The position numbers and the translations under genes were made by a program. Positions 1-64,000 of a stretch of 64,000 bases of DNA are shown here, in pieces. The stretch comes from Selaginella tamariscina (Eukaryota; Streptophyta; Lycopodiopsida; Selaginellales; Selaginellaceae). The notes beneath the pieces were generated by a model, which had not been told where the DNA came from, did no database searches, and saw only the letters and a program-made list of their open reading frames with translations. The stretch covers positions 25,105 through 89,104 of the forward strand of contig PUQB01000838.1 in the NCBI GenBank assembly GCA_003024785.1. Reading direction: 5' to 3'. The number at the start of each line of letters is the position of its first letter. Positions within the stretch are counted from its first letter, which is position 1.

Positions 1-1055
1 AGCAAATTGATAGTGTTCAGGGCACGCCAACTCTTCTATGGACATTGAGGATGTGCTAGAAAAGGGATTAATGCTTAAGATGTGCAATATTGCACAAGGA
101 GGATTCAACTTCTAGAGAATTTGGCCAGACCTAGTCAATATAGATGCTAGAGAGCAAATTAACGACAAGGCTGGGGAGCAGATCCTATATTCAACTTCCA
201 GTAGTACGTTTGAAGGAACCTCCAGCAAAGGTGAAAAGTGGAAGAAGTTTAAGACGCCATCTAATGGCAAGAAAACTATATGGGACCAGCTTAGTCAAAG
301 AACTATTGGACCACCTCCAGGAGCTGCTCTAGGTTTCGACATGTAACAAATGTAAAGAGCCCAGTCATTATGGACGTGAGTGTCCCAAGTCACACAAGGC
401 TTTAGTTAATATCATCTCAATGATACACAACCCAGATGATGGGTAACTAGACAAGATGTCATTTGGTGGACTCTACATCAAGTCAATATGTAACCTCTTT
501 GAGGCAGATTCTTTTTGATCTCCAACCATGGAGAGGCAAAGTAGTCATTAGAAACGGTGTAGAGCTAGATGTAATAGCTCAAGGTATCATAAAGATTAAG
601 CTTCCCTCCAAGTTTGGAGCAATTGTATACATATGTGAGGTCAAGCTAGTTCCTGTTTTGCTACTCAAACACTACTTATGTGGGGATCATTTGTGAGCAT
701 GGTTTTGAACTGTCATCTCTCCTTGGAGAGGTTTTTCTTGCACATCAGGTGCATGGTAAGTTGCAAATATCGTTTGAGTTGGCAACTTGTTCTGTGTGCC
801 TTGCACTATTCTAGAGAACTCCACAGGTGCAAAATCATTGGCCCCATTAATGAATAAACAACTAGTTGTAGCCATTACACCACGTCAAAGAGGGACAATT
901 GCTGATATTAACACTTGGCATCGAAGGCTAGGACATATTGATGAATAAGCCATACACAAGCTCAAGGATTAAGACATGGTGATAGGTTTGAAAATCCAAC
1001 CATCGTCTTTGAGAATTTATGAACCTTGTGTTCACGAGAAACAACATAAATGCAA
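1..1055 (+). mobile_element. Ty1/copia fossil, 5' part (gag end, protease, pre-integrase)
   Basis: This is the left part of an old Ty1/copia retrotransposon. It runs off the left edge of the window. In order it shows a gag zinc knuckle of CCHC type (near 350-390), a protease-like stretch beginning with an MVDS motif (near 463), and a GAG-pre-integrase and zinc-binding segment with WHRRLGH (near 917-940). The coding similarity stops at 1055, exactly where the inverted repeat of a large insertion starts, and resumes at 15938 on the same strand. It is clearly broken, with several disruptions, and is older than the insertion that splits it. Confidence 0.85.
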
Positions 1056-1076
1056 GTTGTAACTAAAATGGGCATG
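1056..1076 (+). repeat. Left terminal inverted repeat of the 14.9 kb element
   Basis: The repeat begins GTTGTAACTAAAATGGGCAT. Its reverse complement recurs at 15917-15937 with a single mismatch over 21 bases. It lies exactly where the copia coding similarity stops. Confidence 0.75.
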
Positions 1077-1540
1077 GCTATAGTCCCATTTCCTAATAAT
1101 TAGCAATTTTAGCTATTTAATTAGCATTTTCTAATATTAAAGGAATATTCTTTAGATATATATTTAAAAATAGAATATTCTATTTTGTATTCTACCCTTT
1201 AATAAATTATAACATTCATTGAACAAAATTAATAACATTATAAAAGTAGAAGTATTAAATTATATAATATATTGCCTAATATAACAATTAAGGAAGAGCA
1301 TAAGAGGTACATTATATAAATATTGATGTTGTTATTAAAATATTAATATTTAAATATAACATTATTAATTAAAAATTTGTAGTAGTAATAATATATATAT
1401 AAATCCTATAATAATATAGTCAATCTTCCATATCATTTTTTAAATTTATATAGTTAAGTATACAATTTGGTACTATTATTAAAGAGTTTATAATAATTAT
1501 GAATATTAAATATATGATATTTTATAATTTTGTAATTGCT
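1077..1540. other. AT-rich subterminal region, no gene seen
   Basis: This stretch is strongly AT-rich and has no supported reading frame. It carries GAATATTC palindromes near 1129 and 1168, a motif that recurs in other AT-rich parts of the element. It separates the left inverted repeat from the 3' end of the DUF7869-type gene. Confidence 0.5.
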
Positions 1541-4500
1541 TTAAGCTTCAGAAAACATACATTCCCTTGCAGTTTTGTTAATCGTGACTTTATCAACGCT
1601 TCTTGACATCCACCCATATCGAATGGATTTAACATTTATAAAACATGCTGGGTCTTTTTGATTGGGAGACCATGTTTTCTCTAGGCATCCATTATATCTT
1701 TCGCTCTCCTTCTCGTGTCGCCTTTTTTGTGGTTTGAACCATGCAACCTTAACAATACTATTTTTTGTGATTACTTCAGGTGTGTCGATAATTTGACCCA
1801 TCCAAATAGGCTGATTATATGACGCATCTGGAGTAATGAGAACCATCATTAGTTTTTGAAGATCCTGCAACAATCAAAGTATGCTTTAGGTTTTTGGTTC
1901 CTTTGTCCAACAAAGTGTGGGGTTTGCACTTCCACATCACTACTGGCTTCTATGTCGTCTATGCTCAGTGATGTCATTTCAATCTCCTCTCGCCACCTTG
2001 TTTTAGGCCAGAAAGGGTGTTGCAATTCTGTACTTGTGACAGTAGGCCCTTCCAACTCTCGAACAACAGTCTCCCAATAGTCGACCACATGCTTATATAG
2101 TTCTGAGTAACCAGTTGCCTTATCAGAATTCTTTGGCATCGATTTTTGAACCCATGCCACATATTTTTTGATGCCATCAATAATAACCTCTTGTTCCTTG
2201 AGCTGGGCACTCAATGGAATAGGGTCTGGTTGTCCTTCTGGGAGAAGTGGCTTTCCATCCTCTCCACTTTTGAAGAGCATTAAGCCCTCTTTCGGTAACC
2301 ACTCCTGCTCTGATGGCCGTAACTTGTACTGCATAATAGGTATACCATCTCGTATGGAGAAAAAGAATTGTAGCGGCACAAGGTGACCAACTAAAGAATC
2401 ACTCCCTTCTTTTATATACTCCTTGAGAAATTTTTTGAAGTCTGGCACCTCAGTCACAAGCAAAGCACAACTTTTTTTGGAGATGCAATTTTCAAAAAGA
2501 TTCATCATATGCGGTAAGGTAAGTGCACTTGTCCTTTTTGTAGAGTTGGAGACCTTGCTGAAGAACGCATCAATATCTTCATGAGTGTGACCAACCATAA
2601 GGAAACTGAGCGTGATTGTTTCAAACACACCTTTGGCAACAAGCATTGACAAGTATGCTAGCACATATCTAGAAAATAAAAGTAAGTATGAGCTTGAGAA
2701 ACCCTTAAGTAAAATGATTTACCTATTTTTGTTCTCGCCTGCACAATTATCCATCTGTAAAAGCAAATGACGAGGAAGCTTATTTGATGTTGAGGACACA
2801 TGTACACTATTTGAGCTAGATCCCTCCACTGAACCAGAACTCTCAACAGGGCCATCTGTTTTCTGTGCAGGCTGTTGACAATGCCTCTCATATTCCCAAG
2901 TAGCCTCAAGTGCAGACGTGTTCATGAGAGCATTATGTAAAGGTTGAAGGTGTTGTTTCTTCACTTTGAGATCACTGATAGGACTTGTCTGTGAGTGGGC
3001 TTCAAGGTTTCTGAAACACATGGCTAACGACCCAATAGTGAAATTGGAGTCGCTAGACCAATGTGGAAGTGAAAAGTGTCCATATGACTCACAACCGTGT
3101 CCATGTGTTAGCACACCTGTCAATGAAATCGGAAGTTTCATGACATTTCCAAGGCACTTTGGTGTTGCAAAGAGCTTTGGAATGCTGGTCTTTGAATGAT
3201 CCATCTTGTCATGGATCAAGCACAGGTACTCTGATGGGCGTGACACAGAAAGCATGCGGTGTGCATAGTACTGAGACCGGCAAGTTTGTTGTGCAATCAT
3301 GTGGGCCTCCATCTTCTTTTGAATGGTAGTGATCTCCACCAAGGTTTTTGCACAAGCCTCTGCAGCCTTCAATGATGTACAAGTGTCACACTTGGAAAAG
3401 CTAGAGTTTTGCAATCTCCACATCCTTAAAATGAGTATTCCATATGTTGTTGAAGGTACCAGTGCAGATTGCTTGGAGCCCCATCAAACTGAGGCACTTG
3501 TTCACATGTTCACACAGCTTCAATTGAGTGTAGATTGAAGGCAAAACCTTGAGATTTTCCCTGACCCCTGCATTTGTGGTTCGGCATTTGTGAGGCATCC
3601 TGTCTGCATTTGCTTCCACAAAAGCCTTGAGTATCTCTATGGCTGCCATGATGTGAGAGCGGGTTTTGACCAAGCGAGTGTTCCCATGAACTGAGGTTCG
3701 CGCTCCATCTAGCCACTCATCCCTCCGACGGTAGAACGTGGTCTTTGGGATCCCGTATATACTGTACCAAGCTTTGAAGCAGATGGCCACCTTATTAAAT
3801 ACCATGGATGTACTCTGATAACCTGTGTCCGAGGCCATTCCATCAATACACCCAGTTAGTGCAGCATATACAAACTCATGCCTTTGCTTTTGGGTGAGCA
3901 TACGAAAGACATGTCTACATTGGGTAATTTCATTCCGGTCTGCCATCTGACAACACTTCTTCTTGCAACAGTCAATCGTGGAAATGCTCGTAACACTTTC
4001 GGAAGATGTAGGATCCATCTTTACCCTCTTGCTGAAACTTGCAGGGGAAGATCTACAACCCATGAATCGCCTTTTTCTTACAATAGGACCAATGCAAGGA
4101 ACCTCTTCAAATATGAGTTGTTCTTCCGGGTTGTTATTATTGAAATCCAACCCAGAATATGTTGAACCATCTTGCCGTCTTAATTCAGATGTTCGCCACC
4201 TCACGAGGGATCCAGGATACAATGTGCCATTAGGTGAAACCTCTGTCACAACTACACCCACGAAGTCGGACCCTAGTTTCTCTTCTGACACTGCTTCCAT
4301 TGGATTTATAGCTGTGATGATGCCTCTTCCGACTTCAATCTCACGAAGAAAGAGAATCACCTCATCCATCACAGCAGGCAAGCCATCATCTGGTAAACTC
4401 GTGCTACTATTTGTTTGTGACTCTGCATATTCTGTGTCAGCCTTGACTTCATCCAAATTCCACAATACAGGAGAACCCTCCTCAAATTCCATTCCCAGAA

Positions 4501-4669
4501 CCTCAACATGCTTGTAAATGGTGTTCACCCATACGTACACACAAGATCCTTGGGCAATATTGTGACATGATGCATTATTATCTCGAACTTCCACAGTTCC
4601 AGTGCCAACTATCTCGTTGTTCCGAAGAAGACATACTTTATCTCCAGTATTAAACATATTGTCCTGCAC
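1541..4669 (-). CDS. DUF7869-type transposon protein, candidate DDE transposase
   Basis: The product is about 1,000 residues and is likely the transposase of the surrounding element. The N-terminal third (4669 to about 3950) is acidic and unrecognised. A Cys-rich patch (CCKKKCC) and an HTH-like segment follow, then the core: KCDTC, HDKMD, QMDNCAGENKN and GHTHEDID. The last two are signatures of DUF7869 proteins. The spaced acidic residues would suit an RNase H-like DDE fold, which is inference. A good GT-AG intron of about 52 bases (near 2670-2721) sits right after GENKNR. Frames change near 3405, in an A run between VEIAK and SFSKCDTC, and near 1865. Both could be small indels. The C-terminal piece (1541-1870) is SH3-like in feel but unidentified. 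The ATG at 4669 is the first in frame, and an upstream exon is possible. Confidence 0.7.
2670..2721 (-). other. Intron in the DUF7869-type gene
   Basis: On the minus strand the exon ends with the codons for GENKNR, followed by GTAAATCATT. The intron ends in a pyrimidine-rich tract and TTTTCTAG, and the next exon starts with YVLAYLSML. Joining here keeps the conserved DUF7869 core open. The intron is only about 52 bases, like others in this window. Confidence 0.7.
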
Positions 4670-4808
4670 ATAAATAATTGTATTATTTATGATATCTGTT
4701 TATGCAATATTTCTAAGAAATCTGAATTACGGTTACTTAATAATATGCATATGCAATAATACATAATTATGTTTAGAGATAATATCTCATGTTTGATTAA
4801 TACAACTG

Positions 4809-5290
4809 ATGGGCGGGATTAATCCCGCCCACGAATCCCTCCGACGAGGAACGGTCGGCGGGATTAATCCCGCCGCCGACTCAACCCCTTCGGAGAGAGT
4901 CGGCGGGATTAATCCCGCCCACAATTCTTACGACGGGGAATGGGTGGCGGGATTAAACCCGCACATAACTCTCTCCAAAACTATGATTTCAAAGAGATCT
5001 CGGGATAAATCCTGTCCCCAAATCCTTAAAACAGGGAGTGGTGGCGAGATTAATCCCGCCACCCCTTCCCTGCCTCCTAAAATGGTTGGCGGGATTAATC
5101 CCGCCGACAACTCTTTCTAATAAATTCTGGTAACTCTTCATCAGTTGAGAAGGTTATCGGCGGGATTAATCCCGCCACTCTTTTTCAGTGGCGGAGAAGC
5201 ATTGCCCGAGAGATGGTGGCGGGATTAATCCCGCCACCTCTTCGAAGAGGCGAAAAAGAAATGGCCGGATTAATCCCGCCGCCCCGGTTA
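4809..5290. repeat. Palindrome array 1 (GGCGGGATTAATCCCGCC)
   Basis: About ten perfect or near-perfect copies of the 18-bp palindrome lie at 4812, 4857, 4902, 4946, about 5000, 5042, 5088, 5159, 5217 and 5263. Most are spaced 44-46 bases apart, a few 58-71. The spacers often extend the dyad by a few bases (GTCGGC...GCCGAC, GGTGGC...GCCACC). Because many spacings are multiples of three, a frame with recurrent VGGINPA is open on the plus strand (4809-5120), and part of the minus strand is open too. I read this as a by-product of the repeat rather than a gene. Confidence 0.9.
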
Positions 5291-5829
5291 ACCTAGAATA
5301 TTAAGTTAAAAGGATATTTAAACGGGATAAATCCCTAACGGAATATATTATAATCCTAATGCATTCCTAAACCCCTAAATTGTAATTTTAAGAGAGAATG
5401 TAAGAGAGTGAATCTTTATAAGTATTTTTAAATTTGTTTATAATACTTACTTGTAAACAGCACTGAAGGCGCCGTGCTTTCCTATAAAGAATAGCACCCA
5501 ATTTAATCTCGCTCCTGAGATGATCACTATGAAGAAAAAAGAAGATCTAAAGAGTGAAAAATACAGAAATGAAGAAACCCTTGCCGGAGAAAGAACCAGA
5601 TCTGAATTTGAGTGGGAAATTAAATGCATTTTCAAATTTACATGTCAGACCGACAATACATATGTCAGAAATTCAAATTTTTTAAAAAGAACAGAAAATA
5701 AAAAAGATGAGTTGACACAAATATCCGACACTCTGACATATATACTCTCCAGTTCCAATGAGTATTTTAAAATTGCATTTAATGTTATTCAAGTGATTCA
5801 AGCTGTTTAATATTACGAAATTTTAGACT
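5291..5829. other. Spacer without a recognised gene
   Basis: This is AT-rich DNA between the first palindrome array and the 330-bp repeats. A 96-codon open frame at 5520-5810 (plus) is Lys/Glu/Asn-rich, matches nothing I recognise and has no splice or codon support. I do not call it a gene. Confidence 0.4.
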
Positions 5830-6655
5830 ATATTCTACATTCTTAGTATTCAAGTATATTTATATTATATATATATATATAAATATATACTTATACAATA
5901 AATAAATTGATATATTATTATGTATCATTTAAAATATATTCATAGTCTGTTTATTATTATTATTTTCTTAATTACTCGAGTATTTAGTTTTCATTTCCTA
6001 GTATCAATGGGATATTCTTTATTATTTTATTAATATTTGAAGAATATTCTAATATTAAACCTGATTATCATAATTAAATTAGTCTTGTTCTTAATTATTG
6101 CAGTAATTATTCTACATTTGTATATATTAATGGGATTTTCTCAATTAATTTGTTATTATTTCAAGAATATTCATGTGTTAAACCTTATTATCAATATTAA
6201 ATTAATATATATTATTAAAACTATATATGACTATATATTAGATAAAATGATGTATTATTATGTATAATTTAAAATATGTTCATAGTGTGTATATTAATAT
6301 CATTTCCTTAATTACTTGAGTAATTAATCTTCTTTATATTAATGGGATATTCTTTATTATTTTCTTATTATTCCAAGAATATTCCAATATTAAACATGAT
6401 ATATAATTAATTTAGTTAATTATTTGAGTACTTAATTTACATTTGTATATATTAATGGGATTTTCTCAATTAATTTCTTATTATTTCAAGAATATTTCAA
6501 TGTTAAACCTTTTTATCAATATTAAATTAATATATATTATTAAAACTATATATGGCTATATATTAGATAAAATCATATATTATTATGTATAATTTAAAAT
6601 ATGTTCATAGTGTGTTTATTAATATTATTTTCTTAATTATTCGATGTTTGTTTTG
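5830..6655 (+). repeat. AT-rich tandem repeat, about 325-340-bp unit, about 2.5 copies
   Basis: The segment TATTATTATGTATAATTTAA recurs at 6253 and 6578 (325 bases apart), and in diverged form at 5913 (340 bases before the first). Each copy is followed by a TTCATAGTGTGT-like stretch, a TTAATGGGATWTTCT stretch and a GAATATTC palindrome. It is non-coding and satellite-like, and lies inside the 14.9 kb element. Confidence 0.8.
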
Positions 6656-6875
6656 CACACATATATAAACACAATCATAAATTTACACACGCATTACAAG
6701 AACTTACAAAAACACATATGCACACACATGCACAACCCTAAACCAAACTGAAGAAATATGTTGCTTCTTTATTGAAAACATCATGTTCAACGCATGTATG
6801 ATATATGTACTCAATCTGTGTGTATGTAACACATTGAATTTACATGTGTAATATTTATATTAAGCTTGTTGGGAG

Positions 6876-7445
6876 CAAACCCTAAACCCTAAACCCTAAA
6901 CCCTGTGTATACATGTGTGTACAAAAATAATTTTTCAACACTCTCTCTTCACACCATGCATGATCCATCCTAAACCCTAAACCCTAAACCCTAATATGTA
7001 ACACAATGAATTTACTCATGTAATATGTATGTATGTCTGTGTGTATACACGTGTGTATGTATATATGTGTACTTTCTCTCTTCTCTCATACATACACACC
7101 ATGCATGACATGTTATATATATACTGTCTCTCTTCTCTCAAACATACACACCATGCATGATCTATAATATGTACTCGGTCTCTCTAATATTATGTACTAA
7201 TATGTATGTATGTCTGTGTGTATAATACACACCATGCATGATCCATAATATGTACTGTCTCTCTTCTCTCATATACTATGTATGTATATCTGTGTATAAT
7301 ATGTGTAAGTATATATGTGTACTAATATATGCAATGTGTACAAAAATAATTTTTCAACACTCTCTCTTCTCTCATACATACACACATACACCATGCATGA
7401 TCCATCCTAAATCCAAAACCCTAAACCCTAAACCCTAAACCCATG
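6876..7445 (+). repeat. Interstitial telomere-type repeats (CCCTAAA)n, three clusters
   Basis: Short runs of three to four plant-type CCCTAAA units occur near 6878-6903, 6970-6994 and 7410-7441. They sit within a diverged direct repeat that also carries ACAAAAATAATTTTTCAACA (about 6924 and 7339) and ACCATGCATGATCCATCC. More TTAGGG-containing sequence follows at 7645-7765. These lie inside the mobile element rather than at a chromosome end. Confidence 0.8.
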
Positions 7446-7779
7446 TAATATGTATGTATGTGTGTGTATACACTGTGTATGTATATTATGTGTGTATTAT
7501 ATGGCTGTGTATGTAGTATTGATACACATGAAACTTTAACACTCTCATGGACACACACATGTTAAATCCCTGCATGATTTATATTTTTGGGGTGTATGTG
7601 ATACACCCACGCACACGCTATAATATAATGAAAGAATATTCGTTTAGGGCGAATCTATATTTTATTCTTTTTAGGGTTTAAGTATATTCTCAGAAGGAAT
7701 ATTCTATTAGGGTTAATATATATATTTAATTCCTTTAGGGTTTAGGTATATTCTTAGGGTTTCAAGAGGCGCCTGTGAA

Positions 7780-7812
7780 ATCGGCGGCGGCGGTGTGCAC
7801 ACAGGTGAGATC

Positions 7813-7847
<35 letters not shown>

Positions 7848-8112
7848 ATATGTATAGGAGTGTGCGTATAATTTTATTTATTGATCTATCTCTCGCACAC
7901 ACACGCACACTCCTGTGTATATATATGTGTGTGTGGGTGTGTGTTTGTTTATCTGTATGATTTTATTTGTTTCGCTCACACACGCATACACACGATATAC
8001 ATATACACATATATATATATACCTATATACATATACATACATAATTATGTGTACCAGTATCTATAAATTTTTTTTATTGATCTATCTCTCCCACACACAC
8101 GCACACTGCTTT

Positions 8113-8156
<44 letters not shown>

Positions 8157-8508
8157 TAATCAATGCATATTAACAAATAGTATACAACACTAGTTTATAT
8201 ATATGCTTATATATTCATATGGGTTATATATCTATATACACACATATATATGTGTGTGTTTATCTGTATAATTTTATTTATTTATTTTTTATCTCTCGCA
8301 CACCACCACCCTGTGTATATATATGTGTGTGTGTGTGTTTTTTTATCTGTATGATTTATTTGTTTCGCTCACACACGCATACACACAATATACATATACA
8401 CATATATATATACCTATATACATATACATACATATATTATGTGTACCAGTATCTATATAATTTTTTTTATTGATCTATCTCTCCACACACACGCACACTG
8501 CTATTATA

Positions 8509-8542
<34 letters not shown>

Positions 8543-8894
8543 ATCAATGCATATTAAATAGTATACAACACTAGTTTATATATATGCTTATATATACAAC
8601 TCTCTCTCTTTCTCTATGGGTTATATATCTATATACACAATATATATTGTGTGTGTTTATCTATATAATTTTATTTATTTATTAGTTTTATCTTTCGCAC
8701 ACACACGCACACTCCTGTGTATATATATGTGTGTGTGTGTGTTGTTTATCTGTATGATTTTATTTGTTTCGCTCAACGCATACACACAATATACATATAC
8801 ACACATATATACCTATATACACACATATATTATGTGTACCAGTACTGTATAATTTTATTTATTATCTATCTCTTGCACACACAGTACACTCCTA

Positions 8895-8930
<36 letters not shown>

Positions 8931-9030
8931 TATATATTATATTATATATATATATACACACATATATATATGTGTGTGTTTTTATCATATAATTTTTATT
9001 TATTAATTTTATCTCTCGCACACACGCTAA
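7780..9030 (+). repeat. CA/TA-rich tandem repeat, about 400-bp unit, about 3 copies
   Basis: A compound unit made of (TG)n, GTTTATCTGTATGATTTTAT, TTTCGCTCACACACGCATAC, (TA)n, GTGTACCAGTATCTATA and ATCTATCTCTC recurs with starts near 7914, 8311 and 8717. The short open frames across it (recurrent Tyr/Ile/His/Thr) are products of the dinucleotide repeats and are not genes. Confidence 0.8.
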
Positions 9031-9037
9031 GCCCTCG

Positions 9038-10795
9038 AGCGGCGGGATTAATCCCGCCGCTATAGGTTTGGCCTCGGCGCGGGATTAATCCCGCTGCTAT
9101 ATGGTTGGGGCCATGGCGGCGGGATTAATCCCGCCACTGAGGCCCTTCACGCAGGCCATGGGCGGCAGGATTAATCCCGCCGCTCTAGGACAAACCGAAG
9201 AGCGGGGGATTTAATCCCGCCGCCCATGGCCTGCGTGAGGGGCCTCGGCGGCGGGATTAATTCCCGCCGCCCACCCATGCCCTGCGCGGAATGCGGCGGG
9301 ATTTATCTCGCCGCGGCAATGGCCTGTGTGAAGGCCCTAATGGGCGGGATTAATCCCAGCGGATTCCGCGCAGGGCATTTATAGGGGATGGGCGGCGGGA
9401 TTAATCCCGCTGCTTCATGAGGCTAACCGAAGAGCCTGCATAAAAGATCCTGCACGGAAGGCTAACCGAAGAGCCTGCATGACATGTCCTGTGCGTAAGG
9501 CGGCGGGATTAATCGCCGCCCAGGGAATTCACGCAGGACATGAACGGCGGGATTAATCCCGCCCCACGCTCATGCCCTTCGCGGAGGGCGGCGGGATTAA
9601 TCCCGCCGCTCAGGCACTTCCGCAGGATATAAGCGGCGGGATTAATCCCGCCCCACCCATCCTTTCAAAATGCCGCAGCAGCCAATATATATGTGTGAGC
9701 GCATGATTTACGAGAGGCGGCGGAATTAATCTCTCCGAACCTTGGCATCACCCTTCTTTTTTTCCTCCATTGGTATGTTGAATCAATCCCGACTAACTCT
9801 GTCTGAGACGGAGAAGGTTTACAAAAATCAATGGAGGGAACTGAGAAGGGTGGTGGGATTAATTTCACCATCCCTTACATGGTGGCGGGGCCCCTGAAGG
9901 GGTGTGAGAAATAAATCCCCTTTTCGGAGCCCCTGAAGGGGTGTGAGAAATAAATCCCCTTTTCGGAGCCCCTGAAGGGGTGTGAGAAATTAATCCTGCC
10001 AATTCTCTCTGAGAACGGAAAGGTGGCGTCTAGCGGGATTAATCCCGGCCTATGGCCGAAGTGAAGGGCCTGGCGGCGGGATTAATCCCGCCGCGTACGC
10101 ATGCCTGCGCGGAATCGGGGGATTTATCCCGCCGCCATTGGCCTGCCTGAAGGGCCTAGGCGGCGGGATTAATCCCGCAAGATTTCGCACAGGGCATTGC
10201 GTTCGCGGGATTAATCCCGCCGACTAAGGCCCGAGTGAAGGGCCTGGGAGGCGGATTAATCCCGCCGCGTACGCATGCCCTGCGCGGAATCGGCGGGATT
10301 TATCCCACTACCATTGGCCTGCCTGAAGTGCCTAGGCGACGGGATTAATCCCGCCCGATTCCGCGCAGGGAATTGGCGTCCGGCGGATAATCCCGCCTCA
10401 TAGGGACCAAGTGAAGGCCCTGGGCGCGGGATTAATCCCGCCGAGTCTTCAATGCCTGTTGGAGGAATGAATCCCGCCACCTTTCGCTTTTTTCTCCATT
10501 GGTGAGTCGGACCAATCCTAAATATTTCTGTCTGAGACTTAGAAGGTTTACAACATAGAATTGGGAAGGGTGGGGAAATTCATTTAACCATCCTTACATG
10601 GTGGGCGAGTTAATTCCCGCCTCCTTTCTGGAGTCACTGAAAGGGTGTGAGAAATAAATCCTGCCCATTCTCTCTGAGACCGAGAAGGTGGCAAGATTAA
10701 TTCCGCACTCCCGTTCAAGGCCTCCAGAAAGTGGCGAGATTAATCCCGCCCACTCTTTCAGGAGGCATTGAAGGGGTGGCGAGATTAATCCGCCG
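9038..10795. repeat. Palindrome array 2 (GGCGGGATTAATCCCGCC)
   Basis: About 25-30 perfect or degenerate copies of the same 18-bp palindrome lie mostly 40-50 bases apart. Clear copies are near 9041, 9117, 9391, 9546, 9591, 9636, 10075, 10162, 10251 and 10428. The spacers carry a second, longer-range dyad: CCTGCGCGGAAT in some and ATTCCGCGCAGG in others, plus GGCCTGCGTGAAGGGCCT-like stretches. GC content rises sharply against the AT-rich flanks. Short frames on either strand with recurrent AGLIPP or GGINPA are artefacts of the repeat. Confidence 0.9.
9891..10005 (+). repeat. 39-bp tandem repeat, three copies
   Basis: A unit starting CCCCTGAAGGGGTGTGAGAA begins at 9891, 9930 and 9969. The first two copies are nearly identical and the third diverges at its end. 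CCCCTGAAGGGG is itself a near-palindrome. The repeat is embedded in palindrome array 2. Confidence 0.9.
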
Positions 10796-10906
10796 CACCT
10801 TCCATGTGAATATATATGTGTATTAGTATTATAAGTTGTATATCTCATTTTATTTACTTTTTCATCTATTCATAATATTTCGAGTAAAAGCTAGGAATCT
10901 ATGTAA

Positions 10907-10991
10907 AACTGTCCAGAGCTCACATTTGTGGTGGTTCTAAACAAATGCTATCTTTCTTTTGCACTAGCACAAATGTGAGCTTCGGACAGTT
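10907..10991 (+). repeat. 85-nt perfect-arm hairpin
   Basis: The left arm AACTGTCC-AGA-GCTCACATTTGTG (10907-10930) pairs with the right arm CACAAATGTGAGC-TTC-GGACAGTT (10968-10991). That gives 21 paired positions around a short internal mismatch, closing a loop of about 37 bases. The size and shape resemble a plant microRNA precursor or a tiny inverted-repeat element. Nothing in the sequence shows that it is transcribed. It lies about 300 bases upstream of the ParB-like gene. Confidence 0.6.
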
Positions 10992-11216
10992 AATTACGTC
11001 TACTTCTCTTTGTGTATTATTTTTGTATATTCGGGTTATACAAGTGTGTGTGCGTTTTTATATGATTTGTATTATAGTGTATTATTTTGCAGAAGGACGA
11101 TTTGATCAAACAAGGAGATCGAGTCATTAGTATAGAGTCGTTGTCATTATTCTGGGTAAGAATTAAAATAAAATCTGTTATACTCGGATACTTGAACTAA
11201 TCATTTTTGTATTCAG

Positions 11217-14200
11217 ATGTGGAATTGAGGTGACATTAAAGACAAGAGCAGGAGAAGAGATGGGGCAAGGGGATTCTGGAATCAACTTGGCCATATTTTG
11301 ATAAATGGGAAGCGCATTAGAGCAACCATGGTTGCTGTAAAAATTAACCTGTCACATCTCATGACAAGCAAAATAATGGAAAGTAGATTCGCTAGTCAAG
11401 CCCGAAAGCAAGCTGCGAACCCAGATTGGACGATGCTCGACAGATATGCCTTGTTCCATCCAATGTCACGTTCTCGGATCCAGAGGTCGTCAGTTACAAC
11501 ATTAATTCGGGTGGTTTTGTCGACTTGTGGATAATGACGTTCACGTGTTCACTAATGATGTTGACCTTGGAGTTCTTCTTCAACTCAACGAAAGCCCATC
11601 TATGGAGGGGATCCATCTGGATGTCTACTTCGAAGATCTTCAGACTCATCGAGTAGGTGTATTGTCAGGAGATATTGCTTCACAATACAGAAAATCAGCA
11701 AGTGGAGCAATCTTCCCTCTTCACATTGAAGAAGAACACAGCGACATCATAAGGGAGATTGAGAGGGTGGCTCGGTCTCAGGTTCTCTACAGATCACGTT
11801 CAATTTGCTTAGGAAGCTTCGGGAGCTGGAGAGTGTGCCGAGAACACTAGAACAGCTGCAGTCGGGGATCACACATGTTGATTCGGATCGCAAAAGAAAA
11901 TCATCAATCGTTTTGTCAGCTGCACCTGTGGCATCTCATGCTGCAATAAGTCACAAGGAAATGATGTTGGATGATAAGATTTATCCTTGTAGGGTTAAAT
12001 ATTGCAGCGTCAACCCAAACTTCAATTACAGGCCACTCAACCAGGAACGTGTAGCTGAGCTCATGGAGAAGATGAAGGACGACAATTCTTATACCGTTCC
12101 ACATAATGCTGTTTTGTGTCCATACTATGAAAGAAGGAAGGGCGCTGACAAAGTCTGGATCACAACACCAGAACAACTCATGAAGATTCAGACGGAGAAT
12201 AAAAATCTATCAAGTACTACATCATTAGTGGCCAGCACACAATAACGGCAGCCCAACGACTTCTCGATGAACACAACAAAGGAACGATGGCAACAAAACT
12301 TTCCGAGCATACCCGTGAGAAGCTGACAAAAAGATCGGCGTTTTTAGCTAAGCCGAATCTCACAATCGAGCAGTACCATAAGTTATCGGCGGAATGGGAC
12401 GCTGCCGACACCAACCACTACAACAGCAAAATATGGGAGAAGTTTAAACACACGCGAGCCGTGTGGGAATCTCTTCAGCGACCACAAAGAGCTACCGCAG
12501 GGAATACACAATCTGCGGAATACCGGGTAAGCAAATTGTTTGGGCGGGATTTATCTCGCCGGTATATTAATCTGTCTTTTTCCTCAGAGAGTTGAAGAAA
12601 TTGCAGCAGTTGATTTTGCCCAGGTGGGCGGGAAGGAAACATCTTTCTGATGATGTTGATTTCTTGCCCCGAAGATAGGATCTTTGCCAAATGGTTGGGG
12701 ATTATGGAATCCTTTTCAAAAGGAACACTGAAGAAGAAGCAGACAAGTGAAGGGGAGCCCTCAGAAAAGTCTGCAAAGAAACCCAGTAAGACGCCGAAGG
12801 CTAAGTCTGTTCAATCTACAAAGGATGTAGACAACGATTTCAAGCTCACATGGTTGAAGCCTTTAAATGGAACAACGATGGAGGAGATGGAAGTCTTGGC
12901 TGATTTGGTGATCGATGGCAAACTACAAATTAATAACAGCAGCCCAACCTCTCCTTTTCATCTCAAGGCAATGGAGTTGAAGACGGTCAGGCATTTCAAG
13001 GAGTGGTTGGGAATACACTGCCACAAACTGGGTTGGACCTCGACTTCAACATATGAAGAGGTAGCAAATATTTGCATGTGACGAACGATGATATGCTTGT
13101 CGAATGGGTGAACCAATCGGAAGATCTAGGCAAGAATCTATTGCACGCCAACGCCAAAAAGGAGAACATTGGGATGACGCCTTCTCTTATGGCAGTCCTT
13201 CAGCAGCGGAGAACCGAATTGAACCTTATAAAGGAGGATGCTACGAATCACGACAAGCCCTACAGATGTTTGTTGTTAGATTCGGAGACTTTATGGGGTA
13301 ACATCACTGCTTGTAGGAAACCGTTTCAATTGTTCGTGATGGATCGGCGGGTGTCAAAAAATCTTTCGACAGATAGGGCACTAGAGGATCTGGTGGAGAA
13401 ACTTAGCCGTGCAAGCATATACATAGAAGGTATTTATTATTGAATTCATGCTTGCGCTCTTCACTGATACCTACTTTTTCAGGTATTTATTTCTTGATTC
13501 TTGCTCATGTCACCGATACTTTTGCCTTCGCCTTCGCCAAGAAGAATAGACATCGTTGGACAGGATTTTATATGAACGATGCTAATCCCAAGTGCATTGA
13601 TACGTTGTTCACTTGGTTGTTAGGAATGCGCCAAACAATTTCAAGCTTCCAAATGACTGGCCAGGCATCTGTTTGCACTCCAACGGCCCTGAACCTCCAT
13701 CCGATACACCGATAGGTATGAGTGACGTATTCGGCAATGTACGTTATCCAAACATTACAAGTCAAGCGGCACGGAGCATCGTCAACTTGATCAGGGGTCC
13801 TCACAGTGATGCGTGGGTTTTTGACTACTGCACTAGGGGGTCCGTCTTGAAGGAGTGTTACCTTCGGCATACATGTGTGTTTGCCGTTGAAGGATAAGAC
13901 CATGGTTGAGGACCTGAACAAGTGGATATAGATTTCTCAACTGAGTACCCCAACGAATCCATAAAGGCGTATTTGAGAAAGTTCCCTCCAGATAAGTGCG
14001 ATAGCTCTGAAGGTGAATCTGGTTCAATCTCGGAGTCTGAGAACGAACTTCAATCAGATATTAGACCGGAAGTTATCTCGAGGAGTACAGAACATTCGCA
14101 CACTCCAGGACCCATGGAAACATCAATAGAAGATGCAGAAGATCTTGAACCATCTCACAAGCGGCTTAGACCTTCTTCGCCTCACTCAGAAGGTAATAGC

Positions 14201-14224
14201 GAAGAAGAATTGATAATGAATTGA
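11217..14224 (+). CDS. ParB-like / amino-methyltransferase-like fusion protein, frame-broken
   Basis: The first part (11217-11850) is unrecognised. At about 11990-12290 comes a ParB-like pattern: NYRPLNQERVAELMEKM, then YYIISGQHTITAAQRL, resembling the ParB/Srx-fold 'GxxR..AA' box with GQHT in place of GEHR. The second half (12650-13920) is laid out like an N4/N6 DNA methylase. It has a strand ending in D (FQLFVMDRRV, where DPPY would sit), a helix and 'Rxlk-gg' analogue, FAFAKKNRHRWTGFYMND, then YPNITSQAARSIVNLIRG, VFDYCTRGS (compare DPFxGSG) and CVFAVEG. The acidic tail (13922-14224) has SSEGESGSISE. Introns are at 12527-12587 and about 13428-13482. Frames also change near 11530, 11800, 12202 (A run), 12640, 13075, 13615 and 13920, so this copy is decayed or carries assembly indels. 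The ParB match is fair. The methylase match is inference, and catalysis looks lost. Confidence 0.55.
12527..12587 (+). other. Intron carrying one copy of the array palindrome
   Basis: The donor GTAAGC at 12527 and the acceptor TTCCTCAG ending at 12587 bound a 61-base intron. At 12543-12560 it contains GGCGGGATTTATCTCGCC, which matches the array palindrome at 16 of 18 positions. Confidence 0.65.
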
Positions 14225-14527
14225 TAGAGTGATGAATAGTTGTAAATGAGTGTAACATAAGGCATTTTTGTATATTTCTTTTATATTTGTACAGAAAATA
14301 AATTCTCAAGGATTAATGAAGCTTTTAGTTCAAACATGGGTCACACATTAACAAGGTAAATAATATACCTTGATAATTTTAAGGTCAGCTAATTATCATT
14401 TTGCAGATGTAATGAAATAATTGAGAACATGGATTTTCAGCATTGCCATGAGGTAAGAGAGGGGTTTGGCGACAATTTCTTGTGCCACATGTCAGAATGA
14501 CAGAGTTCATGCAGGAAATGGATAATA

Positions 14528-15675
14528 ATGCAGCTCAAAACATCGTTACCATGGGGGCCACTTTCATCATCATTTTTATTGGCTTCAGTTCCGAAATCAA
14601 TTTCTTCAGCGCATGCAATATCTGAATCTTGTAAGGATGATGTACAATTAAATGATGAAGGGATAGGCAACGAAATAGTGGCAACGGATAAATGTGAAAG
14701 GGAGCAAACAAGTGATTTGCAAAGTATTCAAGAGGCAACGCTATCATGTTACTCATGGCCATATTGTGTTGTTGGATGTCAATGGTGTTCTGCTTCATCG
14801 ACAAAGGCCCGAGGATAGAAAAAAGAAATCAAACAAGGAGATTTCATTCCTTGTCATGGTAAATTTCGATATGATATTATTTTTCGTCCAGGGTTGGATC
14901 GTCTCTTTCAAAAGCTTAAGGAGATGGGTGCGCTTGTGGGGATTTGGTCATGCATGCAGATTCATAACTTAACACCGCTGTTGATTTACTTAAGAAACAT
15001 TGTAGTGTTGCAGAAGAGGTGATTCGTAAAGATTGGATTTTTGACCAGCGAATATGTTATAAACCTCTCGAATTTCACAATATAAGAAAGGAAAGCAAGC
15101 CATACTTCTTCAAGAATGAAAGAATAATTGGGACTCATGGGGAGATCAGTCGCTTAAGGATAATGAAGAATGCACATATGTTAGTAGTAGACGACTCTCC
15201 TCAGAAGGCTATGCTCAACCAAAACATTGCTTGTATTCATCCAATCACTTTCGATCCATATTCTGATACCGATATCATGGATGAGCTAGTGAACTACTTG
15301 GATACGTGCCTCAGAAAGAAGAATCTCGAAAATTTTTGTGAGCAGTATCCACCGTATCATACATTTCCTGAAGCTTTTCTTTCTCGTGATATTGAATTTT
15401 ATAAAATGAAGGATAGCAACCGGGCGCTTTATAATATTATTCTTAAGGAACGTCAGTTTTTAGATGAGCCTTTATGCAGACCTTCTCTTATCACATCTTA
15501 TGTATTAACAAGGATGGCAACTCCCAATTGCATTCGTGAGAGTGTTAAGTGGTGGCAACAACATCAAGATATTGACCAAAATGATTTGATTAATCCGGAG
15601 AGTGATGATTTAGACAAAATGAAAAGATTTCTTTGTATGATAAAAGAAAGTATTTATAAAAAATTAACATGTTGA
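14528..15675 (+). CDS. FCP1/NIF-like HAD phosphatase, plant DxNG type
   Basis: This is a haloacid dehalogenase-fold protein of the FCP1 homology (NIF) group, the family of RNA polymerase II CTD and related phosphatases. Visible motifs are VLLDVNGVLLH (motif I in the plant DVNG form, about 14765), FRPGLDRLFQKLKEMG, GIWSC (motif II Ser, about 14935), a KDWIFDQ stretch (15033), and MLVVDDSPQKAMLNQ (motif III/IV, about 15180). A C-terminal extension of about 130 residues is rich in Lys, Glu and Trp. From 15019 on the frame is clean for 218 codons. Between about 14840 and 15000 the frame shifts twice, from small indels or an unrecognised intron. The start is uncertain, and the stretch before 14700 is only weakly supported. 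It lies at the right end of the 14.9 kb element, which suggests captured host cargo. Confidence 0.7.
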
Positions 15676-15916
15676 TAAGAAAATGATTTCATTTGTAATT
15701 ATGTTTGATAGTATTTCTTCATTATTGTAAACTATTTTTAGAATAATATGAATATTCTAAGATATTTTAGGAATATTCCTTACTAAGTAAGGTTATTGAA
15801 GGATTAATTAATTAATTAATATTTAAGGCTTAATTACATATTAATTAAATGATTAATTAATAATTAAAACTTAAGTATTAATTAGTAATTTATTTTATAT
15901 TCCCATTTTCACGTAT
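15676..15916. other. AT-rich subterminal region, no gene
   Basis: AT-rich sequence with TTAATTAA runs (15803-15860) and GAATATTC palindromes at about 15748 and 15771, like those near the left end. No reading frame is supported. Confidence 0.5.
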
Positions 15917-15937
15917 CATGCCCACTTTAGTTACAAC
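15917..15937 (-). repeat. Right terminal inverted repeat of the 14.9 kb element
   Basis: The sequence ATGCCCACTTTAGTTACAAC (15918-15937) is the inverted copy of the left end at 1056-1076, with one mismatch in 21. Copia integrase coding similarity resumes at the next base. Confidence 0.75.
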
Positions 15938-18720
15938 GTGCCATATAAGCAGCCTTTCAATAATGGAGTGAGCTCTCCAGGTTCTTGTCCTCTTGAAATA
16001 ATTTACATTGATATTTGTGGACCTATGCAGGTGAACTAACCAAGTGGGAAGCGTTACTTTATTTCCTTCGTTGGATGATTATTCCCGCAGAGTGGTGGTG
16101 AAGTTCCTTGCACGCAAAGGAGAGGTGCTACAGAGTTTCCAAGCATTCCAAGCATTCCATGCAGCAACAATAGTTGAAACTAACTAGCAGTTATGTATGA
16201 TGGTGGGGGTGAATACTTGTCACGTGCTTTTGCAGATTATTACAAAGCACAAGGAATAACAAGACAAGTTTTTGTGCCTCATACTCCTGAGCACATTGCA
16301 GAGTGCATGAATAGTACTTTGGTAGAAAGTGCTCGTAGCATGTTATATGACTCAGGTTTTCCCAAGACATATTGGGCAAGGCAGTCGGTACAACAGCTTA
16401 CTTGTATAACGGAGCCCCTACTTCATCTTGCAACAAGGCAAGACACCAAAAGAGTTGTGGACAAGACGCAAGCCAAATGTGTCTAATTTAAGGATTTTTG
16501 GTTGCTTAGTGTTTGCACATGTTTATAAGGAGTTACAATAGAAGCTAGACTCTAAAACAAGGATGGCAACTCTGCTTGGATACAACGATGTATAAGCTAC
16601 TGGCCCTGGATAAACTTGGAGTTAATAATATCCCGAGATGCGTACTTACAGTAATAGGCTATTAGGGCAACATGAAAATCTCACTGTCTTAGATGTCGAA
16701 AGTGATGGCGACGAGGAGAAAGTGATACATTCTATGAATCAGGAGCAAGGAGGAGCCTTGTCTTCAAGCTCAATAGAGGCAAGGATCTAGCAAGACAACA
16801 GACGTCCTCAAATTGTTGCTCCCCTTCATCTCTCCACTGAATTCCAATTCTCACAGAGGCAGGGCAGCAATATCGTGAGGAAATAGCTCTACAAGCAACT
16901 TGTGTAGCATCTAGACAAGAGACTCGTGAGCATCTTGAGTTGAACCAAAGCCTCAACCACAACCCGAGTTGTTCTTTGCAAACAGATGCGGCATTTTGTG
17001 CAAACAGTTACCACCAAGCCATGTAGTGTGTAGATGCCGAGTACTGGAAGGAGGCAATCAACAATGAAGTTGACTCTATTGTCAAGAATCAAGTGCTAGT
17101 TCCAGTAGCACAGTTACCTCCTGGAGAAAGGTAGTGGACACAAAGTGGCTATTTAAGATCAAACTGGGCATAGATGGTCAAGAAGGCAGATTCAAGGCTC
17201 GCTTAGTAGCTCGTGGCTTCTCACAGGTGGAAGGGATTGATTTTAAAGAGACATTCTCACCAATTGTGAAACTTAACTTAGTTCATTTGTTGATGGCACT
17301 AGCAGCAGAGTTTGATTTAAAGGTGGAACATATGGATGCCATAACTTCCTTAATGGTGGAGGTTTACATGACTATGCCAGAGAGTTTTGAGTTTGAGGGG
17401 GAGAGATCGAGCAGGTTATTATCGACTCATAAATCCCTCTACGATTGAAGCAAAAGTCCACGCACATGGTACGAGATAATAGATGGATATTTTATCTCAG
17501 TTGGTTTCGATAGGAGTACAACAGATACCAATGTTTACATCAAGTTGCTGGGAGATAGGCTGATCATCGTAGATGTGTATGTTGATGACTACATTATCCT
17601 CACAAGTGTTTCAGAATTTATGATCATGATCAAGAAAGAGTTGATGGACACGTTTGATATGATTGACCTTAGTAAGATTAATATTGCCTAGGTATAAAGG
17701 TACAATGAAGCAGTGGAATGGTATGACTGTCACAGCAACGGTATGTGCATAATATCGTAAGGAGGTTTAACTCAGCTAGTAAATCCAATTGTTACTCCAA
17801 TGCAACACAACTTTACATTTGTCGAGAGAAATGAGTCCAATGACCAAACAAGAGAAGCAACAATGGCAGCAGTTCCTTATTGCCTAGTAGTAGGCAGTCT
17901 CATCTATTTTGATGGTTTGTACAAGGCCAGTTATTACTTTTGCTGTAAGACAAGTTTCTCAGTTCATAGAGAATTCTGGTTGGGAACATTAGTTATCAGT
18001 GAAACAGATCCTAAGATATCTCAAGGGATAGAGAACTTTGAGTTAGTGTATGATAGGAGTGCAGCCCTCAAATTAACTAGATACTCAAATGCAAATTTTG
18101 TAAGAGATGTTGACATGAAGAAATCCACGTCTGGTTATTGTTTCAGTCTTGGGAGTGGAGCGATATCATGGGCCAGTAAGTGCCAATAGATTAATGCACT
18201 CTTATGTACTAAGCAGAGTATATAACCATGACAACAGTTGTCAAGAAGTTGTTTAGTTGAGGGAGGACCTCTTAGGTTTAACGCTTCACCAAAAGGACCT
18301 ACTCTCCTTAAGTGTGACAATCAAACGCCATTGCCTAAAGGAACCCCGGTACCATTATAGAACGAAACAACATGTTTAGGTATGCTTCCACTGTATTCAT
18401 GAGCAAGTGAAGGATGAAGCTCTAGAGCTGCAATATGTTTCAACTGCAGAGATGGTGGCTGATATTTTCACAAAGGCTTTACCGCCGGCCATCTTTAACC
18501 AACATAGAACTTTGTTGGGAGTTTTGTTTCTTACAATGGAAGTCACATAGGTTGTGTGGACCCACAGGAAAGGCGGGGCAGAGCAATGCAAACAGACATA
18601 AGCAGAGGCCACATGGCAACATGTAAAACCAGATGTAACCATGTTCATATCAGTTTGAGGGGGAGTGTTAAAATATTTGCCTCATATGACATTAAGTGAC
18701 CGGTGGTATATATAATCAAA
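15938..18720 (+). mobile_element. Ty1/copia fossil, 3' part (integrase, RT, RNase H, LTR start)
   Basis: This is the right part of the copia element split by the 14.9 kb insertion. It shows the integrase core (IYIDICGPM near 16005, a DGGGEYLSRAF region near 16200), reverse transcriptase (MDTKWLFKIK near 17134 and FKARLVARGFSQVEG), RNase H and the ADIFTKALP end (about 18455). A polypurine tract TTTGAGGGGGAG follows at 18654-18665, and the 3' LTR starts with TGTTAAAATATTTGCC at 18666. The 3' limit of the LTR is not seen and the coordinate is approximate. It is broken in many places, probably a dozen or more, and is an old copy. Confidence 0.85.
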
Positions 18721-19266
18721 GTTGTACATCATGATGGTTTTTTATATATAATAAGAAGAGAAATAGTTAAGTAATATATATATTACACATACACATATTA
18801 GGGGAATATTCTAAGAATGTGCTTCTTTATGCCTTCGTTTGTTTAATGTATTAATTCTAATTATTTGAGAACTGTTTCTACTAAAATAATAAATATATAA
18901 AATGGAATAAATAACAGTAGAACTTATTAATTTAATCATCCCAATTAAAATGAAATTAAGTCATTTCAGAAAGGGACTCAACCCACATGTCTCTGCCGAC
19001 GTAAATGTTATATAACCGTAACTTTTTGTAATGCACTTAAATAATATAAATTATTTTTTATTATATGTTCTTTTAGATATTATTTATTTTGATAATCTTG
19101 GAATTTTAAGTATGTAATTATAAACCTCCTATGCGACCTAACCAGTTTAATAATAAAACTTGTTATTGTTTATATATATATATAAACTTTATTTTAGAGT
19201 TAGATTAATGGTTTGGTTTAGGTCTTACTTAATGATGTGTAGAAGCATAGTGCCCAGTGTTTCCAT
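18721..19266. other. Spacer upstream of the IMPACT gene
   Basis: AT-rich DNA that probably includes the rest of the copia 3' LTR and the upstream region of the IMPACT-family gene. No reading frame or clear promoter element can be supported. Confidence 0.4.
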
Positions 19267-20536
19267 ATGTTAGACATTCAAATCAAATCTTCGTCGTACA
19301 CTACATTGTCATCAAGGGTCTGTAAACAGCTCGAAGTGAAACGTAGTAAATTCATTGCAAATGCTGCTGCAATTACTGATGAAAAAAGCGCCCTTGTATT
19401 TCTCTCTGAGGTATTAATTAGTATTAAATTTATTGATAATATAACTTCACTAATTAATTCTAGTTGTTATATTATACTAGTTAGTATATTGTTTATATAT
19501 CACAGGTTTCTGATCCTCGAGCACTCACAATTGCTGGGCATACAAAGTAAGTTTTGTAAATAGATAAAGCTATACTTTTCTTATAAAATTATAAAACCAA
19601 GAAATTTATATTGTAAACAAATTTTCATATAATAAATAGATTTATTTATATATTTTTAATAGATAAGAGAGAAGTACCGTTTCAGTGACGATGGTGAACC
19701 AGGGGGTACTGCAGGAAGGCCAATATACACAGCCATTGAGAACTCGGGTTTAGATGGAGTTATGCTTGTTGTTACAAGGTGTGTGCGTCTGTGCGCGCGC
19801 GTGTGAGAGAGAGTGAGAGATCAAATTTTAGACATCAATGCATATATATACACACATTTATACACTTAGATAGTATTTGAGTATATTATCTCTCTACACA
19901 CGGTGTATTCTAAGGACGAACTTATGGTATATATACTGAGATGAAGTAAAATGTAGAGGGACGGCTTGTTGAAGGACATAGCTTATATAGATTGAGATTT
20001 ATAGACACACACACAAATAAAACAGGCAAATAAAACAGGTATTATGGAGGAACGAAGCTTGGAACAGGAGGTTTAGTGAGAGCATATGGAGAATAGCAGC
20101 AGATTGCCTTAAAGATGCAGATACAGAAGTTGTGAAAGTCAAGGTATATGTATATATGTGTATAGTATGAAATATACTTGTATACGTAGTATATAAATGT
20201 GTATATATAGATATAACACACGTTATATGCAGGTGCAGCTTGTCATCAAGCTCCGTTTTGATCTGCTTGGAGTTGTATATCCTCTTGTAAGATTTGTATT
20301 CATATAGAAATCTCTCTCTATGTATGTATGTCTGTATGTACATGTGTGTATTTATATGTATATGTGTGTGTATTTAACAGTTCCAGGTGTACGATGTGGA
20401 AAAAGGGGAGGAGTATTATGAGGAGGCTACGAGTGTGAAAATGTATTTACTAGTAGATGAAGATAGAACACAAGAGCTCGAGAGTTCACTTAACAATGTA
20501 TGTAGAGGTGATATTGTAATTGAAAGAGTTCAGTAA
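19267..20536 (+). CDS. IMPACT/YigZ (UPF0029) family protein
   Basis: A member of the family that includes bacterial YigZ and the catalytic-like domain of eukaryotic IMPACT, which acts in the GCN2 stress-translation pathway in yeast and animals. Its role here is unproven. There are six exons: 19267-19410, 19506-19546, 19673-19778, 20039-20143, 20233-20286 and 20381-20536. Family signatures in order are [63 protein letters not shown] and FDLLGV. Two apparent one-base losses interrupt very conserved motifs: after DPRA (the family has THNCWAYK, readable in the next frame) and after RAYG (IAADCL, readable in the next frame). The neighbouring residues are intact, so I suspect assembly error rather than decay. 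Length (about 215 residues) is normal for the short plant form. Confidence 0.85.
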
Positions 20537-21301
20537 CACACACACACACACTATCTATTTTCATATATTATATACACACATATATAAGTTTAAGAGAATC
20601 AGTTTTATGTTATATTTGGAGCAGCTAGTGAAGATTAGTAAATCATGTTATTATGATTATTACTACATAAAGAAATATACTATGTTTTTGTTTGAATTTA
20701 TTTTGAAACTATTTGGTGTGCATATAAAAAGAACCTATATAAATCAATACTATTGCGACCAGACAGTCTTAATTAGTTTTGAAGGTTATGAATTTTACTG
20801 TAATATAGATTATTTAATCATTTGTAACTAGTAAAAGATATTATATAGAAGAAGAAAAACTGTAAGAGACCTATAAATGAAGTTACCAAATTTTTTTGCA
20901 ATGTTTCGTTAATTCATAATAAAATATATAATTAGATTAAATGAAGATAACAGGTTTTTAACTAGCTGTATTTAATAATATAAAACGCGTATAGAAATAT
21001 AATATATATGTTTAGATACATTTGATTAGTAAGAACACCTATTTAGAAAGATATGTTGTTGTTTCTATTATAACTATTTCTATAAAAAGATTAATGAATT
21101 AAAAAAATATATTTTATTTATATTACTCTTTTGAGAATCTTTCCTGGAAACTAGTTTATCTACTTATATTATAATTTGCCTCTATAATTTCTTACAAGTA
21201 ATATATTATATCTAGTTTACTGATGTCACATAAACATAACCTGGTATATACCTATACAGATATTTTATAAAGCTTCAATTCATACATATATATATATATA
21301 T

Positions 21302-21346
<45 letters not shown>

Positions 21347-24300
21347 GAAATGCAAGAATCACGTAAACCTGGATATGAAAGTGATAGTGTGTCTTGTACA
21401 ATATAACAAATATAAATATAATACATAATAAATGGACACTTTGATTCTCTTTGACAAATTTAATACTGTACTTTTGCAATTGGCTACTTAAACTTCAAAC
21501 TTGTACATATATAATTTGTAAACTGAAAAATATAACTTATAAGTGTACTTACAATAAGTAACATGTTAAATATGTATATGTTCTTACTGTGTGTTTAGAT
21601 AACGACCAAAGTAATATGGACGTACACATACACACATCAATGTCATTGTCTCAACTCTCGCTATTGCGCGTGCTCTATATTAAACATGACATGTTCACAC
21701 AGGTCAAAGCTAAATAAGAGCTCTATTCACACTTGCATTTAACTACAGTCAGTTATTTTATTTTCGTATAAAATTTTCTTCAGAATGTGTAAATATTACA
21801 CAAAATATATGGCTTGTTAGACTTGTTAATGTATAAGTACATTATAAACTTATGATGATCAGATGTCTATTTTAATCAATATTGTAGTGGTACTGCTCTT
21901 ATGTTGTGCTATGTCTCTATATGCTCGAGGTTTTCCTTTTATAATAACATATTTATAATTTACATATATTTTATTATACAGGTGTAAATGCTTCTTCTAA
22001 TGTAGATATATCAAGAGAAAATTATGAGTTGAATTTTGTTGAACTTAGTCCTCCAAGCTTCGCTACTACTAAAACAAAGGTTCAATAACTTCAATTCCAT
22101 CAGGTCCAAATCCTATACATAATTGATGAGTTATGGGTTTTCTATATGTATAATTTTTTAAACCTGTGGCATTGTTTCGATCAAACTAAATCTTTTATGT
22201 AAATGAATATATCGAGTATATAATGTTATATGATACTAATGTATGTTTTAATGTTATTCTTAAAAGTTTTTTGTTAAGTAATTATGAAGCTTTAAATAGA
22301 TTTGATAATCTCTGCATAGAAAATTCTGATATAAAATTTCACAAAGTATTTAATAAGAATTTAATTATGCTAAACTTATTTATGTTTGATTTTAAACATA
22401 TACATGTATAGGGTGTTATTTCTTAGCATACAAAGAATTCATATAAATCATAACTAAATAATAAGTAAATATAAAATACAATGTTACATAAATGGCTCAA
22501 TACTAATAATTTTTAATCAATCTAAATTAGTTAAAGTATAGTTGTATTTCATCATCTTATCACTATTATTTAAATAAGATGTAAAGACTATTACACCCCA
22601 CCACTTATTTTCAACATACATACTGTATCTTGTTTCAAATAAGAATTTGAATTCTATGGAGTGTGAAACCTTGATTTCATAATAACTAGAACGTGACTTT
22701 ATTAAATATGTTAAATTTATTTGAATCAATTGTCAGGATTTCATCTTAAATTATTTAGATTAGAAAAAAGAATAACAATAATATGTTGTGTACTTAAAAG
22801 AGTATAAATCACTAATTTGAATTTGTTAATTAAAATAAATCAACATGGATATTAAAAATTAAAAATAGTTAATACATCCAGGATATAATAAATTAGAACA
22901 AACAAATGTAAATACAAATATATGCATGCACACCTAACCAAAAGCGTATATACGTGTATAATATATAAACATTATTAATTAGTAATATAGTATGTTTGTT
23001 ATAAGTAATGATATGTTAAAACTATACATATAAAGAGAAATTACATTAAAATTGGTTATATTAAAAGATATGAAAACTACATATATAAATACATATATTT
23101 ACATGCATTAAAAATAATCATAAGCATAACATATTTATGATATATAATTTTATTTCATTTATAATAGTAATACCTTATTGTTCTAATATGATAATAAAAA
23201 AAAAACCTTCAGGGTTAACGCATTTTTTATACACATGATTTATTATATATCTCTAAGTTTTAATGTTTATAATTAATTAAGTAGTATTAATTAAATTAAA
23301 GCAAAGAGGGTGTCTAAATAGCACAGAGGGTGGTGTCCGCCTGGCAGGCAAATCTATATTTATAAAAATCCAAACTATATAATTATGTAGTAAGCTTATG
23401 TATTACTATAGGTAATAAACAAATATAATTATGGCCAAAGTCTCTCATAATAAATTTATAGTAAAGAAGATCATCTATTTAAATTTTCATAAGATATATA
23501 CTAAAATGAATGTACAATACTTAATGTTTAGAGTGAAATATAAATCTCATGCAAACTTAAAGGCTGCAAATTCAATAATTATACAATATTACTAAACCTA
23601 TACAACATAATGCTAGCTAATAAACTTATTTTAAATAATAGTATAATAGAACTTATAACAGATTTTAAGTACGTGACATTAATATAAAAATAGGTTAAGT
23701 TAACATTATAGTATTTACACATATTAAATATTTATGGAAGCTTAAATATGTATATATATATATTATAATATATAGAAACATACTTGGGAATCAATAATAA
23801 AATACCATGGGACAGCAATATTTTATAATGAACAAAGTATATAAAGAATATCCCTTAATATGAATTTAATGTATAAGAATAATATTTATTGATAAAGAAG
23901 AACAAGTGTGAAATGCTTTCATATGTAATTTACAATTCACCTAAATTAATTACATATAAGTAAATGATCAATAGGAAAGTCTCATGCATTACACATTTTA
24001 GAGAAAAGCAAACAATTTTGAAAGTTAAGCCTGTGTACATTGTTTTTGAGCCTTAAATCACTATTGAAAACCAGCGAGACTGTTAATAAATCATGTTATT
24101 TAAATCAAACTAAAAAACGGTGGACTATATTATCTAATCACATTAAATTACTAAGTTACTATCCATAAAATATGTTATTTAAAACACATTAAATAGTTAT
24201 AAGTAAACATGTTATTTAGATCATATTAATTGATTATCAATATAATTGAAAAAATTCTTTGTTTTATTAAACATATAATTGAAAACACTATTTTAAATTA

Positions 24301-24480
24301 TTGTAGAACAAGATTTAAATTTGAGACTTAATGATATTAGAAGTCATTATTCACATATGGCTAACCAAATTAATGAAAATGTAAATGGCACATTAAAAAA
24401 CTATAAAATAAAAAAAAGAATGAAACAAAACATAAGGGTGTGGAATTTGTATAGCCTTTAATTTATTTCAATGTAGAGTG
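20537..24480. other. AT-rich intergenic region, no supported gene
   Basis: Long AT-rich sequence. It holds a (GA)n microsatellite at 21308-21342 preceded by (TA)n. An isolated exon-like stretch at about 21982-22088 follows an ATTATACAG acceptor-like site and reads VNASSNVDISRENYELNFVE and onward to a stop. It could be a 3' exon of an unseen transcript, but there is no other support. The several 60-100-codon frames here are AT-rich chance frames. Confidence 0.5.
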
Positions 24481-24489
24481 TAACCGAAC

Positions 24490-27010
24490 GTTAAAAACCC
24501 AACATCCAAGAACTCACCCCTCAATTGGCTAAGTACATAAATAAGGCTCACCTTCGTGAATTAGGACGTGACCAACTATGTTGTGAGTGTGTTCTTAGCT
24601 TAGCGCCAAAGCAAGGCCTTAACCATTAGATTTACAGAACATGAACTAAGCAATGCCCATACTTGCAAAGGGTATCGGATAGGAATCCTTAGACGCAATG
24701 TACCCGGTCATGGTGATGTGATTCACCAACAATAAGGGTTTGGACAACCTTAGGTTGTGACTTACCCATGTGGTCTAGAAACTAAGGTGGCACAATATGG
24801 GTTATGCCTTCATGATACAAGCTTAAACTTGCACCAGTAAAAGAATAATAAACTCTCTTTAAATCTAAGAACTCACACTACATATACTCTACCTTATTTA
24901 TGTGATGGAGTCTCCCCGTTCCCTCTTTATGTAAGTGGTTGGCATGGAATGCTATCCCCTTTATTAATGAGATGGATTTAACCTAACCTAACGTAATACC
25001 AAACCCTACCTAGGTCAACCTTAAGGGTGTTTCTAACCTCATTTGAACCAACTAGAAAATCTAATTGAAACATCAAAATAAAAAGAGTTTCTATCTAACT
25101 TTATTTAGAGTTTTTAATAAATATTTAATAACACCTACCGGACCATCACTAGATACCCAAGTACACTAGATGGGCCTATTTTTTAGTATACTTGAAACAT
25201 TCGACATAGTACAATAGGTGATAACAATCAACCTTCAAAATAAAGAATCAAATTATAATTAAAAAGATGATGCACCTTTCGCCTTTGAAAATGTCAACAT
25301 CCTTGTTGATGTCTATCTCCAAGACTAGACAGGTTAGAAAACATTAACAAAGAATTAATGCTAATCACCTATGTGCAATTAATAAAAAATTCACATAAGT
25401 TTTTTACCTCCCTTTATGCTCAAAACTAATATTCACTTAGTTGTTAATTCAACTACTAGAGGCACCACCTATGACATGAAGTCATATATAAACCTTTGTA
25501 TGTCTGCAAAATCTGTCACCCAACACACATACAATAAGTTAGTTAATTTATTTACTTTAATTGTAATTTATATTGGAGGCTTCTAGTTAATATTGTTTGC
25601 CGGTCTCTAGGTTAACAAGAAATAAAGATTTACTTTATTTCTTAACCTTTATTACAATTAACTTAGGACCTCACCTCAAACTCATTCATTAACTCCATTA
25701 TCTTTTATAAAAATTCTCCAATAGTTCCCTCCTTGATTCGCATGTTAGATAACCCTTCTACTTAACAAGATATTCAAGCTTACATTTTTGTCACTTATGA
25801 ATGTTCCGCGTTCAATATGGCTTCAACCTTAAATATTTTTTTCTCCTTGCTGACTAGTTCAGGAGGCGAACATAAATTATTATATCTTCTTTTCGAATAT
25901 TTCTCATTTTTGTGGAATGGCTTGAGCAAATTGACGTGAAACACATTATGGACCTATGTAATGCAAAAAAAACTTTCTCAAAAGATTGTTGGAACTTTCA
26001 AGTTTCTAGTATTTAGTAATACCATATCTCCAACCTAATATTCTATGTCATCTTAATGCTTATCATATTACTGATGATACCTTTTTTATGTTGCAGTCAT
26101 TGCTAACGAGCAACATCCCATGCACGATGCAATTTTTAGCAAACTCTACTACAAAGGGGACTCAAATAGCATCGTCTTTTGGCAACACCATATCCTAAGG
26201 AATACCATCCTTATTCCCAGTCAACACCTCCATCAGGCTACACTTAATCATGTGTTGAGTTATTATACATATCTCAATCAATTCAAGTGATCAACCCAAT
26301 TAAGTTAACTATCCTTTCTGTTTCGGATGGTAAGTCATACTAAACTTTGGCATTATATTGTACTGAACTTTAACATTGTACCATACAGCTTAAATAATAT
26401 TTCCCAAAACTTGCCTATAAATCGATTTGAGATCATCATTTTTGGTAAATCACGCACTTTTATGATCTTGTAGAAGAAAACTCTATTGCTTGTTTTGCAT
26501 TTATTATCTATACTATTGGAATAAAATAAGCAACTTCTGAAAATCGATCAACCATCACCATGAGGGAATCAAAACCACTAGATTTTAACAATCCCATGAT
26601 AAAGTCAAAAATAACACTTTGAATGGTTGTTGTGTGAATTGGTATAGGTTATAACCTCCCAACTTGTTTTTGTGATTGACTTTCCACTTGTTGACATGTA
26701 GAACATGTCTTAACATATTAATAATATTACTTATCATTCCCGACCATTTTAGTAAAGTCAACGTTTTGTGCCTTTACCATGTTTTGCCAAAGGAACATTA
26801 CAATGTTCCATGTCCCTTCTAAAATATAGAACCTCTTCTCTTTATAGTAAAGAACTTCATCTTGTATTGCAAAATGCACTTGTTTGAGTGTATCCGTTCG
26901 GCTTTCCACCTTTACTAAAATATCACTATTTGTTTTCTTTCTACTATCAAGTCTAAGGCCCTCTTAGCAAACTCATCTTGAGGATTGCCCTTATAAAACT
27001 CATCTACCAA
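24490..27010 (-). mobile_element. Ty3/gypsy fossil, 3' part with LTR
   Basis: On the minus strand, 27010-26000 has the typical order of a plant gypsy integrase region: a zinc-finger-like segment, then a domain with a 'FDSLMVMVDRFSKVAYF'-type stretch near 26580-26520. Connecting sequence of the pol 3' end follows. A non-coding LTR-like block fills about 25235-24490. The same block is present in direct orientation at 27985 onward and at 63566 onward, which supports its being an LTR. The element is heavily broken (many disruptions), 5' truncated and old. Confidence 0.6.
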
Positions 27011-27439
27011 GTAGGGTGTAAAATTAACTTGTAATTACAGGTTTTAGGCATTAGGTTTGTCAAGAAAAAAATATATATTATCAAATGACTTGTTATGTAC
27101 TCTAAAAATTGTCAATATAATCACTAAATAAAAATTACATAAGTAGTCATACGTATTTTTATATGATATAGACTTTATACATTATATAAATAAATACATA
27201 TTAGTAAGGGCAAAAGATAAATAGGGCAAAAGAAGCATTGACATGAATGGGTTGTATTAGACTTAGTAGTAACCAAGCAAGGCACAACTCACATATACAG
27301 TGATAACTCTTATTTTAGGAGGAATGAGCCACACTAGAAAAAGCAAAAACTTAGTAGAAAGAGTCTCATTGACTCTTATTTTTCTCTATCCACTCTAAGA
27401 TCTAACAATGGTGCAAACTTTAGCAATACCTAGCCTCAA

Positions 27440-27800
27440 GACCAAAATGAGAGTGGAGGAAAGGTGGAAACAAAAGAATTGATCAGAAAGTGGTGTAGTT
27501 AATCGTTCTTAAAACATCCTTGGAGTAAGCTTGTAAGAGATCCATCAAGTAAAAGTAAAAATGTTATCCTTTCTTTTTATTTTAATTAATTAAATTTTTA
27601 CTTTAGGTTCTCATGCAATTATATAATGTTCTTAGTGAAGCTACTAAAAAACAAAATAAATACACAAGACAAGGCATCACAAATTTTCAACTTTCTACTT
27701 TGAAGTTACAGTATGAAACTACAATTCACAAAGATGCTAAGGCTATCTACAAAGCTCATATGAAAAGAATGGAGCAATAACAACAAAAGGGCCCAATGGA
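27440..27800 (+). mobile_element. hAT-like (DUF4371) transposase remnant, N-terminal part
   Basis: After the acceptor-like site in TTACTTTAG, the translation includes a stretch ending QYETTIHKDAKAIYKAHMKR. This resembles the 'H...HKDA' zinc-finger end of the N-terminal domain of hAT elements with DUF4371. The remainder appears at 29745-30425 and 37129-38110 on the same strand, so the element has been split by later insertions. It is degraded. Confidence 0.5.
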
Positions 27801-27984
27801 TTAGCATGTGAATGATTAACATGAAAGAATTATTTAGGTTAAAGCTTAATTTATATTGTAGTTTCTAAACTTAATCTATAAGTGATTATTTAAATGTCAT
27901 GTGATGAAGCTAGTTCACCATCTAGTGGTATCCAATCTTCCACTTGATATTTTAGCTTTTAAAATCCAGAATTATATCTACCAA

Positions 27985-28900
27985 GGATGTCATAGTTTTT
28001 ACTATGACTCGACCCTTTACTTTGGACGTTGACTGTTGTTACCTATTATACTATGTTGATGGACCCTAGATGTAGTGAGAAACAGCCCCGCTTAGTGCAC
28101 TTAGGTGTTTAGGGGTAGTCCGGCTGGCTATCTTTTAAATGTTGCGAGAAACTCTAAGCGAAGGTAGCACTTATCTTCTAAAAAACCCACCCCTAATTTG
28201 ACGTCCTAGTAAAGATGAGTTTGGCATGTTAATAGGGTTAGGACACCCTAGGGTTGACCTAACCCTAGGGTTACCCTAACCCACGCCCTAAAAACCCCCA
28301 CCCCCTTGGGTAGGGTTTTAGGGTTAGAGTTAGGCTAAGTTAAACACTCTCTCATTAACTTAATAAGGGGCTAGCTAATTTAGTGCCAGCCCACTACCAT
28401 ATAGGAAAAGAGGGGGGGCTTCATCACATAAATAAGGTATAGTATGTAGGAGTGAGGATTCCTGGGTTCATGATTGAGCTCATTACTCTTCTCCTAATGC
28501 AAGCTCTAGCTTGTGTCATCAAGGCACAACCTTTTTGTGTGCCGCCCTAACTTCTAGACGATTGGGTACGTCCCACCTTTGGGATAGCTTACCCTTAACG
28601 TTGGCAAATCCATGCCTGGGAGGTCTTGTCGCAATGCATGTTCCAAGAAGCAGAGGTTGAGGCTTTCTCTAGCCTCCTCTTCCACATCAAGCTAATAGCA
28701 ACACTCACAACTAACCAGGGCACGTTCGTGTCCTTGTCCAACTGTGGTTGTGGTTCTTGATTAACAGGGTTTCCTTACCGGGTCTTGAGGGATAATTGTA
28801 GGGTTTTAGAGTTAGCATTTAGGAGCCACGTTTGTGTCACTTGGTGCAACTCTCAAATTTAAAGGTTATGACATGAGCCCACATTGGGGAAGGCAGTGTC
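27985..28900 (+). repeat. LTR-like repeat, family shared with 24.5-25.2 kb and 63.6 kb
   Basis: The start TCATAGTTTTTACTATGA is a small dyad. The following sequence (GTTGACTGTTGTTACCTATT, then an ACTATGTTGATGG stretch) matches 63566-63770 in the same orientation and 25235-24490 inverted. Further shared stretches include CATCACATAAATAAGGTA, the AAGCTTGTATCATGAAGGC-type region and runs of CCCTAGGGTT. It is probably a solo LTR or LTR end of a gypsy family, lying between two parts of a hAT-like element. Confidence 0.55.
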
Positions 28901-29744
28901 ACATATAGATGTGACACTGGGCTAAACGTCACACGATACAACACCCGAGGCACGCCCTTTGGGGTTATGTCATGGGCTTATTGCCAAGGGTTGGATACTC
29001 TAACAAATAAACATGCTTGTGCTCGCACTAAGGTGCTAAGCCTTGGGCATTTGCTCAAGGGAGGTTAGGTCTCGTAACCAGGTGTGCTTAGGCACAAACT
29101 TGGCTAGGGAGTGTCTTCCTTGGAATCCAGGGGTTGAACAACCTAAGCTTGTTAGCAGGAGCCTTTTCGTGAAACTCGCAAGGTCATGTACTTAGGGTTT
29201 TTCAAACTTAGCCTTAGGGAGTTTACTTAATAGAACACTCGTGTCCGCCTACGGCGCACACTCGTGTCCTCACTAAGTACTAGCCCTAGGTCTAGGGTAT
29301 GACATGGCCACCCAAACCCTTAGGGGTTAGTCATGGTTCAAGGTACCCCTTGTCACCCTAAAGGGGTTATACTCCCGGATAAGGGTGATTCCTCAAGGGT
29401 AAGTGACGATGCCTTAGCTTTGTCACGGGGGTATGTGTGAGACACATCTCCTTTGTGGGGTTAGGGCATGAGCCTGTCTAGGTCTACTAGGACAGGATTT
29501 TAAAGTCTAATCCTCTAGGGTTCAGGGGATGGTCATTCTAGGGACTTAAGGTAGGACTTTAAGTCTTTTGCCTAATTGGGACCCTGAGTCAAACTCTTAG
29601 GGATATCTTGGAAGACTTAATGTTGCTCACACAGGGTGATGATGCCGAATGGCCACTTGGTAGGCACGTGTTGCCACGTGTTAGCCCTTTGGGTTAAAAC
29701 TTTGACAAAGGAGCTCCAAACTTTCCATCCAGTAGTGATTACTC
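28901..29744. other. Non-coding repeat-like stretch
   Basis: Rather GC-rich for the region, with many TAGGG and CCCTA motifs but no clean tandem order. It probably continues the LTR-like repeat. No gene is supported. Confidence 0.35.
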
Positions 29745-30435
29745 ATCCTACATAAATCTTGTGGTAGCTCATGACTTTTTGGATGTGATCAATATTGTCA
29801 TCGATTGCAAGGTCTTTGACAATATCAAGGAAAGTCCATTTTTTTCAATTTTAATTGATGAGAGTATTGATCGTAGTCTTATTGTCTACATGATTACTTG
29901 CATCAAGCAAAGGAGCTATGGTGCAACTTTGTGAAACTGTTGCCGATTCAAGATGGAAAAGCATAATCCATCTTTGGAACACTTCCAGGTTTGCTACTGG
30001 AATGAATTTGAGCATAGAGAGGTTGGTGGCTTTACATCGAATGGAGCATCAAACATGGCTGGCTGCAATGGTGGAGTAGTTTAGAAGCTTAGAAGGATTT
30101 GTCAGAAGCTCATTGGGGTTCATTGCATAGCTCACTGAGAAGCTCTTGCAACTAAGGATGATTTTGTGACAAATTGGCAAATCTTTAATGCACTTGACAA
30201 GCTAGCTCGTAAAATCAAGACATGGTTGGAGAAAAAGCTTTTTATAGCATAAGGAGCTTAAGGAACTTTTAAGTTCTTATAGGTTGAAAGAGTTAAAAAT
30301 GCTAGCAATGCATGATGTTCGCTAGTTGCAAAGGGTGAAGTCATGCAACGACTTTGTGTGGCTATGCCAACTTTGTTGGAGCAATGAAAAAGTGCTGACA
30401 AAGCTTAGTATTCTAGCTTGACTACTTTTAGGTAT
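29745..30435 (+). mobile_element. hAT-like (DUF4371) transposase remnant, middle part
   Basis: The translation shows the DUF4371 and early hAT core pattern: FSILIDESIDRS (about 29847), GFTSNGASNMAGCNGG (about 30030), IGVHCIAH (about 30113) and EALATKDDF. Similarity stops near 30435 at the edge of the integrase-bearing transposon and resumes at 37129. There are several stops, so it is a decayed DNA transposon. Confidence 0.65.
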
Positions 30436-30454
30436 CACATTTTTTAGAAGAATT

Positions 30455-30605
30455 CCTATGGAAAGGAAAAAGCCCAAAGTTAAAAGTGTTACAATATTAT
30501 ACTTTAAAACTTCTGACGAGAAATAATCATGGTTTTGTCATAACTTTACCACCATTTTCTGCAAAAAGTGTGACTTAGGGTTTCAGTTACTAGGGATTGA
30601 TGTTA
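30455..30605 (+). repeat. Left inverted repeat of the integrase-bearing transposon
   Basis: The repeat includes ATGGTTTTGTCATAACTTTA and continues through ACCACCATTTTCTGCAAAA. It recurs inverted at about 36945-37100, with small gaps and substitutions outside the 39-base identical core. Confidence 0.85.
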
Positions 30606-30733
30606 ATTAGAGTTAAACCATGCCTTATGGCCATAATGCAGCATCATGTAGCATTCTCATACATGTGCATGTTTATGGTCATGCATGTACATTTGTATGC
30701 TTTTGTTCTAGATCTAGGGTTTCATTCTAGGGT

Positions 30734-32259
30734 ATGATGAATGGAATGTATCGCTTGGAGTCGGCAATCCTTGAAAGAACTCGCTTCAATAGGTTAGAGG
30801 ATTTGATTCAATGGCTTGATATGCAGATGGCTCGTGGCTGCTCAATGAAGGATTTGGCACAGGTGCTAGGCTACAATCCTAAGTATTTATCTTTTGCTCT
30901 CCGGAAGTTGGGCTGGAAGGGTCAATTCTCACAACTAACCATGCAACAAATTCGGTCAACAATCCAAGAAGCTATTCCACTAGATCGATTTGGAAGCAAC
31001 TGGGGTGTGAAGGTTGTAAAGGGGTATCTTGCATCTCAGGGTTGTCGCGTTTCAGAGTTAAGAATTTTTATATATATATTTTTTTGGTGATTTTCATAGA
31101 TGTTTTTCCAGGAAAAGAGTGGGGCGTGCATTACAGTCCATAGATCCTTCTAAAACTGAACGCAGGAAAACAAGAGTCATTGTACGAAGGACTTATGACA
31201 TTATGGAGCCAATGCTATTGTGGCATATGGATTGTAAGTTGTCTTAGTTTGTTAAGTTATTGATATGTTTTTTTTTGTAGCTTATGATAAGTTGGAGGGC
31301 TACGGGATGCGAGTCCATGGATTTATTGATGGTGGTACTCATTACCTTCTTTGTTGTGTGGTGTCTCGGAACAAACGTGCTGCAACTATATACAATGTCT
31401 ATGCTGAAGCAATTCGACAATTTGGACGGCCGAAGAGAATCCGCTCTGATTTTGCATGTGAGCACTCTCTTTGAGCTAGATATGCAACTCACATTTCCGG
31501 GTCATCAACAATGCTTCCTAAGAGGTAAATCAACTCGAAACCAGGTAAGTCATTTGTTTTAAACATTTTTGGAAACTTGTTTTATTTTTTTTTCCACTAT
31601 AGAGAATAGAACGGTTTTGGCGGGGTTTATTTGAGAAGGTTTTCTGGTACTACAAGTACCTAGTCAACCTCATGGAGGACGTTGGACTGTTGGATATTTC
31701 AAATCCTTGGCACAAGGAGTCATTATGCCTTTCTTGGATGCCTGAGATCCAAAGTGCTGTTGACGAGTATATCAGTGCATGGAACTATCACATAGTGCGG
31801 GCTACACATGATCGTAAGTCTCATGTTCCTGTGAAAGAATTCCAGCCCGAGGAGCGGAGAACAAAGTAAGCATATTTTTTTTTTCTATAAATGTTTAACA
31901 CTTCCTCATTACAGTGTCATTCCTCCTTTAACGTCTAAGGAGATTATGGTCATTGAGGATGAACAGAATGATAATGAACCAGGTGCTTTCTTGCCAAACG
32001 TAAGCTCATTTTCAGTGTCATTTGATGTAACTAATCACTATCCTAACAGGAGTTCCGTATTGTTCGAGATGCTGCATATAAAGCTAACAAAACAGGTTTG
32101 AAGGAGGACGTGTTGTTTTTGTTACATCTTGATCTGACTTTGGAGTGTGCATCTGCATTCCAACAGAACTTACCATTGCAAGATCATGTCGCTCAAGTAC
32201 TTGAAGGTGGAGATGATCACCGGAAAAATGTTGTCAACATGATAGTGCCGTTCTTATGA
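30734..32259 (+). CDS. Integrase-core (retroviral-integrase-fold) transposase-like protein
   Basis: An HTH-like N-terminal region (about 115 residues, with SMKDLAQVLGYNPKYLSFAL) precedes the catalytic core. The core shows RRTYDIMEPMLLWHMD (first Asp), YGMRVHGFIDGGTHYLLCCV, GRPKRIRSD (second Asp) and RIERFWRGLF (the Glu-bearing helix). A helical tail follows: VGLLDISNPWHKESLC and AWNYHIVRATHDR. This order is that of the 'integrase core domain' family of eukaryotic transposon proteins. It is spliced by short introns, for example about 31060-31110 and 31234-31280, where joining places SE next to KRVGRALQS. Further exons end with VPFL before the stop at 32257. It should cut and join the inverted repeats of this element. 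Confidence 0.7.
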
Positions 32260-32334
32260 ATATATGCTTTATTTCTTTATATGGAAAGCTTTCATTTTAT
32301 TTCTAGCTTTATTTTTATTTCTAAGCAGCTCCTA

Positions 32335-33180
32335 TGTTGTTTACAAACAGTATCCCATACATGATCTTGTATAGACTCACAAGTCATTAGATATAGAAGT
32401 TAGAAGCCACTGTTGACATATATGTCATGCCGCAGCCTCTAGCTGTTCAACATATTTTTCTGGAAGCTTTACGAACAGTATCCCATGCATGATCTTGTAT
32501 TGACTCACAACACCAAGTCACTAGGCTATAAAGTGAGCCTTTGAAGCTTTACAAATAATATTCCATGCATGACTCGTTCATGTGAAGACTCATTACCTTA
32601 GATACTTGAGGTTTAGGAGCACTCCTGTTGAAACAAGATAGGGTGGTAAAAGCTTTAGGATGCTTCAAGGTAGCCATGGAGTATGTTTATACGAGGATGA
32701 GGTTTGAAATCCAAGCCGTTTGATTTCATTGGCTAGACCAATCTCGACCCTTAGAAATGTGGTTTGAAATTGCAGGTTTTAGGTTTCCTGGATCCTTTGC
32801 ACAAACAAATAAGAAATGGCATCTATGGAAGCAATGGCAATGAGCATGGCATCTCTCAGCAGCGATTCATTGTTTATGTGCAACAAATGCAGCAAATGGA
32901 CAGCTTTATGTGGGAATAACATATGTGGAGAGTGCTAAATCGTCTGGTGTAGGTATATATACTCTTGTGTGTGTGTGTGTGTGTGTGCACGTGCGTGCGT
33001 GCATGCGTGTGTGCATGAGTTTGTAGTGAAAATTCAAAATTGTCTCCAATGCTAATATTATCAAAGCTAAAGACACATCTTCACTAGAGAACAATGCTAT
33101 GTATGATCTTGCATATAACAATATAGACTCACAGCACCAAGTTAGACTAGGCTATAAAGTGAGTCCCTAAAGCTTGGCTA
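32335..33180 (+). repeat. Diverged repeats of about 130 bases, and a (TG)n run
   Basis: The stretch AGTATCCCATRCATGATCTT followed by ACTCACAACACCAAGTCACT and GGCTATAAAGTGAG recurs near 32350, 32475, 32565 (partial) and 33095. A (TG)n run lies at 32967-32990. It is non-coding and sits between the two convergent genes of the transposon. Confidence 0.6.
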
Positions 33181-33274
33181 GAAGTATCTAAGGACTTACA
33201 TTTCAATTAACATGAAATAAATATAAAGGAAGTGATTCATTAATAAAATGGCAAAAAAAAAACATAGACTTAGT

Positions 33275-36200
33275 TCAGGCATAGCCATAGTCCTTGTAGG
33301 CAATAGAGAAAAGCAGCTTGTTTTGGAGAACTTTAAAGCTTGAGTATGTGTTGTGAATACACAGGCTCCTAGAACACGTTCGTCCAACGGGAAGGTACTC
33401 TTCGGACTTCACAATTCCAGGTTCGAACTTGATGCTTAAACTGATGTTCTTTTTGAAGTAGCTCCTATCAGTCACAAACCTGTAGAACTGCCACAACTCC
33501 TTTGGTGTCATCTTTTGAATAACAGTTTTGAACATTTCGTAAGTCATTCTTGGGAGGTTCACGTTGACACACTCACGTAGTAGTGGCTCAGCTTCAACTC
33601 CAAATGAGGCAGAGAAGGTCCGTTCAAGGAAGTCGACTCCTATGTTGTCAAGGACAAAATGAAGCTCTGCTTTCCTCGTGCTTCCAGCATTTTGTGCAAA
33701 ATTCTCAATGGTGAATCGAAAGCCATCTCGCAATGCAGTTGCAGTAACGTTACACTCCTTGAAAAGCCGATTGTATACAACTTGCCTCATGACTTTGTTC
33801 ACCTCATCCAAGAACGTCTCTCCAACCTTGATTTGCATCCACAAAAGTGTGTAAGGTTCCAAAGCTTTGACATTTGGAAGATGTTCAATTCCCGCTTGCT
33901 GAGCCTCATGAGTTGTGAAGGTTCGTAAATGGTTCAACGGATCCCACAGGTCAGGTGCAGATGCTTCAAGGTCTTGTTCAAAACGGCCCCCTGGATTGAA
34001 CCTCGGATCATTAATTGCTGGCATATTGTCCACGAGCAAATGAAAGGTAGCATAAGTACATTTCCGAGGCACACAAGCTTTTAGCCGCACAAGGTGGAAC
34101 ATAATTTGTCCCATGATCATGCACTAAAAAATAATGTAAGCTCATATATCACAGAACTCTTTTTATGTTACCTGTCGATGTGCTTCCTCTTCTAGCTCCT
34201 CATCTTCCATGACGAGAGGATGCCAAACATGCCCGTTTTTACTATGGCCAAAGTATTCTCTCAACTGGAAAATAAAAAAGTACAACTATTAGAAAAACAA
34301 AAAAAAAAAACAGCTTACATGTGACGAAGCTTGCTCCCATCCTGCCGCAAAAACACGTATACTAGGACCTCCTGTGTCAATGGTGCCATGTTCGATGATG
34401 CCTTTTCCCTTGTAACCATACTGGAATGTTGGTCTTGGAAATTGTTTAAACATGTCCGGATGAAAAGAGCTATCAAAGTAGAAGTACTCGCTATCTTCAA
34501 GTACCTAGTAAATACAATATTAGAAGAATATGAACTTGAAGAAAAAAAAAAGTACAAACCACTTGCCGAGCCACAGGAACATCCTTCCTATATAGCTGAG
34601 AGAATGTCTTCATGATAACTTCATCAAATATAAAGTCCTGCATATCCGCAAATATCTCTTCTGCAGCCTTTAGTAATTTCCAACTTGTTTCTCCATGGTT
34701 CTTTTCTTTTGCATGGGTTTCACTCTCCAACTGTAACTTCTCCTTTTCCACCTGTTTTTTGAGCTTTTGCTGAGCCTCAAGCCACCTAGACTCCATGTTG
34801 TTGTACTTCTCATGATAAGCAACAGCAAGTGTGATGTGGTTTTGTCCAGTATTACAAATGCTGCTTGAAGTTGTAGAAAAGCCCTCCACAATATCACAAA
34901 TGGAGGTGCCAAAGTTATCAAAAGGTGGAAAGAGTATCCCTGCACATTGATAGAAGTGAGGAATTGCTTGTACAAAAAAGAACATTACCTCTAGTTGCCC
35001 TCGGCACTAATTCATTAGCATGATCATGAGGTGAGACTAATTCTTCCCCAAGAGGAAATGAAGGAGTAGCCTCTTCAGGAAGTCCATGTGCAGTTGACAA
35101 ACTACATTGTGGAACTTCTGAAGATCCAAAACATGAACCTGCATGCATGCAAATAGTAAGAATAAACATATAAATAAGTGCACCTTTTGACTTGCTAAGA
35201 GGTGTTCCATTTGCCGTCGACGTCTCTAAGTTGGAGAATTCATCAATGTCTTCGTTTTCCATGTTGAAATCTTCAGTTGCATCTTCCACTAGCTCAACTT
35301 CTTCGTGGATAGTGGCTGGATCATCCTCCTCAAGTACATGCTCTTCCACAAGCTCATCGGGATCCTCATAAGTTGCATGATTCTCAACTTCTATCTCTAG
35401 CTGTTCCTTAACAATCTTTTTGGGACGAGGATGTTGAAGTCTTCTTTCCTTCTGCACAAGCTCACGCTCAGCAGTTTGAAAATAAAACTTTTGCTGCCAA
35501 GGTTGTAGGTGCTCTTCCTTCCACAATAGCACGACTGAAGGCTGTCCTTTTGTAATGTAGCCTGTTCGGTGAACTGGTGTGTCCGGACTATACACAGCAG
35601 GGAAGTAGCTTGCCTCTCCAACTGATCGTGGACGAACACTAATGCCGGCTCTCTTGACCCAATAACCTTTTGGCCTCCGCTTCTCTTGTTCATCTATCTT
35701 GAGCTTCGCAAGTAGCTGGACTGCAACAGCTTTTTGAGCTGTCCCAGGAGGGAACTCTTCAAAACACTTGTAACCATCTCCCCATTTTAAATCTGCTAGA
35801 ACATTCACCTCCACTGGCAATAACTTCTTGTGTTTAGTATAGGTACGGTTCTTGTCCACAACAACAGCACATGCCACACTCACGCTAAACCAACGAGAAA
35901 TCATCTTCAAGTTAACAGCAGCCAAGGTTGAACTGTTCAGATGTGTACGTCGTTTGCTATTGACTCTGGCAGTGTCATCCACCATTTTGGTAACCGCTTC
36001 ACTTAGCAACGTAGATGATCCATATGTATTCTACAAACACAAAATTATTGGACCATTTACATTTAAACCAAGAAAAATTACCCTTGCTGCAGTTGTCATC
36101 TCCTGCATTTGACTTGGTGAAGGTGTTGAATGCTCTAGAAGTTTCAAACCTCGTTTGACATCCTAAAAGTACATCTCAGTAATTACAAAAAAAAAAATGG

Positions 36201-36712
36201 CAAACACAAAGTAAAAAAGCATACCGTTCTAGGTAGCACTTCAGCTAGAAGTCCTTGTCTAGAGCATTCTCTTGTTGAGAAGTCATTGCATTTCTGTAAT
36301 GGAAGAGCAAGCTTCAGCAAAAATGTGAAAAAAATTACCTCTCGATTTGTAGTCTTAGATGGAATGAAAGCTGAACGTGCATTGTCCTCATCAATATCCT
36401 GCAAGTTTAGAGAAACTAAATGGACTTCAAGTGCTTGAACATACCTCTGAGCTATCATCTTCTACTACAATGGGTTTATGTTGATGTATAGAAGCTTGTA
36501 AAACTCGCCGTGAAACACCAACCTCATCTAGATGAGCATTTAGTGCATCAATTGAAGGAACATCTGCTCGAGGTGCAATTTTCCTTCTTCTTGGAGATGT
36601 CTTCAATGGAGAAACAATGTCCAAACCCACTGCTTTCCTCTTTTGCCGAGTCATCTGCATTGGAATGTGAGAAAACAAAAAACAGGGATGAAAAAAATCT
36701 TACCGGTGCCAT
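33275..36712 (-). CDS. Unrecognised many-exon protein of the integrase-bearing transposon
   Basis: I do not recognise this protein. It has ten or more exons with very short GT-AG introns of 35-60 bases. It starts with a three-codon exon (MAP, 36704-36712), then MTRQKRKAVGLDIVSPLKTS with a basic SPRRRKIAPR patch that looks like a nuclear signal. A long exon (about 36030-35190) carries STLLSEAVTKMVDDTARVNS, KWGDGYKCFEEFPPGTAQKA, a 'GYWVKRAGISVRPRSVGEAS' region and a long acidic run rich in Glu and Asp. A Lys/Glu coiled-coil segment (KLKKQVEKEKLQLESE, near 34750) follows. The last exon (34120-33275) has VDNMPAINDPRFNPGGRFEQ and LPRMTYEMFKTVIQKMTPKE. Long clean frames argue for recent coding function. 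It converges with the integrase gene, so a DNA-binding accessory role in transposition is plausible but unproven. Confidence 0.6.
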
Positions 36713-36944
36713 GAAGCTTGGCTCCTAGGGCTCGCACCGCCTAAGTCAATTAAATGCCTATCTAATTTTGGATTCAATCTAGGCCATTGAGGCAATCAAC
36801 GGTCAGCCATGCATAGATGAGATCATCATATGCTTGGATGAATATGTTAGATTCCATACATAGCCATGGATGACTATGCTAGATTCCACATATATTCTTG
36901 AATGAATATACTAGATTCTATGATACCCATCCATGCCTATTTAA

Positions 36945-37100
36945 CCCATGTATCCCTAGAAATTGAAACCCTAAATCACACTTTTGCAGAAAATGGTGGT
37001 AAAGTTATGACAAAACCATGGTTTTTTCTCGTCGGAAGTTTTGGAGTATAGTATGCTGCACTTTTAACTTTGGGCTGACCTTTTCCTTTCCATAAATTCC
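36945..37100 (-). repeat. Right inverted repeat of the integrase-bearing transposon
   Basis: This is the inverted counterpart of 30455-30605. It includes TAAAGTTATGACAAAACCAT and a 39-base run identical to the left end. Confidence 0.85.
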
Positions 37101-37128
37101 TTATATGTTTTTTAAAATTTTTAGGTAT

Positions 37129-38110
37129 AGTTCTTTATTCATCTTTTAGTGGAGTTGTAGCATAGTTAAACAATCTCAATATTCTTTGCAATCAAAGCTG
37201 ACATATTGCTTAGACATTACATCTTTTCCTTGACCTGACTCTTGAAGCTTTGAAGAGCGCTATCTACTTCTTACAAAGGGATTTGGCAATGGATTGCCTT
37301 TCCTTTCAAAGTTCTTGAGGGATAGTGCAAGTGGATAGCTTTCTTATCAAAAAGATGGGGTTTCTCGTTTTGCACAAGTTACAATATAAGGTTGTGAAAG
37401 TATGAAACATGCTGGAGTTGGAGCTAATCATGAGACCTCAAATGCTGGCACTCTAGCTAGGCAACATATTGATCTAACATTAATGAGTTAACTCCAGGTT
37501 CTTTATAGGATTCTGTGAAGAAGGGTCATGCATATGTCCAAGCTATAGTGGATGCATTAAATGCTTGCTTTCCAAATAGTGCCTTCTTTAACAATTTCAA
37601 GCTATTTTGGCCAACATCGTATCTAAGGGATTTCCAAGAGTGCTCAGCGACTAAAAGAACATGGCTTAACAAGTTGTTGCAAGTAGTTAATATGGATTCA
37701 AGAGTGGTGATATTGTAACTTGCAACAATGAGTTGGATGATTTTACATGATTTTTACAAAGGAGCATTGGAAACAAAAGAATGCATGATGCATGAAGCTT
37801 TTGCAACTCTGATCGTTAGTGGATATGTTTTCAAGTAAGAATAATTTTTATATTTTAAAAATGATAACAACGTTTTTATAGGTTTGATGAAGTAATTTCA
37901 ACTCTACATGGTTGTTCCTACGAACATGGCATTATGTGAGAGAGATTTTCCTTGTAAAATAGCACCAAGTAAGAGAAAAAGCTGCTTTGAAACTTCATAC
38001 ATTAGATACATTAATGATGGTGCAATTAAATAGTCTAGATCCATCTACTATCAATTAGTATGATGTTTTTCACGTGTGGAGGAACAAAAAAGAGACGGTC
38101 TCATCATGTA
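37129..38110 (+). mobile_element. hAT-like (DUF4371) transposase remnant, C-terminal part
   Basis: The hAT-like similarity resumes here after the 6.7 kb insertion. It includes an open stretch at 37515-37718 (KKGHAYVQAIVDALNACFPN), a helical middle with WLNKLLQVV, and an FFTRVEEQKRDGLI-like end near 38065. It has several stops and is decayed. Confidence 0.6.
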
Positions 38111-38620
38111 GCTACCAATTGAAAAAAAATAAAAATTGTTCAATTGTTTACCTAAAATTTAGAAATAAATTTCCATGTGACCTAAAAAAATAATTAAAGA
38201 GCTTGTCAAATTTAAGCCCTAACCATGACAACTAAGAGATGAGAGAATATTCTCTCAAGGCAAGGAGAATATACCCATGCAAACAAGACCATTTTGATAA
38301 TGCGAAGGGATTCCGCAAGGTCGTATGATCTTGCCAAAACAACCATTGGATGAGGGGATACCATCCAAGGAACCGCCACATCGCCAGTAGGGAAGCTGGC
38401 AACATGAAGGGGATTCTCAAGGACAGTCAGAAGAAGCCCATCATCATCACCAGCCCCAATAGGAAGGGTCGGAGCATGGAGAAAGAATAGGGTGCCAACA
38501 AGGCACCAAGACATTGACCTCCACACCTGAGGTAGAAGAATCAACTTTGAAGACTCCCCAAAAACATAGGGGACAAAACAAAGCACCCGATAGCCTATTA
38601 GCCCTTGCACTTAGTAAGAT
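38111..38620. other. Stretch without a recognised gene
   Basis: A 132-codon frame on the minus strand (38610-38212) has no recognisable motif and overlaps other frames. I treat it as part of the retroelement debris that follows. Confidence 0.35.
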
Positions 38621-41600
38621 GTAGGGGAGCATGGTGGTAGTGCATATAGGGAGCAAACAGAGAGAATGTAGACCAACACATACACAAGTTTGAACATGTG
38701 TGCAAGTTGCAAGAGATATTCGACAATTCTAAGAAGTTAAGTGCTTTCACTTGCACCTTAAAGAAGAAGGCGCATGCATGTGGATGTAAATCCAAGAAGG
38801 GAGTCTATTGGAATATTGTGTGCAAGGTGTTCCTAGACTCCTTCATTGAGGAAAAGAGTGAAAAGAGGTATATTAACTAACATAAAATAGAAGATAGGGG
38901 AGTCCATTGATGACACAAATCCAAATGCTCAGATATGGCTTGATGGAAAGATATGCCTATCAACTTCACTAAAAGATGTGGTATTAAAAGGGCTTGCAAC
39001 CAAAGATTTGCAAGTGAATAGGGTTGGATGACAAAAAACCTTTGATAAGCTACTCAAAATATGCTAAGATGGCGCAGAAGCAGGTGGTCGAGAGGCGCCA
39101 AGAGTGAAGGAAATGGGAGAAGTTCCAAGGAGGAGGCGAATGCAATGACCATGGATGATGAGGACCTCTCCAATGCACCAAGACTAACTCAGAAGGACTA
39201 GCATCATGGTGTCAAGGATTAGGGGTGAAACCCAAAGGAAGAGGATAACAAATCGAAGATCAGGAAGACTAACTTGATGGCAACTCCTGCCAAACTAGGA
39301 TATGTGACGTGAGGAGATAAATATTGCAAAGTGTGCAATGTCTGAGGATCCCACACCATGAATAAGTGCTATAAGCTGGCGGAACTCGTCAACAAGGCCC
39401 CACCAACAAGTGGTCACAATGGCAATTGAACGGAAGCCCAAGATGGAAGCAACTAATCACTGAGACTAGGGATGGTAGTAGGGAGAAAGGCAAGACCACC
39501 CCTGCAAGCGATCGCGCTCGGGAGAGCATTGGCACTAATCGCAATCTTGGGAGTCGCAAGGCTAGCAGCCATATATAGACAGAGGGGCAATGTGATTGTC
39601 GAGGACTTCGCATGCCAAATGTGGTGGTTCTATGAAGTCTCAATAGTTGCCAAGATGTTGTGGTAGCGTCCAGTCCTGGGGGTCTACCTCGACAAGCCGG
39701 ACTTACCTGGGGAGCACTGGAAGGTGCTGAGATGGCCTTTACTCAGAAACCGTGAGGGTCCATGTATAGGTGAGGAGGAGTTCTCCTAGGTGTAGTGGTT
39801 CCACTTCTTAATTGTATATCGTCGGACTAGGAGTGGGGCAAGAGGAGAGTAACCAAAGAAGGTGGTGGACATAAGAAGTAAATATACATATATTGCCTGT
39901 TTGAGTACAAAGCTACCCCAGAGAAGGTGGAGCAAGATACAAAAAAGAAGACGACTAGAAGGACCCTGACCCATTATAAGCCTTCTTGCTTATATAGTGG
40001 GTCGGCTAGTGCTAAACCCTAGGTACAGATGGCACACTCCCATTGGTCTGCTGCCCTATGACAGAGTCTTGTCTGTAGCATTTATGCACCTCCTTCATGT
40101 GTGATGTCCCAAGTATCTTGGTAGTTGATCCGGATGATTAGATCTATGGTTAGGTTAAGCGTCGTCTGATAGCTGTTGTCGTCAATCCATACCTACAATA
40201 CTTTCACCACTTGGCTGCTCTATCTCGTCGCTTGTTCGCGCCGGCTGGTGGTTTGATAGTGGTCAAACCACCGTCAACCACAATGACTTGGACATACGGC
40301 CAAACACAAGGAGATGATTTGTGCACTTTGTAATGGGCACCATCCGCTGTACTATTGCTCCTAGATTTCCATGATCAAGCCGATGGTTAAAGCTCACTCA
40401 TCATAATTGAAGAACATGTCCAATGGTGCGAGCACCTTTGCTAGTGCAACCACCCCTACACTACATGCCAATCTCTTGGCTATTGTGCCATTAGACCCAC
40501 AATGCATAGTAGTCACAAGGTCACAAGTTTGCCACACCAATGCCACCACCCAACCAATCAACTTGGATGAGGAAGATGAGAAGGAGTTCAACGAGGAAGA
40601 AGTCATGGACCTCCTCCACAAGTATGAGAAATGGGCTTGAAAACAAACATAAGTGGAGGTAGCCGTGGAGCAAGTGCGACTTGCCCAAGGAAAGACACCA
40701 GAAGTAGCCATGGCACTTACAGAAAACATCAGACGAAGGGTATGGGAAACCCAAGTGTCCCTCACTATAGGGGAACTATTATGATTATCACCCGGCATGT
40801 ACAATATATTTGCTTGTGAGTTACACCCGTTGATTGAAAAGCTCCTAGTGGCCGCAACCATAGCGGTAGACTTCATGAATAATGTACTGGCCATCCTAGT
40901 CAAGATCACAAGATACACCATCCACAACATCATTGTAAATGGTAGATCGAGCATAAACATCATGTCAACAGAACTCCATCGAGGATTGGGAATGCAAACT
41001 CAGAAGCCATCGTTGTTCCTAGTACACATGGTAGACTAGACCAAGGTGGCACCAAAGGGCATCATAAGGGGAATAAAATTAGGATCCATAGTGTGAAATT
41101 TCGGATCAACATTGTTATCTTCGACATGCATTCAAACAGGGGATTCGACTTGTTACTCATGCGACCTGGCTTAGGGGAGCAAAGGTGCAACATGATGGGA
41201 GAGCGTGTACATTTCCCACAAAGGACGGATTAATCTCTATGGGCACAAATCAAGTTTGGGTGCCATCACCAAAATCACAACCCAAGGAATACCACATACC
41301 GAGCTGGAGCAAAGGCATGAATGATGACAAGGAAGCATCCTGGCTTGCTTACAAGATTTGTTTGTAATAAGGGACGTAGACCTCCTTCGTGAGGTAAAGG
41401 AGACCGCAATAGCATACCAAGTAACCACCGGAGAAGGAAGGGACAAAGAGTTGGAGGCCCAAGTCCCACAGTGGCTGATATTATGGAAAGAGTTGCGACA
41501 CAATGCCCCACTAGCCCACAAGGAATATTGTAGAACCCACCTATAGTTGAATGTAGCTCCCGATGCAGTGGTGACTTAGGTCAATATAAGTATGGATGTA

Positions 41601-44545
41601 GAACCCTAATTGCTACATGTCAACACTAGTTAACGGTCATGCGACCCAAAGCAGATGAGCGATGGCCGAGTGGAGGCCAAGACTTGGGCAGTCCATCAAT
41701 GGAGGACATCCAAAAGGATGTTGACCCTGTCAGGTGGTGCCAGTAGATGGAGATGGGAGACATGCAACATTATTAGTAAGCTAGATCCAATCGTTTGAAT
41801 CAACCACCAAGGTACTAAGGATGGCACACATGGGGGAGGCATGTTAAGACAATAGGCCAATACCCAATCCTAGGAAGGATGTCCATTGGGAGCATGACAC
41901 CTAGTCCTATGGCTCCTTGGCTGAGCTTGATCTGTGTATAAGTGATAAATTTTGTTAGAATCCCATCTTCCCCAAGAACCGCTGAGTTCGATGACGTTTC
42001 ATGGGTTGGCATTTCAGTCATCACTCGTATTATCCTTGGATCCACAATGATGCCCTCATTGGATATGATGTGTCCCAAAAACTTCCCTATAGTCATGGCA
42101 AATACACATTTTGAGGGTTTAAGGGAGACTCGATAGTGTTTGAACACTTATTGAGGTGTTTTGCATGATCCTCCACTACTCCATAGGTCGTAAAGTCATT
42201 TAGGAAGGCATGGACGAACCATTGAAAGGTCGTTGATGTATTGTCCAAACGGCATCACCATAAATGCGAAAGTCCCAAATCAATGATAATTGCCAATTTC
42301 ATGTTTGGTGGTTGATGCAATATCAATGTTGTTAGCTGGGTTTTGTTTTGGGCTTCAATTTGATCTTGTGCTGGCACAGTTTTGATGGTACTCCTCTCAT
42401 CTTGTGGTATGTCCAAGTGAATACATCCTTGTTTTAGCCCAAAGGCATGTGGTGATTCACTTTGTGAGCCCTAGGTCTCCATGAGCGTTTGGTCGTCAGG
42501 GACTCCACATGGCAGATGTGGAGTCGATTTAAGTGGCCTTGGTGGTCGCCAAAACGCTATTGCAAACATCCAATCCTGGAGCTCCAGTTAGCGGTTTGGT
42601 AGTGTTTTGTATGTACGTGAGTGTGTGCTAGTGGCCTCTACCTGGACATCGCGATCCTTTGGGGAGAGTGTGCTCCCTAAGGGAGTAGGAGCGAGAAAGG
42701 GAGAGAGTGAAAGGGGGCTTGTAGTCAGCCTAGACAAAAAGATATATATATTACAGCTTAGAAGTACAAGGTAGCCCATCGTCAGAGACCAATGGTTAGG
42801 ACTTCTATCTATTAGCAAGAACAAGACATATGAAGAAGACGAACTAGAAGGACCCATTACTCATTTGCCTGCTTATATAAAGGATTGGGTGGTACTTGAA
42901 TGGATGAAAGCTCAATAGAGGGCGTTTAATGATATCAAACATCAATTGGTGGAAGCACCCATCTTATCCAATTGGAATAAGTAGTTCCACCTCCAAACAT
43001 ATGGCTCAAGCATCAATAGTAAGGCATGGTCTGTCATAGGAGGATGACACATGAATGTTACATCCATCATATATGGTAGCCGACTCATGACACCAGTTGA
43101 ACAAAACTACTTAGAAATCGACAAGGAGTGTCTCACAATGTTTTATAGGGTCTCCAAGCTTTGCCACTACCTCCTAGGAACCACTTTGTGCTCATCATCG
43201 ACCACCATGCACTACTCTATTTGTAAAAAACCACAAATAACCAAATGACTAGCCATCTTGTAAGAGTTTGACTTCACAATGGTTCATAAGGCAAATAAGC
43301 TTGCATGTTTCCCTTGACCTCTTGTCTAGGATTATAAGTAGTGACAACCTACAATGGCCCCACTGCTCGACATAATGTCGAACTCTTTGAGACTAAAGTG
43401 AGAAACCTTTGTGCATGTTAAAGGCCATTCTGCCGATTTGTAGCATGGACATCTCAAGTGGTTGTAGCCCATTTGCCACTACCTCCAAAGGATTCAATAA
43501 CTTCCCACGTATGTCCCCTAGCCACAGGAGAAGCCTCCAAATGACCTTGCATTCCAGAATGGTTAGTGACTAGCTATATAAGCAAGGGAGGGATGACATT
43601 TTCTGAAGATGTCCCATCACTGGAGATCCCCAAAATTCTAGAGACAACATACATGGGACCCGTGCTAGTCACTTATGAGAAGAGAAGATGATTTTACATA
43701 CGGGACTGTGGTGGTTGATGATCATTTGAGATGCCATGGACTATCAACAGATTGGACTACTAATGGATAGCTAGGGTAAGAAATACCACCCAACAATAAG
43801 TATGTTGGCATTTGAGAAGTGGGAATTGGACTTCATAGGACCAATTAACCTAAGGAGCCACTCATCACTAGCTAGGTACATCATAGTCACAATGGACCAT
43901 GTAACAAAATGGGTGGAAGTGAAGGCACTCTAAGAAGCAATGGCCAAGCAGACAACAAAACTTTATTTACATAAACATTTTGGCAAGGTTGATTGCCCGT
44001 TGGAATTGGTATTAGATTAAGGAAGCCACTTCATCAAAAAGATAATCCGAGAGTTAGTCAACACATTCATCATCAGACATTGCATGTCAACAGCATATTA
44101 CCCAAGGAAATGGTTAGGAGGAATCCACCAATAAAACACTGGTGACCATCCTCAAGAAGATATGTCATGAGGAACCCCAAAAATGGGAAGACATTATGGG
44201 CATACTGAATAACATTCAAGACAACAATTAGAGCCACACCATTCTGACTAGCATATGGACTGGAAGCCATCAAGCCTTGAGAATTCATTATTCCATTTGC
44301 AAATGAGTTTCACCAACAAAATCACTATGAATCAATAGTCATTAGCAGAGGTTCAACAATTGGAGCAGCTCAATGAGACACAATTTGTGGCACAATTGAC
44401 TTGGGAGACCCATCAATAGTAAGTGAAGCAGTGGAGAGACTACAAGAAGAAGCTTACATGTATGAACGAGGACAATGGGTTTGGTGGTACAAGAAGCCAC
44501 AAGAATTCTAGAAGGGCAAGTTCAAACTAGGATGGAAGGGTTTTT
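38621..44545 (+). mobile_element. Ty3/gypsy fossil, rearranged, with an inverted inner block
   Basis: On the plus strand a gag-like zinc knuckle (KYCKVCNV...CYKL, about 39330) is followed by a protease-to-RT connection (about 40900-41230, including IIRGIKL and HDGR-like stretches). The RNase H region (about 42895-43330: RAFNDIKHQLVEAPILS, YGSRLMTPVEQNY, LCHYLLGTTL) and the integrase (43700-44545: GSHFIKKIIRELVNTF, WKFKL-like end) come next. Between them, reverse-transcriptase sequence lies on the opposite strand (about 42350-41815: KPSKCVFAM, GKFLGHIISNEGI). Two LTR-like blocks with shared AAGAAGACGACTAGAAGGAC-type sequence (about 39660-40300 and 42480-42895) suggest insertion of another element, with inversion. 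It is old, with many disruptions. Confidence 0.65.
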
Positions 44546-47021
44546 TGTTGACCTTCTCTGCTTTAGTTAACGAAGAAGCTTTCTTGACATAGTTTTTGAC
44601 AAATCAACTGTAATAACCAACCATGCTTAAGAATCTGTAACTCTTGTACATTGCTAGGAACTAGTCATTGCTCCACCATTGCCACCTTTGTGGATCAATT
44701 TTAATTCCACTTGGCATCAACAATGTGCCCCAAATACTCCACTTCACATTGAGCAAATGCACATTTTCACTTTTTTGCATAGAGCTTGTTCTCTCATAGC
44801 AACTGAAGGACTCTTTGCAAATGCTCTACATACTCCTCATATTATTACTGTAAATAAGAAAATCATCGGGAGATCTCCACAAAGTCATGCAAGTAGCACC
44901 AGTCATCAACCGAGTGAATGTGGCTGGGGCATTTATTAAGCCAAATGGCATAATAGTGAACTCAAAATGCCCAAAGATGGTGTTAAAAGTAATTTTTGTA
45001 GATATGTCTCCTTCACAGCAATTTGACTGCGCAAATCTATTTTAGTGAATACTCTGGTTCCACCGAGATGATCCATGATAATATCCACATGGCATGGGCA
45101 TCACGTCCTTCATTATTTGCTTGTTGAGTGCTCTGTAGTTTATGCACATCCTCATGGTGCCATCTTTTTCTTGACAAGCAATACTGATGCATCAAATGGA
45201 GACTTGCTCAATTGTATGAAGCCATATTTCAATAGCTTCATCGCTTGTCTCTTAACCTGCTACTCCTCAGCATGGCTTAGTCAAAACAGCCTACGATAAA
45301 TGGCTTTCGTACCCAGTTCCAATAAAAACTCATGCTCCACACCTCTTGCAGGTGGTAAGCCATGAGGTAGTTCAAGAGGAAGACTTCAGCAAACTCCTCA
45401 AGGACAACTCTCACAATAGCTTCGCCACATTAGAAGAATCTAATTCTTGTATATACATTAGAAAGATTTGATCTTCTTGATTACAGAGATATTTCTTTAA
45501 TGACATAGCAGAAAAATACTTGTTTGGAGACTCAAGTTTTTGTTCCAAACCAAGTGTCTTTCACTCCACTGGTACTTAAGATTCACTCACTTGATGCTCC
45601 ACTTGATCTCATGATTCACATGCTCTACTCACAATCATCCCAAGGATGAGATCCACGAGCTGTAGCTCCATAAGAAAGAAAGTCTTTACCAACTGGTTTG
45701 TTAACCTCTAGTTGTAACTCCTCCACACAAGCATTCCAGCTCTGCATGATAGTAGCTAAGCCCTCAATCTTATATTGAGGCACAGTTTTCATGGGTAAGT
45801 TGCACTCATGCACTAACTTTGCTGAAATAAAGTTATCGCTACTCCTGCTATCCAAAAAAATTTGCACTGGACATCCACCAAGTTGTCTCTCCACCATAGT
45901 AACACGTGTGCATGGCTCCTCCCGTGCCATACAGTTTACATGCGAGCAAGAACAGACAAAAATTTACCTTGTGGTTTAGAGCTATCTCCCTTGTGCTCCT
46001 CTCCATGCTTCATCTCATGAAGCTTCTTAGGCGTCTCCTTGTCCTTGCTACCATTAAAATTTTGCCATTAGGCTTGCCCTCCTTGAACAACTTACCTTCT
46101 AGTGTCTCAACCTTTCCACATAGGTGGCAACGTTTGCTATAAATCCTTAATAATCTTCTTAGGCTAGTTGTCAGCTGCAATAAGAACTAGAGGCTACTAA
46201 CTTGGACTTCGGCCTAGCACAATTGCTATTCTCTCAGTACACTTGGTGCTCACGAGGACTTGAAGAGGTGCTCTTACCATACTTCTTGCCATGTTGTTCG
46301 TTCTCCTTAAACACCTTATCCTCGTCATTTAGCAATTGAGCATACTCGACAAGCTCCTTCAAATTCTTAGATTGGATTACCGAGTTAAGAGTTTATGCAA
46401 GTGGTATAAAATAATCCTTTGTTAGTTGGTAGACACATCAATACACAATAAAGTAGCTGACTTAACTTCTCAATGTAGTCGTCCAAGGTCATCTTCCTTT
46501 GCTCTAAGTGTCACAGTTCACATCTTGCATGAGACACATCAAATTGAGGAGCATACTCCTTAAACACTCAAAGAACTCCTTTTAAGTTGCAATCATCTTT
46601 TTGTGACCTAACTGGCGTTGATTATGGATGCTTGTCCACTACCTCGCTGCTTTATCCTTCAAGGCCACTAATATGATTATCATAACTTACTCAGTAGTCA
46701 CTCCTTGTGCAATAAACAAGTTTGTTGCTATCTTAGCCAACTCATAGCCTCATATGCGGATTCTCTACTAGAAAAAGCAGAACACGAAGATGATCCAATA
46801 CTTGACTCTACCACCCAAGTTTCCTTAAGTAAGCTAATCTTCGATAGCATCAATTGCTCACAAATTACTTCCAAAGAGTCATTCACATATTCCTGAAATT
46901 GTTTTGCGTCTTTCACCATGGTGTACAGTTCAAGCACAATTTCCTGGTTAGTCCACTCCTCACTAGCATTATTTTTCCTTTCCACCGGTCACTCATCTCG
47001 AACCCTCATCTGATACCAAAT
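44546..47021 (-). mobile_element. Ty3/gypsy fossil, 5' part (gag, protease, RT)
   Basis: Read on the minus strand from 47021, it has a primer-binding site, a gag region (46985-46300 with a CCHC-like zinc stretch near 46130), a retropepsin-like domain (45930-45625: VQIFLDSRSSDNFISAKLV), and reverse-transcriptase sequence down to about 44560 (FGHFEFTIMPFGLINAPATF-type region near 44950). It abuts the previous gypsy fossil tail to tail at about 44545, so one truncated the other. It has many breaks and is old. Confidence 0.7.
47011..47018 (-). other. Retroelement primer-binding site (initiator Met-tRNA type)
   Basis: On the minus strand TGGTATCA(GA) lies three bases downstream of an LTR end (…CTAACA). 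TGGTATCAGA is the usual plant primer-binding sequence complementary to the 3' end of initiator Met-tRNA. The 5' LTR of the minus-strand gypsy fossil therefore begins its inner edge at about 47022. Confidence 0.7.
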
Positions 47022-47200
47022 TGTTAGGCACCACTATGTACAAACTAGAAACCCTTATAAGACCACCTAACCTCTCCTAAGCTGTCTCTAGTTTCCACAC
47101 ATTGCTCTCCAAAAGGCTTTCAATATCTTTTTTTTTTTTTGGATTCTTCTAAATCTCCTTATAACCTTTAAGGAATTTTAATTTGTACTTTTTAAGAAAT
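47022..47200 (-). repeat. 5' LTR of the minus-strand gypsy fossil, outer limit unclear
   Basis: This starts at TGTTAGGCACCACTATGTAC (plus-strand reading), directly outside the primer-binding site. A poly-T run at 47128-47141 lies inside. The outer edge could not be placed because no matching 3' LTR is in the window. Confidence 0.45.
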
Positions 47201-47283
47201 ATTCTTTAATTTGTTATATGAGTCATAACAATATACAAGCTCATCCATAACATGTTGCACACACAACACAATATAATATTATA

Positions 47284-47475
47284 TCCGGTAGAGTGTGTGT
47301 GTTGTATTAATATTAAAATCATATGTTTTATTAAACTAAGCATTGACAAAACGTATGGTTCAAGACAACACACATGGACACATACCGGAGTGTGTGTGTG
47401 CGCTTGTGTGTTGTATTGATATTTAAAACCGTATGTTTTTATTAAACTAAGTATTGGCAAAACATATGATTTTAA
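47284..47475 (+). repeat. Tandem duplication, about 110-bp unit, two copies
   Basis: The sequence from CCGGTAGAGTGTGTG through GTATTAATATTAAAATCATA and TTTATTAAACTAAGCATTGA repeats as CCGGAGTGTGTGTG, GTATTGATATTTAAAACCGT and TTATTAAACTAAGTATTGGC. It is non-coding. Confidence 0.75.
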
Positions 47476-48704
47476 ATATCAATAAACACACACACACATG
47501 ACAAATACTCCAAGACTTTTTTTATAATTAAAGAAATGACGGTTTTACCACTAAATATATCCATGAATGATAAAGTATATAGATATGCCAACTCATGTTA
47601 TTATGCACGTGTATGTGTACATATAATATATGTGTGTCTATATACACGTGTATTGAAATAAATACACATGTACATGTAAGACCACAAGATACTGGACACC
47701 CACCTGCATATCTACACACATGCTGTATATAGTGTCAAATAATTTAATGTGTTTGTCAAAGTATTTATTGTCTTGTTATAATGAGAATATTTCTAATTTA
47801 AAATAATTCGATGCTCTTTAATGTTTTAATTTCTTTTATTGTTTTTGTCATTATAGAATCAAAAGATATTGTCTTATTATAATGAGAATATCCACATATT
47901 TAAACATGCATGGAACTCCATATTCATATCTTTATGACGTTTGTCCAATGTTCACGCAACGCAAGACAAGACAAGTCATATTTAAACACATATTCAGTTT
48001 CCAAGGGACAGTATCACAAGGGGACTCATACATGTCAGAACAAATAATACAAAATATATATTTTATACAGTTTCTTGTATGTGAATCTATAACATTATGT
48101 ACATTATTTATTTAAATATTGATACATTATGTATAGAATCTACAAAGATGTACTATACATTATGTACAAATTTACACACACACATTAGGTATAAAGGTGT
48201 ACTATACATATGTGTATAGAATATGCAGAGGTGTACTATGTATAGTACACACCTTGACCCAACTAAGAAGGTAATACAAGCTAAGAATATGCCACCCTTT
48301 TTTAGGGTGCCAGAAAAAGAAGATTCTTATTCCAATTACGTGTTTTCCCACGTAAGTTCCAGTCAAACATACCGGCATATAGTGGAGAACAGGTAGTCTT
48401 TTATATAGATATATAGTACTCGTATGTATTATACGGTGTATATACGTTAAGTTAACTATACAGAGGTGGTTGTAAGATCGTGTGTATGGTCCCAGTATTT
48501 CATACTCTGAGTAATGAGACGTAGGGTTCATACACGTGACGGGCATGTGAATGCATACGGCCAGTGGTCCCTCTAAATTCACCAATATATAATTCCCCCT
48601 CATCTCTCAAGTACATATATATAAGTTTCTGAGGATTTTGTCTATATACTCCTCTCTGTTGCATCAAAGTCTCAAGTCTCTTGTTCGTTTCCGGAGTCGG
48701 TGAG

Positions 48705-48742
<38 letters not shown>

Positions 48743-48820
48743 GTATCTGTATCTGTATATGTGTATGTGTATGTCACCACACACCGAATTGTACATATTT
48801 GTCTCTCCTGAGCACCACGC
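47476..48820. other. Intergenic, no supported gene
   Basis: Microsatellite-rich DNA upstream of the O-methyltransferase gene. Repeated TGTACTATACATTATGTA-like stretches (48145-48245) and a (TA)n and GTAT-rich run at 48704-48760 are present. The frames here are low-complexity. Confidence 0.45.
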
Positions 48821-48825
48821 ACGCC

Positions 48826-48835
48826 TATATAAATA
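48826..48835 (+). promoter_or_regulatory. Possible TATA box of the O-methyltransferase gene
   Basis: TATATAAATA lies 35-44 bases upstream of the ATG at 48870. If used, transcription would start about ten bases before the start codon, a very short leader. The region is TA-rich, so a chance match is possible. Confidence 0.35.
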
Positions 48836-48869
48836 CATACATACACAGAGGATATATACTCCAGCGAAA

Positions 48870-50107
48870 ATGCTTCAAGTCGAGCAAAGTGTGTCTAACG
48901 AGGAGCTCCTGGCGGGGCACGGGCACTATGAGGTGCTCCATTTTGCGAAGAAGAAGGTATTACTGTCTGACGACAAGGAGAGGCTCAACTTCCTCGAGCT
49001 CATGTCGCTCAGCACGGTTCCGATGGCACTCAAGGCGATAACCATCCTTGAGGTACCTCAGATCATGGCAGACGCCGGGGAGGGCGCGTTGCTGTCTGCC
49101 GGGGAGATCTCCACACACGTCAGCAGCCGGAGGGGCGTGGGAGTGAGCTCCACGCACCTCGACCGGATACTGCGGTTCCTTGCAAGCTGTGGGATCTTCA
49201 ACGAGGCAGTGGTGAGATCGAGTAACGAACGACTGTACAGCCTCACTCCGATATGCAAGTACCTCCTCAGGAACGCCGGCGGGGCATCGCTTCGTCGCTG
49301 CTGCTCGTCCGGCACGACAAGAATCTCTATCAGTCACTCCACCATCTCCACGACGCGGTGCTCGGGGGAGACGACGTCGTCCCGTTCGCGCAGGCGCACG
49401 GGATGAGCCTGTTCGAGTTTCTCCAAGGGAATCCGACCGAGAGCAACCTCTTCAACACTGCCATGTCGGACATGTCCGACATCTACATGTCGGAGATAGT
49501 CGGAAACTACGAGGCGTTTAAAGAGGTCTCGACGCTTGTCGACGTGGGCGGTGGCACCGGGTCGAGCCTCGCAATGATACTTTCAAAGTACCCGCACATC
49601 CGGGATCAACTTCGACCTCCCGCACGTCGTCTCGGTGCACCGGAGTATCTCGGTAATGTCTTTGTTCACACATAGAATACGCTCGAAACCAACCTGGTTT
49701 TCCCACAGGAATGGAACACACTGGAGGGAGCATGTTCGACGACATCCCATCCGGCGACGGAATGTTCATAAAGGTAATATTCCCTCTTTTTAAAAATTCA
49801 AAACTTCCCGCATAACAGTCTCGCATGATATTCCCAGCACATAATGCATAACTGGAGCGACGACCACTGTATGAAACTGCTGAAGAACTGCTACAGATCG
49901 CTCACAAAAGGAGGCAAACTGATAATGGTGGAGTTCCTCGCGCCCGAGTCCGGCGATCACAGCCAGCGGGCTCGGGTAGCACTCAGCTACGACCTCGTTA
50001 TGATGGCACATTTCCTTGGCAAGGAGAGATCCGAGGTGGAGTTTAAGGAGTTATTAAGAGCAGCAGGATTCTCACATGTACGCGTGGCTCTCAGGGTGGA
50101 CTTATAG
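48870..50107 (+). CDS. COMT-like SAM-dependent O-methyltransferase
   Basis: A plant class II O-methyltransferase of the caffeate O-methyltransferase (COMT) type, which transfers a methyl group from SAM to a phenolic hydroxyl in the cytosol. The substrate cannot be told. Exons are 48870-49652, 49710-49773 and 49838 on. The N-terminal dimerisation domain (LELMSLSTVPMALKAITILE) is followed by the SAM-binding LVDVGGGTGSSLAMILSKYP, MFDDIPSGDGMFIK, then HIMHNWSDDHCMKLLKNCY with the catalytic-His context, and MMAHFLGKERSEVEFKELL. Apparent one- or two-base losses break the frame near 49285, 49604, 49642 and 50092. In each case the expected family sequence (for example LLLVRHDKNLY, GINFDLPHV, LIAVIEAHK) is readable in the next frame. 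With the last one bypassed the gene would end near 50150. It is either a very recent pseudogene or an assembly artefact. It is more GC-rich than its surroundings. Confidence 0.8.
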
Positions 50108-50169
50108 CTGTAATAGAGGCACACAAGAGCCTATATATATATATATTCCTTTGGTATATCCCTTGATGT

Positions 50170-51077
50170 TGTATTCCCAACTACAAAATCTCCCCCCCAC
50201 AACTGTATAAATGCTTCACTTGACTTCCAACTGCATCAAATACTTCACATATTTGTTAGTTAGCTTGCTTCTCTCTCACACACACACACGCACACGCACA
50301 CACGTACGTACAACACACCGAAAGAAGAGTCGTTTTCAAGTACCATGAGAGAGAGTGGCCCCCGTAGTCAACCGAACTCAACATCCTACTTAAATGAGTA
50401 ATATCCATGCAGAGAAAAACACCTTGATCTGCCGTTTGACTTATAGTTGCAACTTCCGTAGTTGATGCTTGTCTTCTTATACATTGTCAATTATAGCTGT
50501 ACGCGTGCGGCGTGCGTGCGTGTGCGTGTAATGACTAATTGCTCACCTGAAGTCGTATACATAGCTGTGTGTCATTCTGTATATAGTTGACAACATGCGA
50601 GCGAAGGTGCAGTTACATTTTCTCAAGGACAGGATCAAATCTCACTCTCTTTTATAATAAAATGTATACTGTTTCACATCGTTATCACCGACATATACAC
50701 CTCTCTCACATTCACATATGCATTCTATACCATCACATCTAATAATATGTTATAAATCTATAGAATTACTCTTAATTAGAGAATATATTAAAATCTTTAA
50801 TAAAATATATATGTAGGCGAGAAGAACTTACAGTCAATTGAAGAGTTCCAAATGAACATAGAGATCCCATGACGAATATTTTCTTTATAAGAGTAGACAT
50901 ATACACATGTACAAACACGTATATATCTGTGTGTGAATATATTACATACCAGACAATGTGGGCTGTCGTGTCCTCGCTATACACCACAAAACTATCTGTT
51001 GGAACTTTTCACTTTATTACGAAATGTCTATAATACAGCCACTTATTAAGTTAAACTCGTATTAACTTAATCAAACC
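50170..51077. other. Intergenic, no supported gene
   Basis: The 3' flank of the O-methyltransferase gene, with a (CA)n run near 50277-50303 and GCGTGCG-rich sequence near 50506-50528. No gene or RNA is supported. Confidence 0.45.
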
Positions 51078-51503
51078 TCATTTTCCAAGTTTTAACCACT
51101 TGGGCTTTCCGGTACTCCTTGTCTTAGCAGCAGAAACAGGAGCAGGTCTCGGGTTCGATACCTGGGTTGCCTCTGGAGCAGCTGGAGCCTGTACTGTTGT
51201 GTCTCTTACAGGCTCCCAAGGGACATATTGTAAAGCTAAAACGTCATCTTTTAGGAAAGGTCCTTGTACGTCCCCTGTAAATGATATATATATTATATAT
51301 ATATATAATGTGTGTGTGTGTGATGTAATACAATGATATGCAATATAAAATGTACCATCATCGTATGAGAAATAGACGATGCCGCCTGGTGCAAATCCAG
51401 CATCATACATAGCAATGTTGTAATCTTTAATCACCTGTTTTGGAGGTGTCGTATCTGAATTAAACAATAAATATATAAATAAAAGAATCAATAATCAGAA
51501 TAT

Positions 51504-51576
<73 letters not shown>

Positions 51577-52298
51577 ATATATATAAGAGAAGAGAGAGGA
51601 GAGAGAGAGAGAGTGAGAGAGAGAGTATATGTATATATACTTACATAGGTGGAAAGGGAGCTCTGGCTTCAGTAATACCTTCTTGAGAATCTCAAGAATC
51701 TCAACTACAGAGTCTGTAGATTTGAAGTCCGCCTCAAGAACAATGTTATCAGGGAATTGTATACGCACTGTTGCCTGGACGCATGACACAACGTGTGTGT
51801 GAGAGAGTGTGTCGTGTGTGTGTGTGTGTTGTGTGCTTGTGTGTGTGTGTGTGGTGTGTGTGTGTGTGTGTGAGAGAGAGGAGAGAGAGAGAGAGAGAGA
51901 TGTGTATAGGTTATCACACACACACACACCTTTGAGATCCGTGCTCTTCGGGCTGCCATTTCTGCTTCACGCAACTTCTTCGGCTTGAGAAACCTCTCTA
52001 AAATATATAAACATGTAGTAAAAGCTTTTATGGTTTAGAATGTATGAAAATTATACATGACCCACATATGTGCATATATATGCATGTATATGTGTTTATA
52101 CATTTAACAACTGACCTTCTTTTTTGTTAGCAGCTAGCCTCGCATAATCATCCGGGGTTAACTCGTAGAAGTCATCTGATTCATTTTCTTCTGTGCCTGA
52201 TCAACATTAAATTCATTCAAATGACATGTACGTCCATATGAGTATTAAGAGTGTATAAACGTGGGTGTGATATATGTACTTATGTGTATACATACGTG

Positions 52299-52339
<41 letters not shown>

Positions 52340-52630
52340 ATATATATATATATATGAGAGCTAACTATCAGGTATTGAGATCGTATGATAAGGTATATAT
52401 ACACAATATATAGTTAATTTGATGATATACCTACCTTTTGCGGGTGAAGAAGGCCTCTCCAATGATGCAGGATTAACAAAAACACGCACTTCTCGACCAA
52501 CATAGCTGTATATTTCCTGTTTAGAGAATTAAAATTAATCCATATTTTAAAAATACATTTTTGTAAGTAATTTGATTAATCTGTTTAATCTATGCATCCA
52601 ATATATACATACCTTAGCTTTCTCCGCCAT
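51078..52630 (-). CDS. PUX1: PUX1-like plant UBX-domain protein (CDC48 regulator)
   Basis: An orthologue-type match to plant UBX domain protein 1, which binds the AAA-ATPase CDC48/p97 and takes its hexamer apart. Seven exons: 52613-52630, 52435-52516, 52116-52196, 51930-51997, 51645-51774, 51356-51454 and 51078-51274. They total 675 bases, giving 224 residues, slightly shorter than Arabidopsis PUX1. The frame is clean across all junctions. Recognisable segments in order are VGREVRVF, NESDDFYELTPDDYARLAAN, REAEMAARRARISKATVRIQF, the UBX fold with FPDNIVLEADF, LPFHLYTTPPKQVIKDYN, AGFAPGGIVYFSYDD, and a Pro/Ala/Thr-rich tail ending KPKWLKLGK, as in plant relatives. The start is set by the short first exon MAEKAK. 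Unlike its neighbours, this gene has no frame break. Confidence 0.88.
51507..51586. repeat. Compound (CA)n(TA)n microsatellite in a PUX1 intron
   Basis: A (CA)n run at 51507-51545 leads into (TA)n to 51586, followed by GA-rich sequence. It lies in the intron between the fifth and sixth PUX1 exons. Another GT/GA compound run fills the preceding intron (about 51797-51900). Confidence 0.9.
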
Positions 52631-52832
52631 GATCACGCTCTGCCTCCAATTCTTGTTTAGGGCTTTCTAATTTAGGGTTTTTAAACTATTAATTTGACCT
52701 TTAAACCTTTAAAATTTGAAACTTGTATATTACTAATTTTAATTCATTAATGGAAGTAAAGTACCATATTTATAGTTAAATATTAAACTTTACTAAATAA
52801 TTTAATTAACACAATTAATTATTATATGGTTT

Positions 52833-56124
<3,292 letters not shown>

Positions 56125-57470
56125 TTGGTTAAACCCCGAAACCCTATGTAAACCCTAAAATCTGCATTTTAATATCGTATAAAAACAATTTAAATTAATA
56201 TTAATATTTATAGCAAAAGGTAATAAAGTTTTGCTTTTACACGTGTCAAAGCATGATTAGTTCAAAAATATTTATTCGTTCTCTATGCTTTTGATTATGA
56301 AATCCTGATTTTTAGTACAATCTCTAAAAATCTCTTTTTTTAACTTGAATTTATGGCTTTGATCATAAATCTATGGCTTGTATATGCAACCGTATTTTGA
56401 TAATAAAATTGTAAATTTTCTCATTTTCTTTGTATTATATTATTTAAGGTACGTTCTACATACCCCTCCCTTAATCATAATTAATTAAATTAATTATTTT
56501 TAATTATTTTATACAAGACTAATGCATTTCATTTATATACATGATTTGGTATATATAAAAATTTAAATACATATTTTTTCTTGGTTTTTTAATATTCATT
56601 AATTAATTAGCTTTAATTAATTATTTATTAACAAAAAATGTCCATTTATAGCCGGACTGTATAACATAATTGTCTCATTTATTTATTTATCTTCGGTGTG
56701 ACTCTTATCGGGTGCTAGAAGCACAGTCTCCTTTTAATCACAGTTATTTAAGTTAATTATTTTAATAAGTTTATAAAATTAAAAGGTTAATGCATTTTAT
56801 TATATGATTTCGTATATAGAAGTTTTCTTTAAATACACGTTTTTCCATGGTTTTCATATTTATCAATTATTATAAAATTATTATTAATACAAAGGGGGGC
56901 TGGACTGTGTCCTAAGTGTTTCTTTATCGATAAAACTGACCGTGTTTACGTCATATATACAATTATAATATTTATCCTAGGTAAATAGATATACAGATGC
57001 GCATACAAAAATGTATGTATTTGTACATGTATTACTGCAAACGATTTGTTTATGCAATACTCACCTTTGCACACATGCAAACAGTAGTTCCATCTGTTCA
57101 TGCTTTGTTATTTTTCCCATCAATGATACGCACACGTACATACGTACATACATACGAGTGTTATATATACATATTTATATATATATATTATATATATATA
57201 TATGAGGTTATGCTCACGTGTAATAGAACACAAAGTGTAAGATACATGTAAGATTGTACATACATACGTACATATATAATAACCCAATCCTAAATATGTA
57301 TATGCATTTTACATCTGCATAATTAATGTAATAGTAATATATGATTAATATTATGCATCTTATTATCGCATATTACATCTACCTTACTGAGACTCAACAA
57401 TTCAACAAAAACACATGCATATACATTATACATTATAAATGATGTTGTTGGCACAGCCAAACATGTTGCC
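56125..57470. other. Intergenic AT-rich region, no gene seen
   Basis: The upstream region of the unrecognised gene and the 3' flank of the Roco gene. AT-rich, with a (TA)n run at 57176-57203 and TACGTACATACATACG repeats (57136-57155, 57258-57275). No supported frame or RNA. Confidence 0.45.
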
Positions 57471-57479
57471 CATTCTGTA

Positions 57480-60400
57480 TTCTCCTACGTAATCGCAAGT
57501 CATGCTCCAGATCCCTTCCCTTCAAAACATATCAAGAGATTCATAAAATCTTTCAGCTCGTCTCTCGTGGAAATCCAGAACTTGAGGTGTTTATCACGTT
57601 GCCAAACAGCCTCATTACTGCTTGAATTGCTGCGTCCTTTAGACCCTTGGGAAATGCAGATGCCGGAGATGGAATGACTACACCAAAACCCGCAATAGCG
57701 ACCACCTCAGTGTAAAGAACATAATTCTGAGTGCTGGAACAACACTGGAGCTGCTTTCTTCAACCACTCCGGACGTACAGTGATTTCGATACCTCGTTGG
57801 TTCTCTACCGGATGACAATGCTGGTGGTTTCACATAAGAAATGAAGTCTCACAGTAAGCCGAATGTAGATTGAGAACAGCTTCTGAGGAAGTTTGTTCTT
57901 CGTCCGTTATGTATGGGTACTTAGGTGCCTCAAAGTCCATAGGAGCATGAGCTTAGAGAGAATCTCACCTCCTTGCATGTGTACAGCATCCATTCGTTTC
58001 TTTGACAATCAACTCCAGTCTGTGAATCTCGCTTGTTATCCTGGCTTCTGAAGTTTCGTATCTCCTTCACTATGTTGGACTCCATCCGCTTGAGTACACC
58101 AATGGTTAACTCACTGGTACCATCCGTGGTACTATGCTCACTGTCAATAGTTGTTGCATCTAAACACTCTTGTACCTCGGACCGATGACATTCAGGTTGC
58201 TCTGCTGTGCTGCAAAGTATTTATCCCGTTCACTCGGCAACAAGAGCTCATAGATTGGATTACTCTGCAAACTTGGCCAAGTATGTTCATACAGCAAAGT
58301 GCGACCATCCATGTTGAGCTCTTCAACAAGTGAAGCTAGTGGACACACATCCTCAAAGCTTGAACTTAAGTTGCTCTCGATTTGTTGCGGCCTGATGACT
58401 TTCTCTTCGAGTTCCAGTGCGGACATCCCCAGTTCGGAGCTCCACAAACTTCAGCAATGCACAGGTTCACGCGCTGGAAAAGGTCTCGGCTTGCTCCAGT
58501 AGGTACGTCTCACAGTCGAATGGTATTCGAACAAGTACATCGACCCAATGCATATCATACCATTCTCCTCTGCTGCCTCCAATCTTGACAATCACATGAA
58601 TTCTGTTCTCCACCAGGTACAGCCAGCCTTGTCCAACCCTATGTTGAGAAAACATACCTGCAAGTGTCACTTGAAGCATGTTGAAGATCCCAGATGGCAG
58701 AATTGTTGTCTCAGAGTGTTTGCAATCGAATCTCCTTCCCCAGAAACAGTAACTGCTGAACTCGGGCCTCCCACGTTCTTGCTCCCATTGCTGGAGAGTT
58801 TCTTTCAACAAAGGCAAGATCGTAACATGAGTTTCCTCTGGTTTGTAGCACCACACCTAGCTTCTGAAGTGAAGACAGTATGTAAGGAATGTGAGCTGCT
58901 GCTTCACACCTGGTTGCGAGTTGTGCATGAACACTCGTGATGGGCTGCACTGCCGGAGGTCGTGCGTCATTCAAGTTCCTTCCTAACCGAGGCAGAAAAA
59001 CACCAATAACATCTCGCAAGAACCACTGAACATCCAGGACAACAAACTGTTGTGTCTCGTCTGGTGTGTCATCTTCAAAGTAGACCAGTTCTCCACTATC
59101 GTGAAGATGCATGAGACATGCCTTAAACCGATTTCCTCGAAGTTTCTCATGTTGTACATGTACCTGAACTTCTCAAGTGACACCACCTTGGGTTGCTGTG
59201 TAGCATTCAACTGATTCATGATGTGATTGCAAACTAATGGAACTTTTGGTCTCTTCTCCAACACTCCTTCCAAGGCTCTTTCCAATGCTCCTTTGAGTTG
59301 TCTGACTTGGTGACACTTGTAGCCACAATTCCATATACACTAATGCTTTCTGTATCCCCAAAGTCAATGCACTGCGAGTACTCTTGGATTACGCTCTACA
59401 TCGGATCAATGCGAGCTCTTCATCGTTGTACTTGTGGGTCTCTGGCTAGTGGGAAAGTAATTGAGAAGTATCAATACTCTTGGCCTCTGGTGGACAAGGA
59501 ACGATGTGCAACAATGAATCTCAGCCAGTATTTGAGTTGTTTTTCTAGCTCTGCTGGATCGTCTGCAGCTGTAGGAGCCTTACAAACGAGGAGAAACAAA
59601 TCTTTATCACTGCCTCTTACAAAGTAGTGATGAAATGCATGGTACTCAGATTGGCCAGCTAAGTCACACACGATCAACTTTGTATCTGTAAAGCATAAAG
59701 CTTGAAGCTTTATTCCATAAGTCGACTTTGATGACTGGAAAATGCTGGGGATCCCAACCCTTCTGGCAAGGTTCTTCCGAATGGTTGTCTTCCCAACTCC
59801 AGTGTCTCCACATATGAAAAGCTTAGCATTTGAAGGTGTGGTTAGGCCTCCTTCCAAAAGACCTCCTTCTCGATAGAGTTTGTTCCGCTTCAAGATTTGC
59901 AAACAGCTTTGGTGTAACACTTGAGACTTCCACTTATCAAGGTCCAATGTCACCAATGGACAATCGATATTCCTGTTCAAGAAAGCCACAAGCTTCCGTT
60001 GTTCTCCAAGCGGCACCAAATGTGTTCCACTGACAGTAAGATGTCTCAGCCTTGAAGTCGATATAGCTCGCTCAAAACGTTGCGAGCTCTCGAACAACTG
60101 GACGGATGGTGTGCAATCTGAGATGCGTCAACTTGGAACTGAGCACCGACTCCATATCGAGATGATAGAGGTATCCAAGGTGAGTGATGTGAGCTTTAGA
60201 TCATCCTCGTGCAATGTTGTCTCCAACCCTTTAACAAAATCATCATCCCAATTAAAGATAAATGTTGCAGTTTGCTACATTTCAGGGCGTCTAGAAACTG
60301 CCTGTACCCTTCAGTTTCCTCGCCCGTGTCGAACCCTTAAGCTTCGCAATGTACAGTCAGGATGCCTGAGAACATTTGCCAGATCAAGGTAACTGTACCC

Positions 60401-60991
60401 TGAATTCGAGGTCGTATATGTTACACTCTGGAGAGGTGAGATGGTTAAAGAAAACCTCTTTCCCGACCCTATCTCTCCTATAGAGAGCCTCCTTAGAGAA
60501 GTCATGGACACAATTGCATCGAGGACTCGTCATTATCCGACCACGTGCGGTCGAGTTCAAGCTCCTCATAACACACTTTGAATCCCTTAGCGCAGTGATA
60601 AAAGCCTGAGCAGCGTCTTTATTTACCCTGATGCTTAGACATCTGAGCTTGTCTAGCTCATGGAGCCAATTGAAATCCTGGACATACCCCCAATCCAGAG
60701 TGTCTCGAGATGTTTCATCCTATGTGCATATGCATACATAAAATCAGCACATACCAGTTGTGCTCGTCAAGTGAGTAGTATAAGGCAAGGTGCTTGACTA
60801 TGAGGGAGTGCTGTCGAGATCCGTGAGATTGGGTTTTCTTCAAACATGAGCATTACTGTTTCGTGCTTGGACAGTGCATCCTCGACATCCTCAGCTGAAT
60901 TCACTTCCACTACATTGCTGTTCCAAAAGATCCGATCAAAAGTGTTTCCTTGTGACAGATCGTAGAGCTCCTGGTCGGACAATGGCTCCAT
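57480..60991 (-). CDS. Roco-family GTPase (LRR-Roc-COR), frame-broken
   Basis: A Roco protein: a Ras-of-complex (Roc) GTPase followed by its COR dimerisation domain, the family of LRRK2 and plant TORNADO1-like proteins. It starts MEPLSDQELYDLSQG. An LRR-like region (about 60750-60050) includes LRHLTVSGTHLVPLG. Roc at 59830-59500 has the P-loop ICGDTGVGKTTIRKN, a conserved T in STYGIKLQAL, and switch II VCDLAGQSEYHAF. The NKxD-type G4 motif is not clear. COR (about 59290-58480) shows MHLHDSGELVYF, FVVLDVQWFLRDVIGVF and IPYILSSLQKLGVV, then SYCFWGRRFDCKH, FNMLQVTLAGM and GEWYDMHWVDVLVRIP. A C-terminal domain to about 57480 has WLKKAAPVLF and EAVWQRDKHLKF-like pieces. It is mostly intron-free, and frames change at least five times, so it is a pseudogene or indel-affected. 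Confidence 0.75.
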
Positions 60992-61078
60992 TAGAACATG
61001 TCAGACTTTGTCCTAGAGGTTTGACAAGGAAGAAAATCGATTCATCCGGTAAGTTGACATTTCAGCGTGCTTGTATAA

Positions 61079-61162
61079 TAATCTAGAATATTCTATTTAT
61101 TAATATATATTAAAGTAAAATAATCTAGAATATTCTATTTATTAACATATATTAAAGTAAAA
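61079..61162 (+). repeat. 42-bp tandem duplication
   Basis: AATCTAGAATATTCTATTTA followed by TTAAYATATATTAAAGTAAAA occurs twice in direct succession, at 61079 and 61121, with one or two differences. It carries the TAGAATATTCTA palindrome. Confidence 0.85.
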
Positions 61163-61339
61163 GACAAATAAATCAAAATAAATCAAAATAATTAATCAAT
61201 TAGCTGCCGACAAATTCCTGAGTTATGATGTCCATCATCCAAAACGAAAAGTCTTCTTATCTTGAGTCTCGACCAATGTATTTGGTTAGTACATGTTTTT
61301 TCTTTAGACAACTAGGAGGACAACATGTTCTGGGTGGTT

Positions 61340-61495
61340 ATGGATTATCCTTTAGGCTCTCGTTGTGGCTCCATAAAAATTGTCTTGTAGGATCTAGCCT
61401 AATTCTCATATTGTGGAGAGAGAGACAATGACTCTCCATCAAAGGCTATATCCTTGCTATTAGGCTCTCGTTGTGGCTCCATAAAAAATTGAGAA
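61340..61495 (+). repeat. Short direct repeat
   Basis: AGGCTCTCGTTGTGGCTCCA followed by TAAAAA occurs at about 61352 and 61462. No gene is supported between the Roco start and 61.8 kb. Confidence 0.6.
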
Positions 61496-61799
61496 AATGA
61501 GTTGCTTTCACGGCAAAGCCGAATCTTGACATCCAAGCCTACCATAAATTATTTGCAGAGTAGGATGTTGTTAACACCAATAGTTACAACAGCAAGATAC
61601 GAGAGAGGACATAAAAAATGTGACAAAACCTTGAGAGATCACTTAAAGCCACAACATGGGAAAAAACAAAGCCTATTGTACCAAGTAAGAATGTTTGCCA
61701 ATGGGATTTATCTTGCCCACATCCTTGGTCCTATCTAGAATGTCAATGGGATTTTGCCAACATCCTTGGCAGGATTTATCCACACACATTTTGTATTGT

Positions 61800-63560
61800 A
61801 AGCTTATTTCTTCTCTTCAAAAGCTAAAAAATTTGTGTCTATGGACTTTTCTGAGGTGGGAGGAAGTTAGACCTCAGTCCTAATGATGCTCATTTCCGAC
61901 GATGTGTTCAATAAGTGGGTGACCATCATGAGGACTTTCACAAATGGAACACTAAAAGGGAATGAAGAAAAAACATTCACTTATGGAGAAACAATCCACT
62001 GCAAAAAAACCCAAGTAAGTCACCAAAGCCAAAGGCTGTACTAGCTTCAAAAGGAAGTCGACACCAATTTCAAACTCACTTGGCTAAAGCCCCTCAACAA
62101 AACAACATTGGAGGAGATGCGGGTACTAACAAATTTTGTACTCAATGGCGACTTATAAATAAACTTGAGCACAACCACGTCTTCTTTTCTTGTGAAGGTA
62201 ATAGAGCTAAAGTTAATTCAACATTTCAAGGAGTGGTTGGGGATACATTGCCATAAACTCCAATGGACATCTAACCTAGCATACGAGGAGCTAGGGATTA
62301 TTTAAAGGTGATTGACGACAATATGATCAAGCAATGGTTAGTCCTGAGGGAAGATCTAGCCAAGAATCTCCTGCACACGTGTGTTGCATCAATGTGAGAG
62401 AGTTTTAGAAATCTAAACAAGCACATGCACTGTGTTGCAATTCTACTAATCAGAAGACTGAGGAGCTGAAGCAGCGTGCTGGGAGAGAGCTAAGGAGTTC
62501 AAGAAGAGGAGCTGAAGTTGATAAGGGTTGACATCACCATCTATGATAAGCTCTATAGGATACTACAATCAAATTTAAATATGATTTGGGGTGCCATAGT
62601 TGCCTACATGAAGCCATTCTAACTATTCATGATGGATTTACAAGTATTGGGTTGCCCATCTACGGAGGAACTGCTTGAGGATCTAATTGACAGGCTTGCT
62701 CGTGTGAGCACCTACACTAAAGAGATCTACTTTTATACTATTTGCTAATGTAATGGACAACTTTATAGTGAACTTTGCCAAGAAGAACAAGCACTATAGG
62801 ACTTAATATTACATGAATGATAGAGATCCCAAAAGTTTCGATACTATTGGTCACTCCATTGTCAAAATGCACTAGAGAACTTTATCATTTCAAATGAGGA
62901 AAAGGCATTTGCTTTCATTCGGACATGCCTATAGTGACTTGTGCATCGGCAACAAAAGGAAATGTCTTCAGCAATGTATTTATCTGGACATTATAGGTGT
63001 TGCTACATGCAATATTATGGCCTTAGTTAGGGGTCCCTTAGAGTCCACCTAGGTATTCGACTATTGTATCAAAGGGTTGTGTTGAAGTAGTGCTACATCT
63101 GGGAAATGAGTGTGTTCGTTGTTAATATGGATGAGAAAGTAGTTGATGACTTACAAATTTGGATAGAATGATTCTGATCTCGATTCGAATTGCTTGACGT
63201 TTTCCACAAGATACCTCTTCGTATACTCTTGGATAGGTTTGCTGGAAACAACAAACTCTAAAGTACAGTCTACTTCTGATGGAGAGGATAAAGTTAACAA
63301 AGGAGAAGTCACCAAGAAACATGCCGAAGGATCAATATTGACTAGACAATCATTAGAAGGAGAATTCAATATTCACGAACAGTCTCCTAAGAGGCAAAAC
63401 TATTCGTGAATTGTTCTGAAGGTAACAATGTGGAGAATTACTAAGAGGGAGTCATACATAGTTGTAATGAGTATAACATAAGACAATTTTTACCATGTAT
63501 ATTTTGTGCAAAAAAACAACTTTCAAAGGCTAATGCAACATTTAGCTCAAACATGGATCA
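61800..63560 (+). pseudogene. Decayed paralogue of the methyltransferase-like half of the 11.2-14.2 kb gene
   Basis: Nucleotide and protein similarity to about 12590-14340 runs through the whole block in the same order. Examples are HFKEWLGIHCHK against HFKEWLGIHCHKL, a YEE...DDNMIKQW segment against YEE...NDDMLVEW, FAKKNKHY...YYMND against FAKKNRHRWTGFYMND, and RGPLEST.VFDYC against RGPHSDAWVFDYC. It extends into the 3' flank (a TTAGCTCAAACATGGATCA stretch against TTAGTTCAAACATGGGTCA). The ParB-like half is absent or unrecognisable. Stops and indels are frequent, so this copy is dead. It helps fix the exon ends of the first copy, since the 13428-13482 intron is absent here. The position equivalent to the methylase DPPY reads MDLQV, so that motif is missing in both copies. 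Confidence 0.75.
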
Positions 63561-63565
63561 TTATC

Positions 63566-64000
63566 ATAGTTTTACTATGATTCCTTTTTACTTTAGACGT
63601 TAATTATTATTACCTACCGAACTATGTTCACAAGCTCTAGGTGTTGAAGAAACAGGCTTGCTTAATGCACTTGGGTATTTAATAATGGTTCGGGTGGGTG
63701 TTGTTAGGTATTGTATGAAACTCTAGGCAAAGATAGCATTTCTATCTAAGAAATTCTTATCTTCGTTTTTTGTGTCCCAGTTGGGTTATTGGTTAGTGTT
63801 AAAGGTCAAAAAAGATATTATGTAGGAAAACTACATACATAAAACTTTTCAACGGTGGAGAAATAACTCGTAGGAAAGGAGTAGTAAAAAATCCTATGAT
63901 AATAGGAAAATCTTACGATGGTAGGAAGGATCTTACACATGTAGAAAGCAAATAGTTATGACGGTTGGCATGAGGAGGTAGAGGAGCACATGATTCAGTT
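63566..64000 (+). repeat. LTR-like repeat, runs off the right edge
   Basis: It begins ATCATAGTTTTACTATGATT and continues with sequence matching 27985-28190 (GTTAATTATTATTACCTACC, ...AACTATGTT...). It starts directly after the decayed paralogue's 3' flank. It is probably the LTR of the same gypsy family as at 24.5-25.2 kb, with its end outside the window. Confidence 0.55.

Follow-up and report, generated by a model that had tools for sequence, protein, structure and literature searches.

Background

CACTA (En/Spm) and Mutator are terminal inverted repeat (TIR) elements of plants, and CACTA elements can exceed 10 kb. In PMC10741241, CACTA is described with CACTA/CACTG termini and a 3-bp target-site duplication (TSD), Mutator with a TSD of 7-12 bp, and Sola with a DDD transposase, a 4-bp TSD and TIRs of 11-1124 bp. 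The same source gives Sola sizes of mostly 2-9 kb, with some above 15 kb, and places Sola in Physcomitrella (PMC10741241). Sola2 elements with differing extra halves and AT-rich 4-bp TSDs, and Sola2-Fanzor chimeras with TIRs of 12-21 bp, are described in PMC3627910.

The window analysed here is a 64,000-nucleotide stretch of the Selaginella tamariscina genome, and its positions 1050-15944 hold a copy of a cut-and-paste DNA transposon, 14-15 kb long and abundant in the genome. Judged by its features, this element works like a Sola transposon.

Extent and insertion site of the element

Two 21-bp inverted ends lie at 1056-1076 and 15917-15937 and are identical at 20 of 21 bases, as the initial annotation had reported; none were expected by chance in 100 shuffles of the window. 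The shuffles, the genome-wide end counts and the pairing of the ends described below led us to reject a chance inverted repeat. The bounds of 1056-15937 first given to the element do coincide with these ends but miss the outermost bases, ATGCAA on the left (6 bp) and GTGCCAT on the right (7 bp), so that the full element spans 1050-15944 (14.9 kb). Its TIRs are about 27 bp long and of two types, A and B, distinct but matching. The left TIR (1050-1076, plus strand), ATGCAA followed by GTTGTAACTAAAATGGGCATG, is B-type, and the right one (15917-15944, minus strand) is A-type, with one additional C among the outermost bases.

The element interrupts a copia integrase, whose left part (836-1049, plus strand) served as the query stretch in a search for empty sites; the copia element resumes at 15945-17445 (plus strand), with an RVT_2 frame at 17074-17445. 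Empty sites had been proposed as a check, and the search found four uninterrupted copia copies that carry a single ATAA where the window has an exact ATAA on each side, at 1046-1049 and 15945-15948. A second copy of the element also has an empty site, with ATTA as TSD. The empty copia sites and the 4-bp duplication together show insertion into copia, which agrees with the broken and resuming copia frame noticed at the outset and corrects the remark that a clear TSD was absent. TGCA, taken as a 4-bp palindromic TSD in a first reading of the flanks, was rejected because the empty sites place those bases inside the element.

An exact 4-bp duplication was present in 13 of 23 flank pairs (shuffle mean 0.92), and duplications of 5-9 bp in none of the 23. 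The 13 TSDs are AT-rich, with 17% G+C. The remaining ten pairs lack a 4-bp duplication, which counts against the transposon model; in some of them the two ends may come from different copies, or an end may have been altered.

An abundant family with a shared gene set

In the assembly from which the window comes, the 21-bp ends were counted 2383 + 2291 times, and a reversed-pattern control 0 times. B-type ends number 747 + 704 and A-type ends 784 + 777, i.e. about 1450-1560 per type. An exact A end was found 8-20 kb inward of 39 of 80 exact B ends, compared with 2 and 3 in the controls, and 33 of these 39 pairs are spaced by 13.6-15.4 kb; the two ends thus do co-occur elsewhere in inverted orientation, as the initial annotation had proposed to check. 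If most of the approximately 1500 end pairs are full-length, the family may amount to about 20 Mb, or about 7% of the assembly.

Ten fetched copies aligned with the window copy over the full length of the element. The DUF7869 gene (gene A), an orphan gene (gene B), a phosphatase-like gene (gene C) and two palindrome arrays are found together in all 11 copies, and the contents consequently belong to one element rather than to unrelated ones. The large size and the extra genes recall Starships, the giant cargo transposons. Unlike Starships, the element has TIRs, a 4-bp TSD and, in the copies read, a constant gene set, and no tyrosine-recombinase match appeared in the scanned frames. The suggested parallel with large cargo transposons, in the sense of a changing load of host genes, finds no support in the copies read in whole, which have an identical gene set. 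Whether "cargo" suits gene B is doubtful, since this gene, like that of the putative transposase, appears to be under purifying selection.

Size and gene number could also point to a viral or polinton-like integrant, or to a segmental duplication whose inverted ends arose by chance. Such an origin is highly improbable: the scanned frames hold no capsid or polymerase family, a search of viral contigs with gene A gave 38 pattern matches of which none is a relative, and the TSDs and empty sites argue against both readings and refute the duplication.

Gene A and the relation to known superfamilies

Gene A (1544-4657, minus strand) is predicted to have two exons, separated by a putative 54-bp GT...AG intron (2669-2722, minus strand) that is present in all 11 copies; its frames are broken in the window copy. 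Two window ORFs match DUF7869 (PF25273) with E values of 5.9e-27 and 2.5e-13, in agreement with the assignment made initially. DUF7869, a domain of unknown function, has relatives in mosses, a liverwort and animals. Among 42 aligned relatives, five positions are invariant (D192, H389, H391, D393 and D395) and two nearly so (D353 and E392, at least 90%). Comparison of the DUF7869 profile with solved structures gave nothing reliable, the best match being a chain length determinant protein at E 0.032. Considering its conserved acidic residues, the gene A product is likely a transposase.

The termini and TSD distinguish the element from several described groups. CACTA is ruled out by the ATGCA termini and the 4-bp TSD, and Mutator by the empty sites, which show 4 bp, and by the count of 0/23 pairs at 5-9 bp. 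Ginger, with 5'-TG...CA-3' termini and a Gypsy-type integrase, was set aside as well, since the empty sites give ATGCA termini and the scanned frames contain no integrase match.

The likeness to Sola1, Sola2 and Sola3 lies in the 4-bp TSD (13 of 23 pairs, and the empty sites), the TIRs of about 27 bp, a size of 14.9 kb that is in range, and the occurrence of Sola in a moss (PMC10741241; PMC9033089). The transposase may also be of the DDD type, D192, D393 and D395 being invariant and D353 nearly invariant among the 42 relatives. Like the Sola2-Fanzor chimeras of Dictyostelium and Polysphondylium, the element combines AT-rich 4-bp TSDs with an extra coding region in its other half; in those chimeras the extra halves vary by family and carry Fanzor, whereas here genes B and C recur in 11/11 copies (PMC3627910). 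Unlike Sola, the present element has an orphan gene under apparent selection, a phosphatase-like gene, arrays of an 18-bp palindrome and roughly 1500 ends of each type.

There is about an even chance that we are dealing with an unexceptional Sola element that picked up two genes, and that DUF7869 is a Sola-type transposase under another name. The AT-rich TSDs fit this reading, as do the ranges of TSD, TIR and size and the moss occurrence given in PMC10741241, the precedent of Sola2 elements with extra halves in PMC3627910, and the occurrence of DUF7869 relatives in mosses and animals. Somewhat less probable is that DUF7869, together with 4-bp TSDs and ATGCA termini, marks out an independent superfamily of cut-and-paste elements. 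In its favour, the name DUF7869 was not found in the literature searched, and named transposase families gave weak matches at best (e.g. Transposase_23 at E 0.19); nevertheless, the measured features also fit Sola. The clean ends, TSD, empty sites and large family provide a defined setting for DUF7869, in which its role as a transposase becomes directly testable.

Genes B and C

Gene B (11230-14221, plus strand) is a multi-exon orphan gene of about 960 codons with broken frames in the window copy; one putative GT...AG intron (12527-12587, plus strand) holds a palindrome site. The ParB/methyltransferase-like label first attached to it found no backing: Pfam, PHROGs and NCBIfam (max_evalue 10) returned no family of either kind, with weak unrelated matches at E 0.027 and above, in searches where the HMMER filters may hide weak matches. 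Protein searches with the whole gene (E 0.001) and with the ParB-like exon (E 10) found no homolog. Against PDB, one piece had no match, and the other matched two designed repeat proteins through summed repeats, with no single stretch significant.

Raw pairwise pN/pS was 0.35, 0.32 and 0.53 for genes A, B and C, respectively. Since values of 0.49, 0.38, 1.20 and 0.89 came out when the non-coding ends were treated as codons, raw pN/pS alone was set aside as evidence of selection and replaced by a comparison of shared with singleton variants. This test, which is not tree-based, drops residues near hit ends, gaps, low-identity stretches and codons present in fewer than 8 of 11 copies, and kept 988/1021, 781/964 and 307/349 codons of genes A, B and C. 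The ratio was 0.21 for shared variants and 0.81 for singletons in gene A (p=0.0011), and 0.20 and 0.79 in gene B (p=1.2e-5); the shared variants of both genes show codon periodicity. As purifying selection appears as strong in gene B as in gene A, gene B is probably a working part of the element and not inert cargo, and the family offers an orphan gene seemingly preserved in moving lineages.

Gene C (14615-15645, plus strand; frame broken in the window copy) is NIF/FCP1-like. The phosphatase assignment was borne out on protein read from the fetched copies, which matched PF03031 at E 1.3e-12 (48.2 bits, cut-off 21.8); the frames of the window copy had no such match. NIF/FCP1-like phosphatases have catalytic aspartates in a DxD motif. 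The four copies inspected, of 23, read LLDVNGVLL, in which the second aspartate is an asparagine, and phosphatase activity of the predicted product is uncertain. The variant test was repeated for this gene in 23 copies with a looser identity filter and codons present in at least 14 of them (337 codons). The ratios were 0.41 for the shared and 0.63 for the single variants (p=0.56), a weak sign of selection at most.

Capture of genes by plant transposons is common, and genes B and C might be mere passengers, the constraint on gene B being unrelated to transposition. The gene C ratios point in this direction, as does the far higher score of the genome's other NIF genes. This reading is nevertheless rather unlikely, since the constraint on gene B is visible in shared variants within the family and protein search found no relative of this gene.

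Palindrome arrays, proposed mechanism and other repeats

An 18-bp palindrome of the GGCGGGATTAATCCCGCC type forms two arrays, one of 11 sites (4812-5335) just upstream of gene A and one of 27 sites (9041-10793) upstream of gene B. A hairpin function was rejected, as the arms show no covariation beyond chance apart from two single columns, at distances 17 (13/2000 shuffles) and 24 (40/2000 shuffles).

We propose, with a probability of roughly 80%, a cut-and-paste transposon with a DUF7869 transposase, an accessory gene B, regulatory palindromes and a captured gene C. The gene A product would bind the ATGCA... ends, cut the DNA by means of its conserved acidic residues and insert the element at an AT-rich target with a 4-bp stagger. 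For gene B, whose conservation is as strict as that of gene A, we suggest an accessory protein required by active elements. A dimeric protein, supplied by the element or by the host, would bind the palindromes and thereby control genes A and B; the phosphatase-like gene C would have been captured, and its use is unproven.

The factor might be a host protein of the E2F type, tying expression to S phase, which is a tentative possibility: the half site GGCGGGA is similar to an E2F core, and arrays precede both genes A and B, but the sites seem more numerous than a promoter needs. A bolder version of the model, which we hold to be improbable, would place the element in a new superfamily, made up of giant transposons of eukaryotes whose transposition or maintenance depends on two element-encoded proteins, the DUF7869 recombinase and the gene B protein; the latter would bind the palindrome arrays, somewhat as ParB does with centromere-like parS.

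The telomere repeats and palindrome arrays noted initially are both present in the window. Three short telomere-like AAACCCT runs lie at 6877-7442, such runs being found in 8 of the 11 copies, and an intergenic tandem repeat of 325 bp, in 2.3 copies, occupies 5883-6644.

Boundaries and target-site duplication of the element

The initial annotation had placed the transposon at 1056..15937, interrupting a copia element, with no clear target-site duplication (TSD), and had proposed that empty sites be sought in other copia copies. The joined copia flanks of the window gave 45 genome matches, of which 24 cross the junction by manual count; two are the window's own halves. Four aligned copia copies are uninterrupted and carry a single ATAA, whereas the window reads ATAA followed by ATGCAA on the left and GTGCCAT followed by ATAA on the right. 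The element therefore occupies 1050-15944 and is flanked on both sides by an exact 4-bp TSD, ATAA, which had been overlooked because the outermost bases of the ends were missed; the 21-bp inverted repeats and the copia interruption stand as annotated. For a fetched copy nested in another family member, alignment of five uninterrupted copies gave the empty site GCAT-ATTA-TTAAG, and the filled site reads ATTA followed by ATGCAT at one end and GTGCAT followed by ATTA at the other. Under one rule for the ends, fixed after some flanks had been seen, the 4-bp duplication was exact in 13 of 23 end pairs, against a mean of 0.92 and a maximum of 5 over 2000 shuffled pairings; these 13 TSDs have a G+C content of 17%. 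The other 10 flank pairs had no 4-bp match, and none of the 23 had a TSD of 5 to 9 bp.

Terminal repeats and pairing

The 21-bp ends, 1056-1076 and 15917-15937, agree at 20 of 21 bases, and no such inverted ends arose in 100 shuffles of the window. With up to 2 mismatches, the pattern occurs 2383 + 2291 times in the window's assembly (300.7 Mb, 1391 contigs), compared with 0 for the reversed pattern. Further in, the ends diverge into a B-type (left; 747 + 704 in the genome) and an A-type (right; 784 + 777), in a ratio of ~1:1. The search for inverted pairs, also proposed initially, was run on exact ends among the matches listed (100 A ends, and the 80 of 100 B ends that lie on contigs up to C192, the last one with A ends listed). 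An A end lies 8-20 kb inward in inverted orientation for 39 of these 80 B ends, whereas the same-orientation and outward counts are 2 and 3, and the distance is 13.6-15.4 kb in 33 of the 39 pairs. At one locus (L063, G000:C1:2394700-2395200), two A-type ends 235 bp apart face away from each other, so two elements seem to have inserted almost side by side.

Whole copies share three genes and two palindrome arrays

Ten end pairs taken whole, together with the window copy, gave 11 copies of 13.8-14.9 kb, one containing 2500 N. The mean pairwise identity of matching stretches is 90.8-97.7% (92.4-95.6% against the window); in the four comparisons shown, matches run from first base to last, the middle intergenic part being fragmented by repeats. 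Genes A (DUF7869, minus strand), B and C (both plus strand) are each at least 95% covered in all 11 copies. Array 1 (4812-5335) of the 18-bp palindrome lies directly upstream of gene A and array 2 (9041-10793) upstream of gene B, again in 11 of 11, which bears out the annotation of these parts as one element. Errors in the assembly may account for some of the broken frames. One copy (L021, G000:C2:121327-131000) is nested in another, whose gene A starts next to the insertion.

The copies hold 16-45 palindrome sites (39 in the window; 16 in the copy with N). In 10 of 11 copies a single site also occurs beyond the arrays, within the gene B region; that of the window lies in an inferred intron. 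Over the 39 window sites, information content stays high through positions 1-9, counted from the centre, and is ≤0.6 bit from position 10 outward, and the arms show no consistent covariation. Such a pattern is that of a putative dimeric-protein site and not that of a hairpin. The telomere runs annotated in the window are present and of plant type; along with the copia RVT_2 and O-methyltransferase frames, they indicate land-plant DNA. Telomere-like runs were found in 8 of the 11 element copies, where they differ from one another, hence they are a minor feature.

Gene A and likeness to Sola

The window frames carry DUF7869, as annotated for the putative transposase, split by an inferred 54-bp GT-AG intron common to all 11 copies. 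The genome holds at least 300 DUF7869 matches, and in four cases compared by eye the match lies ~1.3-1.6 kb inside a B end. A protein search with a composite query returned 53 relatives, the nearest at 49% identity, others coming from Ceratodon, Physcomitrium, Riccia, Mytilus, Exaiptasia and Holothuria. The DUF7869 proteins of a mussel, a sea anemone and a sea cucumber (P0034, P0035, P0038) extend the family beyond plants. In an alignment of 42 of the relatives, 11 being left out, five residues (D192, H389, H391, D393, D395) are invariant and two more (D353, E392) nearly so; this conservation fits a DDD transposase, without proving one.

Sola transposons, according to a review, have a DDD transposase, a 4-bp TSD and terminal inverted repeats of 11-1124 bp, measure mostly 2-9 kb with some >15 kb, and occur in Physcomitrella (PMC10741241); PMC3627910 describes Sola2 elements that carry additional genes and have AT-rich 4-bp TSDs. 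The element behaves like a Sola transposon and may belong to this superfamily. A literature search, with most subscription papers outside its coverage, found no mention of DUF7869 and no such element described in lycophytes or with such genes.

Identity of genes B and C and selection

Gene B has about 960 codons and at least two introns, as read from the frames. Family-profile and homolog searches found no family or relative, and one further search returned designed repeat proteins as sole matches; the earlier ParB/methyltransferase-like label is thus not upheld. The protein has a stretch of the type ISGQHTITAAQRLL and another of the type DYCTRGS...FAVEKD, which may resemble ParB and methyltransferase motifs. 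Gene C is NIF/FCP1-like (E 1.3e-12), in agreement with the annotated phosphatase, and at least 20 genome matches counted by eye among those listed have a 340-aa open frame and near-equal score. In the four copies shown its motif reads DVN, without the second aspartate that is typical there.

Variants shared by at least two of the 11 copies, which mostly predate the last insertions, were compared with singletons. Shared variants pile up at third codon positions (gene A, p 0.0021; gene B, p 2e-5), and their nonsynonymous/synonymous ratios are 0.21 for gene A and 0.20 for gene B, whereas singletons gave 0.81 and 0.79 and no codon periodicity (difference, p=0.0011 and 1.2e-5). Gene B therefore seems to have stayed functional in lineages that moved, under constraint as strict as that on gene A. 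Gene C has 7 shared variants among the 11 copies; with 12 more copies, the ratios were 0.41 (shared) and 0.63 (single; p=0.56), with a third-position excess (p=0.032).

Other genes in the window

A HECT ubiquitin-ligase frame at 33278-34123 (minus strand; PF00632, E 1.3e-9) probably represents a host gene, whole or in part. An O-methyltransferase gene spreads over two frames at 48633-49672 (plus strand; PF08100, PF00891), and Roc-COR GTPase frames lie at 58714-60127 (minus strand; PF08477, E 1.7e-9; COR-A under the cut-off).
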